A DNA stretch of 64,000 nucleotides from Demequina aurantiaca (lineage in GTDB: Bacteria > Actinomycetota > Actinomycetes > Actinomycetales > Demequinaceae): contig NZ_BBRF01000001.1 in assembly GCF_000975135.1 (NCBI RefSeq), positions 655,591 through 719,590 on the forward strand. Direction: 5' to 3'. Both the position numbers and the translations under genes were made by a program. The notes beneath the pieces were generated by a model. It saw only the letters and a program-made list of their open reading frames with translations. It was not told the DNA's origin and did not search any database. How positions within the stretch are numbered: position 1 is the first letter of the stretch; each line of letters begins with the position of its first letter. Shown one piece after another: positions 1 through 64,000 of this stretch.

Positions 1-177
1 GTGCGTCATGCGACACGTAATCCACAACTCCACGTCGCGCGATTCATCCAGCGTTCCGTCGGTGCGCAGGAAGCCAAAGCCGCCGTCAGGGTGCTTGGAA
101 GCCTCCGCGAAACCAATCAGACGGTGGGACTCCGCCTCAAGCCAGCGGTGATGAGCGGGGGACATCAGCCAGTTCAT
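1..177 (-). CDS. AGE-family epimerase/isomerase, N-terminal part (cut by window edge)
   Basis: The first 59 codons of a gene running off the left edge. The translation begins MNWLMSPAHHRWLEAESHRL and continues through GFAEASKHPDGGFGFL, the usual N-terminus of N-acylglucosamine 2-epimerase (AGE)/sulfoquinovose isomerase family proteins, which interconvert aldoses and ketoses or C2 epimers in an alpha6/alpha6 barrel. The catalytic histidines lie beyond the window, so the substrate cannot be read. The ATG is supported by a leaderless-type promoter, TAGTGT at 184-189 on the minus strand with 6 bases before the start. It is divergent from nothing nearby; the MFS gene downstream on the same strand belongs to the next unit. 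Confidence 0.75.
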   Translation of the reverse strand, partial: MNWLMSPAHHRWLEAESHRLIGFAEASKHPDGGFGFLRTDGTLDESRDVELWITCRMTH

Positions 178-183
178 GACCCA

Positions 184-189
184 ACACTA
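184..189 (-). promoter_or_regulatory. -10 hexamer TAGTGT, leaderless promoter of AGE-family gene
   Basis: TAGTGT lies exactly 6 bases before the ATG at 177, so transcription would begin at or next to the start codon. This agrees with the spacing at many other genes in the window. Confidence 0.5.
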
Positions 190-253
190 GCGACCCGAGC
201 GCTCGCGGACCGCCTGGAATTTCTAGGCCCGAGAGTCGTGCAAAAAGGGACCG

Positions 254-1549
254 CTACGAGGAGAGCGCGTGGTCTGGGACGACCTGCGGAGCGGCCGGAC
301 GCTTCACCATCAACAGGATGAGCAATGGCACCAGCAAGCCGATGCCGACCAGCGACAGTCCGCTGTAGCCGACCCAGGCAAGCACCGCACCTGATCCCGC
401 TCCCGCGGTCGCGCCAGCGAGTCCCATGATCAGGTCTGAGGTTCCCTGCACGTCAGTGTTGCTGACGCGCTCGTCGGCTTCGTGGGCACCCGTGGAGAGC
501 AACGTGGATCCGGCGATCATGCACGCCGACCACCCCAACCCAATGACGAGGAGACCACCGGTGATCCACTGCTGGGCCGCGCCGTGGTCCATACGGCCAT
601 CCGCGAAGCCGGCCATCATGGTCGCGAGCGCACCCACACACAGCAGCGCGACGCCAAGCACGATGACGCGGATTGCACCCCAGCGGTCCACCGCGGCGCC
701 AAATAGGGGGCTGAAGGCGTACATGCCGGCGACGTGGATGCTGATGACGAGGCCGATGAACGTGAAACTTGAGCCGTGACCATGCAGATGGACGGCACTC
801 ATCGCCATGATTCCCACCATGACGGCGTGTCCGGTGCCCAGCGACACCAAGCCGATCAGCCCGTCGCGGCGTGACACCACCGCCGCCAAGGTGATGCGGA
901 TGGAGGCGGGCTGGCGGTTGCCTCCCACTGGCCCGGAACCACGCAGGCCGATGCCCAGAATCACCACCGACACCAGCAGCGCCGCCACGGTCAGCACCCA
1001 GGGGCCGGCCAGGTCGGGGATCGTGAGGGCGTGGGCGACCGTCGCACCAAGATCGATGAGGTTGGGACCCAGCACCGCGCCCGCCGTCGAGGCCCACACC
1101 ACAATGGACAGGCTGCGCCCACGATGGCGCGTGGGCACGTTGTCAGTCGCGGCGTAGCGCGCCTGGAGTCCCGTTGCCGTCCCGCCCCCCACGAGCAGAG
1201 CCCCCAGCAGTAGCAGTGGAAACAGGTTCTGCGCGGCGGCCAGGATGATGGTCGCGGAACCCAGGGCAGCGATCAGCAGCCCCGTGATCAATGCGTTGCG
1301 GCGCCCCGAGCGTGAGGCGAACCGGGCCAACGGCACGGCGAGAATTGCGGCGCCGAGCACCATCGCGGTCGTGGGCAACCCGCTGAGCGAGGTGCGTCCG
1401 GTGATGTCCTCGGCGAGCAGGCTGCCAACCGCCAGGCCGGAGGCGACGCCGACGGAAGTGAAGAGTTGCGACGTCCCCAGCACCGAGGTGCGGCGCCGCC
1501 TGGCATGGTCGTCGGTGTGCGACTCGGGGGAATCCCCCACTTCAGTCAC
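254..1549 (-). CDS. MFS transporter (drug/metabolite exporter-like)
   Basis: 431 residues with about twelve hydrophobic segments and a charged N-terminal tail of about 25 residues (DDHARRRRTS). The loop after the second segment (LARFASRSGRRNALITG) fits the major facilitator signature between TM2 and TM3, and a second copy of this arrangement (FGAAVDRWGAIRVIVLG) begins the second half. Substrate is not readable; the family includes proton-coupled efflux pumps. Its ATG overlaps the stop of the upstream HAD phosphatase gene by 4 bases (ATGA), so the two are translationally coupled and probably one transcript from the promoter at 2413-2418. Confidence 0.85.
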   Translation of the reverse strand: MTEVGDSPESHTDDHARRRRTSVLGTSQLFTSVGVASGLAVGSLLAEDITGRTSLSGLPTTAMVLGAAILAVPLARFASRSGRRNALITGLLIAALGSATIILAAAQNLFPLLLLGALLVGGGTATGLQARYAATDNVPTRHRGRSLSIVVWASTAGAVLGPNLIDLGATVAHALTIPDLAGPWVLTVAALLVSVVILGIGLRGSGPVGGNRQPASIRITLAAVVSRRDGLIGLVSLGTGHAVMVGIMAMSAVHLHGHGSSFTFIGLVISIHVAGMYAFSPLFGAAVDRWGAIRVIVLGVALLCVGALATMMAGFADGRMDHGAAQQWITGGLLVIGLGWSACMIAGSTLLSTGAHEADERVSNTDVQGTSDLIMGLAGATAGAGSGAVLAWVGYSGLSLVGIGLLVPLLILLMVKRPAAPQVVPDHALSS

Positions 1550-2406
1550 AGCACCGCGAGGCGCTTGGGGTCGATCATGGGCAGTAACACGTCGAGCACT
1601 CCGTCGTCCTCGACGCTTGGCACCACGCGGTCGGCCGTTTCACGCACACGTTCGATTGCGTTACCCATTGCGGCGGAGCGCCCGGCCCACTTCAGCATGT
1701 CGATGTCATTGTTGCCGTCGCCCACTGCCACGGTGTGGTCCGGGTAGACCCCTAGCTGACGACGCAGCGCCTCGAGTGCCGAGGCCTTGCTCACCCCCGG
1801 AGGCGTGAGGTCGAGCCAGGCGCTGTAGCCCACGGCATAGGTGACGTCGTTGAGCCCCAGGCGCTGAACCAGGGCATCGAAGTGGCTCACGTCGCCGCCG
1901 GGCGCACGGATGACCACGCGGGTGCATTCCTCCTCGTAGAGCTCCTCGAAGCTGTCCACCACGCGCTGTCGACCCACGAGTTCGCCCATAGGGAACTCCT
2001 GACTGACGCGGAAGCCAACGCCCAGGTCCTCCACCGCAAAAAATGCGTCAGGCATCTCCTGGCGGATGAGCTCGAGCGCCGCCCGAGGGTTGAAGGTGAC
2101 CTTCTCGACGATGTCGTAGCCGCCCGGGGTGCCGGGATTCAGGCGGATCGTGATGGCGCCGTTGGAGCACACGGCCCACCCGCGCCGAATTCCAAGGGTC
2201 TCGGCCACCGGCAGCGTCGCGATGATGTTGCGGCCGGTCGCGAGGATGACGTGGTTGCGGCACATGCGCACCTTCTCCACCGCGTCGACCACTGCGGGTG
2301 AGATGTCGCCGCCCCAATGCATGAGCGTGCCGTCAATGTCCAGCCCCAGCAACTGCCAGGAGTTCTCGTCGAGCGGCGGGTTCATGGCAAGTTCAGCTTC
2401 GGTCAT
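1546..2406 (-). CDS. Cof-type HAD-IIB family phosphatase
   Basis: 286-residue haloacid dehalogenase superfamily hydrolase. Motif I is LGLDIDGTLMHW near residue 22 (nucleophile and acid/base Asp), motif II is ILATGR near residue 55, motif III contains the Lys of PPGVSKASALEAL and motif IV is AVGDGNNDIDML near residue 230. The large insertion between motifs II and III is the type IIB cap that sets substrate choice. Family members dephosphorylate sugar phosphates, nucleotides and cofactors such as FMN or PLP; the target here is not known. First gene of a two-gene unit with the MFS transporter. A TAAAGT hexamer 6 bases before the ATG supports a leaderless start. Confidence 0.88.
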   Translation of the reverse strand: MTEAELAMNPPLDENSWQLLGLDIDGTLMHWGGDISPAVVDAVEKVRMCRNHVILATGRNIIATLPVAETLGIRRGWAVCSNGAITIRLNPGTPGGYDIVEKVTFNPRAALELIRQEMPDAFFAVEDLGVGFRVSQEFPMGELVGRQRVVDSFEELYEEECTRVVIRAPGGDVSHFDALVQRLGLNDVTYAVGYSAWLDLTPPGVSKASALEALRRQLGVYPDHTVAVGDGNNDIDMLKWAGRSAAMGNAIERVRETADRVVPSVEDDGVLDVLLPMIDPKRLAVL

Positions 2407-2412
2407 GCCTCG

Positions 2413-2418
2413 ACTTTA
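2413..2418 (-). promoter_or_regulatory. -10 hexamer TAAAGT, leaderless promoter of HAD gene
   Basis: TAAAGT is followed by 6 bases (CGAGGC) and the ATG at 2406 on the minus strand. Confidence 0.5.
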
Positions 2419-2506
2419 CGACGCGCGTCTGACTCGCGGAAACACCACCACGTGACGCTTCGGTAAACGCGCCGGTGCGCCCCAGCAGCCAATGGGTGCA
2501 GGAAGG

Positions 2507-3778
2507 CTACCGGACCGGCTCAAGCACCTCGAGGCCGCCGAGGTAGGGCCGCAACAGTGGAGGTACGTACACGGACCCGTCGGCCTGCTGATGATTCTCG
2601 AGCAACGCGACAATCCAGCGCGTGGTGCCGATGGTGCCATTCACGGTAGCCACGGCCTCGGTGCCGTGTTCGCCGCGCTCGCGAATTCCAAGCCGTCGTG
2701 CCTGGTAGGTGGTGCAGTTGGAGGTCGAGGTGACCTCCATCCAGCGCTCCTGGCTGGGCAGCCACGCCTCGCAGTCAAACTTGCGCGCCGCGCTCTGACC
2801 CAGGTCGCCGGCAGCGGTGTCGATCACACGGTATGGAAGTTCGAGCGCCTGCAGCATGGCCTCCTCGGTGGCGAGGAAACGAGCATGCTCGGCCGCGGCA
2901 TCGGCCGCCGTCACATATGAGAACATCTCGATCTTCTGGAACTGGTGAACGCGAATGATGCCGCGCGTGTCCCGCCCAGTGGAACCGGCCTCGCGGCGGT
3001 AGCAGGTGCTCCAGCCCGCGTAGCGCAGCGGCCCTCCCTCGAGGTCGAGGATCTCGTCCGAGTGGTAGCCGGCGAGTGCCACCTCGGACGTGCCCACCAG
3101 GTAGAGGTCGTCCTTCTCGAGGTAGTAGATCTCGTCAGCGTGATTGCCCAAAAAGCCCGTGCCGGCCATGGTCTCGGGTCGCACCAACGTGGGCGTGATC
3201 ATGGGGCTGAAGCCGGCGTCCTGCGCCGCCGCCATGGCCGCGTTGAGGATTGCGAGTTCGAGGCGCGCGCCAATCCCGCTGAGGAAGTAGAACCGTGACC
3301 CGGACACCTTGGCGCCACGCTCCATGTCGATGGCCTTGAGTCCCTCGCCGATGGCCAGGTGATCCTGGACGTCGACGCCCTCGGCAGCGAAGTCGCGCGG
3401 GGTGCCCTCGTGGCGCAGCACCGTAAAGTTCTCCTCGCCACCGCTGGGCACGCCCTGCTCGGGGATGTTGCCCAGTGACCGGGCGAGCTCGACCGCGCGA
3501 GCCGCCGCGGCATCGGCCGATGCCTGAAGTTCCTTGACCTCGCCGGCGAGGGCCTTCGCCTGCGCGAGCACGGCCTGCTTTTCTTCGCCCTTGGCCTGCG
3601 CGACGGACTTGCCCAGTGATTTCTGCTCCGCGCGCTTGGCCTCAAAGGAAGCGAGCGAGGCGCGATGCTCGGCGTCTGCGGCGAGCACGTGATCCACCAC
3701 CGCGGGGTCCTCGCCGCGAGAGACCTGGCTGGCACGCACGGTATCGGGGTCATTGCGGAGCAGTTTCAGGTCGATCAT
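2507..3778 (-). CDS. serS: Seryl-tRNA synthetase
   Basis: 423 residues, the normal bacterial length. It starts [17 protein letters not shown], followed by a coiled-coil arm (about residues 30-105, rich in Lys, Glu and Ala) that binds the long variable arm of tRNA-Ser, then the class II catalytic core with motif 2 ([18 protein letters not shown]) and motif 3 ([15 protein letters not shown]). Charges tRNA-Ser with serine in the cytoplasm. An upstream extension in the same frame as far as 4294 is open but runs antisense through the lipid-kinase gene and has no family similarity; the start at 3778 matches the family N-terminus and sits 7 bases after a TAGACT -10 hexamer. Confidence 0.97.
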
Positions 3779-3785
3779 GGAGGTA

Positions 3786-3809
3786 AGTCTAACGGCGGGG
3801 CAATAGGCT
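3786..3809. promoter_or_regulatory. Back-to-back leaderless promoters of serS and the DAGK-like gene
   Basis: Only 37 bases separate the two divergent starts. Minus strand: TAGACT at 3786-3791, 7 bases, ATG 3778. Plus strand: TAGGCT at 3804-3809, 6 bases, ATG 3816. Their -35 regions would have to overlap each other and the opposite coding start, so the two promoters probably compete for polymerase. Confidence 0.5.
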
Positions 3810-3815
3810 GTAGGA

Positions 3816-5123
3816 ATGCTTGCAATAGTCCTCAGTTCCGTTGCGCTGTTTGTGGGAATCTTGGCGCTCGTGATCGGTGTGACGACGACCCGCCACATCG
3901 GCCACCGTGACCCCATCGCGGTGCCGAACATCTGGCGCAAGCTGTTGCGTATTAAGTCGCGCCGCGGGCACGAACTGGGGCACGTCGGTCCCGCCTCGGG
4001 GCGCCGCGAACGCATTGCGTTCATCGCTAACCCCACTAAGGACGGCATCTCCGAACTTCGCGAATTGTCCATGCGCGCCTGCTCGATCCGGTACATGCCG
4101 GAGCCGCTGTGGTACTTCACCACCGCGGAGGATCCCGGCGAGGGCCAGACACGTGAGGCGATCGAGTCCGGCGCCGATGTGGTGGTCGCCGTGGGCGGCG
4201 ACGGCACCGTACGTTCCGTGGCTGCGGCCGTGGCCGGCACCGACATCGCGATGGGCATCCTGCCGATGGGCACGGGCAACTTGTTCGCGCGCAACCTCGA
4301 ACTCCCCCTCGGGGACTCCCCCGCGTTGCTGCGCGCGATTCTTGAGGGCGAGGAGGCGGCGATCGACGTCGTGTGGCTCGACGTGGAACGCGCACACCGT
4401 GGTCACACCAACCGTGACAAGCACATCTGCTTGGTGATTGCCGGAGCCGGGTTCGACGCGGAGATGGTCGCCGGCGCGGACGACAGGATGAAGCGCAAGT
4501 TGGGTTGGTTTGCGTATTTTCTCGCCGCCGTCCGCCACGTGGGCGAGAAGCGCATGGAGGCCTCCGTCTCCATTGACGGCTCCCCCGCCATCACGAGCCA
4601 CATGCGCACCGTGCTGGTCGCCAACGTGGGCAGCCTTCCCGGTGGTATTCGCTTGATTCCCGATGCCTCGGTCACCGATGGCACGCTCGATGTCGCCACC
4701 CTCGACGCCCGCGCGGGCGTGGTGGGCTGGACGGACCTGTTCGGCACCGTCATGGCGCAGGGCGCGGGTCTCAAGCAGCCCGACGCGATGAGGGCCTGGC
4801 GCACGTCGCGCATCGACCACGTGCGCGGCAAGTCGGTAGAGATTCAGATGAAGCATCCCCAGAAGATTCAGGTCGATGGCGAGTCACTTGGCCGGGCCAC
4901 CGGCATTCACGCCGAGGTGGCGCGGGGTGCCCTCAGGATGCGCGTCCCCATGGGCGACAAGGTATTTGACGGCACCGGGGACGCCGTCCTGGCTGGCGAT
5001 GACGACAGCATCGCCGAGGCCATCGCCAGCGCCGATGCCCTACTCACCGCAGAATCCGCCGGGACCTCGCCCTCTGTGCCGACGGCAGAAACCCCGGCGA
5101 CCACGCCTCCAAAGGAAAGCTAG
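3816..5123 (+). CDS. Diacylglycerol/sphingosine kinase-family lipid kinase, membrane-anchored
   Basis: 435 residues. An N-terminal membrane segment (residues 2-24) is followed by the DAGK catalytic fold with the nucleotide-binding GGDGTVRSV near residue 128 and the conserved [10 protein letters not shown] near 150. The second half ([29 protein letters not shown]) fits the LCB5/YegS beta-sandwich. A Thr/Pro/Ala-rich tail of about 40 residues is probably unstructured. The family phosphorylates diacylglycerol or related lipids at the inner membrane face; in actinobacteria the substrate is usually uncharacterised. Monocistronic, converging with pheA (24-base gap). Confidence 0.9.
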
Positions 5124-5147
5124 CGACGCGTGGCGCGAGGGTAGGGC

Positions 5148-6095
5148 CTAGTCGGTCGTGCGTAGGCCCTGCACCCAGGCGCGCGCGGACTCGAAGTCAG
5201 CATTCGACGTACCAGGAACGATGGGGGTCTGCGGCGCATTGGCCGCGGGGTAGGACCCCAGGAACACGACGTGCGGGCAGGTGCGCTTGAGGCCGATCAG
5301 CACCTCCGCCATACGGGCCTCGGCCACGTGACCGAGCGCGTCAATGGAGAACGAGTATTCTCCCGGGCGGTCGCCGATGGGCCGCGACTCGATGCGGGAC
5401 AGGTTCACGCCACGGGCGGCGAACTGCTCAAGCATCTCGAGCAACGCACCCGCACGCTCAGTGGGAAGGTGCACCATGAGCGTGGTCTTGTCCGCTCCGG
5501 TGGGCTCCGGTACCGCCGCGGGGCGACCCACCCGCACAAAGCGCGTGGCGGCATGAGGGTTGTCGGCGACGTGATCCACGAGCAACTCGAGTCCAAAACG
5601 CTCAGCGGAGCCGGGAGGCGCAAGCGCGGCCTCGAAGCCCACGTCGTCGAGCGAGAGAGCGAGATCGGCAAGCAGAGTGGGACCCGCCGCGTTGGACGAC
5701 GCCGCCACGAAGCTCACGTCGGGTAGCGCGGCATGCGCCCAGCGTCGGCACTGGGCCCACGCGTGCGAGTGGCAGCCGATCCGCGTGATATCGCTCAGGC
5801 TGGTTCCCTGCCGTGCCACCAGCTCGAACTCGACGGGCAACACCACCTCGCCCAGGATGACCAGCGACGAGCCAGCCGCAAGGGTGTCCAGCGTCGCGGT
5901 GACACCACCCTCGACGGTGTTCTCAATGGCGACGACCGCGAAGTCGGCGTTGCCGTCGCGCACTGAGCCGAGCGCGGTCAGAACGTCCACGCACGGGACG
6001 TCCTCGACCGGTGCATCGCCCACAATCCTGCGCAACGCGAGCTCGGTAAAGGTCCCCGCGGGGCCCAGGTACGCGTATCGGGGCAGTGAGGTCAC
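5148..6095 (-). CDS. pheA: Prephenate dehydratase
   Basis: 315 residues, standalone bacterial enzyme turning prephenate into phenylpyruvate for phenylalanine synthesis. The periplasmic-binding-protein-like catalytic domain begins YAYLGPAGTFTELALRR; the catalytic Thr-Arg-Phe is seen in AATRFVRVG near residue 185. A C-terminal ACT domain (about residues 205-285) carries the SRIESRPIGDRPGEYSF motif that binds phenylalanine, so feedback inhibition is expected. The GTG start overlaps the stop of the upstream glycosyltransferase-like gene by 4 bases (GTGA), so it is probably expressed from the promoter at 7193-7198. Confidence 0.95.
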   Translation of the reverse strand: MTSLPRYAYLGPAGTFTELALRRIVGDAPVEDVPCVDVLTALGSVRDGNADFAVVAIENTVEGGVTATLDTLAAGSSLVILGEVVLPVEFELVARQGTSLSDITRIGCHSHAWAQCRRWAHAALPDVSFVAASSNAAGPTLLADLALSLDDVGFEAALAPPGSAERFGLELLVDHVADNPHAATRFVRVGRPAAVPEPTGADKTTLMVHLPTERAGALLEMLEQFAARGVNLSRIESRPIGDRPGEYSFSIDALGHVAEARMAEVLIGLKRTCPHVVFLGSYPAANAPQTPIVPGTSNADFESARAWVQGLRTTD

Positions 6096-7186
6096 GTGGG
6101 GTCCTTTGCGGAAGCAGACTTCTTCTTGGTTGCGGCAGGCTTTTTCGCGCCGGCAGCCTTGGCTGTGCCGGCAGCCTTCGGAGTCGCCGGCTTTCTCTTG
6201 GTGGCGGTCTTCTTTGGCGCACTCTTGTCGGCCGATGCGGGCGTGGGTTCACCTGGCGCCTCGGCTTTCGCCGCGGGGGTCGTCGCCTCTGCGGGATCCG
6301 CGGACCGAGTGGGGATCTCGGTGGAGCCTCCAAACGGCAACGCATTCACGACGGCACCCGTGGTGGTCGACACCATCGCCCGGGCCCGGCGCGCACCGAT
6401 CGCCAACTGTACGTCTCGCAGCCGCTTAAGGCGCTGAGTGGGGGTGCGCTTTGCCTTGCGGATGGGCTTGTGCCGGATTTCGCACTCGACCTCGGACACC
6501 AGCAGTCCCGCGTGCAAGACGTCCAGCGTCATGCCGACCTCGAGACCGTCCCCGCGAGCGAGGGGCATCGCGGCCTCGAGCGCCTCGCGTGTCATGCACC
6601 TGATGCGGCTGAGTGGTTGACGCGGCACCCAGTGCGACGCCCGCTCGATCGCCTTGCGAGCCGCGGCCGAGGACAGTCCCTCGGCGGTCTTGCCGCCTAC
6701 CGTCAACGCGATCGCGAGGTCAGCGACAGACTCGGTCACCGCGGGTACCAGCTGGGCGGCCCCAATCGCGTAGTTGCCGAGCGCGCCGTCGAGAAGCAGG
6801 ATCGCACGGGGCGGGGCGCCGGGCTCGTCGCGCATCGCGATGACCGACGCGCCGGTCTCCGCCGCTTCCGCACGCCCTCGGTGATGCGAGTGGCGCACCA
6901 CGACGGCACCGGCCTTGCGCGCCAAGTCTTGGGTGTTGTCAGTCGAGCCATCGTCCACGACGAGTACCAGGTCGACCCCTGGAATCGCACGGGCTGCACG
7001 CACGGTGGCCGCGATGCGTCGTGCCTGGTCATGGGCGAGAATGAGCGCTGCCACCTGAGTCTCGGCGGGTGCATCGGCGGCGCGTGCCTGAGCCCCCGAG
7101 GATCGGCGGCGGCGCATGGCCGCCGCGCTCGACGTGGGGCCGTCGACGGCACCACGGGGAGCATCAGGCTCGACGGAATCTTCCAC
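6092..7186 (-). CDS. GT2-like glycosyltransferase with histone H1-like Lys/Ala/Pro tail
   Basis: 364 residues in three parts: a polar N-terminus (1-45), a GT-A glycosyltransferase family 2 core (about 46-270) with VLVVDDGSTDNTQDLARKAG, and a C-terminal tail of about 75 residues rich in Lys, Ala, Pro and Thr (for example KKTATKRKPATPKAAG). The usual metal-binding Asp-X-Asp is not evident: where it is expected the sequence is AILLLDGALGNYAIGA, so activity is uncertain. The basic tail resembles bacterial histone H1-like proteins and could bind nucleic acid or anionic wall polymers. The GTG start is set by TAGGCT 6 bases upstream. First gene of a unit with pheA, a pairing I cannot explain functionally. 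Confidence 0.7.
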   Translation of the reverse strand: MEDSVEPDAPRGAVDGPTSSAAAMRRRRSSGAQARAADAPAETQVAALILAHDQARRIAATVRAARAIPGVDLVLVVDDGSTDNTQDLARKAGAVVVRHSHHRGRAEAAETGASVIAMRDEPGAPPRAILLLDGALGNYAIGAAQLVPAVTESVADLAIALTVGGKTAEGLSSAAARKAIERASHWVPRQPLSRIRCMTREALEAAMPLARGDGLEVGMTLDVLHAGLLVSEVECEIRHKPIRKAKRTPTQRLKRLRDVQLAIGARRARAMVSTTTGAVVNALPFGGSTEIPTRSADPAEATTPAAKAEAPGEPTPASADKSAPKKTATKRKPATPKAAGTAKAAGAKKPAATKKKSASAKDPT

Positions 7187-7192
7187 GTGCCC

Positions 7193-7198
7193 AGCCTA
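7193..7198 (-). promoter_or_regulatory. -10 hexamer TAGGCT, leaderless promoter of GT2-like gene and pheA
   Basis: TAGGCT, then GGGCAC, then the GTG at 7186 on the minus strand. It decides the GTG start. Confidence 0.5.
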
Positions 7199-7328
7199 GC
7201 GAGCGCCGATGCCCGGTCAACTCCGATTTTGCCTATTCCTTGCGCTTTCGTGACCTTTTTTCAGGGACGATGCGGCCAAACTGCCCGTGCCATTGCCGCG
7301 GCGGGCGCCGAGGTGGAAGAGTGGAGCC

Positions 7329-9005
<1,677 letters not shown>

Positions 9006-9029
9006 TCGCCCAGCCACCCCCGACGCACC

Positions 9030-9075
9030 AAAGAGATGAGGGCCACGTCCGTCTGGACGTGGCCCTCATCTCTTT
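9030..9075. terminator. Bidirectional intrinsic terminator between pgm and the giant surface protein
   Basis: A perfect 21-base-pair stem (arms 9030-9050 and 9055-9075) with a 4-base loop, beginning AAAGAGATGAGGG and ending in CTCTTT, so each strand finishes in a short T run. It lies in the 73-base gap between convergent genes. Confidence 0.9.
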
Positions 9076-9078
9076 GCG

Positions 9079-12000
9079 TTACTGGTTGGTGTGCTCGGGC
9101 TCGCGCTTGCGACGAACCACCAGGAGCACGCCTCCGACGAGCACGAGCGCACCGCCCAACCACACCAGGCCCCAGTTGTCGAAGCCGGTGCCCGCCAGGT
9201 CGCCGCCGCCATTGTCGGGAGCTGGAGGCACGTCGAACTGGTTAATGGCCGTAACGGAGACCGTTGCATCCGCATCCACCTGTACGGTCACGCCCTCGTC
9301 CGCGGAGCCGCCGCCGGGCTGGAACGTGGTCAGGTCTGCTCCTCCGGCATCCGTCTCGGTGACGGTGCAATCGGAGCCCGCGACGATGCCATCGATCGTC
9401 GTCGACAGCGGCTGGTCGCCCCCCAGAGTGACGTCGGCGGTGTAGGTAGTGACGTCTGCAAGCACATCGCGCTCCAACACACACTCCACGTGGAAGCCGA
9501 AGGGGCCGTCACCCAGGGACGCCGCGCCGTCACCCGTCACCTGCTTGATGATCTCGAGCGATCCCGCGGCGTAGGCGTTGACGATCTCGACCGTATTGGT
9601 GACGCCCGGGTTGTCAGGCGTGAGGGTCAACGTACCCGTCGCCCCGTCCGCCGTGTCTGGACCGACGACGGCCGTCGTGACTGTGGTCGTGGTACTCACC
9701 GCACCACCGTTGGTGAGCTCCGTCACCGTGCAGTCGGACGTCGCCGGTAGCCCCTCAAAGATCACAGTCTCGTCAGGCGAGAGCGCCACATCCATCGGGC
9801 GCAGTCGGCTGTAGCCGTCGGCGTAGACCGTCTGCCTGTGCAGGGTTCCCTCACCGTAAACACACTGCACGCGAACCGGGAAGGGTCCGAGGTCTGGCGA
9901 CGAGCCATCGGCCAACTGCACGTTGTCCGCGACAGTCTTCGTCACCGCCAGGGAGGCGAGTTGCTCGAAGTAGTTCGTCGCGGTCACCGTCACCTCCGCG
10001 TCCGCGCCAATGATCACGTGGGCCTCAGTGGGATCCCCTTGCGAGTTCGTGAACTCGACATAGTCCGCGCCCCCCACATCGGTCTCAGTGATGGTGCACA
10101 GCGAACCGGCGACAAGTCCATCAATGGTCTGGGTCCAGGGTTCGCCCGTCAGCGTGATGTCGCCCGAATACGTCGATCGAACCGGCAACGGCGTGAGCAG
10201 GCTGCACTCGATGTGGAAGGTGAACGGCCCGGCTCCGAGTTCATCTGCTCCTGGACCGTCCCTCAGCTTGCGCAACGTGAGCGAGCCCACGTCAAAGCTG
10301 TTCTCGAAGACGAAGTGGTTGGTTGTCCTACCGAGGGGGCCATCGTCCGTGAGGACCAACGATGCGGTGGTCGCGTCGGTCGTGACAGTGTCATTGGAGT
10401 TGGTCGCGGTCGTCGTCGTGCTGTCCGCGCCCCTCGTGTCAGTCTCCGTGGCCGTGCAGGTGGTGCCGGTAGGCAGCCCGTCGAGGGTCCACACCTGTTC
10501 GTTGACAAGCTGGTTCACCATGGGGTTGCTTGCGTCATAGCCCGTCGCGTACACGACACGCGTGTAGTCACTATTGGGCTTGTAGACACACTCCACCGAG
10601 ACGTCGAAGGGGCCGAGGTCAGGGACGTTGCCATCCGCGTCCTGCGCCGCTGGGTCAACAATCTTCGTCACGTCCAGCGAGACCAGGGTTTCGAAGTAGT
10701 TCGTGGCGTTGACCACGACCGGCTCGACATCGTCGGTGATGGTCACCTGAGTCGTCAGCGTGCCCTCAGTGTTGCCAAAGTAGAACGTATCGGCGCCGGC
10801 AGTGTTCGTCTCCTCGAGCGTGCACACGGAGCCGGTGGGGATACCGCCAATGGTTTCTGACAACGGATATTGCCCACCCAAGACAACGTCGTCGTCGTAG
10901 GTGGTGACGTCGGCGAGGGGGAAGGTGCGCTCGTACACGCATGTCACGTGAATAGTGAACGGGCCCGCTCCATATTCGTCGGCACCAGGGCCGTCGACGG
11001 TCTTATTGATCGTCAGGGCGCCCAGGGCGTACTGATTCACAAAGTCGACAAAGTTGGTGGTGCCGTCGTTGCTCGTCGGGTCATCTGGAGTCAGACTCAA
11101 GGTGGTCATCAGACCCGGTGCAGTCGTGGGCCCCTCAGTGGCCGTGGTGGTGGTGACTGTCGTCGCCACCGATCCGGCCGCCGTGATCTCTCGCACAGTG
11201 CAGTCTGCGCCGGCGGGAAGGCCGGTGAACGTGGTCTCGCCGCCGTCCCTCAGCAAGGTCACCATGGGAGCGCTCGGGCCGTAGCCGTCTGCGTAGATGC
11301 GCTCGCCCAAGTATGTGCACTGCACCAGCATGGGGAACGGTCCGGCATCGGCGGGATCAGCACCGGATGGTCCCGTGCCGATGACTGCCTTTGACACAGT
11401 GATCGAAGCGAGCTGATAGTCGTTTTCCAGCGTGGCGAGCGGCACCGGGTCCGTGTCGCGGCCGATGGTCACCTCGTTGGACGTCGAGTCCCATTCGCCG
11501 TTGGCGCCATCCTGCTCGGTCACCATGCAGTTCGCGCCCCACGGCAGGTCGTCGATGCGCGTCTGGTCGTCCGCCGCGATCGTCAGGGTCTCGTCGAACA
11601 CCACTTCATCGTCCGGACCGGCGGTGCACACCACCTGAACGATGAACTCGTCCGGAGCCCATATTGCCGCCCCATTGCCCGTGGTGGTCTTCACAATGTC
11701 CAGCGGCCCCGTCGCGAGCGCGACACCAACCTTGGTGCCCTCCGTCGGAAGGATTTCCGTTCCGGTCGTGGTCGTGCCGCCAGTAGCGACGGTGTTCCAC
11801 GCGATGGTGTCGGGACCGGCGGTGGGGGAACTCAACGGCGTCTGCGAGACGGCGTCGAACGTCACGTGATCGCCGGGCTCAAGCGGAGCGTTGGCGGCAA
11901 AGACGGCCTCGTACTTCAGCGCCGTGATGACCGACGGGTCGGCGGCGAAGTCCGCGAAGGGGAACCAGGTGCCTGCGGGACAGTCGGGAGTCAGTGCGTA

Positions 12001-15000
12001 CAGATCGTCGGTGCAGGGGTCGGGAACGGTCGTGCCGTAGATCTCATAGATGACGCCACCGGGGCCGGTGCCAACTGCATCGGGGTTGGTGAGAATGGGG
12101 GTCCATTCGCTGCCGCGCTGCGCGGGGTTGATCGCGCCCGTATCTCCGGGCGTCGGAAGGACATCGATCGCCACCAGGTGGTCAATGGGCACAGTTCCCG
12201 TGTTCTGGAGTGCGAGTCGCCACGTCTCAGTGCCACCTGGCTTGGTGATGGGCACGCAGGGTGCCGTATAGAACCCCTCCGAGTTGGGCGTGCACGTGTA
12301 GCCGGGCACCACGCTCATGACGCCGAGCTCATCGTCGTCCGCCTTGACGAGCTTGCCAGAACGGATCGCTCCGCCGGCGCTGAGGTCGATGCTCGTCGAA
12401 CCGTCGCACGAAGGCGCGGGCGGGCTTTGGGCATCGCCGTTGCAGGTATCGATCGGGCGGTCACCGCTCATCGACGCAGTGTTCTCAATCGGCACGGCAG
12501 TGGGGAAGCCGGCACGCACCACCGTGTCGATGGTGATGGTGTACGACTGACCGGCCGCGAGGGCCACGCCAGGGGCAAAAGAGAACGTGATGGTGGGCGG
12601 TGTGCCGTCGATCGCCTCCGCAATGCTGACGGCTGCCACATCCGTGGGCAGCGGGGTGCCCTCGGCGGGGTCGGGGTTAGGGCCGGTCAGCGTAAACGCG
12701 TAGGGGCTCACTCCCGTTGCCGCGTCGTTGGGGTTCAGCAGCAAGATCGCGCCATCCGCGTCATACGGCAGGGTGTCCACGAACACCGGGTTGGTCACGG
12801 TCGTGGGACCGTCGTTGGTGAACGTCAGCGTGTAGGGAATGGCAACGCCGGGGCTCTGTGTGCCGGATGGCGACTTGGAGACGGTCACTGCCGTGGGCGA
12901 GTGTGCGTAAGTGACGTCCGCATCTACGTCGTCCGCGTCATCCGTGATGGGGCTGCCGCCAGAGGATAGGTAGGAGGTCACCGTGCCGTCGATGGTGTTG
13001 ACCGACACACCTGCGTTGTCCTCCCCTGGGGCGGCCTCGTTGCCGGGCAGATCCGTAGGCGGCGCGTCGCCAGTCAGCATCTGCGCACGACGCTTCACCA
13101 AGATCGGAATCTCCTGGTGTGGTTGCTCGGAGTTCTCCCACGCGGCACCGTCCGCGCGCGTGTAGGTGACAATCAGGCCCTGCACGTCGGCGGGGTCCGT
13201 GATCGAGGCGGGTAGCGCCGGGTCGGTGGCGAAGGTCCCGGCCACCGTCTGCTGTGAGGTCACGGTCAGGTCGCCGCCAAGGTCACCCGTGAACGTTCCT
13301 CCCGTCAGGGCGTCCACCTTCACGCGGTCGATCGGCGTGGCGAACGTGAAGCTGGGATCGAAGCCAACGAATTCGTACGCGTTCCAGAAGGTGGGATCGA
13401 CGTCACGGATCTCCATCTGTGTGGCCCGAGCTCCCTCGATGGGGTAGCCGGTCAGCGTCATCACAAACTCGCTGTTGTCCGGCTCGGTCTGGGAAAAGCC
13501 ATTCTGCTGCGGGTTATCAGTGGCGGCTGGGGCGAAACCCTTCTCCACCGTCATGCCGATGGTGAAGGCGGCCAGATCCATCGTGTCCGCGTCGGTGGCG
13601 TTGGGGGGCGATGGCTGACTACTGTCAAGCCCGGCGTCGTCGACTTCTGCGTAAGCGACGTTGTTCACCACCGTCCCCGCGTCGTCCTGATCGATCGCGT
13701 CGCCGGAGATGCGGCGGTTGGTTCTGAGCTGCAGGTCAACCACGACACCGGCGCTCGCCGCTGGCACAATTCTGCCCTCGAACAGGACGCTCACGCCGAT
13801 GGCGTCGGCCAGGTCGATCGGTTGCCACAGGAGGGCCTGCGCGATTGTTCCGACGAGAGGTCCACCGGTTGATCGATCGACCGTCACCGTCGTGGTGCCG
13901 TCTCCCGTGCCATCCGGCGGGATGGTGGTGTCGAGGAACGCGGGCGGTGTGATGGACACAAACTTGTACAGGTTGAAATAGTCCCCCGGCGACGTCGCCG
14001 GGTCGAGGACTAGATTCTGCGGGTCATCGATGCGCAGGGAGTCCGCGTACGCCGCTGAATCATTCGTGGCTTCCAGAGCGACGCGGGTGGTGGGGTAGTC
14101 CGACTGCTGCGTACCGGTGGGTGGAATTCCTACCGGGCCTCCCGTCCAGGTCTTGTCCAGCGACGTGCCGAAGGGAACGTACAGAATGACGATGTCGTCC
14201 GAGGCGTTCTGATTGATGTCGTCCCGGTCGGAGAAATCTGCCTGCGCATTCACCGTATTTGTCACCAGGCCGGCGTCGACCGCGTTGTACACCTGGTCGG
14301 CCGTGACCACGCTGCCGTCCGAGCGGCGGTCGTCACGGATGCGGAAGGTGAGGTCGACGTGACGCTCGTTGCCTACGCTGCGGGCTACTCCCGAGCCCAC
14401 TGGTGGGGCGAGCGGATCAGTGCTCGTCGCGCGGTCCGGGCTCTCGATGACCACGATCTGAACCGACAGCGTAGTGTCCTGCTCCTGCGGGGTTAGGGCG
14501 ATCGCCGGCAGTCCGCCGGTGCATGCAGCGGTAGCGATGCCGTTGGCTGCCCCGGAGGGATCATCGGTACATGGGCTGTTCTGCGGTGGCTCCCACGCGT
14601 TCGTCATGCCGTTGTAGAGCAGCACCGTGTCAATCGCGTCGTACGCAATGAGCGGGTCGAGGCCGGTCGTGATGGCGTCGATGCTCACCAGGTCGAACGC
14701 ATCGTAGACGGAGGTCGAAACAGTAGAGAGGTCCGGATTGGGGGCATCGGTGAGCGTCACCGAGTCTGCGTTGGAGTACCCTCCGGTGGACCACTGAAGC
14801 TGCGCCTGTACCTCGTCGCGGGTGCGAGCGCCCACCTCCGTGTCGAGCCACTGCTTGTCGATGATGTCGCCGCCACCATTGTCCGGGTCCTCCGGATCCA
14901 GCACATTGACGGTGTCACACGCGGGATCGCTGTCCGAGGAAAGACCCTCGTCGGTGTCCGACGACGCTCCCGAGCAGTTCTCGAACGACATCGGCAGGCT

Positions 15001-17100
15001 GTCGTCGTCGGGATTGGTGGGGTCGTAGTTCATCACGATGTTCGGCTGCACCACGTCACCGGGGTCAAACACGTCGGGCGAAGTGAAGGTGAACTGAAGG
15101 CCACCCACCGTCGCGGGATCCGGAGTCGGGAAGGAGTACGACCAGGGCGAGTCCGCGTCCGTCAGTCCCTGCGCGCCGGGGAGGGGGACCCAGGCGTTCC
15201 CATCCCAATAGCTCACGCTGAGGCTCGCCCCTGGGGGAATGTCCACGTTGGTAATGCGTGACGGGTTGAACGCGTCCCAGAACTCGCTGCCCTGCGGGGT
15301 GTCGTCACTGGGGCTGGTGGCAACGGGGTCCTGCACGACGATGGTGTTGGCGCCCGTGGTGGAGTAGGGCGACTGCGGATTGGTGAAGTCATCCGGCAAT
15401 GGCGCCGGGCCACCTGGCAGCTGCAGCACGACGTACTCGCCGGCGAGGCCCAAAATCGTGTGTGGCGTGATCGTCTTGTCCGTCACGGATTCGATGTGGG
15501 TGAGGTAGGCAATGAACGAGTCGGAGGCGTCGTCCGTGCCCGTGGCGCCGGTATCGGTCGTGGCCGCCGCCGTGACCTCGTTGGGGATCTCGGTCGATGT
15601 GGCGGTGTCATCCGGGTCGGTACCGATGACGGCGACGACGGTGGCCGTCGCCCCGGGCGGAATGTCGCCGGTGAAGTCAATGCCAAATCGGACCACGTCA
15701 TCGGGCCGCGTCGGCGGGGGAATCTCCTCACCCGGGTTGAACGTGAAGGTCTCCTCGGTGGGGCTGCCGTCCGGGTAGTAGTACGTGACGCTACCCTCGG
15801 TCGCACCCGCGGGGAATGTGGGGGCGGCGTCGAAACCCTCGAAGGTCATGGAGTCGTCGAAGCCGGGATCGTTCAGCGTCTCGCCTGACTCCACGGCGGG
15901 TTCGATAATCGAGAGCGTCTCGACGTTGTCATTCCAGGCGTTTTCCGCCGTCAACGTCGCGTCGGACGTTCCACCGTGGGGCACGTACTGGGGGTCAAAG
16001 GTCTTGCCAGCGACCACATCGGGAACGTTGCCGAGAATCGTATACGTGGCGTTCCCGGTGCTGGATTCCGTCTCGCCGTCACGCGTGACTTCGGATGCGA
16101 CGGTATTGGGCACCGCGACATCCGCGTCAATGTTGCCCACATCGCGCTGCGTGGTGTCGATGGCGATATTCGCGGTGGCTCCCGCATCGATGGTGCCCGT
16201 GGAGCTCGTATACGTGATGCGTACGCCAAGGACATCGTCAGGGTCCACCCCATCCGGGATCTCACCGGTGGGGCTCGGGTCGCCCTCGACCCATCCGCTG
16301 GCGGTATAGACGTCAATCTGCACCGCGTCGGCTCCTGGGGGAAGAGGAACGACGGAAATGGAGTCAAACGCCAACGAGTCGAACGGGTTCGGAGAGGCCG
16401 TAGGGTCCGACGGCTCGGTCACCACCAGGGAATCGACGCCCACCGTCGAGGTGTTTTCAGCGTCGATGTTGATGGTGGTGGGGGTGCCCGCGGCCGCCTG
16501 ACCCGAGGAGGGGTCGAACGACTTGGACACCGTGGTGTCGAGCTCCAGCGGAACCTCGACGGTCACGGTCGCGCTGTCCGTGGCATCGTCCGTGTTCGGG
16601 TTGTCGGCGCTAAACGTGGCGTCGTTGGTGATCTGGGAGCCGTTGTCGTCATACGTGAAGTCGTCGTCCGCCGTCACGTCCACCAGGATCGTTGCGGTCG
16701 AGCCTGCCAGCATGCCGCTTCCGCCTGCGGGGTCGACAAATGCTGTGATGAAATCGACGTCGACAGTCTGTCCCGAGGAGTTGTCGAGGTAGTCGGCGTA
16801 CAGGGTCACGCTGACGTTGTCGACGGTTAGCCCGGCGGGGACCACATCGGTGACGTTCGCCCCCGTACACCCCGCGGGTTGCTGTGATCCTGAATAGATG
16901 CAGCTCACCTGGATGGTGTACGTAAACGACTCGCCCGGCGCAATGGTGTCCGTGGAGGCGTCCTTGGTGATGAGCAGTCCGGCTGGCTCCTCGGCACTAG
17001 CCGGACCCGCAAGAACGACGATGCCGGTGCTGGCGAGGGCGGCGACGAGCAGGGCGCTCCACGCTCGTTGGGCCTTGGTCATCCAGGTGCTCCGGCGCAT
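9079..17100 (-). CDS. Giant LAXTG-anchored surface protein with DUF11-like and DUF5979-like repeats
   Basis: 2673 residues. Signal peptide 1-36 ends PASA. Then about nine units of 150-230 residues, each opening with a Lys-containing strand (for example VSKSFDP near 192, AGKTFDP 366, LDKTWTG 980, VEKGFAP 1185, VSKSPSG 1403) in the style of DUF11/isopeptide-type beta-sandwiches. Residues about 1797-2625 hold seven DUF5979-like units of about 115 residues. The C-terminus is a cell-wall sorting signal: LAGTG near 2635, a hydrophobic stretch, then RRKREPEHTNQ. LAXTG fits class E sortases; no sortase is in the window. Ile-peptide Lys/Asn cross-links are likely but unproved. A good Shine-Dalgarno, GGAGG 9 bases before the ATG, sets the start. 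Likely a rod-like adhesin or wall-surface stalk. Confidence 0.9.
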   Translation of the reverse strand: MRRSTWMTKAQRAWSALLVAALASTGIVVLAGPASAEEPAGLLITKDASTDTIAPGESFTYTIQVSCIYSGSQQPAGCTGANVTDVVPAGLTVDNVSVTLYADYLDNSSGQTVDVDFITAFVDPAGGSGMLAGSTATILVDVTADDDFTYDDNGSQITNDATFSADNPNTDDATDSATVTVEVPLELDTTVSKSFDPSSGQAAAGTPTTINIDAENTSTVGVDSLVVTEPSDPTASPNPFDSLAFDSISVVPLPPGADAVQIDVYTASGWVEGDPSPTGEIPDGVDPDDVLGVRITYTSSTGTIDAGATANIAIDTTQRDVGNIDADVAVPNTVASEVTRDGETESSTGNATYTILGNVPDVVAGKTFDPQYVPHGGTSDATLTAENAWNDNVETLSIIEPAVESGETLNDPGFDDSMTFEGFDAAPTFPAGATEGSVTYYYPDGSPTEETFTFNPGEEIPPPTRPDDVVRFGIDFTGDIPPGATATVVAVIGTDPDDTATSTEIPNEVTAAATTDTGATGTDDASDSFIAYLTHIESVTDKTITPHTILGLAGEYVVLQLPGGPAPLPDDFTNPQSPYSTTGANTIVVQDPVATSPSDDTPQGSEFWDAFNPSRITNVDIPPGASLSVSYWDGNAWVPLPGAQGLTDADSPWSYSFPTPDPATVGGLQFTFTSPDVFDPGDVVQPNIVMNYDPTNPDDDSLPMSFENCSGASSDTDEGLSSDSDPACDTVNVLDPEDPDNGGGDIIDKQWLDTEVGARTRDEVQAQLQWSTGGYSNADSVTLTDAPNPDLSTVSTSVYDAFDLVSIDAITTGLDPLIAYDAIDTVLLYNGMTNAWEPPQNSPCTDDPSGAANGIATAACTGGLPAIALTPQEQDTTLSVQIVVIESPDRATSTDPLAPPVGSGVARSVGNERHVDLTFRIRDDRRSDGSVVTADQVYNAVDAGLVTNTVNAQADFSDRDDINQNASDDIVILYVPFGTSLDKTWTGGPVGIPPTGTQQSDYPTTRVALEATNDSAAYADSLRIDDPQNLVLDPATSPGDYFNLYKFVSITPPAFLDTTIPPDGTGDGTTTVTVDRSTGGPLVGTIAQALLWQPIDLADAIGVSVLFEGRIVPAASAGVVVDLQLRTNRRISGDAIDQDDAGTVVNNVAYAEVDDAGLDSSQPSPPNATDADTMDLAAFTIGMTVEKGFAPAATDNPQQNGFSQTEPDNSEFVMTLTGYPIEGARATQMEIRDVDPTFWNAYEFVGFDPSFTFATPIDRVKVDALTGGTFTGDLGGDLTVTSQQTVAGTFATDPALPASITDPADVQGLIVTYTRADGAAWENSEQPHQEIPILVKRRAQMLTGDAPPTDLPGNEAAPGEDNAGVSVNTIDGTVTSYLSSGGSPITDDADDVDADVTYAHSPTAVTVSKSPSGTQSPGVAIPYTLTFTNDGPTTVTNPVFVDTLPYDADGAILLLNPNDAATGVSPYAFTLTGPNPDPAEGTPLPTDVAAVSIAEAIDGTPPTITFSFAPGVALAAGQSYTITIDTVVRAGFPTAVPIENTASMSGDRPIDTCNGDAQSPPAPSCDGSTSIDLSAGGAIRSGKLVKADDDELGVMSVVPGYTCTPNSEGFYTAPCVPITKPGGTETWRLALQNTGTVPIDHLVAIDVLPTPGDTGAINPAQRGSEWTPILTNPDAVGTGPGGVIYEIYGTTVPDPCTDDLYALTPDCPAGTWFPFADFAADPSVITALKYEAVFAANAPLEPGDHVTFDAVSQTPLSSPTAGPDTIAWNTVATGGTTTTGTEILPTEGTKVGVALATGPLDIVKTTTGNGAAIWAPDEFIVQVVCTAGPDDEVVFDETLTIAADDQTRIDDLPWGANCMVTEQDGANGEWDSTSNEVTIGRDTDPVPLATLENDYQLASITVSKAVIGTGPSGADPADAGPFPMLVQCTYLGERIYADGYGPSAPMVTLLRDGGETTFTGLPAGADCTVREITAAGSVATTVTTTTATEGPTTAPGLMTTLSLTPDDPTSNDGTTNFVDFVNQYALGALTINKTVDGPGADEYGAGPFTIHVTCVYERTFPLADVTTYDDDVVLGGQYPLSETIGGIPTGSVCTLEETNTAGADTFYFGNTEGTLTTQVTITDDVEPVVVNATNYFETLVSLDVTKIVDPAAQDADGNVPDLGPFDVSVECVYKPNSDYTRVVYATGYDASNPMVNQLVNEQVWTLDGLPTGTTCTATETDTRGADSTTTTATNSNDTVTTDATTASLVLTDDGPLGRTTNHFVFENSFDVGSLTLRKLRDGPGADELGAGPFTFHIECSLLTPLPVRSTYSGDITLTGEPWTQTIDGLVAGSLCTITETDVGGADYVEFTNSQGDPTEAHVIIGADAEVTVTATNYFEQLASLAVTKTVADNVQLADGSSPDLGPFPVRVQCVYGEGTLHRQTVYADGYSRLRPMDVALSPDETVIFEGLPATSDCTVTELTNGGAVSTTTTVTTAVVGPDTADGATGTLTLTPDNPGVTNTVEIVNAYAAGSLEIIKQVTGDGAASLGDGPFGFHVECVLERDVLADVTTYTADVTLGGDQPLSTTIDGIVAGSDCTVTETDAGGADLTTFQPGGGSADEGVTVQVDADATVSVTAINQFDVPPAPDNGGGDLAGTGFDNWGLVWLGGALVLVGGVLLVVRRKREPEHTNQ
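9225..11709 (-). repeat. Seven DUF5979-like coding repeats, alternating two types
   Basis: Within the giant protein. After a first unit, types A and B alternate three times. A units contain a YADGY/YATGY motif, PM, GLP-type turn and STTTT run; B units contain GPGAD, GAGPF, DVTTY, GIxAGS and end in ATNYF. All have the GPF...V.C and C.V.E signatures with a Cys pair likely forming a disulfide or stabilising the fold. Confidence 0.8.
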
Positions 17101-17170
17101 CTATCGCTTCCTCCGCATGACGGGTCGCTGTCACATCGAGAACCACTCGGCATCTCACCCGTTGAAAAAG

Positions 17171-17176
17171 ATCATA
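17171..17176 (-). promoter_or_regulatory. Possible -10 (TATGAT) of the giant surface protein gene
   Basis: TATGAT within an AT-rich patch of an otherwise GC-rich intergenic region would give a leader of about 65 bases ending in GGAGG-N9-ATG. No convincing -35 is visible. Confidence 0.3.
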
Positions 17177-17235
17177 ACAACCCCTCTTGTCCCCGGTTTT
17201 TCCAGGTGTCAGGCGGTATCTGCGAGACTGTGGGC

Positions 17236-17958
17236 ATGAAGCAGACCCTCCGCATCCTTGTTCTGTCAGTCGTGAGCGTCGTCGCGCTCTCAGGCTGCAT
17301 GCGCATGGAGATGAGCCTCGAGCTGAGCGACCATGACACCGCGAGCGGTAGTTACGTGATGGCCATCAAGGAGGGCACTGGCGAGCAGCTCGGCGCTACT
17401 AGCGATCAAGAGGCCGCAGACGAACTCTTTGGCGACCTCGGCGACGGCATCGAGGGAGCGTCCGTCACGGAGTACCACGAGGACGGCTACGTCGGCACCA
17501 AGGCGACGTTTGAGGACCAGACCTTCGCGGACCTCAACCTCAACTCCGACGACATGCGCATCAGCCGCGAGGGCGACGAGTACGTGGTCGCTGGGACCTA
17601 CGGCTCGGGCGAGGCCGCAAATCTGGGCGAATTGCCGGACGATGCCGTGGCCACCCTGGCCATCACGTTCCCCGGGAAGGTCGCGGAGACCAACGGCACC
17701 GTGGAAGGCAATACCGTGACGTGGGACCTGAAACAGCAGTCGGACGATCTCTACGCCCGCGGCGCGGCGAGTGGAGACTCGGGCATGTCGCTGTGGCTGT
17801 GGCTGGCCATCGGCTTCGTGGCGCTGGTCGTCGTCGCCGGTGTGGTGGTGCTCATTCTCGGCTCCCGGCGCTCCCCCAAGGCAACGACTCCCGAACCGCC
17901 GGCGGCACCCCTTCCCCCCAGGGAGTCGTTCAACCCCGAGGACCGTCGGCTCGACTAG
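17236..17958 (+). CDS. LppM-like (DUF3153-type) lipoprotein, copy 1 of 4
   Basis: 240 residues. Lipobox LSGC puts the lipidated Cys at 21. The extracytoplasmic part carries the landmarks shared by the array: EDGYVGTKATF, ISREGDEYVVAG, ITFPGKVAETNGTVEGNTV and a TWDL strand. A C-terminal membrane helix (about residues 180-204) precedes a Pro-rich cytoplasmic tail, so the protein is anchored at both ends. The family is known from Mycobacterium LppM, an envelope lipoprotein affecting host-cell trafficking; the biochemical role is unknown. First of a four-gene tandem array; ATG is preceded at 6 bases by GAGACT, a weak version of the local leaderless signal. Confidence 0.8.
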   Translation: MKQTLRILVLSVVSVVALSGCMRMEMSLELSDHDTASGSYVMAIKEGTGEQLGATSDQEAADELFGDLGDGIEGASVTEYHEDGYVGTKATFEDQTFADLNLNSDDMRISREGDEYVVAGTYGSGEAANLGELPDDAVATLAITFPGKVAETNGTVEGNTVTWDLKQQSDDLYARGAASGDSGMSLWLWLAIGFVALVVVAGVVVLILGSRRSPKATTPEPPAAPLPPRESFNPEDRRLD

Positions 17959-18060
17959 GCCGACATTCACCGAAGGCTCGCGGCCAGGTCAGCCGGCCAA
18001 CCCGCCGCCCTCCAGCGTGGGTTACAGGTAAATCCACTGTCACCATGCCACCCTTGGCGC

Positions 18061-18825
18061 GTGAAGATGTCCCTGCGCCTCGCGCTGGTCGCCATCGTAG
18101 GCGCGGCCACGTTGAGCGGTTGCATGCGCTTCACCGCCGACCTGCGCCTGGAGCCAGACAACACCGTCAACGGCACTTACGTGGTGGCCGTGGAGAACGG
18201 CACCGGCGACACCTTGGGCGTCAGCGACGCCGAGGCTTCACAGAACCTATACGACGACTCCGGCCTATCCTCGCAACTCGCGCACTCGATGCAGCGTGTC
18301 TACAAGGACGACGGCTACACCGGACTGCAGGTGGAGTTTCGAGGCGAAGATATCGCTAGGTTCGCGCCCACCGACGACCGTTTTGGGATTGTCCGCGAGG
18401 ACGACGAGTTCGTCGTGAGTGGGCCCTCCTCGGACGTGTCCGAGGATGATGCGGAGTCGCTCAAAGGGGCCGACCTTCGCGTGTCGATCGAGTTCCCCGG
18501 GCCGGTGAGTGAGTCCAACGGCACCGTGGACGGCACCACCGTCACGTGGAACTTGGTCGGTGGGCCAGAGGTGCTCACCGCCCGCGGCTCCGCCGTTCCC
18601 TCGAGCTCTCCCCTGGGTGCGATCCTCATGACCGTCCTGGTGTTGGGCTCCTCCGCCGCCGTGCTGCGGTCGCGTTCTCTCGCCGCCCACGGGCCGCGCC
18701 GCAAGCCACCCGCCAGCCGACGGACCGCCGGCCCAACTCGAGCGGCAAGCAAGCCGAACCCACCACGCAGGCCCGCGGCGGCATCGGCTCCCCGCCAACC
18801 GCGCCCCGCTCCCCCGCACCGGTAA
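18061..18825 (+). CDS. LppM-like (DUF3153-type) lipoprotein, copy 2 of 4
   Basis: 254 residues from a GTG start (an in-frame ATG two codons later is an alternative). Lipobox LSGC at about residue 21. Shares DDGYTGLQVEF, IVREDDEFVVSG and IEFPGPVSESNGTVDGTTV with copies 1 and 3. A hydrophobic segment (about 181-200) is followed by an unusually long, basic, Ala/Pro/Arg-rich tail of about 55 residues, much longer than in the other copies. CACCCT lies 6 bases before the GTG. The extracytoplasmic domain is presumed to have the same fold as copy 1; function unknown. Confidence 0.78.
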   Translation: MKMSLRLALVAIVGAATLSGCMRFTADLRLEPDNTVNGTYVVAVENGTGDTLGVSDAEASQNLYDDSGLSSQLAHSMQRVYKDDGYTGLQVEFRGEDIARFAPTDDRFGIVREDDEFVVSGPSSDVSEDDAESLKGADLRVSIEFPGPVSESNGTVDGTTVTWNLVGGPEVLTARGSAVPSSSPLGAILMTVLVLGSSAAVLRSRSLAAHGPRRKPPASRRTAGPTRAASKPNPPRRPAAASAPRQPRPAPPHR

Positions 18826-18872
18826 CACCGCCACACCCCCTCGAGAGCCCACGCATATGGGACAGTGGGGAC

Positions 18873-19604
18873 ATGAATACTCCGCTCCGGATCGCCGCGA
18901 TCGCCACCCTGGTGGCGGTCGTTCTGACGGGGTGTGTCCGGGTTCAGATCGACCTCACCCTGACGCCCGATGACACGGTGGACGGGACGATGGTGCTTGC
19001 CCTCCAGGAGGGAATCGGTGAGCTCCTGGACACCACTGACGCCGAGGCGGCCGAGCAGCTGTTTGGCGAAACCACGGCAAGCTTTGACGACGCCGTCGTC
19101 AACAAGTACGAGCAGGACGGCTACGTGGGTCAAAAAGTTAGTTTTGACGGGCAGGCCATCGGTAACTTTGCCCTCGACGCGGGCGACTTCACCATCTCGC
19201 GGGACGGTGAAAACTACGTGGTCAACGGGCCCGTCGACCCCAACATTGCAGCCGGCGGGGCGGACATCCCCGACTCCGCGCAGATGTGGCTCAGCGTGAC
19301 CTTCCCGGGTGAAGTGACCGAGCACAACGGCTCTCGTGAGGGCCACACCGTGACGTGGGACCTCACCAACGCACCGGCCGAGCTCCACGCGGTGGGCGGC
19401 GCCGAGGCCACCACGGAAACCCCCAGCTGGCTCTTCACGGCCATCGGTATCGTGTTGCTCCTCGGGGTGGCGATCGTGCTGTTCTTCGCCATGCGGAATC
19501 GGGGAGCTGCAACCGCGCCCACCCGCGTCGCGGTCACCCAGGCGAAGCCAGTCGGGCCCCAGCCCTCGATCTCCACGCCTCCCGAAGAATCAAAGCTCAC
19601 ATGA
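18873..19604 (+). CDS. LppM-like (DUF3153-type) lipoprotein, copy 3 of 4
   Basis: 243 residues. Lipobox LTGC at residue 21, then EQDGYVGQKVSFDG, ISRDGENYVVNG and VTFPGEVTEHNGSREGHTV, closely matching copy 1, and a C-terminal membrane helix (about 190-211) with a short polar tail. The ATG at 18873 was chosen because the lipoprotein signal begins there; the frame is open further upstream but only as antisense-like sequence over copy 2. Its stop overlaps the start of copy 4 by 4 bases (ATGA), so copies 3 and 4 are translationally coupled. Confidence 0.8.
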   Translation: MNTPLRIAAIATLVAVVLTGCVRVQIDLTLTPDDTVDGTMVLALQEGIGELLDTTDAEAAEQLFGETTASFDDAVVNKYEQDGYVGQKVSFDGQAIGNFALDAGDFTISRDGENYVVNGPVDPNIAAGGADIPDSAQMWLSVTFPGEVTEHNGSREGHTVTWDLTNAPAELHAVGGAEATTETPSWLFTAIGIVLLLGVAIVLFFAMRNRGAATAPTRVAVTQAKPVGPQPSISTPPEESKLT

Positions 19605-20443
19605 CGCGTACCGTCTCTCAGTTCCTGGCAGTGGGCGCCCTGGCGGTCGTCACGCTCGCCGGATGCGTGCGCATCGACTCCGACACCAGCATCGGTTCCG
19701 ACGACACCTTCTCGCAGCACGTGATCGTCGCGTTCACCGACTCCGTGGCGACCCAGGTGAGCCAGCAAGCCGGCATCAACGTCCGCGAACTCACCGGCAG
19801 CCTCGGGGATAGTGCGGAACTCAAGGACCTGCAGGCGAAGTATCCCGACCACGTGACTCTCGAGGACTACGAGGACGAGGACCTACGCGGACTCGAGCTC
19901 ACGATGACCGACCTCCCCCTCAGCGAGTTCAACGAAGCGGCGTCGCAGGTCACCGCAGGCTTTGGCGCCACCGCGAGCATCACTCACGAGGGCGACTCCT
20001 TTGTGGTGATGATGGCAGCACCGGATCCGGCCGATGCCGAGGCGTCGCCTTCCCCCGGGGCTAGCGACGGCCCCTTAGGCGACGTCGACCTCGGCGCACT
20101 AGGCCTCAGCGGCGGCAACCTGGCGGCGCTGGGTAGCGCCATCGACTTTGAAGTCAGCTACACCTTCCCCGGGCTGGTGCGCGAGGCAAGCGCGGGTGAC
20201 ATTGACGGCAACACCGTGACGCTCGGAGCGAGCGATGTGCTGTCCGGCAGCGACATACGCCTCGTAGGCGGCGACTCCACCCAGATTGACTGGTGGCCCT
20301 TCATCAAGTGGGCGCTGATCATCGCGGCGTTCACCTCGGTGATTGGCGGCGCGGCGTTGCTGGTGCGCCAGGACAAGCGGCGCCAGCGTTCCACCTCACT
20401 TCCCCCGCCAGAGGTGGGTAGATCGACTCCGCCTGCCGCGTAG
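19601..20443 (+). CDS. LppM-like (DUF3153-type) lipoprotein, divergent copy 4 of 4
   Basis: 280 residues, the longest and most divergent of the array. Lipobox LAGC at residue 21-22; VSYTFPGLVREASAGDIDGNTV aligns with the FPG...NG strand of the other copies, and KWALIIAAFTSVIGGAALLV is the C-terminal membrane helix. It has an inserted acidic, Gly/Ser/Pro-rich linker (about residues 145-175). Resembles single-copy LppM proteins of other actinobacteria at least as much as its neighbours, so it may be the ancestral member. Converges with kdgK with 9 bases between the stops and no visible terminator. Confidence 0.78.
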   Translation: MTRTVSQFLAVGALAVVTLAGCVRIDSDTSIGSDDTFSQHVIVAFTDSVATQVSQQAGINVRELTGSLGDSAELKDLQAKYPDHVTLEDYEDEDLRGLELTMTDLPLSEFNEAASQVTAGFGATASITHEGDSFVVMMAAPDPADAEASPSPGASDGPLGDVDLGALGLSGGNLAALGSAIDFEVSYTFPGLVREASAGDIDGNTVTLGASDVLSGSDIRLVGGDSTQIDWWPFIKWALIIAAFTSVIGGAALLVRQDKRRQRSTSLPPPEVGRSTPPAA

Positions 20444-20452
20444 ATGAACGTA

Positions 20453-21397
20453 CTACCTCGAGACGGGGTCGACGCTGGCGACCTGGAGGTCGCTACGACG
20501 TGGCGCTCCCTCCCAGTCTCCTGCGTTGCTACAGGCCGCAGCTCCTGCCTTGGTCGCCGTCGACAGCCGACCGGAAATGGACGCCCCATTGAGCAATTCG
20601 CTTAAATATCCAGCGACAAAGGCATCCCCCGCGCCCACGGTGTCGACCACAAACGTCGGATGCGCAGAACTCCTTGTGACAATTCCGTCTACCAGCGTGA
20701 GTGCACCACTGGCTCCGAGTTTGACCACGACTTCCCGCGGCCCCAACTCATGCAGGCGATGTGCAAGCTCCTCAGGGCCATGCCCTTCCACGAGAAGTGC
20801 TGCTTCCTCTTCCCCCGCGAAGACCACGTCCGCCAATGACACTAGCGAGAGGTGAGAACGCACTGCCTCCTCTCTCACTGGCCACAATCTAGGACGGTGA
20901 TTCACATCTACGGAGACCATCACACCGGAGCTTCTCGCTCTCGTGACGAGCGCCGCAATGGTAGCGGCGGCTGAGTTTGACAGCGCCGGGGTAATACCCG
21001 TCACGTGAACTAGCTCGAATTCACTCACTCTTACCGCATCGAGATCTGCGACAGTAAGGCGGCTGCCCGCACTACCTGACCGCAGGTGCATGACATCTGT
21101 CCGGCCCGGTGAGGGGGAAGACTTCAGCAGCATGCCAGTCGGCGCGGTGGCGTCTACATGAGCGATGACTTCAACTCCTTCGGCACGCAGTTCGCGTGTC
21201 ACACGACGCCCTATAGCGTCGTCGCCGACCCTCCCCATCCATGTGACCGAGGTGCCAAGGCGGGCTAGGCCGACCGCGACATTCCCCTCAGCGCCGCCGG
21301 TGCTGAGCGTCATCTCGGATACATGCTCGAGCGAGCCCACCTCTCCGGCTCGCGCTATCCCCAGGCCCTCCCCAACCGTGAAAACCCGCGTGGTCAC
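20453..21397 (-). CDS. kdgK: PfkB-family sugar kinase, probable 2-keto-3-deoxygluconate kinase
   Basis: 314 residues of the ribokinase/PfkB fold: the N-terminal GGAEGNVAVGLARLG binding motif near residue 34 and the catalytic DTVGAGDAFVAGYL near residue 252, with the Asp base. In the Entner-Doudoroff-type uronate route it phosphorylates 2-keto-3-deoxygluconate to KDPG. The specificity is assigned from context: its start overlaps the KDPG aldolase stop by 4 bases (GTGA) and a mannonate dehydratase gene is in the divergent arm. Last gene of the leftward arm of the island. Confidence 0.85.
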   Translation of the reverse strand: MTTRVFTVGEGLGIARAGEVGSLEHVSEMTLSTGGAEGNVAVGLARLGTSVTWMGRVGDDAIGRRVTRELRAEGVEVIAHVDATAPTGMLLKSSPSPGRTDVMHLRSGSAGSRLTVADLDAVRVSEFELVHVTGITPALSNSAAATIAALVTRARSSGVMVSVDVNHRPRLWPVREEAVRSHLSLVSLADVVFAGEEEAALLVEGHGPEELAHRLHELGPREVVVKLGASGALTLVDGIVTRSSAHPTFVVDTVGAGDAFVAGYLSELLNGASISGRLSTATKAGAAACSNAGDWEGAPRRSDLQVASVDPVSR

Positions 21398-22023
21398 GGC
21401 GACACCAACTCAAAAGCCTCACGGCTGAGTCGTGCAATCTGCGAAAACTCACCTCCAGCTACCAGTCTCCGCGTCGCCATCCAACTACCACTCACCGCGA
21501 ACACCGACGTGGACTGTGCATAACGTGCGACGTTTAGTGGTGTGACGCCACCACTGGGCATGAAGCGAACTCCGGGGAAGGGGCCCGCGAGCTGCTCGAT
21601 CGTAGTGATGCCCCCCATCACCTCGGCGGGAAAAAACTTGAGAACGTCGAGGCCGAGTCGGACGGCCCGTTGCACCTCCGTCGCGGTCGCGACGCCCGGG
21701 ATTACCGTCACGTCGTGATGCCGGCAGCGCGAAACCACTTCGTCGTCGAGACCGGGAGACACTACGAATCGCGCCCCTGCGTCCACCACACGATCCACAT
21801 CGTCCGCTGTCAACACGGTCCCAGCACCGATGAGGAAGTCAGGAACGTCGGCCACAAGCTCGATCGCCTCAATAGCGGCAGCCGTACGCAGGGTAATCTC
21901 GGCGCAACGGATTCCACCCGCGGCCAATGCCTGCGCCAGGGGGCGGGCCGTGGTGGCATCGTCGATCACCAGCACCGGGACGATCTTACCGAAGCCGCCT
22001 AGGTTTAGTCCGTCGCTAGTCAT
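21394..22023 (-). CDS. eda: KDPG aldolase (2-keto-3-deoxy-6-phosphogluconate aldolase)
   Basis: 209 residues, the usual size for this class I aldolase, which cleaves KDPG to pyruvate and glyceraldehyde 3-phosphate. Landmarks: EITLRTAAAIEAIE with the catalytic Glu, IGAGTVLTADDVDRVVDAG, FVVSPGLDDEVV, the Schiff-base Lys in DVLKFFPAEVMGG, and MPSGGVTPLNVARY. The frame is open up to 22068, but the ATG at 22023 gives the family length and overlaps the upstream gene by only 8 bases. Acts directly after KdgK, encoded downstream with a 4-base overlap. Confidence 0.92.
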   Translation of the reverse strand: MTSDGLNLGGFGKIVPVLVIDDATTARPLAQALAAGGIRCAEITLRTAAAIEAIELVADVPDFLIGAGTVLTADDVDRVVDAGARFVVSPGLDDEVVSRCRHHDVTVIPGVATATEVQRAVRLGLDVLKFFPAEVMGGITTIEQLAGPFPGVRFMPSGGVTPLNVARYAQSTSVFAVSGSWMATRRLVAGGEFSQIARLSREAFELVSP

Positions 22024-22846
22024 CGGCGCCGGACCATCCCAAGAGGTTCTTGGCGTTGGAGCAGTCAAAGAAGCCGCTGTCTCCGCTCAATGCTGGCCGT
22101 ATCTCTACATCCGGAAAGTGCCTCTGTGAGAGTGCGCGGGAGTCCTCGCGAAGTACGTTGCGGTCGGCGACAATGAAGAACCGCTCGTGGCCCGCGAACG
22201 GTGCCGTCAACGCACTAAGGCATGCGTCTATCCACATCCTGTGCGTCGTGTATCCCCACAACCCGCGCACCGCAGCCTCCCCGTAAAAGTCGCCGACACT
22301 CCAGCCGTGCGCTTCCTCGTGGTGAGGCATGAACATGTGTAGCCTCAGGCTCGCTACGCTCAACTGAGGGTTGAGGCGCACAATGGAATCCGCCTGAACT
22401 TCTCCTAGCCATTTGGACAGACTGTACGGATCCTCATTGCGGGTTGGGTGCCGCTCGTCCACCGGCAGGTAGTCAAATACAGGCGATGCGCTCCACGTCA
22501 TACCGATCGCGTTCACGCTCGAAGCCATCACAACCCGCCCGATACCTAGCGCTGTCGCAGCAGTCAGCACGTTGTAGCTGCCCGTCACGTTAATGTGGTG
22601 GACATCCTGAGGCTCATAGTCGACGGGGTTCGCCAGTCCCGCCAGGTGCACTATCGCATCCGCTCCCTCTGCCACCTTGAGAATCGCGGCGTAGTCAGTG
22701 ATACTCACTTCGGCGAACCCACAGTCCTGGAACTCTGCAGGCATCGGTGCGCGATCTGCCACCACGACCTCATGTCCGGCATCAAGCAAAGCGCGGACGG
22801 TGACGATGCCCACACGTCCGCTGCCTCCGGTCACAATGATCTTCAT
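22016..22846 (-). CDS. NAD-dependent epimerase/dehydratase-family protein, uronate dehydrogenase-like
   Basis: 276 residues, extended short-chain fold. The dinucleotide-binding GGSGRVGIV is at residues 7-15, the AIVHLAGLANP strand near 66 and the catalytic Tyr-X3-Lys is YSLSK near 141. The ending FDCSNAKNLLGWSG resembles the DNS...LGW ending of bacterial uronate dehydrogenases, which oxidise glucuronate or galacturonate to aldarolactones. In this island it may oxidise the incoming uronic acid or reduce a keto-uronate; the sequence does not settle which. Overlaps the aldolase start by 8 bases and follows the permease gene by 19 bases. Confidence 0.75.
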   Translation of the reverse strand: MKIIVTGGSGRVGIVTVRALLDAGHEVVVADRAPMPAEFQDCGFAEVSITDYAAILKVAEGADAIVHLAGLANPVDYEPQDVHHINVTGSYNVLTAATALGIGRVVMASSVNAIGMTWSASPVFDYLPVDERHPTRNEDPYSLSKWLGEVQADSIVRLNPQLSVASLRLHMFMPHHEEAHGWSVGDFYGEAAVRGLWGYTTHRMWIDACLSALTAPFAGHERFFIVADRNVLREDSRALSQRHFPDVEIRPALSGDSGFFDCSNAKNLLGWSGADD

Positions 22847-22865
22847 CGGTAATCGCTCATTTCTT

Positions 22866-23687
22866 TCACTCCTTCACGGCTCCTGCAGTGAGTCCTACTG
22901 AGATGTATCGCTGCGCCCCTACGAGTAGGAGCATCGCGGGTACCAGGGCGATAGTGGCGGTCGCCATAATCCCACCCCAGTCAGTTTGGAAATGGCCCAC
23001 GAATTGGAACAGGCTCAGTGACAGCGGCGTGATACTGCCATCAGTATTCAACGTGAGCGCCCATAGGAAGTCCCCCCACGCAAATAGGAAGCTGAACAAC
23101 CCAGCCGCAACGATCGCCGAGCGCGTAGCCGGCGCGATGATCGAGTAAAGTGTCCGCCATTCTCCAGCTCCGTCCAGGTGCGCTGCCTCCCTAATTGAGT
23201 CCGGAATCCCACTCATGAATGCCGTCAATACGAGGATGGTGAAAGGCACTCCGGCTGCGCTGTTGGCGAGCACAAGCCCCGGCACTGAATTCAGGAGACC
23301 GATGTCTGAGAAAGTGAGAAAAAGCGGGGTGGCGAGCATCACCGTCGGCACCACCTGGGTGATGAGAATGAGAAACATCGCTATTGCAACCCAGCGCCAC
23401 TTGAAGACCGCGAGCGCATATGCCGCTGGTATGCCGACCAGCAATGACACGACCGCTGACAGTGTCGCGATCAGTAGCGTTGTGAACAACGGACCGATTT
23501 GAGAGGAGAGCACATCATAGTTGTCGAAGGTGAAATTGCGAGGAATCAAGGATGGCTCCGGCGCATAGAAGTCTGCAGCGGGCTGGAATGATGAGAGCAC
23601 AACCCACAGCAGCGGGAAGAGAAGCACACCGAGAATAGCGAGCGCGATGAGCGTCTGACCGTACCGAAACATCGTCCCGCTAGGCAT
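22866..23687 (-). CDS. Carbohydrate ABC transporter permease (MalG type)
   Basis: 273 residues with six membrane helices. The cytoplasmic EAA loop that docks the ATPase is IREAAHLDGAGEWRTLYSIIAP near residue 183. Belongs to the CUT1 class of importers for oligosaccharides and their derivatives. The start at 23687 overlaps the partner permease stop by 8 bases. No ATP-binding subunit is encoded in the island, so a shared MsmK/UgpC-type ATPase elsewhere is probably used. Confidence 0.9.
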   Translation of the reverse strand: MPSGTMFRYGQTLIALAILGVLLFPLLWVVLSSFQPAADFYAPEPSLIPRNFTFDNYDVLSSQIGPLFTTLLIATLSAVVSLLVGIPAAYALAVFKWRWVAIAMFLILITQVVPTVMLATPLFLTFSDIGLLNSVPGLVLANSAAGVPFTILVLTAFMSGIPDSIREAAHLDGAGEWRTLYSIIAPATRSAIVAAGLFSFLFAWGDFLWALTLNTDGSITPLSLSLFQFVGHFQTDWGGIMATATIALVPAMLLLVGAQRYISVGLTAGAVKE

Positions 23688-24648
23688 TGTTCTGCCTTCT
23701 CTGTACGAGCGTATAGAACACGATGACGATCCCCGACGCCACAAACAAGAAATCCGCCACCGCGGCTCCTTGCCCAAAGTTGTTGTTATTGAATGAGAGA
23801 GTGTACGACCATGTCGATAGGAGCTGGGACGAGTTTCCCGGTCCGCCTTGCGTCAAGGTCCACACCAGGTCAAATTGCTTCAGGGTGTAGACAAACCCCA
23901 GCACAAGGAGCACTGCGGTCACCGGGCCCAGGGCGGGAACTGTGATGTACCAAAAGCGCTGCCAGTACCCCGCGCCGTCAATCTGTGCAGCTTCGTAGCG
24001 CTCCGTCGGAATGCTTTGTAGCCCTGAATGCAACAACACCAGGTTGAACGCGATCCCAATCCAGATATTGACGATGATGATAGATAGGAGCGCCGTGTCG
24101 GAGGAGGTCAACCAGTGCACGGGCGGCACTCCAAAGTGCCCAAGCAGCTGATTCAGAAAGCCATTCGGGTCCTGAAAGATAAACCGCCATGCAGTAGTTG
24201 CCACGATCGATGGCACCAACCAGGGCAACACGAGGAGCGCGCGGATGGTGGTGCTGAGTGGAAACCTGTTGTAAAAGAACAGGGCAAGCCCGAGGCCGAT
24301 GACAAACTGGACGACAAGCGAGACAACCGTAAACACCGCCGTGTTGACGGCGGCACCTGCGAATCCCGGATCGTTGATAGCGGTGACGATGTTGTCCAGA
24401 CCAACAAACTCAGAGGCGCCAGTGACCAACGATGCCAGGTCGTAGGACTGAAAGGTCAACCAGAAATTGAATGCCATCGGGTAGGCGAACATCAGCAAAA
24501 GGAACACCGTCACCGGGAGCAAGAAAACGAGGCGGCCGGCTACTACGCGAGTTGGCAACTGACGCCGTCGGGCACCCACCAGGTTTCCGGGCGCTCGAGT
24601 GCGCGAACGAGAGGCAGCCTCCACGTCCATCAGGGTTTCTCGTTTCAT
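23680..24648 (-). CDS. Carbohydrate ABC transporter permease (MalF type)
   Basis: 322 residues, six membrane helices after a basic N-terminus (TRAPGNLVGARRRQLPTR). The EAA loop is YEAAQIDGAGYWQRFWYITVPAL near residue 216, ending in the usual Pro. Forms the inner-membrane channel with the MalG-type protein downstream. The frame extends upstream to 24828 into the tail of the binding-protein gene; the ATG at 24648 was chosen because it leaves a 55-base gap after that gene and gives family length. An in-frame ATG six codons later is an alternative. Confidence 0.9.
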   Translation of the reverse strand: MKRETLMDVEAASRSRTRAPGNLVGARRRQLPTRVVAGRLVFLLPVTVFLLLMFAYPMAFNFWLTFQSYDLASLVTGASEFVGLDNIVTAINDPGFAGAAVNTAVFTVVSLVVQFVIGLGLALFFYNRFPLSTTIRALLVLPWLVPSIVATTAWRFIFQDPNGFLNQLLGHFGVPPVHWLTSSDTALLSIIIVNIWIGIAFNLVLLHSGLQSIPTERYEAAQIDGAGYWQRFWYITVPALGPVTAVLLVLGFVYTLKQFDLVWTLTQGGPGNSSQLLSTWSYTLSFNNNNFGQGAAVADFLFVASGIVIVFYTLVQRRQNNA

Positions 24649-24703
24649 TTTGATCCCATCCGTTGGTCGGTCGGGGCTCCCCTCCAGCCCCGACCGAAGC
24701 GTG

Positions 24704-25948
24704 CTACTTGTCGCCCGAGGCTGCGGAGCTCTGTGCCGCGGCCATAGCATCTTCAGGCGATTCAGCGCCCGTGGCAATCTGCTGCAATGCCGCCGAGAGC
24801 GCCACCGTTCGCGACTGGTAGTTGGCACCGACCTCCTCGGTGCGTCCTCGCGAATTCTTCAACTGCTCGGCAAGTACCTCGAGGTGCGGGGCTGACTCGA
24901 GAACTGCCGCCTGCGCGGGGATGTAGGAAGGCAGGTACCCGAGAAATTCATCGCGCTCAGCGAGTCCTTCCGTGTCGGATGACCAAGAAATGATGCAGTC
25001 GTTCACGGCGGTGAGCGCCTCACCGGTGGCACCTACACCCGCAACCATCACTTCACCTCCGAACGGCACAATGGGAGCCTCACCGTCCTTGCTGACCTGT
25101 GTCGTGATGCCAATCTCTATTCCCGCCTCATCGGCGGTGTCGAGAAGCGCGTTGAGAGTCCACGTCCCTACTTGTGCCATGGCAAGGCGGCCTTCCACCA
25201 GCTCGTTGATGAGGTTGTCCGACTGCCATTGCAGCGAGGCTTGCGGGGCGGTGCCATCGACCAAGAATGACGCCCAGAATTCCGCTGACTCTACGGCCGC
25301 AGACGAGTCCAACTCGGCAATGGATCCGCCGGCCGACCATAGTTGAGCCCAGTAGTTCCACGACAGCGTCTCGCCAGCCGCAAACGTCTGCCCGAAGCCG
25401 TAGCGCCCGTCGGTGGTGAGCACCTGAGCTGCGTGGGACAGGTCCGCCCACGACTCTGGTGCGCTCAGTCCGGCGTCGTCAAGCAACTGCTTGTTATAGA
25501 CGATGACCTCACCGTTGTTGCCCACCGGCAGGCCGTACTGCTCACCTTCATACTGGCCGGACTTGAAAGGGCCCTGAACAAAGTCGTCTGGATCCAGAGA
25601 ACCGAGTTCGATGGGCGTCAACACCTCGGACTTTGCCAGCCCCGCAATCATTTGGTTGTCAGCGACAATGACGTCCGGGGCGTCGCCACTGGCGGTAAGT
25701 TGCACCGCCTTGTTGAGCAACTGGTCCGCCGGGACCTGCAACTGCTTGAACGCGTATCCGCCGTCCGCCGTGCAACCGTCAAAGAATTCTTGATACATGG
25801 TCAACTGGTCATCCGTGGCGTTCTGCGCGTACGTCAAAACTGTCAGCGGTTCGCCCTTCGACGCCTCACCCGGCGAGTCGCTACTGCAACTGGCGAGCAC
25901 CGTCGCTGAGGCCGCGATTGTCGCGCCGATCAATAACGTCTTCTTCAT
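24704..25948 (-). CDS. Extracellular solute-binding lipoprotein of CUT1 ABC importer
   Basis: 414 residues. Lipoprotein signal MKKTLLIGATIAASATVLASC places the lipidated Cys near residue 21; the rest has the two-lobed MalE/UgpB family pattern (VLTYAQNATDDQLTMYQEFF, DVIVADNQMIAGLAKSEVL, GRLAMAQVGTWTLN). It would deliver an oligosaccharide or uronide to the two permeases downstream. The ATG at 25948 has AGGGG 8 bases upstream; a TTG two codons earlier is open but less likely. First and probably most abundant product of the leftward arm. Confidence 0.92.
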   Translation of the reverse strand: MKKTLLIGATIAASATVLASCSSDSPGEASKGEPLTVLTYAQNATDDQLTMYQEFFDGCTADGGYAFKQLQVPADQLLNKAVQLTASGDAPDVIVADNQMIAGLAKSEVLTPIELGSLDPDDFVQGPFKSGQYEGEQYGLPVGNNGEVIVYNKQLLDDAGLSAPESWADLSHAAQVLTTDGRYGFGQTFAAGETLSWNYWAQLWSAGGSIAELDSSAAVESAEFWASFLVDGTAPQASLQWQSDNLINELVEGRLAMAQVGTWTLNALLDTADEAGIEIGITTQVSKDGEAPIVPFGGEVMVAGVGATGEALTAVNDCIISWSSDTEGLAERDEFLGYLPSYIPAQAAVLESAPHLEVLAEQLKNSRGRTEEVGANYQSRTVALSAALQQIATGAESPEDAMAAAQSSAASGDK

Positions 25949-26010
25949 TTCCAATACCCCTTTGTATCTCCCGGCGGTAGTCCCAACCGCTTCAAAATGA
26001 GTGGATCAGC

Positions 26011-26054
26011 AACGTAACACGCCTGTCGCATTATCTGCAACGGTGTTGTAATAT
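26011..26054. promoter_or_regulatory. Bidirectional promoter and palindromic operator of the uronate island
   Basis: The 113-base gap between the two arms holds an imperfect palindrome GTCGCA-TTATC-TGCAAC at 26025-26041. Rightwards, TAATAT at 26049-26054 is 7 bases before the GH5 ATG. Leftwards, TTGCAG (26035-26040, minus strand) and TACGTT (26011-26016, minus strand) stand 18 bases apart as -35 and -10. The palindrome thus overlaps both polymerase sites; the IclR regulator encoded in the rightward arm is the likely ligand-controlled binder. Confidence 0.55.
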
Positions 26055-26061
26055 GTGAGAT

Positions 26062-27198
26062 ATGAGCACATCGAAGAGTAGTCGACAGACAATCCCGGCC
26101 CAACCCAACTACGGGGACAGCCCCTGGTATGGATTCAACTTCCAGTGGATCTTCCGCGAGGATCATGAGACGCCAGCCGCCATCGCAGCGGACCAGAAGG
26201 CTCTGGATGCAATCGCCGATTGGGGCTTCAATTTTGTTCGAGTACCTGCGGACTATCGCTTTTGGGCTTCACCCGAAACCTATAAGACCCAAAATGACGT
26301 CGGCCTGGAATTGATCGATGGATACCTGGAGCAATGCCAGGAGCGCGGCTTACATATGTCCCTCAACCTTCATCGGGTTCCCGGATATTGCATCAACGGA
26401 CAGGAGCTCGAACGGCGCAATCTTTGGGACGACGAGGTCGCGCAGGAGGGGCTCTACGCGATGTGGCGTGACTTTGCGGAGCGCTATCGCGACGTCCCTG
26501 CGAACGCACTGAGCTTCGACCTCATTAACGAGCTTCCCTCAGTAGGCGACGGTGGCTTTACCCGTGATGTCCACCAGCACATCATTCGCCGGATCGCCAA
26601 CGATATTCGCGACATCAGCCCAGATAGGGTCATCGTCATCGATGGCCTCGATGGCGGCAATACTGCGATCCCGGAACTTGCAGACGTATCGGACGTGCAA
26701 AGTGGCCGCGGCTATGCGCCACACGGCCTTAGCCACTTCGGAGCAGACTGGTGGGATATCGCGTCAGGAATGGAACCCAGCGACGATGTCCGCGAGCGAC
26801 TCACTTCTGCCCGGGAGGAATGGTGGCAGCAACAGACCGGCGGCATTGGCCCCGACTACCCCGGCGAATTTCATGGCCAGTGGTGGGATCGGGACGCGCT
26901 CCGTGACCACTATGCACAATGGGAGGCGGTCGAGCGCGGTGGATCTCGCGTCCACATCGGTGAGATGGGCTGTTACCGCCGTCTCCCAAACGATACGGCT
27001 CTGCGGTGGATGGCCGACACTCTCGAAGTTTTTGCCGAACACCGATGGGGCTGGGCACTGTGGAACTTCGAGGGGCCGTTCGGCTTGGTCAACACCGGTC
27101 GGACCGGCGCCCACCGGGCGCACCGAAACGGCTACGACGTCGACATCGAGATGCTCGACCTACTTATTGAACGAAGGGTAGATGGGAACAATGACTGA
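26062..27198 (+). CDS. Glycoside hydrolase family 5-like enzyme, no signal peptide
   Basis: 378 residues of a (beta/alpha)8 barrel: YGFNFQWIF, WGFNFVRVPADYRFW, MSLNLHRVPGY, the acid/base Glu in FDLINELP near residue 157 and the nucleophile Glu in VHIGEMGCYRR near 301, with WALWNFEGPFG on the last strand. These fit GH5 retaining endo/exo-beta-glycosidases. There is no secretion signal, so it should act in the cytoplasm on an oligosaccharide brought in by the divergent ABC importer, perhaps releasing a uronic acid. Strong -10 (TAATAT) 7 bases before the ATG. Overlaps the IclR gene by 8 bases. Confidence 0.85.
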   Translation: MSTSKSSRQTIPAQPNYGDSPWYGFNFQWIFREDHETPAAIAADQKALDAIADWGFNFVRVPADYRFWASPETYKTQNDVGLELIDGYLEQCQERGLHMSLNLHRVPGYCINGQELERRNLWDDEVAQEGLYAMWRDFAERYRDVPANALSFDLINELPSVGDGGFTRDVHQHIIRRIANDIRDISPDRVIVIDGLDGGNTAIPELADVSDVQSGRGYAPHGLSHFGADWWDIASGMEPSDDVRERLTSAREEWWQQQTGGIGPDYPGEFHGQWWDRDALRDHYAQWEAVERGGSRVHIGEMGCYRRLPNDTALRWMADTLEVFAEHRWGWALWNFEGPFGLVNTGRTGAHRAHRNGYDVDIEMLDLLIERRVDGNND

Positions 27199-27937
27199 CT
27201 CTCGCAATCGCGAACCCGCCTCATCTCTCACCATGGTGAAGGGACTCAGTGTCCTCGAATACGTCGCATCCCAATCTAGGACCCTTGGGGTCGGTGAAGT
27301 GGCGGCAGCGTTGGATATGGACAAATCCACGGTGTCGCGGATGCTCGCCGCACTCCGCACGTCTGGGTATGTGCGCCAGGGCCGCGACCGCCGCTATCAG
27401 CTGACCTCTAAGTTACTGGTGCTCAGCAGAAACTTCATCCCTGGCGAGCATCTGCGAGACGTGGCACGGGAGTCTGCGGTCGCGCTGCACCGTGAGTTCA
27501 ACGAAGCGATACACGTCGCGGCTATCGACGCCGGCGAGATCGTCTTCGTCGACTATCTCGAGTCACCACTTGCGGTTCGCACCCAGTTGCCAACGGTTCC
27601 CGCACCTCTTCATTCAACAGCAATTGGTCGCGCCGCCCTTGCACATATGAACGAGCTGGACCGCCGCATCGCACTACGCGAATCCGCCAACGCAGCAGAC
27701 TTACCTCTCAGCAAAGTCGACACCGAGGAACTAAGAACGTCGCTCGCGTCCGCAGAGCGAACGGGCTACGCGACCTACACGACGGACGACGAGGTCACCA
27801 GGCTAGCCGCGGCCATAGTTGACGAAACCGGGCCTATCGGCGGGATCAGCATTTCGGGCCCGTCGTATCGCATCAGTCCGCGCCTCACGGAGATCGGCGA
27901 CGCCCTCGCAAGTACAACTGCGTTTGTCCGCGGATAG
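27191..27937 (+). CDS. IclR-family transcriptional regulator
   Basis: 248 residues. N-terminal winged helix-turn-helix (about 12-75: SLTMVKGLSVLEYVA, LGVGEVAAALDMDKSTVSRML) followed by the IclR effector domain (DAGEIVFVDYLES, HSTAIGRAAL, GYATYTTDDEVTRLAAAI, GPIGGISISGPSYRI). The family binds small metabolites, often sugar acids such as KDG, and represses or activates neighbouring catabolic genes. Located in the rightward arm overlapping GH5 by 8 bases; an ATG three codons earlier (27182) is an alternative start. Probable controller of the palindrome at 26025-26041. Confidence 0.92.
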   Translation: MTDSRNREPASSLTMVKGLSVLEYVASQSRTLGVGEVAAALDMDKSTVSRMLAALRTSGYVRQGRDRRYQLTSKLLVLSRNFIPGEHLRDVARESAVALHREFNEAIHVAAIDAGEIVFVDYLESPLAVRTQLPTVPAPLHSTAIGRAALAHMNELDRRIALRESANAADLPLSKVDTEELRTSLASAERTGYATYTTDDEVTRLAAAIVDETGPIGGISISGPSYRISPRLTEIGDALASTTAFVRG

Positions 27938-28014
27938 TCGCGCAGGCTTGACGCGCCCAATCGAACCCACGCTATCGACCACTGAAATCCAAGACAAAGC
28001 AACGGAGATCCTTC

Positions 28015-28992
28015 ATGCTTGAAATCGCGGAAATGCTGCACCCTCAACTCGCGGGCACCGACCTCTGGCCACTCATGCGCCAGGCCGGGGTGACCCGCGC
28101 CGTCGGCACCTTCTATAGTTCTGATCGCCTCGAAGACGGAGAAAAGCCCTGGGATTTTCTCCCGATGCTGCGGCTCAAGCAGCAGTACAACGACTACGGC
28201 TTCCAGCTCGACGTAATCGAGGACCGGCCGCCGCTGAATCTCGCCAAGCGCGGCCTGCCCGGTCGCGACGCGGAGATCGAGCACGTCATTACCCTGATCG
28301 AGAGCATGGGCAAACTCGGAGTCCCCGTCTGGTGCTACCAGTGGATGGCAGACTTCAGTTGGTTGCGGACGTCCACCACCATCGCCTCACGCGGCGGTTC
28401 CACAGTGAGCGGCTTCGACAATTCGCTACTGATCGATGCCCCGCACACCGATGGTGGGCCGCTCGATGAGGACACGTTATGGGAATCGCTTCGCTACTTC
28501 CTTGACTGCGTCATCCCCGTGGCGGAGCAAGCGGGAGTGACGCTTGCAATGCACCCGGACGATCCCCCGCGAACCCCAGTGCGCGGCGTCGGTCGGATCA
28601 TGAGCAGCATCGAAGGGTTCGACCGATTGCTCGAATTGAACCCGAGCGACTCCAACGCGATTACCTTCTGCCAGGGCAACTTTCGACTGATGACCGAGGA
28701 CTTACCCGAGGCAATTCATCGCTTTGGCGATCAGGGAAAGATCGCATTCATCCACATGCGCGACGTTGAGGGCACCCGCGACCGGTTCGTCGAAACATGG
28801 CATGACGCAGGCCCCACCGACATGGCGGCCTGCTTCGAGGCATATCGCGACATCGGCTTCGACGGCGTGATGCGCGCGGATCACGTTCCGTCACTCATTG
28901 GCGAGGAGGACCAGGTTGCCGGCTACGCGACGCTAGGCCGGCTCTTCGCCGTTGGCTACCTTCGCGGATTGCAGCACGCCGCATACCGCTAG
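28015..28992 (+). CDS. uxuA: Mannonate dehydratase
   Basis: 325 residues, a short form compared with about 390 in E. coli. Dehydrates D-mannonate to 2-keto-3-deoxygluconate. Landmarks of the xylose-isomerase-like barrel: GTFYSSDRLEDGEKPW, VWCYQWMADFSWLR, LAMHPDDPPRTPVRG with metal-binding His/Asp, ITFCQGNF, and FIHMRDVEGT. CGGAG lies 8 bases before the ATG. Its product feeds KdgK and Eda in the opposite arm, so the two arms form one pathway. Confidence 0.92.
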   Translation: MLEIAEMLHPQLAGTDLWPLMRQAGVTRAVGTFYSSDRLEDGEKPWDFLPMLRLKQQYNDYGFQLDVIEDRPPLNLAKRGLPGRDAEIEHVITLIESMGKLGVPVWCYQWMADFSWLRTSTTIASRGGSTVSGFDNSLLIDAPHTDGGPLDEDTLWESLRYFLDCVIPVAEQAGVTLAMHPDDPPRTPVRGVGRIMSSIEGFDRLLELNPSDSNAITFCQGNFRLMTEDLPEAIHRFGDQGKIAFIHMRDVEGTRDRFVETWHDAGPTDMAACFEAYRDIGFDGVMRADHVPSLIGEEDQVAGYATLGRLFAVGYLRGLQHAAYR

Positions 28993-29071
28993 CCAAACAC
29001 ACCCGCGCCGTAATCAACGCCGGTAATCTCCGCCCGATGCAGCATCTTTCCCACCACCCGAAAGGCTTCCC

Positions 29072-29893
29072 ATGTATATCCAACCACCAACTGACACACT
29101 CGTCGCCCTCAGTCCTGACTGGCACGGGGAGCGCTTTCCCGATGGCCGACCGAGGGTCTCAGATGCCGTCCTCGACGAACTTCGGAACGCCACCGCGGAG
29201 GAGATTTGGACCGTCCTGTGGGATGCGGGCTACGAGCGCCAGTTCGAGGGGAACTGGGAGCGTACGCACCCCGACAAGCGTCTTGTCGGACGAGCCGTGA
29301 CTGCCCAGTTCTTACCGCAGCGCCCCGACCTGGACGCCGTGATGGTCAAGACCGCGAACGATGAGGGCCGCCCCACGCGATCTGAAAACCAAAATTGGCT
29401 AGTAGTCGAGTCACTTGTGGACGGCGATGTGATGGTCGTGGACATCTTCGGCAAGGTCTACGAGGGCACCGTGATTGGCGATCAGCTCGGCACGGCGATC
29501 AACGCTCGCACTAAGGCGGGTGCCGTAATCCACGGCGGCATCCGCGACCTCGAAGGCATATCGCAACTCGAGCACATCAACGTCTACTACCGTGGAACGG
29601 ATCCCACCCCCATTCGCAACGTCACCCTCGCAGGACTAAACATTCCAGTGCGAATTGGCGGCGCCACTGCGATGCCAGGCGACGTGGTCATCGGCACACC
29701 CGCGGGAGTGCTTTTCCTCCCCCCGCACCTGGCGGAACGCGCAGCGCAGGATAGTGCGGAGACGCGGCGACGGGACGAGTTCGCCAAGTTGCGACTCCAG
29801 CAGGGGCGATACTCGACCTCCGACACCGACGTTGAGGTGTGGGCCGAACACGTGGCACGCGACTATCAGGAATGGTGCACGGCCCGCGGTTGA
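29072..29893 (+). CDS. RraA-family protein (HMG-aldolase/oxaloacetate decarboxylase-like)
   Basis: 273 residues. The RraA/HMG-aldolase core is clear: MVVDIFGKVYEGTVIGDQLGT, then AGAVIHGGIRDLEGI with the metal-site Arg-Asp, and VTLAGLNIPVRIGGATAMPGDVVIG. About 60 extra residues at the N-terminus and 45 at the C-terminus make it longer than typical RraA (about 160-230). Family members cleave or decarboxylate 2-keto acids (4-hydroxy-4-methyl-2-oxoglutarate, oxaloacetate) or, as RraA, inhibit RNase E. In a sugar-acid island an aldolase or isomerase role is more likely, but the substrate is unknown. Confidence 0.82.
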   Translation: MYIQPPTDTLVALSPDWHGERFPDGRPRVSDAVLDELRNATAEEIWTVLWDAGYERQFEGNWERTHPDKRLVGRAVTAQFLPQRPDLDAVMVKTANDEGRPTRSENQNWLVVESLVDGDVMVVDIFGKVYEGTVIGDQLGTAINARTKAGAVIHGGIRDLEGISQLEHINVYYRGTDPTPIRNVTLAGLNIPVRIGGATAMPGDVVIGTPAGVLFLPPHLAERAAQDSAETRRRDEFAKLRLQQGRYSTSDTDVEVWAEHVARDYQEWCTARG

Positions 29894-29977
29894 ATCTCCA
29901 ACCCGCGTGACCAACCTCACGCACAGGGCGACCCCACACCACAATCCCCTCAGCAGTAAAGGTGAGAGCATAAGTAG

Positions 29978-31261
29978 GTGCTATCCACCTACTCCGAAAT
30001 CCTGAAGATTCCAGGCGCGAAGGCGTTTGCCTTCGCGGGCCTGCTGGCCCGCCTACCGATCTCGATGTTCAACATTTCGGTCATCCTGATGGTGCAGATT
30101 CAGTACGACAGTTACGAAATGGCCGGGCGCGTGGCGGCCATCGGCGTGCTGGTCTGGGCGCTGCAGACCATCCCCACCGCGCGGCTCACCGACCGCTTTG
30201 GACAAGCCGCCGTCATGTGGCCGCTGACCATCCTGCACGTCACCGGGGCCATCCTCGCAATCTGGACGGCGATGACGCAGGGCCCCGAATGGATGCTGTG
30301 GATCGCCGTGGTGCTCGCGTCGCTCTCCGGCCCCCTGGGTTCGCTGACCCGCGCCCGCTGGTCGCACATCCTGGAGTCCGACGACGACATCCACACGGCC
30401 TTCGCGCTCGAGGGCGTCCTTGACGAGATTCTGTTCATCGGCGGCCCGGCGCTCGCCACCGTTCTCGCGACGGCCATCTATCCACCGCTGGGCATCGTCG
30501 TCTCCGCCACCGCAATGGTGGTGGGCATCGCGATCCTGCTACCCCAACGAAGCACCCAACCCCCAACACGCAAGGAAACTGGCGGCGCGGGGCTCGGAAT
30601 ACGTATCCCGCCGGCGATTATCGCCGTCACGCTGATCGCCCTCGGCATCGGCACCATGTTCGGATCCTTCGACATCTCCACGGTGGCGTTCTCCGACGAG
30701 CAGGGTCACAAGGCCTGGGCCGGGGTGTTGCTCGGCATCGTCTCGGCAGGATCGTTCGTGGGCGGCCTGTTCTACGGTTCCCGCCGATGGAAGACACCGC
30801 TCTGGAAGCGCACCGTCATCGGGGCTCTCTTCCTCGGGCTCGGCTTCACCGCTATCAGCCTCTCGCCCAACCTGATCGTGTTCGCCGTCATCGGTTTCGT
30901 CGCCGGCGCCACTATTGCCCCGTCCCTGACCAACGCGGACACCGTCGTGCAACGCGTGGTCAAGCGCGATCAGATCACCGAAGGTATGGCCTGGGTGCGG
31001 ATCGGCATGGGAGCCGGGGTCGCGCTCGGCGCATGGATCGCCGGGGTGCTGATCGAGCGCGCGGGAGCCCATGCTGGGCTCTACACCTCCGCAGGTGCGG
31101 GTCTCGCGGCGTTCGGCATTGCCGTCCTCACCATCCCCATGTTGCGTCACGGTACCGAGCGACTCGATCACGACCCCCAGGCACAGGATGCCCCCTCGCC
31201 TAACGAGGTGCACGAACTAGACGAATACGTCGAGCAGCCCCCACTGGGCCCCAAGCTCTAG
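29978..31261 (+). CDS. MFS transporter
   Basis: 427 residues with about twelve membrane helices. TARLTDRFGQAAVMWPLTI after TM2 is the MFS loop signature; the central region (LLPQRSTQPPTRKETGG) is the cytoplasmic linker between the two six-helix halves, and the C-terminal 30 residues are acidic and polar. GTG start at 29978, with AAAGGTGAG about 11 bases upstream. It begins 84 bases after the RraA-family gene; GC content has returned to the chromosomal level, so it probably lies outside the uronate island. Substrate unknown. Confidence 0.85.
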   Translation: MLSTYSEILKIPGAKAFAFAGLLARLPISMFNISVILMVQIQYDSYEMAGRVAAIGVLVWALQTIPTARLTDRFGQAAVMWPLTILHVTGAILAIWTAMTQGPEWMLWIAVVLASLSGPLGSLTRARWSHILESDDDIHTAFALEGVLDEILFIGGPALATVLATAIYPPLGIVVSATAMVVGIAILLPQRSTQPPTRKETGGAGLGIRIPPAIIAVTLIALGIGTMFGSFDISTVAFSDEQGHKAWAGVLLGIVSAGSFVGGLFYGSRRWKTPLWKRTVIGALFLGLGFTAISLSPNLIVFAVIGFVAGATIAPSLTNADTVVQRVVKRDQITEGMAWVRIGMGAGVALGAWIAGVLIERAGAHAGLYTSAGAGLAAFGIAVLTIPMLRHGTERLDHDPQAQDAPSPNEVHELDEYVEQPPLGPKL

Positions 31262-31500
31262 CCAATCTAGCCAGCGCAGTGCCATCGGGACGAACGTCCC
31301 GGAACCACGCACGGCCCGCACCGTAGAGTTAACGGGAACGGATCGCCACAACGTCGTTGCACCGTAGATCTGGTGGTCACATTCATCGTTGCGTTGGCGG
31401 TGGTCACCCGACCCTGTCCGGGCCCGGTTACATCCCTCAGCACTACTGTTGCCGGGTTCGGATATCGGGCCGCGGCACAGGAGAAATCACATCGCTGGCC

Positions 31501-31506
31501 TAGGCT
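31501..31506 (+). promoter_or_regulatory. -10 hexamer TAGGCT, leaderless promoter of VanZ/RDD gene
   Basis: TAGGCT, 7 bases, ATG at 31514. This rules against the longer open frame beginning at 31373. The rest of the 252-base gap before it holds only a short 6-bp hairpin (31286-31301), a weak candidate terminator for the MFS gene. Confidence 0.5.
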
Positions 31507-31513
31507 CGGCTAC

Positions 31514-32650
31514 ATGGATCAGTACCGCGTCAACGCGATCGTCACCGTGTTTGCCACCGGCGCACTCATCCCCCTCGCGATGCTGCCGATCCTCGCGCGC
31601 GTGGTGCGACGCTACGGACGCCTGCGCGGATGGCCCATGATCTCCGCGCTGGGATTGCTGGGTTCGGCGGTCGCACTGGGGACGTTCACCGTCTTCCCGT
31701 TGCCGCGGCCGAGTTCCGTCGAGTGCCCATCGCCCAACCTGCGCGACTACTGGCAAACCGACCTGTTCGCGTCCATCAAACCCATCGCCAGCCAAGCCGC
31801 GGTGATTGGCTGGGAGGCGACGAGCACCTCCGCAATATTCCTCCAGGTCGCGTTCAACGTGCTGCTCTTTGTCCCGTTCGCCTTCTTCCTGCATCAGGTC
31901 ACTCGCTGGAATGGGCTCGGTGTCATCGTCGCCGCGTTCCTGACCTCCGGACTCATCGAAGCGACTCAGGGCACGGGCTTCTGGGGCATCTACCCCTGCC
32001 CGTATCGCCTGCTTGACGTGGACGACGTCGTGGCCAACACCATCGGCGGCGTAGTCGGGGTGGTCATCTCGTACATCGCCATCGGCATCCTGCCCTTCAC
32101 CACGCCCAAGAAGGTCCCGGACCTGGACCCGCCGTCACTGGGTCGGCGCACGCTGGCAGGATTCATTGATCTGGCGCTGATCGCGGTACTCGCGGTGGCG
32201 GCGCAGGGCGTCCAGGCGTTCTCTGTAGCGCTGACCGACGGGCGCGAGGCCGCGGAGGATCTGCTCGCCTCCGGCAAGATCCCCCTCGTCATCGTGCTGG
32301 TCGCGGCGCTCGCGATCGCGTGGCTATTCCCGGCACTGCGTCGAGACCGGGCCACCCCGGGCCAGGTCACCGTCAACATTGCACCCGCGCGCCTCAACTC
32401 GCCGCGACGGCATGCAGCGCTGTGGCAGGTCACCGTGAGATTTGCAGTGCGATGGCTGCCGATGGCACTCCTGCCGTTCATCTACGTCCTCGTGGTGCCC
32501 ATGATCGAGTTCGCGTGCGCCGTGGTGCGGCGCGACAACCGGACCGTGTCCGAGCTCGCCTCGGTCACCCTCACCCGCACCAGGCCCGCCATCCGGGCGG
32601 ACCAGCACATGGCCGCGTCCGAGACCCAGGTGCTGCCCCGCGTCGAGTGA
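31514..32650 (+). CDS. VanZ-like / RDD-domain membrane protein
   Basis: 378 residues with seven to eight membrane helices. The N-terminal half is VanZ-like: FNVLLFVPFAFFLHQ and LIEATQGTGFWGIYPCPYRL followed by DVDDVVANTIGG, the conserved Glu, Gln, Asp and Asn pattern of the family. The second half starts with RRTLAGFIDLALI, the Arg/Asp signature of RDD domains, and ends with a polar tail. VanZ gives low-level teicoplanin resistance in enterococci by an unknown mechanism; RDD domains are of unknown or ion-exchange function. VanZ-RDD fusions recur in actinobacteria. Confidence 0.8.
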   Translation: MDQYRVNAIVTVFATGALIPLAMLPILARVVRRYGRLRGWPMISALGLLGSAVALGTFTVFPLPRPSSVECPSPNLRDYWQTDLFASIKPIASQAAVIGWEATSTSAIFLQVAFNVLLFVPFAFFLHQVTRWNGLGVIVAAFLTSGLIEATQGTGFWGIYPCPYRLLDVDDVVANTIGGVVGVVISYIAIGILPFTTPKKVPDLDPPSLGRRTLAGFIDLALIAVLAVAAQGVQAFSVALTDGREAAEDLLASGKIPLVIVLVAALAIAWLFPALRRDRATPGQVTVNIAPARLNSPRRHAALWQVTVRFAVRWLPMALLPFIYVLVVPMIEFACAVVRRDNRTVSELASVTLTRTRPAIRADQHMAASETQVLPRVE

Positions 32651-32671
32651 CGGGTGCTTGGAGGTCACGAC

Positions 32672-32815
32672 ATGAGTGAGCACGAGCCCGTTCCAGGCGT
32701 GGCTATCAGCCACCACGGCATCATTTCCCGCGGGGTGATTGCTCACAATGACTGTGCGCCGTGCCCGCCACCATCTTCCTGGATGAGGGATCTCGCGGCC
32801 GTCAATGCCCCCTAG
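32672..32815 (+). CDS. Possible 47-residue small protein with strong ribosome-binding site
   Basis: ATG at 32672 preceded at 7 bases by GGAGG and followed by 47 codons ending TAG at 32813-32815. The peptide contains four His and a Cys-X2-Cys (HNDCAPCPPP). It resembles nothing I recognise. The stop codon lies inside the TAGGCT -10 hexamer of the next gene. The excellent Shine-Dalgarno is the only positive sign; the region could equally be non-coding. Confidence 0.3.
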   Translation: MSEHEPVPGVAISHHGIISRGVIAHNDCAPCPPPSSWMRDLAAVNAP

Positions 32816-32818
32816 GCT
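32813..32818 (+). promoter_or_regulatory. -10 hexamer TAGGCT, leaderless promoter of ATP-grasp gene
   Basis: TAGGCT, then GGCGGC, then ATG at 32825. Confidence 0.5.
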
Positions 32819-32824
32819 GGCGGC

Positions 32825-33676
32825 ATGACTGCTCGCATCGCCCTTGTGACCACCGTCGACCTGCCCGTGCCCGATGCCGACGAGACCATGCTGCTTCCTC
32901 ACCTTCCCGAGGCGGAGTTGGTGTGCTGGGACGACCCGAACGTGGACTGGTCCACGTACGACGCCGTCATCCTGCGCTCGACGTGGAATTATCACGACAA
33001 CCTGGACGCGTTCCTGCAGTGGGCCGAGCGCGTCTCTCGCGTTTCTACGTTGCACAATCCCCTCGAGACCATCGAGTGGAACACGGATAAGCGCTACCTT
33101 GCGGACCTGGCTGAGCGCGGATTTCCGGTGGTCCCCACCACGTTTGTGGATCCAGGGCAGCCCGTGCCTGACGACGTGGTGGTACCCCTCGACGCCCACC
33201 TCGTGGTCAAGCCGTCGGTAGGCGCCGGCTCCAACGGGGCCAAGCTCTTTCACGGCGACGAGGCCGCGGCCCGCGCACACCTTGAGGCTCTCCATGCCAG
33301 CGGTAAGACGGCGATGATCCAGCCGTACCTCGCCCAGATCGACGAGGTGGGCGAGACCGCGCTGATGTACGTGGGCGGACAGTTCTCTCACGCCGCACGC
33401 AAGGCGGCGATCCTGTCGCGAGACATGTCCTGGGAGACCGGAATCTATGCCGACGAGAAAGTGGTGGGCACGCATGCCTCCACTGCGGAACGCGAACTCG
33501 CGGACGCCATCGTCGCGTCGCTACCCCCGCTCGCCTATACGCGTGTCGACCTGTTACCAACGCCGGACGGACCAGTGGTTCTCGAACTCGAACTAACCGA
33601 GCCCAGCCTGTTCCTGGGGCTGAGCGAGGGTGCGCCGGAGCGTGCCGCCGCGGCCTTCCGCGCTCTGCTGTCCTAG
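32825..33676 (+). CDS. ATP-grasp domain protein (RimK/glutathione synthetase-like)
   Basis: 283 residues. A pre-ATP-grasp N-terminal domain (RIALVTTVDLPVPDADET) is followed by the ATP-grasp fold: VVKPSVGAGSNGAKLF near residue 128, MIQPYLAQIDEVGETALMYVGG near 160 and the Mg-binding strand VDLLPTPDGPVVLELELTEPS near 240. ATP-grasp ligases join a carboxylate to an amine or thiol. Close relatives in actinobacteria are annotated only by domain; the substrate is unknown. The stop codon shares the palindrome CTAG with the stop of the convergent acetyltransferase gene. Confidence 0.85.
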   Translation: MTARIALVTTVDLPVPDADETMLLPHLPEAELVCWDDPNVDWSTYDAVILRSTWNYHDNLDAFLQWAERVSRVSTLHNPLETIEWNTDKRYLADLAERGFPVVPTTFVDPGQPVPDDVVVPLDAHLVVKPSVGAGSNGAKLFHGDEAAARAHLEALHASGKTAMIQPYLAQIDEVGETALMYVGGQFSHAARKAAILSRDMSWETGIYADEKVVGTHASTAERELADAIVASLPPLAYTRVDLLPTPDGPVVLELELTEPSLFLGLSEGAPERAAAAFRALLS

Positions 33677-34314
33677 TCCACCAGGCGAAAGTCCACCCGC
33701 GTCTGGTAGATCAGGTGGCCGTCCATGATCTCGCGGCGTTGAACTGCGGAGCGCGTCCACCCCTGGCGCTGGAAGAACGTGAAGGCTGGCTCGTTGCCGT
33801 CAACGACCCACGCCCGCACCTCGTCACACCCGCTCGCCAACAGGCGCTTGATCGCGACACGCGTGAGCTTGCGACCGATTCCTTCGCGCCAATGCAACGA
33901 CGACACATACAACACGGCCAACTCGCCGATGCGGCGGGGACCGGGCCCCTGGGCGTCGCCATCGCCGTCTGAACCCTCTCCATCGGAATCCACAGTGGCG
34001 GGTGCGGTGACGGCTCGGCGTGCCCCGGCATCGGCCGCTGGGTTGTCGGTGTTGGGCACGCCCGCGTTGGCGAAGCCAACAATGACGCCTTGAAGTTCGG
34101 CGACCAGGCGCACGGCCCCGGGTGGGGTGGGTGCCGCGAGCGCGGTGGCGAGCTGCTTGTGTCGCTCGCCCACGGAAATCCCGGCGAGAAGCTCAGCCGG
34201 CATCAAATCCTCGTACGCGGCGAGCCACGAGTCGACCAACACCTCGGCAATCCCCCGAGCATCGGCGACTGTGGCGTCGCGCACCACCACTTTGGGCCGT
34301 CTAAACAAGTTCAT
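33673..34314 (-). CDS. GNAT-family N-acetyltransferase with acidic insertion
   Basis: 213 residues. VRDATVADARGIAEVLVDSW begins the GNAT fold; the acetyl-CoA loop is WREGIGRKLTRVAIKRL near residue 150 and VDGNEPAFTFFQRQGW closes the fold, typical of the RimI-like branch. Between strands 3 and 4 there is a 25-residue acidic low-complexity insertion (SDGEGSDGDGD). The longer frame to 34386 is rejected because TACCCT lies 6 bases before the ATG at 34314. Substrate unknown. Confidence 0.85.
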   Translation of the reverse strand: MNLFRRPKVVVRDATVADARGIAEVLVDSWLAAYEDLMPAELLAGISVGERHKQLATALAAPTPPGAVRLVAELQGVIVGFANAGVPNTDNPAADAGARRAVTAPATVDSDGEGSDGDGDAQGPGPRRIGELAVLYVSSLHWREGIGRKLTRVAIKRLLASGCDEVRAWVVDGNEPAFTFFQRQGWTRSAVQRREIMDGHLIYQTRVDFRLVD

Positions 34315-34320
34315 CGTCCC

Positions 34321-34326
34321 AGGGTA
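34321..34326 (-). promoter_or_regulatory. -10 hexamer TACCCT, leaderless promoter of GNAT gene
   Basis: TACCCT, then GGGACG, then ATG at 34314 on the minus strand; decides the start. Confidence 0.45.
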
Positions 34327-34439
34327 CGGCGCGGTTGCTTGACCGGCACGGCGCCGTGCCAGCACTCTAGGGGTACACGGACTCATCCGTGTGGATCGCC
34401 GACTGTTGCGTCACATGCGACTCAAGCCAAGGGACCGAG

Positions 34440-34931
34440 ATGATCCACCTCACCATTGAGGTATCCGAGGAGCCACCGCAGATCGTCATGACCGAGCGGA
34501 TGCCCTACCCCCGGGACAAGGTATGGCTGGTTCACACGGAGGCGTTGTACCTCAAGGAGTGGTGGGCACCCACGGGCTATGAGAACACCTGGGTGGACAC
34601 CAACCCCGAGCCCGGCGGCACCTGGCGGGTGGTTCAACGCGACCCTGAGGGCAACGAGTTCAGTTTCTACGGCCACTACACCGAGGTCGAACGCCATAAG
34701 CGCATGGTGCAGTCGCGCACGTCGGAGATCTTTCCCGATGCTGGCATGCAGATCACTCTCGAATTCTCGGAGATTCCCGGCGGCACGCAGATCGTCACGA
34801 CCCAGGATTTCCTGACCGAGCGCAACCTGCAGGGCTACTTGCAACTCGGCGGCCTGGAACGCGATCGTGAGGCAAGTGCGCGCCTCGACGCGCTGCTCGG
34901 GCAAATGATGCCCCGCGACGATCGTCGGTAG
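34440..34931 (+). CDS. SRPBCC (AHSA1/START-like) domain protein
   Basis: 163 residues. MTERMPYPRDKVWLVHTEAL, LKEWWAPTGYENTWVDTNPE and GGTWRVV are the helix and strands of the AHSA1-like SRPBCC fold, a hydrophobic cavity that binds ligands or, in Aha1 proteins, Hsp90. The frame is open further upstream but AAGGGA 5 bases before the ATG at 34440 and the family N-terminus favour this start. No partner is suggested by the neighbours. Confidence 0.8.
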   Translation: MIHLTIEVSEEPPQIVMTERMPYPRDKVWLVHTEALYLKEWWAPTGYENTWVDTNPEPGGTWRVVQRDPEGNEFSFYGHYTEVERHKRMVQSRTSEIFPDAGMQITLEFSEIPGGTQIVTTQDFLTERNLQGYLQLGGLERDREASARLDALLGQMMPRDDRR

Positions 34932-34947
34932 CCACACACCTACGGGG

Positions 34948-34953
34948 TAGGGT
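34948..34953 (+). promoter_or_regulatory. -10 hexamer TAGGGT, leaderless promoter
   Basis: TAGGGT, then CGGCCC, then ATG at 34960. Confidence 0.45.
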
Positions 34954-34959
34954 CGGCCC

Positions 34960-35343
34960 ATGAACGAGACCCAGCGTGCGAGCGAATATGTCGGCATCTA
35001 CGATGCCGACGGTGGGGTCCGCGGCGAGCTCACCTACGTCGTGGGTCACCTCATCGGAACCAAGCACTGTGCGCTGTGCGACATCACGCACTCACCCATT
35101 CGCCGCAAACCCGAGTGGAAGGCGATGGTCGCGCGCCTCGGCGTCCCATTCCGCCTGCTGCACCGCAACGAGATGCCCGCAGATATCGCGGCCGCGGTCG
35201 CCGGTCGCGAACTCGCGATCGTTCTCGCCAAGGTGGATGGCAGGTGGGTCGAGGCATTGAGCTCGCAGCAATTGGAGGCCGTTCATGGTGACGTCCCCGC
35301 GCTCGAGGCGGCACTGCGCGCGAGCGTCAGCCCCGCGGGATGA
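34960..35343 (+). CDS. Conserved-looking hypothetical protein with Cys-X2-Cys
   Basis: 127 residues, soluble. It opens YVGIYDADGGVRGELTYVVGHL, followed by GTKHCALCDITHSPIRRKPEWK near residue 33, then an alpha/beta region (LGVPFRLLHRNEMP, LAIVLAKVDGRWVEALSSQQ). The CALC with flanking His may be a redox or metal site. I recognise similar hypothetical proteins in other bacteria but no function. Monocistronic with a leaderless-type start; converges with the ABM-domain gene, 3 bases between stops. Confidence 0.65.
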   Translation: MNETQRASEYVGIYDADGGVRGELTYVVGHLIGTKHCALCDITHSPIRRKPEWKAMVARLGVPFRLLHRNEMPADIAAAVAGRELAIVLAKVDGRWVEALSSQQLEAVHGDVPALEAALRASVSPAG

Positions 35344-35346
35344 TTC

Positions 35347-35631
35347 CTAACGGACTGACACCGGCGCAGTCTCGACCCGGGTGCCGAAACCCAGAATCAC
35401 CGGCTTGGCGGCGGCTATCGCGGCCTTGACGTGATCCAACTCCAGGGACGCCGCGTGCGCCTCCTTGCTCTCCCACACCTCGGTGACCCAGACCAGGCTC
35501 GGGTCCTCGGCATCGGCCGCGACGACGTAGCTGAGGCAACCGGGGAGATCCGCCGATGCGTCCGCAAGCGCGCTGAGCAGGACGCCCCGGTTTTCCGGTA
35601 GTACCAACATGCTTCCCATAAGCCCGTACAT
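35347..35631 (-). CDS. Antibiotic biosynthesis monooxygenase (ABM) domain protein
   Basis: 94 residues, the size of a single ABM ferredoxin-like domain. PGCLSYVVAADAEDPSLVWVTEVWESKEAHAASL is the typical core, with the Trp-Glu pair on strand 3. The family includes small quinol monooxygenases and heme-degrading enzymes as well as many uncharacterised members; no heme ligand can be named here. GGAGG 6 bases before the ATG at 35631 picks this start over a longer upstream frame. Confidence 0.85.
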   Translation of the reverse strand: MYGLMGSMLVLPENRGVLLSALADASADLPGCLSYVVAADAEDPSLVWVTEVWESKEAHAASLELDHVKAAIAAAKPVILGFGTRVETAPVSVR

Positions 35632-35728
35632 GAATGCCTCCGTCGTAGGTGTGCAACGCTGCCTCCACGATAGCGAGCGCTGGAACTGGGGTTGGCCGCG
35701 CGCCGCAGCCAAGTGCCACACTGGAGGT

Positions 35729-36904
35729 ATGACTGTGCCTGCCTCGCCCCGACCCAATCCGCTCACCGTTCCCACGCTCGACGCATTGAAGGCGCGCACC
35801 AGCGCCAAGTGGGGGCGCTTTGAGCCGGACGTGCTGCCGCTCTACGTGGCGGAGATGGACGTTGAGTTCGCGCCTGCCGTTCGCGACGCCCTCGCCAGGG
35901 CCGTCGCCACCGGCGACGTGGGCTACCGCACCGGCACCGCGTACGAGGAATCACTCGTGAGCTTCGCTGCCGAGCGCTGGGACTGGCCCACGCTGGCAGT
36001 CGAACACATTGTCGCCGTGCCCGACGTCATCACCGGCTACACGGACGCCATCACGCTGGTGACCGACCCGGGCGACGCGGTCATCATCAACCCACCCGCG
36101 TACCCGCCGTTTTTCTCGTTCGTCAAGGGTGCTGGTCGCCGCATCGAGGAGTCCCCACTGGGCGCGGACTTCCGGATCGACCTCGAGTCGCTGGAGGCCG
36201 CCTTTCAGCGCGCCACCACCGGCGGGCGTCCGGCGGCGTACCTGCTGTGCAACCCGCACAACCCCACGGGCACACTGCACACGCGCGCCGAGCTCGAGGC
36301 CGTCGCGGCTCTCGCGGCTCGCTACGGCGTGCGGGTGGTCGCCGACGAGATCCACGCACCGTTGGTCTACACCGACGCTTCCTATACGCCGTACTTGTCC
36401 GTCGCAGGCGAGCGGGCCGATGCCTTCTCGCTGATGTCCGCCTCCAAGGCCTGGAATCTCGCGGGGGTTCCGGCCGCGCTGCTGATCGCAGGCACCGACT
36501 CGACTGGGGACCTGGCTCGCTACGTGTCGGTCCCGCGCCACGGTCCCAGCCAGCTGGGTGCGCTCGCTCAGACCGCGGCCTACACCCAGGGTGGTCCGTG
36601 GCTCGATGACCTCGTCGCGGGACTGGATGCGAACCGTCACCTCCTGAAAGCACTGCTCGCGGAGAAGCTACCCAAGGCGGGGTTCACGTGGCCGGAGTCG
36701 ACCTACCTCTCATGGGTCGACCTCAGCGCGTACGACCTTGCCGGCGAGGACCCTTCCGAATTCTTGCACCGCGAGGCTCGCGTGATGCTCAACTCGGGGC
36801 CCACGTTCGGCACGGGCGGGGCGGGCCATGTGCGCATCAACTTCGCGACATCGCCGGCCATCCTGACCGAGGCGATTGACCGCATCGCTCACGTGGTGGG
36901 CTGA
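35729..36904 (+). CDS. MalY/PatB-type PLP-dependent aminotransferase, probable cystathionine beta-lyase
   Basis: 391 residues, fold-type I PLP enzyme. Cofactor contacts: NPHNPTGTLHTRAEL near 178, VVADEIHAPLVY near 205, and the Schiff-base Lys in SLMSASKAWNLAGVPAA near residue 243; the C-terminal Arg is in GHVRINFATSP. The MalY/PatB subclass cleaves cystathionine to homocysteine, pyruvate and ammonia, giving methionine precursors. The frame is open from 35609, but the ATG at 35729 gives family length and has CACACT at 6 bases and GGAGG just before it. Confidence 0.9.
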   Translation: MTVPASPRPNPLTVPTLDALKARTSAKWGRFEPDVLPLYVAEMDVEFAPAVRDALARAVATGDVGYRTGTAYEESLVSFAAERWDWPTLAVEHIVAVPDVITGYTDAITLVTDPGDAVIINPPAYPPFFSFVKGAGRRIEESPLGADFRIDLESLEAAFQRATTGGRPAAYLLCNPHNPTGTLHTRAELEAVAALAARYGVRVVADEIHAPLVYTDASYTPYLSVAGERADAFSLMSASKAWNLAGVPAALLIAGTDSTGDLARYVSVPRHGPSQLGALAQTAAYTQGGPWLDDLVAGLDANRHLLKALLAEKLPKAGFTWPESTYLSWVDLSAYDLAGEDPSEFLHREARVMLNSGPTFGTGGAGHVRINFATSPAILTEAIDRIAHVVG

Positions 36905-36908
36905 GTGC

Positions 36909-36914
36909 CATAAT
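36909..36914 (+). promoter_or_regulatory. -10 hexamer CATAAT, leaderless promoter
   Basis: CATAAT, then CGACCC, then ATG at 36921. One of the few sites in the window close to the classical TATAAT. Confidence 0.45.
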
Positions 36915-36920
36915 CGACCC

Positions 36921-37553
36921 ATGCCCCTGACCGCCGCGAGCCGGCTTGCCCGCGCCCTGACTGGCGCGGCGTTGTCGACGCTGGTGGCGCTTGGATCGCA
37001 CGTGCTCGCCGGTGGCGCCATGCCGTCCGCGCCAGGAATCGCGGTCCCGCTGCTGCTGTCGACCGCGGTGTGCTTCCAGTTGGCGGGCAGGGAATTGTCG
37101 CTTTGGCGGCTAGGCATCGCAGTCGTCGCGAGCCAATGGATTTTCCACCAGCTCTTTGTGCTCGGCGCACCCGGCGTGGGATTGAGCTCGCATGGCGGCA
37201 TTCACGCCGGCCACGACGTGGGGTCAATCTCGGTGACCGGCGGTGGTCAGCTCCACGCCCACGGCGGCAGCGGGATGACGGTGTCACACCTAGCGGCCGC
37301 CGCAATCACCGTCGCAGCGCTCTTCAAGGCGGAACAGCTCCTGGCCGCGTTGGCCACGGGCGCCGCCCGCGTGAGGTCGAGCGTAGGCTCACGGACCTGG
37401 GCCGGCCTACTGGCGCGCCTGCTCGCACCATCCGTCCTCCTTAACTCGCCTTCCCCTGCGGCGACCGTCAACGACCAAGACGCGTGCCCGCCGGAACTGG
37501 ACGCAGCTTCGTCACCCGTCTCGCGGCGCGGGCCGCCCGTGCTCCACGGCTGA
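36921..37553 (+). CDS. Membrane protein with His/Gly-rich loop, copper-locus associated
   Basis: 210 residues, about four membrane helices (near 10-32, 38-56, 62-82 and 122-145). Between the third and fourth is an extracytoplasmic-type loop with repeated His (HGGIHAGHDVG, HAHGGSGM), and a Pro/Ser-rich tail follows. I do not recognise a named family. It precedes genes for a PCu(A)C copper chaperone and a DyP peroxidase, and the His/Met-rich loop is consistent with a copper-handling role; this is inference from context. Confidence 0.65.
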   Translation: MPLTAASRLARALTGAALSTLVALGSHVLAGGAMPSAPGIAVPLLLSTAVCFQLAGRELSLWRLGIAVVASQWIFHQLFVLGAPGVGLSSHGGIHAGHDVGSISVTGGGQLHAHGGSGMTVSHLAAAAITVAALFKAEQLLAALATGAARVRSSVGSRTWAGLLARLLAPSVLLNSPSPAATVNDQDACPPELDAASSPVSRRGPPVLHG

Positions 37554-37617
37554 CCCCCCCCACCAGCGAGTCCCCTGTAGAACTCGCGTCATTGTGCCGC
37601 GCCCAAACGGCGGTCGC

Positions 37618-37679
37618 GTCGCACGTGCATCAAGCGTGCGCAAGCCGCGGCATCCCCACATTTTCGACGCACGTGCGTC
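37618..37679. promoter_or_regulatory. Paired CACGTG palindromes upstream of the copper chaperone gene
   Basis: A perfect 14-base palindrome GACGCACGTGCGTC at 37666-37679 and a related imperfect copy GTCGCACGTGCATC at 37618-37631, both centred on GCACGTGC and about 48 bases apart, in the 150-base gap before the PCu(A)C gene. Possible operators for a dimeric regulator; the regulator is not in view. Confidence 0.4.
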
Positions 37680-37703
37680 CCCACCTTTGAGACGAGAATC
37701 CCC

Positions 37704-38285
37704 ATGACCTTCACCACTCTTCGCACCACCCGGCTGTCACGCCTGGCTGTCCTCGCGGCGGTCTCCACCGTTGCCCTGGCCGCCTGCTCAAGCACCTCCG
37801 CATCCACCGCGGCGGACTCCACTACCGTCACCGACCCATGGGTCAAGACAGTCGACGAGGGCATGACTGCCGCTTTCGGTGTCATCACCAACACCTCCGG
37901 CGAGGACATCACCATCGTGTCGGCAACCACCGATGCCGCCCCCACCGTGGAGTTGCACGAGACGGCCATGGGCGATGACGGCGCCATGTCGATGTCACCC
38001 ATCGATGGAGGATTCGTGGTCCCCGCGGGCGGCTCGCTGACGCTGGAGCCAGGCAGCTTTCACATCATGCTGATGGGCGTCACGGAGCCCATTCGAGCGG
38101 GAGATGACGTCAACGTCACGCTGACGTTCTCCGACGACTCCACCTTGGACGTCACCGCCACCGCCAAGGACTTCACCGGTGCCAACGAGGACTACGACGG
38201 CGGCGACACCATGGATGGCATGGACATGGGTCACGACTCGACGAGCCCGAGCGCAGACTCCATGAACATGGAAGGCGACTCCTAA
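37704..38285 (+). CDS. PCu(A)C-type copper chaperone lipoprotein
   Basis: 193 residues. Lipobox LAAC (Cys 28) anchors it outside the membrane. The PCu(A)C fold follows: VTDPWVKTVDEGMTAAFGVI and the copper ligands in ELHETAMGDDGAMSMSPI and GSFHIMLMG, that is His 85, Met 97, His 120 and Met 122. The last 30 residues are Met/Asp/His-rich (DTMDGMDMGHDS), a second potential copper site. Such chaperones deliver Cu(I) to the cytochrome c oxidase CuA centre or other cuproenzymes. Three bases separate it from the DyP peroxidase gene, so the two are co-transcribed. Confidence 0.92.
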   Translation: MTFTTLRTTRLSRLAVLAAVSTVALAACSSTSASTAADSTTVTDPWVKTVDEGMTAAFGVITNTSGEDITIVSATTDAAPTVELHETAMGDDGAMSMSPIDGGFVVPAGGSLTLEPGSFHIMLMGVTEPIRAGDDVNVTLTFSDDSTLDVTATAKDFTGANEDYDGGDTMDGMDMGHDSTSPSADSMNMEGDS

Positions 38286-38288
38286 GCG

Positions 38289-39542
38289 ATGACACCCACT
38301 CGACCGGTCGGCGACAACGCCGCGGCTCGGGGTCGAGGCGCAACCCGGCGGGGGTTCCTCTTCGGAGGGGCCGCCGCCGGCGTTGGCGTCGCAGCCGGTG
38401 TCGCGCTCGCTGGCACACCCGCCCTCGCGGCAGACCCCAAGCCTGATTCCACGGGGGTCAATGGCTCCCGCACCGTCGCGTTCCACGGCACCCACCAGGC
38501 GGGCATTGAGACTCCCGTCGCGTCCTACGTCACCTACCTCGCACTCGACCTGCACCGCGAAGTAGACGCCGATGGGCTCCGTCGGCTCATGAAGCTCTGG
38601 AGTGATGATGCGGCACGACTGACGGCGGGCACGCCCGCGCTCGCGGACACTGAGCCCCATCTTGCAGAAGACCCAGCCGGCTTGACGGTCACCTTCGGCT
38701 TTGGGCCAGGGGCACTCGACCGCGCCGCCACATCCAAGCGCCCCTCGTGGCTGAGGCCCCTGCCGGCCTATGACATCGACAAACTCGAGGAGCGGTGGTC
38801 CGGTGGCGACCTCATCGTGGTCGTGTCCGCAGACGACCAGGTACCGATGGCACACGCGACACGCATGATCCTCAAGGATGGCCGCGGGTTCGCGTCCCTG
38901 CGATGGCGCCAGGATGGCTTCCGACGCGCCTACGGGTCGCAGCCCGGTGGCACCACGATGCGCAATCTCTTCGACCAGGTGGACGGAACTGCCAACCCCA
39001 GGCTGGGAACTCCCGACTTCGACACCGTCGTGTGGGCCACCGGGGACGACTGGATGGCCGGCGGCACTTCACTCGTGCTACGCCGCATCGAGATAGCCAT
39101 AGAGACATGGGACGAGGTGGACACCGTTGGCCGCGAGAACGCCATCGGCCGCACCGTCACAACTGGAGCACCCCTCACCGGCACGGCGGAGACCGACGAA
39201 CCCGATTTCGAGGCGATCGGGCCACACGGTTTTCCGGTGATCTCAGATGTCTCCCACGTGCGTCGCGCTCATCACCACTTCACCGGCGCCCGCATCTTCA
39301 GGCGTGGATACAACTACGACCTTGGTCCGACACCAGGGGCGGACGACTCCGTGGTCTCGAACACCGGGTTGCTCTTTGCGTCGTATCAGGCGGACGTCGA
39401 CGCGCAGTACGTGCCGATCCAGGAAGCACTCGCCAAGGCGGATCTGATGAACGTGTGGACCACGCCCATCGGCTCAGCAGTCTTCGCGATTCCCCCGGGA
39501 TGCGCCGAGGGCGAGTACGTGGGCCAAGGCCTGCTGGGCTAG
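38289..39542 (+). CDS. Dyp-type heme peroxidase, Tat-exported (EfeB/DtpA-like)
   Basis: 417 residues. A twin-arginine signal TRRGFLFGGAAAG (about residues 19-50) sends the folded heme protein across the membrane. The DyP fold is shown by LVVTFGFGPGALDR-like TVTFGFGPGALDR, the distal-pocket segment FDQVDGTANPR near residue 229 and the proximal heme His region VSHVRRAHHH near 320, then GLLFASYQADVDAQYVPIQ. Such enzymes oxidise dyes, lignin-like phenols or, as DtpA, act with copper chaperones in oxidase maturation. Pairing with PCu(A)C supports the latter. Its stop shares CTAG with the convergent topoisomerase gene. Confidence 0.92.
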   Translation: MTPTRPVGDNAAARGRGATRRGFLFGGAAAGVGVAAGVALAGTPALAADPKPDSTGVNGSRTVAFHGTHQAGIETPVASYVTYLALDLHREVDADGLRRLMKLWSDDAARLTAGTPALADTEPHLAEDPAGLTVTFGFGPGALDRAATSKRPSWLRPLPAYDIDKLEERWSGGDLIVVVSADDQVPMAHATRMILKDGRGFASLRWRQDGFRRAYGSQPGGTTMRNLFDQVDGTANPRLGTPDFDTVVWATGDDWMAGGTSLVLRRIEIAIETWDEVDTVGRENAIGRTVTTGAPLTGTAETDEPDFEAIGPHGFPVISDVSHVRRAHHHFTGARIFRRGYNYDLGPTPGADDSVVSNTGLLFASYQADVDAQYVPIQEALAKADLMNVWTTPIGSAVFAIPPGCAEGEYVGQGLLG

Positions 39543-40630
39543 CGGCGACGCTTGGTGCGCCCCTTCACGCGTCTCAAGGCCGCGTTGATGCGTAGTGGCG
39601 CCGTGGTGAGGAGCGCGAGGGTGGCGCGCTCGCACGCGTCTCGCTGGTTGTCGTACGCCTCACGCAGGTCCTCCACCTCATCATCCGCGAGCGCCGGGGC
39701 GATCGAGTAGCCGTCCTCCCACAGGTCAACCAGGCGTGGGTCGACGTACGAGGCGCGCGCCACCGCCGGCGTGTTGCCCAGTACCTCGGAGACCCGGCGC
39801 ATGACGGAGGCGACCTCACGCGTGCGCTTGGTGGCGCTCAGGTCAGCGGCGGCGGGGAGCTCCGCGAGTGCAGTCGCAGCCAGCACCGTCCCGTGCCAGG
39901 TGCGGAAGTCCTTGGCTGACATGTGCCCGCCCACCACCTCCTGCACGTACTCGTTGATATCGCTACTGGTGATGTCCCTCCACGTGGCGGGGGACGTGGA
40001 CTCACGCCACGCGAGGAGTTCGGGGTCGTCGTCGCCGCGGCGTTTGAGGGTCGAGATCGCCTCGGCGCACGCCTCGTCGCGGAGCACCAGGGTGCGCTGC
40101 TTGCCGGACTTAGCAACGTAGTCGAACTCGATGCCCTTGGCACCCACGGTGACGTGATCGCGCCGCAATGTGGCAAGACCGTACGAGCCATTGTCCAGCG
40201 CGTAAGTCTCGCCTCCCACGCGGAAAAGCCCGATGTCCAGGAGACGGAACGCCACGGCCAGCACGTGCCGGCGCGACATGTCCGCGAGGGTGAGGTCGTG
40301 GCCCACCGCCTCGCGGGCCGCCGGCAGGGCGTGCGCCGTTTCCAGCACGCGCTGATGCTTCTCGCGGTCACGGGCCACTCGCCATGCCGGGTGATAGAGG
40401 TACTGGCGTCGTCCGGCCTCGTCAGTCCCCATGGCCTGCAGGTGACCGTTGGGCCACGGGCAGATCCACACATCGGTCCACGCGGGAGGGATCACCAGGT
40501 CCTTACAGCGGGCGATCACCGTGGCATCGGAAACCCGTGCTCCCTCTTCATCGAGAAACACCCAACCACGGCCCGCGCGCCGGCGAGCCAAACCAGGAGA
40601 CGAGGGGCGCGAGCGCCGTAAGCGTGCCAT
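39539..40630 (-). CDS. DNA topoisomerase IB (poxvirus/eukaryote-type)
   Basis: 363 residues. N-terminal domain with IPPAWTDVWICPWPNGHLQA and GRRQYLYHPAWR; catalytic domain with RLLDIGLFRVGGETYA, GLATLRRDHVTV, the active-site Arg/Lys set (GKQRTLVL, DFRTWHGTV) and the nucleophilic Tyr in VARASYVDPRLVDLWE near residue 310. The family nicks one strand and relaxes supercoils through a 3'-phosphotyrosine. Ends in a basic Lys/Arg-rich tail. Usually single-gene and dispensable in bacteria. Opposes an ABC-F gene with a 31-base gap. Confidence 0.92.
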   Translation of the reverse strand: MARLRRSRPSSPGLARRRAGRGWVFLDEEGARVSDATVIARCKDLVIPPAWTDVWICPWPNGHLQAMGTDEAGRRQYLYHPAWRVARDREKHQRVLETAHALPAAREAVGHDLTLADMSRRHVLAVAFRLLDIGLFRVGGETYALDNGSYGLATLRRDHVTVGAKGIEFDYVAKSGKQRTLVLRDEACAEAISTLKRRGDDDPELLAWRESTSPATWRDITSSDINEYVQEVVGGHMSAKDFRTWHGTVLAATALAELPAAADLSATKRTREVASVMRRVSEVLGNTPAVARASYVDPRLVDLWEDGYSIAPALADDEVEDLREAYDNQRDACERATLALLTTAPLRINAALRRVKGRTKRRR

Positions 40631-40649
40631 AAGTCATTTGTACCCCGCG

Positions 40650-40655
40650 TACCCT
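40650..40655 (+). promoter_or_regulatory. -10 hexamer TACCCT, leaderless promoter of ABC-F gene
   Basis: TACCCT, then TCTGGG, then GTG at 40662. It decides the GTG start over an open frame that continues 213 bases upstream. Confidence 0.5.
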
Positions 40656-40661
40656 TCTGGG

Positions 40662-42344
40662 GTGGGCCATCTTCAGATAAGTGACGTTTCCTTTTCCCTC
40701 GACGACGGACGCATGCTGCTGCGTGACGTCACCCTCAAGGTGGGTGAGGGCGACGTGATTGCCCTCGTGGGCCCCAACGGGACCGGTAAGACCACCCTGA
40801 CGCGCATCGCCCGCTCCGATCTCGCGCCGCACGAGGGCACGGTCGCCGTGACGGGAAACCTGGGTGTGATGACGCAGTTCATCGGCTCCGTGCGCGACGA
40901 GTCAACCGTTGCGGACCTCTTGCTGTCCGTCGCGCCGCCCAAGTTGCGCGCGCTCGCCGAGCGAGCCACGGCATCGGAGGCCCGGATGTACGAGACGGGC
41001 ACCGAGAAGGACCAGATGGCCTACGCCGATGCGGTCATTGCCTGGGGCGACGCCGGCGGCTACGAGCTCGAGACACTGTGGGACGTGTGCACGGTCTCCG
41101 CGATGGGGATCCCTTTCGATAAGGCACGCGACCGTGAGGTGTCGACGCTGTCGGGTGGCGAGCAGAAGCGCCTGGTGCTCGAGGCGCTGCTCCGCGACGA
41201 CCACGATGTGCTGATCCTGGATGAGCCGGACAACTACCTCGACGTGCCGGGAAAACTGTGGCTCGAGGAGCAGTTGGTCGCATCTCGCAAGGCGATCCTG
41301 CTGGTCAGCCACGACCGCGAGCTACTGAACCGTGCCGCCACCAAGGTCGCGACCCTCGAACGCAATAGCCACGGCAACACGCTATGGATCCACCCTTCCG
41401 GCTGGTCGACCTACCGCGAGGGACGCGAGGCTCGCATCGCTCGCATGGAAGAGGACTTGCGCCGCTGGGACGAGGAGCACGCGCGCATCAAGGACTTAGT
41501 GAGGACCATGCAGGCGCGAGCGGCCAGCAGTCCCGACATGGCCAACCGCTACGCCGCGGCCAAGACCAAGTTGCGCAAGTTCGAAGAGGCCGGCAAACCC
41601 GAGCCCATCCCACTGCCGCAGTCCGTCAACATGAAGTTGCGGGGAGGGCGCACAGCCAAGCGGGCCGTGGTGATCGAGGAGCTCGAGCTGACCGGGCTGA
41701 TGAAGCCGTTCAGCACGGAGATTTGGTACGGCGACCGCGTGGCGCTGCTGGGCGCGAACGGCTCGGGCAAGTCGCACTTCCTACGTCTGCTCGCGGCCGG
41801 GGGCTCCGACCCCGATCTGGAGCACCAGCCCGTGGGGGACGTGGCACCCAAGCCGGTCGCCCACACGGGTCACGTGGCACTGGGACCCCGCGTGCGCTCG
41901 GGCTGGTTCGCGCAGACCCACTCACACCCCGAATGGCAGGGTAAGACACTGCTCGACCTGCTGCACCGCGGCGACGCGCACCGCAAGGGGCTGGATCGCT
42001 CGGCCGCGGAGAGCGTGCTGGACCGCTACGGCCTGGGAGCCTCGTCGGAACAGAAGTTTGAAAGCCTGTCCGGGGGCCAGCAGGCACGCTTCCAGGTGCT
42101 ATTGCTGGAGCTCGCAGGGGCGACCATGTTGCTGCTCGACGAACCCACCGACAACCTGGACCTGGAGTCGGCTGAGTCGCTCGAGAGCGCGCTGATGTCC
42201 TTTGAGGGTGCGGTCATCGCAGTGACTCACGACCGCTGGTTCGCGGCCAACTTTGAGCGGTTCCTGGTCTTTGGCGAGGACGGCAACGTGACCGAGAGTT
42301 CCGAGCCCGTGTGGGACGTGGGCCGGGTCGACCGCGAGCGCTGA
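40662..42344 (+). CDS. ABC-F family ATPase
   Basis: 560 residues, two ABC domains and no membrane segments. First domain: Walker A GPNGTGKTT, signature LSGGEQKR, Walker B VLILDEPDNYLDV. Linker (about residues 250-320) is a charged coiled coil (EEDLRRWDEEHARIKD) typical of the P-site tRNA interaction motif. Second domain: GANGSGKSH, LSGGQQAR, MLLLDEPTDNLDLES. ABC-F proteins act on ribosomes as translation factors or antibiotic-protection proteins; which one applies is not readable. The GTG start matches the family N-terminus and is followed by LQISDVSFSLDDGRMLLRDV. Confidence 0.93.
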   Translation: MGHLQISDVSFSLDDGRMLLRDVTLKVGEGDVIALVGPNGTGKTTLTRIARSDLAPHEGTVAVTGNLGVMTQFIGSVRDESTVADLLLSVAPPKLRALAERATASEARMYETGTEKDQMAYADAVIAWGDAGGYELETLWDVCTVSAMGIPFDKARDREVSTLSGGEQKRLVLEALLRDDHDVLILDEPDNYLDVPGKLWLEEQLVASRKAILLVSHDRELLNRAATKVATLERNSHGNTLWIHPSGWSTYREGREARIARMEEDLRRWDEEHARIKDLVRTMQARAASSPDMANRYAAAKTKLRKFEEAGKPEPIPLPQSVNMKLRGGRTAKRAVVIEELELTGLMKPFSTEIWYGDRVALLGANGSGKSHFLRLLAAGGSDPDLEHQPVGDVAPKPVAHTGHVALGPRVRSGWFAQTHSHPEWQGKTLLDLLHRGDAHRKGLDRSAAESVLDRYGLGASSEQKFESLSGGQQARFQVLLLELAGATMLLLDEPTDNLDLESAESLESALMSFEGAVIAVTHDRWFAANFERFLVFGEDGNVTESSEPVWDVGRVDRER

Positions 42345-42415
42345 CCCAGCCGCCTGACCGGCGCGTGCCAGGCGCGTGCCAGGCGCGTCGCCACGTGTCG
42401 CGGCATACTGGGGAT

Positions 42416-42967
42416 ATGGCATTCTCACCTCTCACGACCGGCAGGCTCACCCTTCGCGCGATGGTGCCAGGGGACGCGGCGGACCTCGCGGAGCGTCGCA
42501 GCGACCCCGCGACCGCGCGCTACCAGGCCTGGGTGGTGCCGTACCCGGTCGAGAGCGCGCAGGCGCTCATCGACGCGATGGTCGAACGCGGCGACGTGAC
42601 CCCGGGCGAGTGGTTTCTGCTGGCGGTCGAGCGCACCAAGGACGGACGCATCGTGGGTGACGTCGGCATTCGACTTTCTGAGGACAGCCACACCGCGGAG
42701 ATCGGTTACACCCTGCACCCCTGGGCGCGCGGCCACTACTTCAGCACCGAGGCGACCGGTGCCGTGTGTGACTACGTCGTCAACGTGCTGGGCGTGCACC
42801 GCATCGAGGCCACGACAGACCCCGGAAATCTTCCGTCGGTGCGCGTACTGGACCGACTGGGGTTCATCCACGAGGGAACCAAGCGCGAGTCCTACTGGGT
42901 AGGCGACCGCATCACCGATGACGCGATGTACGGACTGCTGGCGCGCGAGTGGAAGCAACGTCAGTAA
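42416..42967 (+). CDS. GNAT-family N-acetyltransferase, RimJ/RimL type
   Basis: 183 residues. TTGRLTLRAMVPGDAADLAE is the RimJ/RimL-type opening; EIGYTLHPWARGHYFSTEAT contains the acetyl-CoA loop and VHRIEATTDPGNLPSVRVLDRLGF the following strand and helix. Members acetylate ribosomal protein N-termini, tRNA-linked or small amines. CATACT lies 6 bases before the ATG at 42416; a longer upstream frame is rejected. Two copies of GGCGCGTGCCA just upstream look incidental. Confidence 0.88.
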   Translation: MAFSPLTTGRLTLRAMVPGDAADLAERRSDPATARYQAWVVPYPVESAQALIDAMVERGDVTPGEWFLLAVERTKDGRIVGDVGIRLSEDSHTAEIGYTLHPWARGHYFSTEATGAVCDYVVNVLGVHRIEATTDPGNLPSVRVLDRLGFIHEGTKRESYWVGDRITDDAMYGLLAREWKQRQ

Positions 42968-42976
42968 GTGGACTAA

Positions 42977-44080
42977 CTACCTCACCGGGTAGTCGGCCGC
43001 GCTCGGCACGATTCCGCCGTAGGCGCCCTTGACCAATACCGTCCGTGCGCTACGGCACGCGTCGTAGATGCTTTCCTGCACCGCCTTTGCTGCGGCGTGT
43101 CCGATCAGGTCCACCTGCAGGTGAATGTCAGTCGCGGATTCCTTGAAGTACTGCGCGGTGGAGTTCAGCGGATCCGTTACGCGCGCGGTGGAGAACACAA
43201 AGACGGTGTCGCCGTCACCTGCGGTGTGTACAGGGTTGATGGCCCGCACCTGGCCGTGGGCCGCGAAGTGCGCGACCTTCTCGTAGTGCTCGAGCGACCC
43301 CAGGTCCACGTTGATGCCCACCACCGTGATGGTCGTGTTGTGTTCGCTGCTACCCGCGTCGGCGCGCGTAAGGAACTCCGCGAGCTCCTCGTAGCTGGAG
43401 AAGCCGCCGTTCTCGTCGCGGTTGCCCGCAAGAATCTGGCCGTTGGGGAGCACCACGTTGCCTACCGCGTTCACGACCGACATCGCGCAGACGGTGATGC
43501 CGCCGCCGGGGTTACCGCTGGCGATGTCCACGCGAGCGTTTCCCACACCGCCCTTCATGGCGGGATTCGATGCCCCCATGTCCAGCCAACGGTACTTGCC
43601 AACGGAAGCGCCGGTGCCGGCGCCCACGTTGCCGCTTGCTATCGGCTCGGCCGTCGCATTGGCGTAGGCCTCCCGGCCATAGTCAGCGCTGAACGGCGCG
43701 ACTTCCATGCCCAAGTCGTAGATCGCGGCGCCGGACACGGAGGGGTTCACGATGGTCCCGTCCGGGCCCGATGTTGCCCCGACACCGTCTGCGCGCATCG
43801 CCTCCATGAGGCCCGCGCCCGTCAGCAGGCCGGTGCTCGAGCCACCGGACACGAAGATGCCGCCGATGCCGTAGTTGGTGTGCCCCCCGCGCAGGCCCTC
43901 GAGGTTGAAGCCCCCGGCGCCGCCGCCATACGCCTTGACTGCGGCAGACAGCGGCCGGTCAAACACCACGGCGGTGCAACCAGTCAGCGCATCCACGTGC
44001 GTCGCATGACCCACCCTCACGCCGTCCAGCGCGGTCAGGGTGTTGTTCCTGACGTGTGACATGGCTGGGCTCACCGTCAC
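42977..44080 (-). CDS. P1-family peptidase (DmpA/L-aminopeptidase-like)
   Basis: 367 residues from a GTG that overlaps the methyltransferase stop as GTGA; an ATG six codons later (44062) with GGTGAG upstream is equally possible. LTALDGVRVGHATHVDALTG, VKAYGGGAGGFNLEGLRGGHT and NYGIGGIFVSGGSSTGL are typical of the DmpA/ornithine acetyltransferase fold, whose members self-cleave and cut beta-peptides or N-terminal residues. At the self-cleavage site, where relatives usually have Gly-Ser or Gly-Thr, I read KGGVGNARVD, so the nucleophile may be replaced by Asn. Confidence 0.82.
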   Translation of the reverse strand: MTVSPAMSHVRNNTLTALDGVRVGHATHVDALTGCTAVVFDRPLSAAVKAYGGGAGGFNLEGLRGGHTNYGIGGIFVSGGSSTGLLTGAGLMEAMRADGVGATSGPDGTIVNPSVSGAAIYDLGMEVAPFSADYGREAYANATAEPIASGNVGAGTGASVGKYRWLDMGASNPAMKGGVGNARVDIASGNPGGGITVCAMSVVNAVGNVVLPNGQILAGNRDENGGFSSYEELAEFLTRADAGSSEHNTTITVVGINVDLGSLEHYEKVAHFAAHGQVRAINPVHTAGDGDTVFVFSTARVTDPLNSTAQYFKESATDIHLQVDLIGHAAAKAVQESIYDACRSARTVLVKGAYGGIVPSAADYPVR

Positions 44081-44715
44081 GCTTCCGACTTGGACCACGT
44101 CAGCGTGTAGCGGTAGAGCAGGTGGTTCTTAATCTCGCAGCCGGGAAGGATCTCGATGGCGGCATCGCGCACCTCGTCGAACGTGTGCGGGGGCGGCCAT
44201 GCGCTGGGAGTGTCGTGGTCCCACCATCCGCGCCACAGCCGCTGCGCCTTGTCCGCGAACGACGCGCCAATCTCCTTGGGCACGGTCTTCATGGTGCCCC
44301 TGCTAGCGCCCACGACGAGCACCACACCTCCCGGCGCCACCAACTCCTTGAGCCGCTCAAATCCGGTGGCGATGTCGACGTGATGCAGCACGGCGATCGC
44401 ACTGACGACGTCGTAGCCCTCGCGCGGCAGGTCGTAGGTGAGGAAGTCCCCCTCGAGGTAGTCGATGCCGGTGGTGTCCTGAGCCAGCGCGCGCTCGAGT
44501 GTGGGGCCATCCTCATCGATGGCCGTGACGGCCAGGTGGCGTGACGCAAGCTCACGGGCGAACATGCCCTCGCCACAACCCACGTCGATCGCGGTACGCG
44601 CGTTCTCCGGAATCAGGTCAACAACCCGGCGCTGGTAGTGAATCGAGTAGTTCCAGCGGCGATCGTCGTCGACCACTTTCTTGGGGGCATCGGCTTTCTC
44701 TAGTTCCTCGCTCAT
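44077..44715 (-). CDS. Class I SAM-dependent methyltransferase
   Basis: 212 residues. Rossmann-type motif I is AIDVGCGEGMFAREL near residue 43, motif II AVTAIDEDGPTLERAL and the post-motif YDVVSAIAVLHHVDIATGF. The HHV and the GGVVLVVGASRG strand fit the Methyltransf_11/12 group acting on small molecules. The end is unusual only in its specificity region (WWDHDTPSAWPPPHTFDEV). Start at 44715 is favoured by GACAAT 6 bases upstream. Coupled to the P1 peptidase gene. Confidence 0.88.
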   Translation of the reverse strand: MSEELEKADAPKKVVDDDRRWNYSIHYQRRVVDLIPENARTAIDVGCGEGMFARELASRHLAVTAIDEDGPTLERALAQDTTGIDYLEGDFLTYDLPREGYDVVSAIAVLHHVDIATGFERLKELVAPGGVVLVVGASRGTMKTVPKEIGASFADKAQRLWRGWWDHDTPSAWPPPHTFDEVRDAAIEILPGCEIKNHLLYRYTLTWSKSEA

Positions 44716-44805
44716 GCATCCATTGTCGCGCACACCACGCCACTCGCCTACAGAGAAGGTCCTCCTTCGCGCATACTAGGAGGGTCCGTTACCAAGGAGG
44801 CAACC

Positions 44806-44970
44806 GTGCGTCGTCGCATCGTCCGCTGGATCATCATCGCCATCGCCGTGCCCATCATCGCGAATATCCTGCGCAAGTCGGGTGAGCATGTGGAGAAGAC
44901 CCGCGGCCCAGAGTCGAAAGCGGCCAAGGGTCTGAAGGTCGCCGGCAGCGCCGTGCGTTACGTGAAGTAG
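44806..44970 (+). CDS. Small single-pass membrane protein (54 residues)
   Basis: GTG start with a perfect AAGGAGG 5 bases upstream. The peptide begins MRRRIVRWIIIAIAVPIIAN, one hydrophobic helix after an Arg-rich start, then a Lys/Glu/Gly-rich cytoplasmic tail ending VRYVK. By the positive-inside rule both flanks are basic, so orientation is uncertain. Function unknown; its own unit between the divergent methyltransferase and the APH-like gene. Confidence 0.7.
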   Translation: MRRRIVRWIIIAIAVPIIANILRKSGEHVEKTRGPESKAAKGLKVAGSAVRYVK

Positions 44971-45019
44971 CGGTGTTTCTTTGTAGGACACAGCGACCCA
45001 CACTCCTCCCGTGCGCCGC

Positions 45020-45025
45020 TAGCCT
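45020..45025 (+). promoter_or_regulatory. -10 hexamer TAGCCT, leaderless promoter
   Basis: TAGCCT, then GTAGCC, then ATG at 45032. Confidence 0.45.
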
Positions 45026-45031
45026 GTAGCC

Positions 45032-45937
45032 ATGCCCGATGCCGTGCGTCCGCTGGAAAGCGAGCCCATTTCCCTCCCCGATGAGCAGCTGCGACTGCTG
45101 ATTGATGAGCAGTTTCCGCACCTCGCCGAGCGGGAACTCGGGCGCCGCTACACGCTCGAGGATCACTTCGCCGTACGGATCGGGGATGACTACGGCGCGA
45201 TCTTCCCGCGATATGCGGATAGGGACTATCTGTACAAGCGTGCGCCCGACCTGATCCGTCCCCAGGCCCGCACGTGGACCTTCCCTGCGAGCTTCCCCAT
45301 TGCCGCAGGTGAGCCCGCACACGGCTTCCCGCACCACTGGAACTTGGTGGAATGGCGATCGGCATCGACGGCGGGATTTGTCCCGCTGCACGCAGCCTCT
45401 GCCGCGCCGATTGGGGCAGCGCTGCGCGAGATTCACGCCAAGGCCCCGGCCGATGCTGTGACTAACCCCCACACGAGCCTCTCACTCTCGCGGCTGGCGC
45501 CTCGGTTCGAGCAACTCCTGAGCCGGGCGGCCGCGTCTGGCGCACCTGAGCAGCGCGAGATCGACGCGGACGCGACGCGGGCCGTGTTCGAGCGCGGCAT
45601 CGCGGCCCCCATGGACGTGGACCCCACCTGGACGCACGGTCGCCTCGAGCCACGAGCGGTGTTATCCGACCGGGGGCAGTTCGCGGGAATCCTGCTGTGG
45701 CACAACTACGGCAGCGGCGACCCGGCGGCGGATCTCGGCTACGCCACCAACCTCTTGCCCCGCGCCGACCACGAGGCGGTGTACCGCTCGTATGGCGAGA
45801 TCAGCACCGCGACCCACGCACGCATCGGCGCCTTCCAGGTCTATGCCGCGCTACGGCACGTCGCTTTCGAGGATCCGTTTGTCATGCGCCTGGCGTGGGA
45901 ACGCCTGCTGGAAATGGACCTCGCGGCCGAGGCGTAG
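45032..45937 (+). CDS. Degenerate APH-fold (aminoglycoside phosphotransferase-like) protein
   Basis: 301 residues with an APH/kinase-like layout: N-lobe (RYTLEDHFAVRIGDDYGAIFPR), a central FPHHWNLVEW region and C-lobe. The catalytic loop that should read HGDLHPGN is THGRLEPRAVL near residue 203, lacking the catalytic Asp and Asn; the metal loop that should read IDWGDAG..GDPA is GILLWHNYGSGDPAADLGY, keeping only the second half. It is therefore either a pseudokinase or a much-changed enzyme. Weak similarity only; monocistronic start, followed by the KhtT-like gene after 34 bases. Confidence 0.65.
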   Translation: MPDAVRPLESEPISLPDEQLRLLIDEQFPHLAERELGRRYTLEDHFAVRIGDDYGAIFPRYADRDYLYKRAPDLIRPQARTWTFPASFPIAAGEPAHGFPHHWNLVEWRSASTAGFVPLHAASAAPIGAALREIHAKAPADAVTNPHTSLSLSRLAPRFEQLLSRAAASGAPEQREIDADATRAVFERGIAAPMDVDPTWTHGRLEPRAVLSDRGQFAGILLWHNYGSGDPAADLGYATNLLPRADHEAVYRSYGEISTATHARIGAFQVYAALRHVAFEDPFVMRLAWERLLEMDLAAEA

Positions 45938-45971
45938 CGCGCAGTGGGCCTGGGCATGGAACAGTAGTCCC

Positions 45972-46451
45972 ATGGAACTCTTCGAGACACCGCTGCCCGG
46001 CGTGGGCGTGCGCTACGAATTTACGGCCGAAGGCGGGGACCACGTGGGAGTGGTGGTCCGTCGTGACGGCAAGCGTGACATCGCGCTGTACGACCGCGAG
46101 GACCCGGACTCGTGCCGTGGCACCATCGAGCTCTCCGAGGGTGACGCGAGCAAGGTGGCGGAGCTGCTGGGCGGCACCAACATCACTGCGCGCCTCGAGG
46201 AACTCAAGCACAACGTGGAGGGCCTCGCGATCGAATGGGTCACCATGCCCGATGGCGGAGGACTGGTGGGCAAGACCATCGGTGATGGGCGCATCCGCAC
46301 GGAGACCTCCGCGTCTGTGGTGGCCGTCATACGCGGCGAAGCCGCGATTCCCGGCCCCGAGCCCACGTTTTCCCTTGCTCCCGGAGACACTGTCCTCGTG
46401 ATGGGCAGTGCTACTGCGGTCCGCCAGGCGACGCAGATCCTGACCGGCTAG
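45972..46451 (+). CDS. Regulatory subunit of cation:proton antiporter (KhtT/RCK_C type)
   Basis: 159 residues. N-terminal half (LFETPLPGVGVRYEFTAEGG) is the KhtT N-domain; the second half (IEWVTMPDGGGLVGKTIGDGRIRT to LAPGDTVLVMGSATAVRQA) is an RCK_C/TrkA-C domain, which in Bacillus KhtT binds cyclic di-AMP. It controls the adjacent membrane antiporter by gating K+/H+ exchange. Four bases separate its stop from the antiporter start, so the pair is one operon. ATG at 45972 chosen because the family starts ELFETxLPGVG. Confidence 0.9.
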   Translation: MELFETPLPGVGVRYEFTAEGGDHVGVVVRRDGKRDIALYDREDPDSCRGTIELSEGDASKVAELLGGTNITARLEELKHNVEGLAIEWVTMPDGGGLVGKTIGDGRIRTETSASVVAVIRGEAAIPGPEPTFSLAPGDTVLVMGSATAVRQATQILTG

Positions 46452-46455
46452 AGCC

Positions 46456-47700
46456 GTGACCTCCTGGGCCGTGCCGACTCTGGGGATGCCCCTGCCCATG
46501 GCCGCGGCGGGCAATACGGGTGACGTGCTGATCGAGCTGGGCGTCATCCTGATCGTGCTCGCCTTGTTGGGCCGTCTCGCAGCGCGCATCGGCATCCCCT
46601 CCATTCCTCTCTATCTCCTTGCCGGACTGCTCATGGGCGATGGCGGCATCATTCCCGTGGCCGCCGGCGAGGAGTTCCTCGAGATTGGCGCCCAGATCGG
46701 CGTCGTCCTGCTGCTGCTTCTGCTGGGGCTGGAGTACTCGCCTCAGGATCTTCGCGACGGCATGAAGTCCAACTGGCGCGCGGGTCTCTTGGACCTGGTC
46801 GCGAACGGCGTGCCAGGGTTTGCGGTGGGGCTCATCCTGGGGTGGTCCATCACCGCGTCGCTGCTGCTGGGAGGCGTCACCTACATCTCGTCATCCGGAA
46901 TCATCGCGCGCCTGCTCGATGACTTTGACCGCATGGCCAACCGTGAGACTCCCGTGATTCTCAGCCTGCTGGTCATGGAAGACATCGTGATGGCGATCTT
47001 CCTCCCCCTCATGGCCGTGCTGCTGGTGGGAGCGACTCTCGCTCAAGGTGCCATCGCTGCCGCGGTCGCCATTGGGCTGGTGGCGATCGCCTTCCTCGTC
47101 TCCATGCGATTCTCAACCCACGTCAACAAGATGGTTCATTCTCACTCGCGCGAGTTGCTGCTGCTCGGCGTGCTGGGCCTCACCTTTCTCGTGGCCGGGC
47201 TGGCCGAGGCCGTGCAGGTCTCCGCCGCCGTGGGCGCCTTCCTGCTGGGGTTGACCCTGTCCGGCCAGGTCGCGGACGACGTGCGCGGATTGCTGCCACC
47301 GTTGCGAGACGTGTTTGGTGGGCTGTTCTTTGTGTTCTTTGGCATCGGGATCGATCCCCGCGACCTGCTACCGGTGTTGTTGCCTGCGATTGGCTTGGCC
47401 ATCGTGACCGCGGTGACCAAGATCTCTACTGGTATTTGGGCGGCCTCTCGCGCCGGCATCGGCCCCAAGGGTCAATGGAGAACCGGGCTCTCGCTGGTTC
47501 CCCGCGGAGAGTTCTCGATCGTCATCGCCGGACTGGGGGTGGCCGCCGGGGCGCAGGTACAACTGGGTCCGCTGGCCGCGGCCTACGTGCTGATCCTGGC
47601 ATTCGCCGGGTCCATCCTGATGCGCTTTGCGGACCGAATTCCCTCGCCGCTCAAGGCCGCCCGGCCCGTCAAGCAGGTGGGTCGCGAGCCAGGCTCCTAA
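46456..47700 (+). CDS. Cation:proton antiporter (KhtU-like, CPA2 family)
   Basis: 414 residues, about twelve membrane helices: LIELGVILIVLALLGRLAAR, IPLYLLAGLLMG, VVLLLLLLGLEYS, SSSGIIARLLDDF and LLVMEDIVMAIFLPL follow the CPA2 pattern, the last carrying the acidic transport residues. The C-terminal half includes SLVPRGEFSIVIAGLGV, the conserved RGEFS of KefB/KhtU-type proteins. It exports K+ (or another cation) against H+ for pH and osmotic balance. GTG start 4 bases after the regulatory subunit. Confidence 0.92.
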   Translation: MTSWAVPTLGMPLPMAAAGNTGDVLIELGVILIVLALLGRLAARIGIPSIPLYLLAGLLMGDGGIIPVAAGEEFLEIGAQIGVVLLLLLLGLEYSPQDLRDGMKSNWRAGLLDLVANGVPGFAVGLILGWSITASLLLGGVTYISSSGIIARLLDDFDRMANRETPVILSLLVMEDIVMAIFLPLMAVLLVGATLAQGAIAAAVAIGLVAIAFLVSMRFSTHVNKMVHSHSRELLLLGVLGLTFLVAGLAEAVQVSAAVGAFLLGLTLSGQVADDVRGLLPPLRDVFGGLFFVFFGIGIDPRDLLPVLLPAIGLAIVTAVTKISTGIWAASRAGIGPKGQWRTGLSLVPRGEFSIVIAGLGVAAGAQVQLGPLAAAYVLILAFAGSILMRFADRIPSPLKAARPVKQVGREPGS

Positions 47701-47756
47701 CGCGTCCCCATAAGGACCATATCGTCAGGATCCTTGCCAGCGGGGCGAGTAGTCCG

Positions 47757-47762
47757 TAGGTT
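47757..47762 (+). promoter_or_regulatory. -10 hexamer TAGGTT, leaderless promoter of YVTN surface protein
   Basis: TAGGTT, then TGACGC, then ATG at 47769. Confidence 0.45.
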
Positions 47763-47768
47763 TGACGC

Positions 47769-49682
<1,914 letters not shown>

Positions 49683-49688
49683 CGGGAC

Positions 49689-49706
49689 ACCGTCCGGGGC
49701 GACGGT
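49689..49706. terminator. Weak hairpin between convergent YVTN protein and lipoprotein genes
   Basis: ACCGTC and GACGGT with a 6-base loop, in the 23-base gap between the two stops. No T run, so a low-confidence terminator. Confidence 0.3.
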
Positions 49707-50248
49707 CAGCCGGTGCAGTTGGCGTTATAGCTCGCGCTAATTGACTCCTGTTCGGTGATGATTTGCGAGGCGCCGCCAGTGGCCTTCTCGTAGGCGGTGA
49801 ACTCCGCCTCGGGCACAGGGGTGTCGTAAGCGAGCAGGTTCTCCGCCTCAGTGTTGACCTCCGCGTAGTAGTTGAGAGACGAGGTCGGGTCGCCATACGG
49901 GTCAACGCCGTGGCCCTCGAGCGTGCGCAGAGCCGCCACGGCATCGGCAAAAGCCTCGGTGCTGAAGGCGATGCTTCCCTCGTTGACGCCGTCGACCGTG
50001 GGTTGATTGTTCAGCTGCGAGAGGGTCTGAACTCCATAGCCAAAGGTCAGCAGCTGCTGCTGTGAGATGGATCCGCAGTCCACCTCGCCCGCCGGCACCC
50101 CTGCACCGTTGTCGTCCGGCGCCGAGTCGATGGGGCTCTGGTCCGCGAACGGGTCGCCACCGAGCCCGGGACCGCGCGATTCCGGGGTCGACGAGCATGC
50201 CGTCAGCAGCAGGGGCACAGTAATCAGCAGCGCGACAATTCTTCGCAT
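49706..50248 (-). CDS. Uncharacterised lipoprotein
   Basis: 180 residues. MRRIVALLITVPLLLTAC is a lipoprotein signal with Cys 18. A Gly/Pro/Asp-rich linker (about 20-55) leads to a mostly helical domain (SISQQQLLTFGYGVQTLSQL, AFADAVAALRTLEGHG, LNYYAEVNTEAENLLAYD) ending in Cys-Thr-Gly, with a second Cys near residue 58 that could pair with it. I recognise no family. TACCGT 6 bases before the ATG supports a leaderless start. Confidence 0.7.
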   Translation of the reverse strand: MRRIVALLITVPLLLTACSSTPESRGPGLGGDPFADQSPIDSAPDDNGAGVPAGEVDCGSISQQQLLTFGYGVQTLSQLNNQPTVDGVNEGSIAFSTEAFADAVAALRTLEGHGVDPYGDPTSSLNYYAEVNTEAENLLAYDTPVPEAEFTAYEKATGGASQIITEQESISASYNANCTG

Positions 50249-50254
50249 GATTCA

Positions 50255-50260
50255 ACGGTA
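50255..50260 (-). promoter_or_regulatory. -10 hexamer TACCGT, leaderless promoter of lipoprotein gene
   Basis: TACCGT, then TGAATC, then ATG at 50248 on the minus strand. Confidence 0.45.
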
Positions 50261-50304
50261 GCGCGCGCACAGCCGTAGCGGAACTCTGGTGGACAATGGA
50301 TCCC

Positions 50305-50796
50305 ATGATTCGCAACGCCACCCCGGCCGATGCAGCTGCCATCGCCGAGCTGTATGCCTATTACGTCGACGAGACGGTCATTACTTTTGAGATAGATCCA
50401 GTGCCGGCCGAGGAACTGGCCCGTCGCATCGGCGTGGTCCAGGATGCCGGGCTTCCATGGTTGGTCACCGAGGAGGACGGCGAGGTGGTTGGATTCGCGT
50501 ACGCCGCACCGTACCGCCCGCGCGCCGCTTACCTGCATTCGGTGGAGGTCTCCATCTATCTGAGACACGGTATCCAGGGCCGTGGCGTCGGTGGCGCGCT
50601 GTATCGCGAGCTGCTCACGCGACTTCGCGAGCTACCCGTCCACCTAGCGTTGTCGCTGATCGCGCTTCCCAACGACGCGTCCGTCGCTCTTCACGAACGG
50701 CTGGGCTTCACTCACGCCGGCACCTTCACGGAGGTGGGCCGCAAGTTCGACCGCTGGATCGACGTGGGGCACTGGCAGTTGCTGCTGAGCGACTAG
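50305..50796 (+). CDS. GNAT-family N-acetyltransferase, phosphinothricin/methionine sulfoximine acetyltransferase-like
   Basis: 163 residues. MIRNATPADAAAIAELYAYY with DETVITFEIDPVPAEELARR is characteristic of the PAT/MddA group; the acetyl-CoA loop is YLRHGIQGRGVGGALYREL, and LPNDASVALHERLGF and AGTFTEVGRKFDRWIDV complete the fold. Members N-acetylate phosphinothricin or methionine sulfone-type amino acids, but many act on unknown amines. An ATG three codons upstream is possible; the chosen start has GACAAT 7 bases before it and matches the family N-terminus. Confidence 0.88.
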   Translation: MIRNATPADAAAIAELYAYYVDETVITFEIDPVPAEELARRIGVVQDAGLPWLVTEEDGEVVGFAYAAPYRPRAAYLHSVEVSIYLRHGIQGRGVGGALYRELLTRLRELPVHLALSLIALPNDASVALHERLGFTHAGTFTEVGRKFDRWIDVGHWQLLLSD

Positions 50797-50910
50797 CCAC
50801 GTGTGATATTTCCCCTTTTATCAGCGATTTCCTTGCGCGGTTGGGTATCTGCCCCCAACAATGGTCTCGTTCGCGGGCTTTCTCGCGGGCGTGAACATTG
50901 GAACATTCAT

Positions 50911-51330
50911 ATGAAAACTAAAAATAGTGGATTGAACTCTGAGGGTGGGTTCTCGATGATCGAGCTGCTCGTGGTGATTATCATCATCGGGGTACTGGCA
51001 GCCATCGCCATTCCCGTCTTCCTGAATCAACGCGCACAGGCGCACGACGCCGCGGCGGAACAGGATCTGCACATCTTGGCGCAGATGGTGACCGGCGAGT
51101 TCGTGGACGGCTCGACGCCAGTGACTGTGACCCAGGACGCAACGTCCTACATAGTCAACGGTGACGAGGTCGTGACGAGATCTGATGGGGTTGAACTCGT
51201 AGGTATCACCAACGCGAGTTCCGAGACCTCGTGGTGCGTGAACCTGGTGCATCAGGATGGTTCCAAGTCCAAGTCTCCCGGCTTGAAGTATGAGGCGGCA
51301 GCTGGCTTTGGCGAAGGTGCCTGTCCTTAG
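50911..51330 (+). CDS. Type IV pilin-like (prepilin) protein, orphan
   Basis: 139 residues. A short leader (MKTKNSGLNSEGG) ends in Gly before FSMIELLVVIIIIGVLAAIAIP, the class III signal: prepilin peptidase would cut before Phe and leave the required Glu at position 5 of the mature protein. The C-terminal head is small and has two Cys (SWCVNL and the penultimate residue) that could form the D-region disulfide. No peptidase, assembly ATPase or platform gene is nearby, so it depends on machinery elsewhere. The 114-base upstream region is AT-richer than its surroundings and has no obvious Shine-Dalgarno. Confidence 0.88.
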   Translation: MKTKNSGLNSEGGFSMIELLVVIIIIGVLAAIAIPVFLNQRAQAHDAAAEQDLHILAQMVTGEFVDGSTPVTVTQDATSYIVNGDEVVTRSDGVELVGITNASSETSWCVNLVHQDGSKSKSPGLKYEAAAGFGEGACP

Positions 51331-51345
51331 AGCCCAACAAAGCCC

Positions 51346-51381
51346 AACGGCCCGGTTCCCCTCAGGGGGAGCCGGGCCGTT
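51346..51381. terminator. Bidirectional intrinsic terminator between pilin and metE
   Basis: AACGGCCCGG-T-TCCCC pairs with GGGGGA-GCCGGGCCGTT around a 3-base loop, followed by GTTGTTG. Sits between convergent genes. Confidence 0.85.
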
Positions 51382-51402
51382 GTTGTTGAATCGAGAAGCG
51401 CG

Positions 51403-53730
51403 CTACGCGGAGCGCACTGCCTTGGTCGCCTCGAGCATGTGCTCGAGCGACTCATTGGTCTCGGCGTAGCCACGGGTCTTCAGACCGCAGTCAGGGTTGA
51501 CCCACAGCTGCTTGCCAGGGATCGAGTCCTTGGCCAGCTGTAGCAGCTCGGTGACTTCCTGCGTGGACGGCACGCGAGGCGAGTGAATGTCCCACACGCC
51601 GGGGCCGATCTGGCGCTCGTAGCCGTGCTGCTTGATGGCCGGGAGGACCTCCATGCGCGAACGGGCAGCCTCGATCGAGGTCACGTCGGCGTCGAGGCCG
51701 TCGATCGCGTCGATGATCTCGCCGAACTCCGAGTAGCACAGGTGCGTGTGGACCTGGGTGTCGTCCTTCGCGCCGGCCGTGGACAGGCGGAACGAGTTCA
51801 CGGACCAGTCCAGGTACGAGCGCTGGTCGGCCTTCTTCAGGGGAAGCAGCTCGCGCAGGGCGGGCTCGTCCACCTGGATGATGCCGATTCCGGCAGCCTC
51901 GAGGTCGGCGATCTCCTGGCGAAGCGCGAGGCCCACCTGGTTGGCGGTGGTGCCCAGCGGCTGGTCGTCGCGAACGAACGACCACGCAAGGATGGTCACG
52001 GGACCCGTGAGCATGCCCTTGACCGGCTTGTCCGACAGCGACTGCGCGTACTCGGCCCAGCGCACCGTCATTGCCTCGGGGCGAGCAACGTCTCCCCAGA
52101 GGATGGACGGACGCGTGCAGCGCGAGCCATAGGACTGAACCCAGCCGTTCTTGGTGACGTCGAAGCCGTCGAGGAGCTCGGCGAAGTACTGCACCATGTC
52201 GTTGCGCTCGGCCTCACCGTGCACCAGGACGTCGAGTCCCAGGTCCTCCTGCAGCTTCACGACGGAGGCAATCTCCGCCTTCATCGCGGCCTCGTAGCCG
52301 GCGTCGTCCAGCTCACCCTTGGCCCACGCGGCACGTGCCTTGCGGATGTCGGGGGTCTGGGGAAACGAGCCGATGGTGGTGGTGGCGAGTTCCGGCAGGT
52401 TGAAGCGGTCGGCCTGTGCTGCCTCGCGCACCGAGTAGGCGCTGCGCTGGAAGTCCGCGGGCGAGATGCCAGCGAGTCCGTCGCGCACGTCGGCACGGTT
52501 GGTGCCTGGGTGAGCGGCACGCGATGCGAGGGCGGTGCGAGCCTCGGACAGGGCGCCGGCGACGGCACCCTCACCCTCGCTGCGGGCTTTGGACAGCGTG
52601 ACGATCTCCGCGACCTTCTCGTCCGCGAACGCGAGCCACGAGATCAGCTCTGCACCCAGGTGCTCCTCACCCTGCAGGGTGTGAGGCACGTGGAACAGCG
52701 ACGTCGAGGTCGCGACGGTGACGGTACCACCCAGCGACTCGAGCGCGTCGGCCTTGGCAAGCGCCTCGTCGAGGTTGGTGCGCCAGATGTTGTGACCGTC
52801 CACGACACCAGCAACCACGGTCTTGCCGCGCAGGTCGACGCTTGCGGGAACGGAGCCACGGACCAGGTCCAGGCCGATGGCCTCGACGCCGGTGGCCGCG
52901 AGCACGGGCAGTGCGTCGTCGAGCGAGGCGTACGGAGCGGCGACGAACAGCGCGGGGCGGTTGGTGGCCGCGGACAGTGCGTCGTAGACCTTGGTCGCGT
53001 TGGCGAGGACCTCGGTGCGGTCGTTGTCGGTGTCGGCGACCAGGATGGGCTCGTCGATCTGAACCCACTCGGCTCCGGCTTCCTTGAACGCTGCGAGGAG
53101 TTCAAGGTAGATGGCGAGCAGGTCGCCCAGGCGCTCGATGGGCTGGTAGCCGCTCGGAGCATCGTCCGATGCCTTGGCGAGGTACAGGAACGTGAGCGGG
53201 CCCGTGATGACGGGGCGCGTGACGAAGCCGGCTTCCTTGGCCTCGATGAACTCGTCAACCCAGCGGGTCGAGTTCAGCTGGAACTCGGTCTCGGGGCCGA
53301 TCTCGGGAACCAGGTAGTGGTAGTTGGTGTCGAACCACTTGGTCATCTCGAGCGGTGCCTTGTTGCCCACGCCACGCGCGATGGTGGAGTAGCCGGCCAG
53401 GTCAACCGAGCCATCGGCTGCACGGAGGTCGTTGAAACGAGTGGGGACGGCGCCAAAGGTCACGCAGGCGTCGAGCACGTGGTCGTAGAAGCTGAAGTTC
53501 GACGGGATCGACGAGTTGGTGCGGCCCAGGCCGAGCGCGGCGAGGCGGTCGCGGTTCTCGGTGCGCAACGAGGCGGCGGTTGCCTCCAGATCGGCAGCGG
53601 TCGAGGCGCCCTTCCAGAACGACTCGAGCGCCTTCTTCAGTTCACGCATTCGGCCGATGCGAGGGTAACCAAGAATGGTGCCGCCGGGGAAGGCGGTCGC
53701 AGGGGCAGAGGCGTTATTGAGTTCAGACAT
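51403..53730 (-). CDS. metE: Cobalamin-independent methionine synthase
   Basis: 775 residues, full family length. Transfers methyl from 5-methyltetrahydropteroyltri-glutamate to homocysteine. N-terminal barrel begins GTILGYPRIGRMRELKKALE; the C-terminal barrel (from about 440) has TTIGSFPQTPDIRKAR, VLVHGEAERNDMVQYFAE and the Zn ligands in VHTHLCYSEFGEI and LWVNPDCGLKTRGY. GAGGAAAT directly precedes the ATG. A promoter TTGGCT-N18-TAGAAT ends at 53816 and would give a leader of about 85 bases; I see no B12 riboswitch in it. Confidence 0.97.
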   Translation of the reverse strand: MSELNNASAPATAFPGGTILGYPRIGRMRELKKALESFWKGASTAADLEATAASLRTENRDRLAALGLGRTNSSIPSNFSFYDHVLDACVTFGAVPTRFNDLRAADGSVDLAGYSTIARGVGNKAPLEMTKWFDTNYHYLVPEIGPETEFQLNSTRWVDEFIEAKEAGFVTRPVITGPLTFLYLAKASDDAPSGYQPIERLGDLLAIYLELLAAFKEAGAEWVQIDEPILVADTDNDRTEVLANATKVYDALSAATNRPALFVAAPYASLDDALPVLAATGVEAIGLDLVRGSVPASVDLRGKTVVAGVVDGHNIWRTNLDEALAKADALESLGGTVTVATSTSLFHVPHTLQGEEHLGAELISWLAFADEKVAEIVTLSKARSEGEGAVAGALSEARTALASRAAHPGTNRADVRDGLAGISPADFQRSAYSVREAAQADRFNLPELATTTIGSFPQTPDIRKARAAWAKGELDDAGYEAAMKAEIASVVKLQEDLGLDVLVHGEAERNDMVQYFAELLDGFDVTKNGWVQSYGSRCTRPSILWGDVARPEAMTVRWAEYAQSLSDKPVKGMLTGPVTILAWSFVRDDQPLGTTANQVGLALRQEIADLEAAGIGIIQVDEPALRELLPLKKADQRSYLDWSVNSFRLSTAGAKDDTQVHTHLCYSEFGEIIDAIDGLDADVTSIEAARSRMEVLPAIKQHGYERQIGPGVWDIHSPRVPSTQEVTELLQLAKDSIPGKQLWVNPDCGLKTRGYAETNESLEHMLEATKAVRSA

Positions 53731-53815
53731 ATTTCCTCGAAAGGTGTGGGGTGCGCGGCGGGCTCGCCATTGCGCTTGGTCGACGCTTACGTTGCGCCGA
53801 TGCTGTGGTCGCGAT

Positions 53816-53845
53816 TCTAGCGTGTCGAGCCCCTAGGAGCCAATG
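53816..53845 (-). promoter_or_regulatory. sigma-A-type promoter of metE
   Basis: On the minus strand TTGGCT and TAGAAT (53816-53821) are separated by 18 bases, upstream of a leader with its own ribosome-binding site, unlike most promoters in this window. The -35 reaches to the end of the neighbouring GntR gene. Confidence 0.45.
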
Positions 53846-53853
53846 GCGGCGTG

Positions 53854-54663
53854 CTAGCTCGCGGACTCCGCACCGCGTAGTGCGGACTGCAGGTCGCGTG
53901 CGGTGCGATCCAGGTGCTGCTTCATCGCGCGCTCGGCTCCCTTTGAGTCTCCGGCGACGACCAGGTCATAGATGTGACGGTGCTCCGCGACGGCGTCAAA
54001 GATGTCGCCACCGTTGGCCATGAACCCGGTAAAGCTCTGCGAGAAGCTGTGGTGCAGAGCCTCGGCCAGGCTCTCCAACAGCAGCGAGAGCATCTGATTT
54101 CCGCTGGCCAGCGCAAGGGCCTCGTGGAATCCCACATCAGCTGAGTTGTAGCGCGTCACGCTCTCCGGAGTGCCATCGATCGACTCGGCGGCTCGCTGCA
54201 TCTCATCCAGCGCGCTGCTCATGGCCGCGAGCGCCGCACGATTGGTGCGCTTGGCCGCCTCGGACGCGGACAGCACCTCGAGCGAACGGCGAATGCCGAG
54301 CAATTCGAGCACGGCACGCGAGTCGCGGCGAATGGCAATCGTCAAGAAGCGCGACATCACCGTGCTGTCCGGGTGGCGCACGGTGGGGCGGCGACCGCGG
54401 CTCAGCTCGACCAAACCCTGGCCCGCGAGGACCTTGAGCCCTTCGCGAATCGTCAGCCTGCTGACCCCTAGTGACTCCGCCAGCGTGGTCTCGGCGGGCA
54501 ACTGATCGCCCGCCTCGTGCTGACCAACGATCAACTCCTCGAGTTCGCGCAACACATACGCGAGCGCGGTCTCACCCTCACGGGCGCCTGGCGCAACCAC
54601 TGCGGAATCGTCCCCGACGGCGGCGTCGAGGGTTCCAGTAGCGGTGGTGACAGGTGTGGCCAT
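53854..54663 (-). CDS. GntR-family regulator, FadR subfamily (FCD domain)
   Basis: 269 residues. Winged helix-turn-helix (about 35-100: LAYVLRELEELIVGQHEAGDQ, TTLAESLGVSRLTIREGLKVL, GLVELSRGRRPTV) and an all-helical FCD effector domain (about 110-245) with likely metal-binding His/Asp residues (DVGFHEALALASGN, VAEHRHIYDLVVAGD). FCD regulators respond to sugar acids and other carboxylates. Divergent from the AraFGH-like operon, and its own -10 (TAGGCT, 54671-54676) is overlapped by a CTATCTGAT motif also found before dgoD and the FAH operon, so autorepression and control of the whole region are likely. Confidence 0.92.
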   Translation of the reverse strand: MATPVTTATGTLDAAVGDDSAVVAPGAREGETALAYVLRELEELIVGQHEAGDQLPAETTLAESLGVSRLTIREGLKVLAGQGLVELSRGRRPTVRHPDSTVMSRFLTIAIRRDSRAVLELLGIRRSLEVLSASEAAKRTNRAALAAMSSALDEMQRAAESIDGTPESVTRYNSADVGFHEALALASGNQMLSLLLESLAEALHHSFSQSFTGFMANGGDIFDAVAEHRHIYDLVVAGDSKGAERAMKQHLDRTARDLQSALRGAESAS

Positions 54664-54670
54664 GTCCTGG

Positions 54671-54687
54671 AGCCTATCTGATTAGTT
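54671..54687. promoter_or_regulatory. GntR -10 hexamer overlapped by CTATCTGAT operator copy 1
   Basis: Minus strand TAGGCT at 54671-54676 is 7 bases before the GntR ATG. CCTATCTGATTAGTT at 54673-54687 overlaps it. Confidence 0.5.
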
Positions 54688-54771
54688 CAGCCCCACGCGA
54701 GCCCATTTTCACAGTTTCAAGCACCGAACGCCTCACAAAGGTCTCGAAAGATAACGAATAGTTCGAAGAAC

Positions 54772-54794
54772 TTGACATACCACCTTGTTGTCAA
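54772..54794. promoter_or_regulatory. Inverted repeat TTGACA-N11-TGTCAA upstream of sugar-binding protein gene
   Basis: A perfect 6-base inverted repeat about 130 bases before the binding-protein ATG. The left arm is also a consensus -35 hexamer, though no good -10 follows at 17 bases (TGATGA). The whole 259-base gap is AT-rich and contains no gene. Confidence 0.4.
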
Positions 54795-54922
54795 TGATGA
54801 TCAAGCTGCAGGGAAAGCACTGGGGCTCACACGGAAATGTGCGCAACAGGGGCCTTATCCGAACAGCACAGCCGTACAAAGTTGTATGACATCCCGAACT
54901 GAACTACTCAAAGGAGAGTGGA

Positions 54923-55969
54923 ATGACCATCACTAACCGTTTCCAACGCATCGGGGCCATTGGTGCCGCCGCAGTTCTCGTCTTTTCGCTTGCCGCGTGC
55001 AGCTCCGGCCAGGAAGAGGCGAGCGCCTCATCGACCGACAGCTCCGCGGCCGCACCCGCCGGAGCCGACGAAGTGCTCAAGATCACGTACATCCAGAAGC
55101 AGGGCGACCAGCAGTACTTCGTCGACGAGGCTGAGGGAGCCAAGGCGCAGGCCGAGGAACTCGGCAACGTCGAGGTGACGATGGTCGATGTGGGAACTGA
55201 CTCGAACGCCGCCATCACGGCCGTCAACACCGCAGTCGCACAGGGCGCGGATGGCGTCGCCATCGTCGTACCCGACGCCAAGATCGGCCCTCAGGTTGGC
55301 CAGATTCTAGACAAGGCTGGCATCCCGTACGTGGCCTCCGACGACCCGTTCGAGTTGGCGGACGGCACCGCCGCCCCCTGGGTGAGCATCGACTCGCTCA
55401 CGATGGGTCAGCAGGTCGGCGAGAAGGCCGGCGAGCTGTACGTCGCTGCCGGCTGGTCGGCTGACGACACACGCATCATCAGCGTGCTCCAGGAGGACCT
55501 GGGAGTCTGCCAGGACCGCGAGACCGGTCAGCTCGAGAAGTTCACCGAGATCGCGGGCGAGACGCCTGACGTCGTACGCGTTGGTACCGACAACTCAACT
55601 CCCACCGCGCTGAGCAAGACTGGTGCAGCCATCACCGCGAACCAGGGCGTCAAGCACTGGGTCGTCATTGGGTGCAACGACGAGGGCGTGACCGGCTCGG
55701 TCAAGGCACTAGAGAACAGCGGTGTTTCCGCGGACGACGTCATCGGCGTTGGCCTCGGCGCCTACCTCGCCTGCAAGGACTGGAAGGCGGGCGTTGACTC
55801 GGGCAACAAGGCAGCGCTGTACATCGACGGTCGCGTCGACGGTGCCGCATCGGTGAAGGTCCTCGTGGACCACCTCCGCACGGGAGACCCCATCCCCGCA
55901 GAGACCCTCGGTAAGGCAGTCATGGTCGACGCCGACACGTGGGAAGACTCCGGGATGCTCTGCGGCTAA
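54923..55969 (+). CDS. Sugar ABC transporter substrate-binding lipoprotein (AraF-like)
   Basis: 348 residues. Lipobox LAAC (Cys 26). The type I periplasmic-binding fold is AraF-like: TYIQKQGDQQYFVDEAEGAK, GADGVAIVVPDAKIGPQVGQ, VKHWVVIGCNDEGVTGSVKALE and DDVIGVGLGAYLACKDW. Likely ligands are arabinose, galactose, fucose or related monosaccharides; context (DgoD downstream) favours galactose or a galactose derivative. GGAG stands 7 bases before the ATG. First gene of the importer operon, separated from the ATPase gene by a strong hairpin. Confidence 0.92.
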   Translation: MTITNRFQRIGAIGAAAVLVFSLAACSSGQEEASASSTDSSAAAPAGADEVLKITYIQKQGDQQYFVDEAEGAKAQAEELGNVEVTMVDVGTDSNAAITAVNTAVAQGADGVAIVVPDAKIGPQVGQILDKAGIPYVASDDPFELADGTAAPWVSIDSLTMGQQVGEKAGELYVAAGWSADDTRIISVLQEDLGVCQDRETGQLEKFTEIAGETPDVVRVGTDNSTPTALSKTGAAITANQGVKHWVVIGCNDEGVTGSVKALENSGVSADDVIGVGLGAYLACKDWKAGVDSGNKAALYIDGRVDGAASVKVLVDHLRTGDPIPAETLGKAVMVDADTWEDSGMLCG

Positions 55970-55988
55970 CGCAGTACACCCTCTCCTT

Positions 55989-56016
55989 GGGGCGCACCGG
56001 GCAACCGGTGCGCCCC
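55989..56016 (+). terminator. Intra-operon hairpin with GCAA loop between binding-protein and ATPase genes
   Basis: GGGGCGCACCGG and CCGGTGCGCCCC form a perfect 12-bp stem closed by GCAA, a GNRA-type tetraloop, followed by C-rich rather than T-rich sequence. More likely a 3'-end stabiliser or partial terminator that raises binding-protein mRNA over the rest of the operon. Confidence 0.7.
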
Positions 56017-56040
56017 TCCCCCCAATTCTTAGGAGCGCTG

Positions 56041-57636
56041 ATGAACTCGACGCAACATCGTGACGCGGAGCAGCCGGAGCAGAACTCGCATGGAGATGCC
56101 TCGCCCGTGCTGCAGATGCGTGGCATCACCAAGTCATTCGGTCCCATCCGTGCACTCAGCGGCGTGGATCTCGACGTGCGTGCGGGTGAAGTCCTCGCGG
56201 TCATGGGCGAGAACGGGGCCGGCAAGTCCACCATCTTGAAGATCCTCAGTGGCGAACACGCCCCCTCCAGCGGATCGATCAACCTGGAAGGTGAGGACCG
56301 CACGTTCTCCTCGCCGTTTGAGGCTAAAGCGGCCGGAATCCGCGTGATTTACCAAGAGCCCGAGATTCTGGATGACGTCTCCGTGGCCGAGAACGTCTTC
56401 ATCGGGTCCATCCCTCGCCACGCACGCTTTGTCAGTCGTCATGAGGTCATCGCAGAAACGCAGGCCGTCATCGACCGCCTGGGATTCTCCTCTGCCATTA
56501 GTCCGACGACCCTGGGGTCGAACCTCTCACCGGCGCAGCGCCAGCTGGTAGAGATTCTCCGCGCCCTCAAGGACGACTCGGTCGCAGTCATCGCCTTCGA
56601 CGAGCCCACCTCCTCACTGTCCGAGCACGAGGTCGAGGCGCTGTTCGCCTTCATCGCACGCCTGCGCGCCTCCGGAACAGCTGTCATTTACGTTTCACAC
56701 CGCATGAAGGAGATCGCGGAGATCGCCGACCGTGTCGCCGTGTTGCGCGACGGCCAGTCCGTCTTTGCTTCGCTGATGTCCGACACCGACGAGTCCGAGA
56801 TGGTGCGCAACATGGTGGGCCGGGACGTCTTCGGCGCCTTCGATCGCGACCACACCGAGGCCGGTGAGGTTGTGCTCGAGGTCAAGGAGCTCACCACCGC
56901 TGACGTTTCCAACATCTCGTTTCACGTGCGGGCCGGCGAAGTCGTCGCATTCTCCGGACTCGTCGGGGCAGGCCGCACCGAGCTCGCCAAAGCGCTTGCC
57001 GGCGATGCCGAGATCCTCAGCGGAACCATCTCCATCGCCGGCGAGGTCAAGAAGCTTCGGTCGCCAATCGACGCCGTGCGCGCTGGCATCGGCCTGGCTC
57101 CCGAGGAGCGCAAGACCGAGGCGCTGGTCATGACCCGCTCCATCAAGGAGAACATCTCGCTCGTGGTCCTGAACTCCCTCACCCGCGCGCGTTTTGTGCG
57201 GCGAGGGCTCGAGAGCGGGCTGGTCGCCGACTACATGAAGCGCTTGCGCGTGCGAGCCGGCTCTATGGACCAAGAGGTCAAGACCCTCTCTGGCGGCAAC
57301 CAGCAGAAGGTTGTCGTCGCACGGTGGCTGGCGCGCAAACCAAAGGTGCTCATCCTTGACGAACCCACGCGAGGTGTGGACGTTGGCGCAAAGGCCGACA
57401 TCTACCGAATCATCGGCGAACTGGCCGCCGAGGGTATCGCCGTGGTCGTGATCTCGAATGAGCTCATCGAGGTCATCGGCTTGGCCGATCGCATCCTCGT
57501 CATGCGCGGCGGAGAAATTGTGGGCGAAGTTGCCCGCGCCGACGCGACCGAACAAAACGTACTGACCTTGGCGATCTCGGACTCCCTTGATCTACCGACA
57601 AACTCGGGCAATGTCGCCCTGGAAGGAACATCATGA
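56041..57636 (+). CDS. Sugar ABC transporter ATP-binding protein (AraG/RbsA/MglA type)
   Basis: 531 residues, two fused ABC domains. First: GENGAGKSTILKILSG, the signature-region LSPAQRQLVEI and Walker B IAFDEPTSSLSEHE. Second: a modified Walker A GLVGAGRTELAKAL, LSGGNQQKVVVARWL and LILDEPTRGVDVGAK. This arrangement, with a degenerate second Walker A, is normal for CUT2 monosaccharide importers. AGGAG 5 bases before the ATG at 56041 sets the start. Its stop overlaps the permease start as ATGA. Confidence 0.95.
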   Translation: MNSTQHRDAEQPEQNSHGDASPVLQMRGITKSFGPIRALSGVDLDVRAGEVLAVMGENGAGKSTILKILSGEHAPSSGSINLEGEDRTFSSPFEAKAAGIRVIYQEPEILDDVSVAENVFIGSIPRHARFVSRHEVIAETQAVIDRLGFSSAISPTTLGSNLSPAQRQLVEILRALKDDSVAVIAFDEPTSSLSEHEVEALFAFIARLRASGTAVIYVSHRMKEIAEIADRVAVLRDGQSVFASLMSDTDESEMVRNMVGRDVFGAFDRDHTEAGEVVLEVKELTTADVSNISFHVRAGEVVAFSGLVGAGRTELAKALAGDAEILSGTISIAGEVKKLRSPIDAVRAGIGLAPEERKTEALVMTRSIKENISLVVLNSLTRARFVRRGLESGLVADYMKRLRVRAGSMDQEVKTLSGGNQQKVVVARWLARKPKVLILDEPTRGVDVGAKADIYRIIGELAAEGIAVVVISNELIEVIGLADRILVMRGGEIVGEVARADATEQNVLTLAISDSLDLPTNSGNVALEGTS

Positions 57637-58685
57637 CCATCTCCACGGGGAGCCCTTCTCCCACGCAGATCGCACCGCCCGAGGACAAGTCCGGCGCCAA
57701 GAGCGAACTCAGTTTCGCCTCGAAGTTCGTTGCCCGAGTCGGCGCGCAGAACCTGAGCCTCATCGTCGCACTCATCGTGCTCGCGGCGGCCATCGGCTCC
57801 CAGAACGCCAACTTCTTCAGCCTGCCCAACATGCAGGTCATCGGTGAGGGCGTCGCCATCCTCGGCGTACTCGCCGTGGGGCAGACGGTCATCATGCTGC
57901 TCGGCGGCCTGGACATCTCGGTCGGCTCGCAGGCGGGACTCGCCTCCGTGGTCAGTGCCATGGTGTTCACCTCGAGTGGCAGCGCCATCTTCGGCATGGC
58001 CGTAGCAATCGTGGTCGGCGCGGTCGCCGGCCTCGTCAACGCGCTCATCATTGTGTACGGGCGTGTGAACGCGGTCATCGCAACCCTCGCAACATTCGCG
58101 GCCTACCGCGGAGTCGTCAACCTTGTCTCCAACGGTTCGGCTCAGGGCTACACCGGTGGTGACGACGTCTTCACCTTCCTGTCGCTCGGCAAGGTCGCGG
58201 GCATCCCTGTGCTGATCCTGGTATTCCTTGTGATCGCCGCACTCGTCTACACGATGCTCACGTTCACCGACATCGGCCGCAACATCTACGCGATTGGTGG
58301 CAACAAGGTGGCCGCGCGCCTGTCCGGCCTGCGCATCAACAAGTATGTGATCGGCGCCTACATGCTGATGGGTGTGATCGCGGCAATAGCCGGAATCCTG
58401 CTGACAGCGCGCACAGGCTCTGGCCAGCCCACCTCCGGTAGCCAGGGTCTCGAGCTCCAGGTCATCACGGCCGTCGCGCTCGGTGGCTGTGCGCTCCAAG
58501 GAGGTAAGGGATCGATCATCGGTACCGTGCTCGCCGTCATCCTGCTGGGCGTGCTCACCAACGGCCTGCAGATTCTGGGAGTCAACTCCTTCTGGCAGGA
58601 CATCGCCCAGGGCACGATGCTCGTGATCGCCGTGGTGATCCAACAGCGCCGTCGCGGTACCCGCGCCGTGGGCTTGCCTGACTAA
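57633..58685 (+). CDS. Sugar ABC transporter permease (AraH/RbsC type)
   Basis: 350 residues with eight to ten membrane helices. VGQTVIMLLGGLDISVGSQAGL, VNAVIATLATFAAYRG, GRNIYAIGGNKVAARLSGL and VTAVALGGCALQGGKGSIIGTV are the CUT2 permease landmarks, including the cytoplasmic coupling loop. Translated together with the ATPase (4-base overlap). A strong terminator follows, so the importer operon ends here. Confidence 0.95.
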   Translation: MTISTGSPSPTQIAPPEDKSGAKSELSFASKFVARVGAQNLSLIVALIVLAAAIGSQNANFFSLPNMQVIGEGVAILGVLAVGQTVIMLLGGLDISVGSQAGLASVVSAMVFTSSGSAIFGMAVAIVVGAVAGLVNALIIVYGRVNAVIATLATFAAYRGVVNLVSNGSAQGYTGGDDVFTFLSLGKVAGIPVLILVFLVIAALVYTMLTFTDIGRNIYAIGGNKVAARLSGLRINKYVIGAYMLMGVIAAIAGILLTARTGSGQPTSGSQGLELQVITAVALGGCALQGGKGSIIGTVLAVILLGVLTNGLQILGVNSFWQDIAQGTMLVIAVVIQQRRRGTRAVGLPD

Positions 58686-58708
58686 ACGTCACCTCCCCCC
58701 GCAAGAGA

Positions 58709-58748
58709 AGAGCCGGCGCCCTGCACTACCAGGGCGCCGGCTCTTTGC
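58709..58748 (+). terminator. Intrinsic terminator of the AraFGH-like operon
   Basis: A perfect 15-bp stem AGAGCCGGCGCCCTG / CAGGGCGCCGGCTCT with a 6-base loop and trailing TTGCGTT. Confidence 0.9.
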
Positions 58749-58856
58749 GTTGCCGGGAAGGCGACACGGGCCACACCACCCAGCAAGGGACAGCCCATCT
58801 AGGCCAGTACAGCCCAGCCCACATTCGCCCGAGCCAGTCCCGGCATCGGCGCAACA

Positions 58857-58904
58857 AAAGGGGCCCTCGCGCTGCTCGAATCCGAGTAGCGCGAGGGCCC
58901 CTTT
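58857..58904. terminator. Intrinsic terminator of dgoD
   Basis: AAAGGGGCCCTCGCGCT...CTCG pairs with CGAG...AGCGCGAGGGCCCCTTT, about 21 bp with one mismatch and an AATC loop. It ends in TTT on both strands and lies just beyond the dgoD stop. Confidence 0.9.
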
Positions 58905-58922
58905 ATGGCTCCTAGCGAGTGA

Positions 58923-60068
58923 TCACCATTCGGCGAGGCTGCCGTCGGGGTGACGCCAGACGGGAGCGTGCCAGTTGTGCCCGCGCTTGTCGGCGTCTCG
59001 AACAGCCGCATCGTCGATCTCCACGCCAAGCCCGGGAGCGGTGAGCCGCTCAATCGAACCGTCGACGACGTCAAACACGGAGGAGTCGAGGACGTAGTCC
59101 AGCACATCCCACGAGTCGTTGTAGTGGATGCCGCGGCTCTGCTCCTGAATCAGGAAGTTCGGGGCGGTGAAGTCGACCTGGAGGCACGACGCAAGCGCGA
59201 GCGGCCCCAGCGGGCAGTGGGGCGCGAGCGCAACACCGTGCGTCTCGGCCTGAGCGGCAATGCGCCGCATCTCCGAGATGCCGCCGCAGTGCGACACGTC
59301 CGGTTGGGCGACGGCAATGCCGGCGCTGAGGAGCGGAACAAAGTCCCACCGCGAGTAAGCGCGCTCCCCCGTGGCGATGGGCACGGTAGTTCCCGAGGTG
59401 ATGCGGGCAAGGTGCTCGGCAGCCAGCTCCGGCACCACCGGCTCCTCCACGAAGAGCGGGTTGAGCGCCTCGAGCAGGGGCAGGGTGCGCCGCGCCATGG
59501 CGGGCGAGAACCTGCCGTGAAAGTCAAGGGCGAAGTCCGCGTTGCCGATGGCGTCTCGGACTGCCTGTGCGCGCTCCACGACGGCGTGTAGTTCGCTCTG
59601 CGACGCGATCACGCTGAGTTCAGCCGAGCCGTTCATCTTCACGCAGTCAAAGCCCTGCTCGAGACGGAGTTGCGCCTCCTGCGCGATGTCACCCGGGCGA
59701 TCCCCCGCTATCCAGCCATACACCCGCGCGCGGTCGCGCACGGCGCCACCGAGAAGTTCGTGAACGGGCACGCCGAGGCGCTTGCCTGCGATATCCCACA
59801 GGGCTTGGTCGATGCCTGCAATGGCACTCGAAAACACGGGGCCGCCGCGGTAAAAGCCAGACTTGGTGAGCTCCTGCCAGATGTCTTCGATCCGGCTCGG
59901 GTCCCGCCCGATGAGGTTCTCAGAGAACTCCTGGACGGCAGCGCGCACCGTCGCTGCGCGGCCTTCCACGACCGGCTCGCCCCAGCCGACCAGGCCGTCG
60001 TCGGTCTCAATCCGCACGAATAGCCACCGTGGGGGGACCATGAACGTCTCAATCCGGTCGATCTTCAT
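58923..60068 (-). CDS. dgoD: D-galactonate dehydratase (enolase superfamily, DgoD-like)
   Basis: 381 residues against 382 in E. coli DgoD, which it follows from end to end: MKIDRIETFMVPPRWLFVRI, GWGEPVVEGRAATVRAAV, FYRGGPVFSSAIAGIDQALW, DFHGRFSPAMARR with the catalytic His region, FVEEPVVPE, ATGERAYSRWDF, DVSHCGGISEMRRIA, ALAPHCPLGPLALASCLQV, GIHYN and the terminal WRHPDGSLAEW. Converts a galactonate-type acid to 2-keto-3-deoxygalactonate. AGGAGG 5 bases before the ATG at 60068 fixes the start. Divergent from the FAH operon; a CTATCTGAT site lies upstream at 60092-60105. Confidence 0.93.
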   Translation of the reverse strand: MKIDRIETFMVPPRWLFVRIETDDGLVGWGEPVVEGRAATVRAAVQEFSENLIGRDPSRIEDIWQELTKSGFYRGGPVFSSAIAGIDQALWDIAGKRLGVPVHELLGGAVRDRARVYGWIAGDRPGDIAQEAQLRLEQGFDCVKMNGSAELSVIASQSELHAVVERAQAVRDAIGNADFALDFHGRFSPAMARRTLPLLEALNPLFVEEPVVPELAAEHLARITSGTTVPIATGERAYSRWDFVPLLSAGIAVAQPDVSHCGGISEMRRIAAQAETHGVALAPHCPLGPLALASCLQVDFTAPNFLIQEQSRGIHYNDSWDVLDYVLDSSVFDVVDGSIERLTAPGLGVEIDDAAVRDADKRGHNWHAPVWRHPDGSLAEW

Positions 60069-60091
60069 CAAAACCTCCTTGTTTGAAAGTA

Positions 60092-60110
60092 AACATATCA
60101 GATAGATATG
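60092..60110 (-). promoter_or_regulatory. CTATCTGAT operator copy 2, upstream of dgoD
   Basis: Minus strand CATATCTATCTGATATGTT. TATGTT at its end would serve as the dgoD -10. Matches copies at 54673-54687 and 60160-60176. Confidence 0.5.
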
Positions 60111-60145
60111 AACGAAATCTAGGGGGAAACGGCTGATTGGAGCCA

Positions 60146-60176
60146 TTGCACAGCCAACACCTATCTGATAACTTTG
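60146..60176 (+). promoter_or_regulatory. Promoter of the FAH operon with CTATCTGAT operator copy 3 in its spacer
   Basis: TTGCAC (60146-60151), 17 bases, TAACTT (60169-60174). CCTATCTGATAACTTTG (60160-60176) covers the spacer and -10, the classical position for a repressor site. Confidence 0.55.
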
Positions 60177-60226
60177 CTTTCAAGAGCGAGCTCGACGTTC
60201 GCGCGATAATCGAGGAGAAGAAAACA

Positions 60227-61090
60227 ATGAAGTTCCTTCGCATAGGTGAGCCCGGCCAGGAAATCGAGGTGGCCAGCATCGACGGCCTGACGGGCGTGGA
60301 CGTCCGTCCCGCCATCGCAGCCGGCGCCGACCCCACCACCATCGACGGCATGCGCCTCATCCAGGACGCCGCCGCCTCCGGCGACGCGACAATCGACCTC
60401 TCCACGGTGCGCATCGGCTCGCCCATCGCGTGGCCGGGCAAGGTGATCTGCGTGGGACTGAACTACCGCCAGCACGCGGCTGAAGCCAAGATGGCCATCC
60501 CCGAGGAGCCCATCCTGTTCATGAAGACTCCGTACACGGTGCAGGGTGCGTACGACGATGTCGTGATTCCCCCCGGCAGCCTGAAGACCGACTACGAGGT
60601 GGAACTCGCGATTGTCATCGGTCGCAAGGCCGAATACCTGGCCTCGGTCGAGGAGTCGCGCGACTACATCCTTGGCTACGCCATCTCGGACGACGTCTCC
60701 GAGCGCGCCTTCCAGCTTGAGCGCGGGGGCCAGTGGGACAAGGGCAAGAACTGCGCCACCTTCAACCCGCTCGGTCCGTGGGTCGTGACGGCGGACGAGG
60801 TCTCCGACCCGAACGCGCTCGACCTCACGCTGACCGTCAACGGAGAGGTGCGCCAGAATTCCTCCACGGCGGACATGATCTTCGACGTCGACTACCTGGT
60901 CTGGTACATCAGCCAGTTCATGACCCTCATGCCTGGCGACGTCATCAACACGGGCACCCCGCAGGGCGTCGGCTCTGGCTTCACCCCCGGAAAGTTCCTA
61001 TCCGCCGGCGACGTGGTCGAGGTCTCGATTAGCGGCCTGGGCACCCAACGCCACGCCTTCGTTGACTACAGCGCGGACGGTGCCAAGTGA
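60227..61090 (+). CDS. Fumarylacetoacetate hydrolase-family protein, probable 2,4-diketo-3-deoxy-aldonate hydrolase
   Basis: 287 residues. An N-terminal domain (MKFLRIGEPGQEIEVASIDG) is followed by the FAH fold: KVICVGLNYRQHAAEAKMAI, ILFMKTPYTVQGAYDDVVIP, DYEVELAIVIGRKAEYL with the metal-binding Glu pair, YAISDDVSERAFQLERGGQW, and INTGTPQGVGSGFTPGKFL. This subgroup includes ureidoglycolate lyase-like proteins and the hydrolases that split 2,4-diketo-3-deoxy-L-rhamnonate or fuconate to pyruvate plus lactate. Beside DgoD and an SDR the same reaction on a hexonate would give pyruvate and glycerate. First gene of a coupled four-gene operon. Confidence 0.88.
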   Translation: MKFLRIGEPGQEIEVASIDGLTGVDVRPAIAAGADPTTIDGMRLIQDAAASGDATIDLSTVRIGSPIAWPGKVICVGLNYRQHAAEAKMAIPEEPILFMKTPYTVQGAYDDVVIPPGSLKTDYEVELAIVIGRKAEYLASVEESRDYILGYAISDDVSERAFQLERGGQWDKGKNCATFNPLGPWVVTADEVSDPNALDLTLTVNGEVRQNSSTADMIFDVDYLVWYISQFMTLMPGDVINTGTPQGVGSGFTPGKFLSAGDVVEVSISGLGTQRHAFVDYSADGAK

Positions 61091-61857
61091 GCACCCCGGC
61101 GTACGAACAGTTCCCCGCGGGCACTGCGGCGATCGTCATCGGCGGGGGCAACGGCATCGGCGAGGCAACGTGCCTACTTCTGGGAGCGCGCGGCGTCGCC
61201 GTCACCGTCGTTGATCGCAGCGGCGAAGCGGCCGATGCTGTGGCCGAGGCCATCACGGCAGCCGGCGGCTCCGCGTACGGCGCAGCGGCCGACGTGACGG
61301 ACGAGGCGGCACTTCGGGCCGTCTTCGACGGCGCCGTGGAGCGCAACGGCACCGTCCACGCGGTGATCAACTCCGCCGGTATCCAGGGTCCCCTTGGCCG
61401 TCGCAGCCACGAGGTGGAGGTCGAGGAGTTCGAGCGCACCCTGGCCGTTAACCTCACGCCCGGACTGATCATTGCTCGCGTCGCCATCCCGCACTTCCTC
61501 GAGCGCGGCTACGGGCGCATCGTCCACGTCGCGTCGATCGCCGGCAAGGAGGGCAACCCCAACATGATCGGGTACTCCTCCAGCAAGGCCGGACTCATTG
61601 GCCTGGTCAAGTCGCAGGGCAAGGAGTACGCGCAGGATGGCATCACCGTCAACGCTCTCGCGCCGGCAGTGATTCGCACCCCGTTCCTGGACAGCCAACC
61701 GCAGGAGGTCGTCGACTACATGCTGGCGAAGATTCCGATGGGACGTACCGGCGAACTCACCGAGATTGCGGAGATGTTGGCCTTCATTGCGTCTCCCGCG
61801 GCCGGCTTCACCACCGGCTTCACGTTCGATCTGAGCGGTGGGCGGGCAACGTATTGA
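61087..61857 (+). CDS. SDR-family dehydrogenase, probable 2-keto-3-deoxy-aldonate 4-dehydrogenase
   Basis: 256 residues, classical short-chain dehydrogenase. NAD-binding VIGGGNGIGEATCLLL near residue 17, VVDRSG (an Asp after beta-2, favouring NAD+), NSAGIQGPLG near 97, IVHVASIAGKEGN and the catalytic Tyr-X3-Lys in GYSSSKAGLIGLV near 162, then VNALAPAVIRTPF. GTG start overlaps the FAH stop as GTGA. In the L-fucose and L-rhamnose diketo-hydrolase routes an SDR oxidises C4 of the 2-keto-3-deoxy acid just before the FAH step; the same role is inferred here. Confidence 0.9.
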   Translation: MSTPAYEQFPAGTAAIVIGGGNGIGEATCLLLGARGVAVTVVDRSGEAADAVAEAITAAGGSAYGAAADVTDEAALRAVFDGAVERNGTVHAVINSAGIQGPLGRRSHEVEVEEFERTLAVNLTPGLIIARVAIPHFLERGYGRIVHVASIAGKEGNPNMIGYSSSKAGLIGLVKSQGKEYAQDGITVNALAPAVIRTPFLDSQPQEVVDYMLAKIPMGRTGELTEIAEMLAFIASPAAGFTTGFTFDLSGGRATY

Positions 61858-62852
61858 GCGCCGACGACCCCCTACTCGATGAGCACACCGTCGTGCCGTA
61901 CTTGGGTGGACGGGGCATCGTCGACCCGAATCGCGCCACCGCTCGCTTCCTAGGCGGGGGCGTCAGCAACGTCGTGCTCGCCGTCGATGACGACGATCTG
62001 CACCTGGTACTCAAGCAAGCCCGCGCAAAGCTCCAGGTTGCGGACGACTGGTTCGCCCCGCGTGAGCGCGTGCTGCGGGAGGCCGAGGGGCTGACGGTGT
62101 TGGCGAGCATCGACCCAGAAGCCGCGCCGTTCACCGTCGACCTCGATCCCGAGGCACTCACGCTGACCATCGAGCGCGCCCCAGACGACTGGACCGACTG
62201 GAAGCAGCGCCTGATCGCTGGCGACATCGACGTGAACGTCGCCGCGAGTCTGGGCAGCACGCTGAGCACGATGCAGCGAGCCACCGAGGGCGGTGCAGGT
62301 CTCAGCGCGGACCTCACCGGCGACACGGAAATGTTCGATGCCCTGCGCCTCCAGCCGTATCACCGCACGTCGGCGGACCGTAACCCCGACCTCGCTGATC
62401 AAATCCACAGCGTGATTGATCAGATGGCCGCGACGCGTACGTGCCTGGTGCACGGCGACTTCTCGCCCAAGAACTTCCTCGTGGGCAGTTCGGGCACCTG
62501 GGTGATCGACTTTGAGGTGGCGCACCTGGGCGACCCCACCTTCGACCCCGCCTTCCTGACGTGCCACCTACTCATGAAGGCAATCCACCTTCCGCAATGG
62601 GACGACCAATTCGCCGCAGCATCGGCCGCCTTCTTTGCGGCCTACCTACCCGGGGCACCCGCGATGGACATTGCTCACCTGTCACGCCAGATCGGCTGCC
62701 TGCTCCTCGCGCGAGTGGACGGCAGATCTCCCGCCGAATATCTCGACGATGCCCAGCGCCGCCGCACCTATGCGCTCGGCGCCAACCTTCTTACCCAGCC
62801 GGTCGACGCGATCGGTGACACCTGGAACCGCCTCAAGGAGACACCCCGATGA
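61854..62852 (+). CDS. APH-fold phosphotransferase, candidate glycerate 2-kinase
   Basis: 332 residues, intact kinase motifs: catalytic loop TCLVHGDFSPKNFLVGS near residue 201 and metal loop WVIDFEVAHLGDPTFDPAFL near 220, with a Lys in LHLVLKQARAKLQV of the N-lobe. The TTG start overlaps the SDR stop as TTGA, and the stop overlaps the next start as ATGA, so it is fixed in the pathway. Typical APH proteins phosphorylate antibiotics, choline, homoserine or methylthioribose. Because the next gene is an enolase paralogue and FAH would release glycerate, phosphorylation of glycerate at C2 is proposed; this is inference. Confidence 0.8.
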   Translation: MSADDPLLDEHTVVPYLGGRGIVDPNRATARFLGGGVSNVVLAVDDDDLHLVLKQARAKLQVADDWFAPRERVLREAEGLTVLASIDPEAAPFTVDLDPEALTLTIERAPDDWTDWKQRLIAGDIDVNVAASLGSTLSTMQRATEGGAGLSADLTGDTEMFDALRLQPYHRTSADRNPDLADQIHSVIDQMAATRTCLVHGDFSPKNFLVGSSGTWVIDFEVAHLGDPTFDPAFLTCHLLMKAIHLPQWDDQFAAASAAFFAAYLPGAPAMDIAHLSRQIGCLLLARVDGRSPAEYLDDAQRRRTYALGANLLTQPVDAIGDTWNRLKETPR

Positions 62853-64000
62853 CCCCCGACTCCATCGCCCACACCCACGCTTGGGAGGCTCTCGACTCCC
62901 GTGGACGGCCCACCGTCGCCTGCCGCGTCACGCTGCAGAACGGCGCACAGGGACGAGCCATCGCACCCTCAGGCGCATCCACCGGCCGTCACGAAGCCCT
63001 CGAGCAGCGCGACGGCGGCGACCGCTACGGCGGCTGGGGCGTCAGCGGTGCAGTGCGTGCCGTCAACGAGGAGTACGCGCCACTCATCGCAGGCATGTCC
63101 GTCAGCGACCGGGTCGCGATCGACGACGCGCTGGAGGCCCACGACGGTACCGACAACTTAGGTCGCCTCGGCGCTAACGCCGCACTCGCGGTCTCGCTTG
63201 CCGTCACCATCGCGCACGCGGCCTCGGAGAATGCGCCCCTATGGTCGACGCTCACGGGCCCACGTGAGGCAAGCATTCCGATGCCGATGGTCAACATCCT
63301 GTCGGGCGGCGCCCATGCCGGACGCGCGGTAGACATCCAGGACTTCCTGGCCGTCCCGGTGGGCGCCGAGTCGTTCACCGAGGCGATCGAGCAGATCGCC
63401 AGGGTGCGCGCGGCATGCGCCACGCTACTCGACGCGCGTGGCGGCTGGTCTGCTCTGGTCGCCGACGAGGGCGGCCTCGCGGCTCGCCTCGACAGCAACG
63501 AGGCGGTCCTTGCGCTGCTCTCCGACGGCATCGACGCGGCCGGCTTCACGTCTGAGGACATGGGCATCGCCCTCGACGTTGCCGCCACGCAGCTCGTCGA
63601 CGGCGACTCGATCGTGCTGGCGGGTCAGGGTGACCGACTGAGCGTGGCCGAGTGGCTCGACCTCGTCGCTTCGTGGGTGGAGCGCTACCCCATCGTGTCG
63701 ATCGAGGACATCGTGGGCGAGGACGACTGGGACGGCTCGCGCACCGCCACCGCGATGCTGCCCCACGTGCAGATGCTTGGCGACGACACGTTCGCCACTA
63801 ACCTGGGCCGCGTGCGTCGAGGAATCGAGGAGGATTCCGCGAACTCGGTGCTCGTCAAGGTCAATCAGGCGGGCACGGTCTCTCGCGCCGAGCGCGTGGT
63901 GTTCGAGGCCATTGGTGCGGGCTTCGAGACCGTTGTGAGTGCACGTTCAGGCGACACGGAGGACAACTGGCTCGCCGACCTCGCCGTGGGGTGGGGCGCG
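62849..64000 (+). CDS. Divergent enolase (phosphopyruvate hydratase) paralogue, 3' end beyond window
   Basis: 384 codons to the window edge. It follows enolase from HAWEALDSRGRPTV through the mobile loop PSGASTGRHEALEQRDGG (near 40), GGAHAGRAVDIQDFL with the loop His (154), VADEGGLAARLDSNEA (206), IALDVAATQL, VSIEDIVGEDDWDG (284), GDDTFATN (311) and LVKVNQAGT with the catalytic Lys (336). The three metal-binding acids are kept. The substrate phosphate loop is SARSGDTEDNW instead of SHRSGETEDTT, so the usual His is Ala. Probably not the glycolytic enolase but a pathway-dedicated copy making PEP from 2-phosphoglycerate. ATG overlaps the kinase stop as ATGA. Confidence 0.9.
   Translation, partial: MTPDSIAHTHAWEALDSRGRPTVACRVTLQNGAQGRAIAPSGASTGRHEALEQRDGGDRYGGWGVSGAVRAVNEEYAPLIAGMSVSDRVAIDDALEAHDGTDNLGRLGANAALAVSLAVTIAHAASENAPLWSTLTGPREASIPMPMVNILSGGAHAGRAVDIQDFLAVPVGAESFTEAIEQIARVRAACATLLDARGGWSALVADEGGLAARLDSNEAVLALLSDGIDAAGFTSEDMGIALDVAATQLVDGDSIVLAGQGDRLSVAEWLDLVASWVERYPIVSIEDIVGEDDWDGSRTATAMLPHVQMLGDDTFATNLGRVRRGIEEDSANSVLVKVNQAGTVSRAERVVFEAIGAGFETVVSARSGDTEDNWLADLAVGWGA

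Follow-up and report, generated by a model that had tools for sequence, protein, structure and literature searches.

We identified an MFS transporter gene, absent from the initial annotation, as the constant neighbour of the LppM lipoprotein genes in the genus Demequina. Comparison with relatives shows that the four copies of D. aurantiaca belong to older orthologue classes and are distinct old members of a gene set with a fixed order. Our preferred reading, to which we give a probability of about 0.4, is that the array is the LppM part of a Demequinaceae envelope lipid-handling operon, [P][D][C]-A-B-MFS. In the window (the whole stretch of 64,000 nucleotides that was analysed), the adjacency of class B and the MFS gene is hidden because lpp4 is interrupted near its 3' end by a 9.5-kb island.

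The array consists of four plus-strand open reading frames (17236-20443). All four match the Pfam LppM family (PF21946) above its curated cut-off of 27 bits (Table 1) and the genome, which is 99.9% complete in 6 contigs, gave no further match, which confirms the four tandem LppM genes first described. The lipobox and C-terminal membrane helix ascribed to each copy were also found: the lipoboxes end in LSGC, LSGC, LTGC and LAGC in copies 1 to 4, and the most hydrophobic 19-residue C-terminal windows have mean Kyte-Doolittle values of 3.21, 2.04, 2.93 and 2.21, with copy 2 the weakest. Copies 3 and 4, the two that were modelled, are each predicted to have a single long C-terminal helix. Double anchoring is not special to this array, since LppM proteins in 39 stretches from 36 genomes of other families likewise have a hydrophobic C-terminal window (mean Kyte-Doolittle 1.75-3.67) followed by a tail. 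The cytosolic tails of copies 1 to 4 (32, 52, 38 and 25 residues, with net charges of +1, +14, +3 and +4) are as unlike as had been noted, and their kinds differ by class. Identity to copy 1 is 38% for copy 2, 42% for copy 3 and 27% for copy 4. Compared with D. oxidasica, dN/dS was 0.09, 0.15, 0.02 and 0.07 for the whole proteins of copies 1 to 4 (dS 0.70-1.05, near saturation) and 0.01-0.09 for the ectodomains in this one species pair. All four genes look maintained, since these values are low.

Table 1. Features of the LppM array and its surroundings in the window (TM, membrane helix).
Feature	Position	Strand	Parts or size	Basis or remark
Giant DUF11/DUF5979 repeat protein	9079-17100	-	C-terminal LAGTG-TM sorting signal	Pfam and sequence
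Divergent gap, giant gene to lpp1	17101-17235		135 bases	No sigma-70-type consensus found
lpp1, class A (extra leading copy)	17236-17958	+	Lipid-anchor Cys codon 17296-17298; TM ~17803-17859; cytosolic tail ~17860-17955	PF21946 115.1 bits; class; tail; dN/dS 0.09
lpp2, class C, basic tail (net +14)	18061-18825	+	Cys codon 18121-18123; TM ~18610-18666 (weak); tail ~18667-18822	PF21946 96.2 bits; class C clade
lpp3, class A (canonical A copy)	18873-19604	+	Cys codon 18933-18935; TM ~19431-19487; tail ~19488-19601	PF21946 122.7 bits; tree; model pLDDT 82.2
lpp4, class B (final copy)	19601-20443	+		PF21946 62.2 bits; class B clade; model pLDDT 86.8
lpp4 cytosolic tail with class-B motif (Q-D-[RK]-R ... 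L-P-P-P)	20366-20440	+		Strict motif match
Inserted island	20412-29906		9.5 kb	Flanks align to the uninterrupted D. oxidasica junction
Remnant of the original lpp4 3' end, stranded by the island	29907-29959	+		Reads RDQPHAQGDPTPQSPQQ-stop; adjoins the MFS gene
MFS transporter	29978-31261	+	427 aa	PF07690 71.5 bits; directly follows class B in most relatives

The LppM copies of Demequina fall into orthologue classes with the fixed order P-D-C-A-B. A quick tree was used to define classes B, C, D and P, and class A comprises the remaining rows of the genus, which formed two groups (33 and 5) in the quick tree and one 38-row node with weak support (60/91) in the finished tree. The classes are carried by 104 genus rows; eight further tree rows come from sister genera g2 and g3. 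Genome G010 (50% complete, with broken frames and four fragments) was excluded from the tree and the class counts, as were one out-of-frame ORF in stretch L073 and three hits with E >1e-9. The best hit of each ectodomain in another genome was to its own class in 104 of 104 cases, with the ectodomain cut at 215 residues for B and D and at 165 for the other classes. The multi-gene arrays on one contig (n=36) fit the order, except for an extra leading A in the window and in D. oxidasica, so the window order A-C-A-B is the common C-A-B set plus one A. Among these arrays P and C never occur in one genome together, and P, D and C are variably present between species. In 43 of 43 cases no other LppM copy follows class B on its contig. 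The lpp3 and lpp4 genes overlap by 4 bases, and 4-nt overlaps were found at 26 of 35 A-B junctions and at 0 of 11 C-A junctions; the start nearest the upstream stop was used, which favours overlaps, and the C-A junctions treated alike served as a control. Since five of the 44 genomes carry B alone, A is dispensable for B.

The placement of the four copies does not agree with their having arisen by local duplication of copies 1 to 3, as initially suggested. A single clade of these three was rejected by the AU test (p-AU 0.00028); copy 2 lies in a separate 12-row clade, class C (support 100/99), copy 3 groups with the A copies of genomes G036 and G032 (95/81), and copy 4 belongs to the 43-row clade of class B (92/94). 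A sister relationship of copies 1 and 3 alone was not rejected (p-AU 0.285). The description of copies 1 to 3 as alike and copy 4 as divergent is therefore right as to the identities, but the closeness is only moderate and the three form no single clade.

Copy number was counted in relatives. With G010, G035 and G041 counted separately from the main tally, at least two LppM copies are present in 39 of 44 Demequina genomes, which is near-universal, and at least four in 6 of 44, so an array of this size is not universal in the genus. In genome G003 a fourth Pfam match falls below the cut-off and lies elsewhere in the genome. Outside the family, 95 of the 273 genomes of the order sample have an LppM match (E<=0.001), exactly one in 77 of the 95; a single gene is thus the usual state there, as had been assumed, but not in Demequina. 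Neighbouring LppM copies also occur as tandem pairs in families f20, f9, f7 and f13 and as a seven-gene array in genus g21 of family f3, which unlike those of Demequina are without this MFS gene alongside. One partner has a short conserved tail (GPLPAAPG) in four of the five f20 pairs, and clpB lies near LppM in 6 of 18 other-family stretches with neighbours listed. No row from another family falls inside the two Demequinaceae clades, and the tree does not support the f20 pairs as orthologues of the Demequina A-B pair, since no f20 row lies in a Demequina clade. In viral contigs three stretches matched a pattern, none encoding a relative of copy 3.

An MFS orthologue lies on the strand of B in 42 of the 43 B-bearing stretches. 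In 34 of the 43 B-bearing genomes it begins about 11-63 nt 3' of B, these distances being extrapolated from the alignment to the MFS start of the window. B and MFS are apart in seven of the remaining stretches and MFS was not found in one, the window being among these eight. In genome G022 the B frame continues into that of MFS; as PGM is also split in two there, a sequencing error is possible. Two genomes of sister genus g2 have an MFS gene, 58% identical, between two LppM genes of its own strand (LppM-MFS-LppM); in genus g3 no MFS gene was seen in the two short stretches read. In the 39 other-family stretches (36 genomes) this MFS gene was not directly beside LppM and two weak relatives were found, neither adjacent. 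Outside the family, an MFS orthologue is present in 48 of 95 genomes with LppM and 34 of 178 without it (Fisher p 1.7e-7, uncorrected for kinship, at an orthologue limit of E<1e-60 that was set after the list was seen). A phmmer search of the PDB found no relative of the window MFS at E<=0.01, so this comparison points neither to a lipid cargo nor to the Rv1410 kind of MFS, with its linker helices and TM11-TM12 extensions.

The island that separates lpp4 from the MFS gene is of a hexuronate type. Its Pfam matches include a PfkB-type kinase, KDPG aldolase, an epimerase, an ABC transporter with binding protein, GH5, IclR, UxuA and RraA, and its G+C is 0.60 compared with 0.66 across the remaining window. 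At the same junction D. oxidasica has 15 bases in its place. From about 20412 on, island sequence takes the place of the lpp4 3' end, and the stranded remnant has its counterpart in the lpp4 tail of D. oxidasica, GDRPHAEGDPTPRSPQQ-stop. A plasmid origin of the island was considered and rejected, as megablast gave no match in the plasmid collection.

The tails carry class-specific features. The strict B tail motif is present in 39 of 43 B proteins and in none of the 61 proteins of the other four classes, and its residues D237 and L246 do not vary among the B rows that were aligned (38 of 43), matching the best ectodomain columns in invariance. The B row of genome G043 has no recognised lipobox. 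A tails are acidic in 32 of 38 cases and the ten intact C tails are all basic (two of the 12 C rows were unusable, G035 being ended by its contig and G039 frame-broken). A charge pairing of acidic A with basic C tails was considered and fails in the window, where the two A tails are net positive (+1 and +3).

The giant wall protein is an optional neighbour outside the conserved unit. It had been presented as lying directly beside the array, and the 135-base divergent gap is indeed there, but there is no fixed partnership: in the stretches read (mostly 20 kb, less on short contigs; ORFs of at least 1100 residues with little Arg, plus BLAST) 15 of 44 Demequina genomes have the giant gene next to the array, upstream and divergent in 10 and downstream and convergent in 5. 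DUF5979 matches were found in 27 of 44 genomes; the 17 with none all carry LppM. A scan of 17000-20600 found no sigma-70-type promoter and two terminator-like sites, both on the minus strand (1.4 expected).

Among solved structures, LppM of M. tuberculosis (Rv2171; 2nc8) comes nearest to both models, with Z 14.9 for copy 3 (rmsd 2.7, 143 aligned) and 13.0 for copy 4 (rmsd 3.6, 152 aligned); the next best Z scores were 7.2 and 7.6. The models thus predict the LppM pseudo-beta-barrel fold for both copies. Hits to the FMO protein, oligosaccharyltransferase subunits and M1 aminopeptidase domains (Z <=7.6) are within the common background range and were set aside. The Demequina proteins resemble Rv2171 in sequence family, predicted fold, and lipobox with C-terminal helix, but differ in having up to five classed copies in fixed order, the MFS gene, the A-B overlap and the class-B cytosolic motif. 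In a review passage, M. tuberculosis LppM is reported to bind phosphatidylinositol mannoside and is treated as one protein (PMC6151718), and a mycobacterial lppM mutant (M. marinum, to judge by its gene names) is reported to be among the most depleted under antibiotics (PMC12802301). Another mycobacterial system, LprG-Rv1410 (P55), is described as a lipoprotein-MFS lipid export operon in which LprG carries triacylated lipids (PMC10576003). A literature search on LppM, Rv2171 and Demequina lipoproteins, with subscription journals mostly outside it, gave nothing on this array among the matches listed.

The best reading of the operon likens it to LprG-Rv1410 in working, not in kinship. In both, lipoprotein genes stand next to an MFS gene, directly so in the 34 Demequina genomes above; in the window itself the island interrupts this arrangement. 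Unlike LprG, the window lipoproteins match PF21946 only (E<=0.001) and not the LppX/LprAFG family PF07161, for which a search of the genome gave no match but left the control unmatched too; and in Demequina there are several lipoproteins, each anchored at both ends. The genome encodes a PIP synthase and an inositol-phosphate synthase, the latter identified with PF01658 because PF07994, which matched none, also missed C. glutamicum. A link to lipomannan was discarded, MptB not being found in the genome with C. glutamicum as a positive control.

We have shown the classes and the order in which they stand, the overlap of A with B, the MFS gene adjacent to them on the same strand, and the LppM sequence and predicted fold; building on these, the operon may work as follows. 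The LppM genes and MFS would be co-transcribed, and the LppM domains would be held on the outer face of the cytoplasmic membrane by the N-terminal lipid and the C-terminal helix. A and B, produced in coupled amounts, would form a heteromer beside the transporter, which would move a lipid or glycolipid across the membrane or to its outer face; a phosphatidylinositol-based lipid is our first guess. The pseudo-barrels could accept this lipid and then hold it or hand it on, and the class-specific tails, chiefly the B motif, may touch the transporter or a partner in assembly. In the strain studied here the island has removed the distal tail of B and shifted MFS 9.5 kb downstream, and the coupling of LppM and MFS is probably weakened because of this truncation and displacement. 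Weighing against the operon reading are the five genomes with B alone, the eight stretches in which MFS is apart from B or was not found, the g3 stretches in which no MFS was seen, the other-family stretches in which this MFS does not directly adjoin LppM, the failure to find MptB and the net positive A tails of the window. A stricter version, in which LppM of Demequinaceae is an obligate part of a lipid-export machine, a doubly anchored A-B heteromer with amounts coupled to MFS that accepts a phosphatidylinositol-type lipid from the transporter and has its tails as class-specific docking signals, seems to us rather unlikely.

It is possible, if less probable than the operon reading, that LppM and MFS merely stay together downstream of PGM, and that the LppM set alone serves as envelope-stabilising lipid-binding lipoproteins. 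In family f13, MFS lies between PGM and LppM without being the next gene to LppM in two genomes, and about 20 kb off in a third (L177-L180), so part of the LppM-MFS linkage may be an inherited neighbourhood. The giant gene separates B and MFS in five genomes in which both are kept, and the sampled LppM genes of other families lack this MFS neighbour, both as expected from such a history. The operon-like, same-strand spacing of B and MFS in 34 of 43 genomes and the LppM-MFS-LppM arrangement of the sister genus argue against it. By comparison, we consider it improbable that the array is a set of exposed lipoproteins whose variation comes from genes being gained and lost, for instance under pressure from phages or predators. 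The turnover of P, D and C between species, the strong tail variation and the patchiness of the giant repeat protein next door would fit, but the dN/dS values are low throughout (0.02-0.15 for whole proteins), the gene order is fixed and class identity is retained in every comparison.

A receptor-like role, in which LppM-A and LppM-B would sense an envelope ligand outside and signal through their tail motifs inside, is about as improbable. The invariance and class specificity of the B motif and the opposite charges of most A and all intact C tails are in its favour, but no protein kinase, sigma or anti-sigma gene is among the tracked neighbours (lipid kinase, pheA, GT2, PGM, giant, MFS), and inspection by eye of the first 70 residues of the printed tails of other families did not reveal the B motif. 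Least probable of all is that local duplication, as initially proposed, recently produced copies that specialised to partner the giant wall-anchored protein. The divergent gap and the unrejected sisterhood of copies 1 and 3 speak for this, and the rejected clade of copies 1 to 3, the giant gene found on either side in a minority of genomes and the 17 LppM-bearing genomes without DUF5979 speak against it; the counts have already largely refuted it.

No mycomembrane is expected in Demequina. If the stricter version of the operon reading is true, lipoprotein-MFS lipid export would exist in a second form, unrelated to LprG-Rv1410, in bacteria without a mycomembrane. For mycobacterial LppM a solved fold, a lipid ligand and envelope phenotypes have been described, with no protein partner named in the parts of the reports considered here. 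The natural island insertion in D. aurantiaca would allow an uncoupled arrangement to be compared with that of the close relative D. oxidasica, and the compact, fixed-order LppM-MFS set of this environmental genus would offer a direct route to the cargo of LppM.

We identified the four consecutive genes lpp1 to lpp4 (copies 1-4) as LppM-like lipoprotein genes, as the initial annotation had proposed. All four pass the PF21946 (LppM) cut-off and are the only LppM matches in a six-frame search of the genome, and every product combines a lipobox with a hydrophobic C-terminal helix. In addition, the predicted models of copies 3 and 4 (pLDDT 82.2 and 86.8) match 2nc8, the solved domain of Mycobacterium tuberculosis LppM, with Z scores of 14.9 and 13.0, the next-best structures scoring far lower (7.2 and 7.6). 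Among named genomes, the closest relative of lpp4 is found in Demequina oxidasica NBRC 106264 (93% identity), and dN/dS of the four genes against this species is 0.02-0.15. The array, whose family is already known, is real and maintained, and as a whole it is not recent.

Features of the LppM array and its surroundings in the window
Feature	Position	Strand	Size	Description
giant	9079-17100	-		DUF11/DUF5979 repeat wall-anchored protein gene
lpp1	17236-17958	+		consecutive LppM array gene 1
lpp2	18061-18825	+		consecutive LppM array gene 2
lpp3	18873-19604	+		consecutive LppM array gene 3
lpp4	19601-20443	+		consecutive LppM array gene 4
island	20412-29906		9.5 kb	kinase, KDPG aldolase, epimerase, ABC transporter, GH5, IclR, UxuA and RraA genes
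MFS	29978-31261	+		MFS transporter gene

A descent tree of 112 rows separated the Demequina proteins into classes A (38 rows), B (43), C (12), D (6) and P (5). Classes C (100/99) and B (92/94) are supported in the finished tree; class A, defined as the remainder of the Demequina rows, is a single weak node there (60/91) and two groups in a quick tree. Since ectodomains alone place the best match of all 104 proteins within its own class (same-genome and window-D. oxidasica pairs excluded), the classes are independent of tails and position. The order P, D, C, A, B fits 36 of 36 multi-gene arrays, two of which have an additional leading A; P and C occur together in no array. Class B is the last LppM gene on the contig in 43 of 43 cases. 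The commonest orders are A-B (20 genomes) and C-A-B (7), followed by A-C-A-B, P-A-B and D-C-A-B (2 each) and P-D-B, P-D-A-B and P-D-D-A-B (1 each), with B standing without other classes in five; these counts leave out two arrays split across contigs (G035, G041) and one too broken to class (G010). No lipobox was recognised in the five class P proteins, each the first gene of its array (L078, L060, L037, L054, L062), and several carry cysteines soon after the signal peptide; perhaps this class is secreted and held by the C-terminal helix alone.

Tails and junctions also distinguish the classes. The motif [QD]-D-x-[RKS] ... L-P-x-P is present in the tails of 39 of 43 B proteins and in none of 61 others, with the tail residues D237 and L246 invariant across 38 aligned B rows. 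Tails of A are mostly long and acidic (net negative in 32/38, median -10), those of the window being exceptional at +1 and +3, and C tails are basic in 10/10 intact proteins (+3 to +14). A and B genes overlap by 4 bases at 26 of 35 junctions and by 1 base at two more, and no C-A junction (0/11) has the 4-base overlap. A parallel to the class-B tail is seen in another family, f20, where, in each of four tandem LppM pairs (L110, L112, L113, L114), one of the two proteins carries a short, conserved motif in its tail (GPLPAAPG).

The window reads A, C, A, B, and the earlier suggestion that copies 1-3 are local duplicates fails: joining these copies of the window and D. oxidasica in one clade is rejected (p-AU 0.00028). 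A tree with copies 1 and 3 as sisters is not rejected (p-AU 0.285), and the extra leading A, present in 2 of 44 Demequina genomes, may therefore have been duplicated within the lineage or may be an A copy of older date.

LppM is present in 44/44 Demequina genomes and 47/47 of the family. Across the order, 119 of 297 sampled genomes have a match at E<=0.001 (115 exceed the PF21946 cut-off), 95 of them outside the family. A single gene is indeed usual there, with one match in 77 genomes and several in 18 (maximum 7); a tandem array of seven occurs in family f3, genus g21 (L103, genome G213). Arrays are widespread within Demequina, at least two copies occurring in 39/44 genomes, but at least four are found in only 6/44. 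A class-B protein search of named genomes returned 30 loci. One is a weak match in Propionibacteriales; the other 29 carry the titles Demequina, Demequinaceae or, in one case, Actinobacteria bacterium. In a wider 80-row tree, A and C samples cluster with the sister genera (98% SH-aLRT) and B and D are set off from them (99%). Neither of these Demequinaceae clades takes in tandem copies from other families, many of which, though not all, group with their own family.

The giant wall protein singled out beside the array is indeed its neighbour in the window, but not a fixed partner: in the stretches read it lies upstream and divergent in 10 of 44 Demequina genomes and downstream and convergent in five, and DUF5979 matches occur in 27/44. 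It is an optional neighbour. The protein ends in a LAGTG sorting signal; relatives lie on either side of the array and are absent from many genomes. Many Demequina genomes carry dagK-pheA-GT2-PGM upstream.

The constant neighbour in Demequina is the MFS transporter gene, on the strand of B in 42 of 43 B-bearing stretches and an estimated 11-63 nt 3' of it in 34. The window is one of nine exceptions (9534 nt). In five others the giant separates the two genes (7.5-8.5 kb); the rest are G011 (1.8 kb), G040, in whose B-bearing stretch no MFS gene was found, and Demequina sediminis (G022, L056), where B and MFS share one open frame with no stop. Because PGM is also in pieces there, the joined frame may be a sequencing error; it may otherwise be a fusion.

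The window's own exception is explained by the island. In D. oxidasica the site is uninterrupted, with B and MFS 18 nt apart; the window aligns with this junction through 20411 and resumes at 29907, so that 9495 bases stand in place of 15. The left breakpoint lies inside the 3' end of lpp4, which now terminates in foreign codons (tail RQDKRRQRSTSLPPPEVGRSTPPAA) with its B motif intact, and the original last codons adjoin the MFS gene, in frame with the old stop. Judged by its genes, the island is a predicted hexuronate-type catabolism set of low G+C (0.60 vs 0.66 in the rest of the window); a scan of ten of its proteins found no integrase or transposase.

Two genomes of sister genus g2 (L079, L080) carry LppM-MFS-LppM on a single strand; the short stretches read from g3 yielded no MFS gene, and 39 stretches outside the family no LppM-MFS adjacency. 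Two f13 genomes have the order PGM, MFS, thioredoxin, LppM across 13-20 kb and a third has MFS ~20 kb from LppM, so their linkage may predate the operon. Outside the family, LppM and an MFS orthologue share a genome more often than expected, the orthologue occurring in 48/95 genomes with LppM vs 34/178 without it (p 1.7e-7, uncorrected for kinship, with the orthologue E limit set after the match list was seen). Of 18 stretches from other families with listed neighbours, six, from f9, f13 and f20, have clpB in the vicinity of LppM, and in two f9 stretches (L105, L119) LppM and an S33-type (Hydrolase_4) hydrolase are adjacent and co-directional; the clpB loci, with the f9 hydrolase cases, are L105, L113, L117, L119, L137 and L140.

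According to published work, M. tuberculosis LppM binds phosphatidylinositol mannoside (review, PMC6151718), its mutant clumps and arrives in acidified phagosomes (PMC2936551), and antibiotics deplete a mycobacterial lppM mutant, of M. marinum to judge from the gene names (PMC12802301). PIP synthase and inositol-phosphate synthase were found in the window's genome, so a phosphatidylinositol-based ligand is possible; the lipomannan enzyme MptB was not found there. LprG and the MFS protein Rv1410 form an operon with a role in triacylglyceride export (PMC10576003). The Demequina set is not a member of that system and would share at most a similar way of working. We found no description of the operon form and class grammar of Demequina LppM in the literature searched. 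The analysis shows the classes, order, overlap, spacing and predicted fold, and we infer co-transcription, a ligand, transport and tail docking: the array would supply the lipid-binding proteins of an operon shared with the MFS gene, in which A and B may act as a coupled pair.
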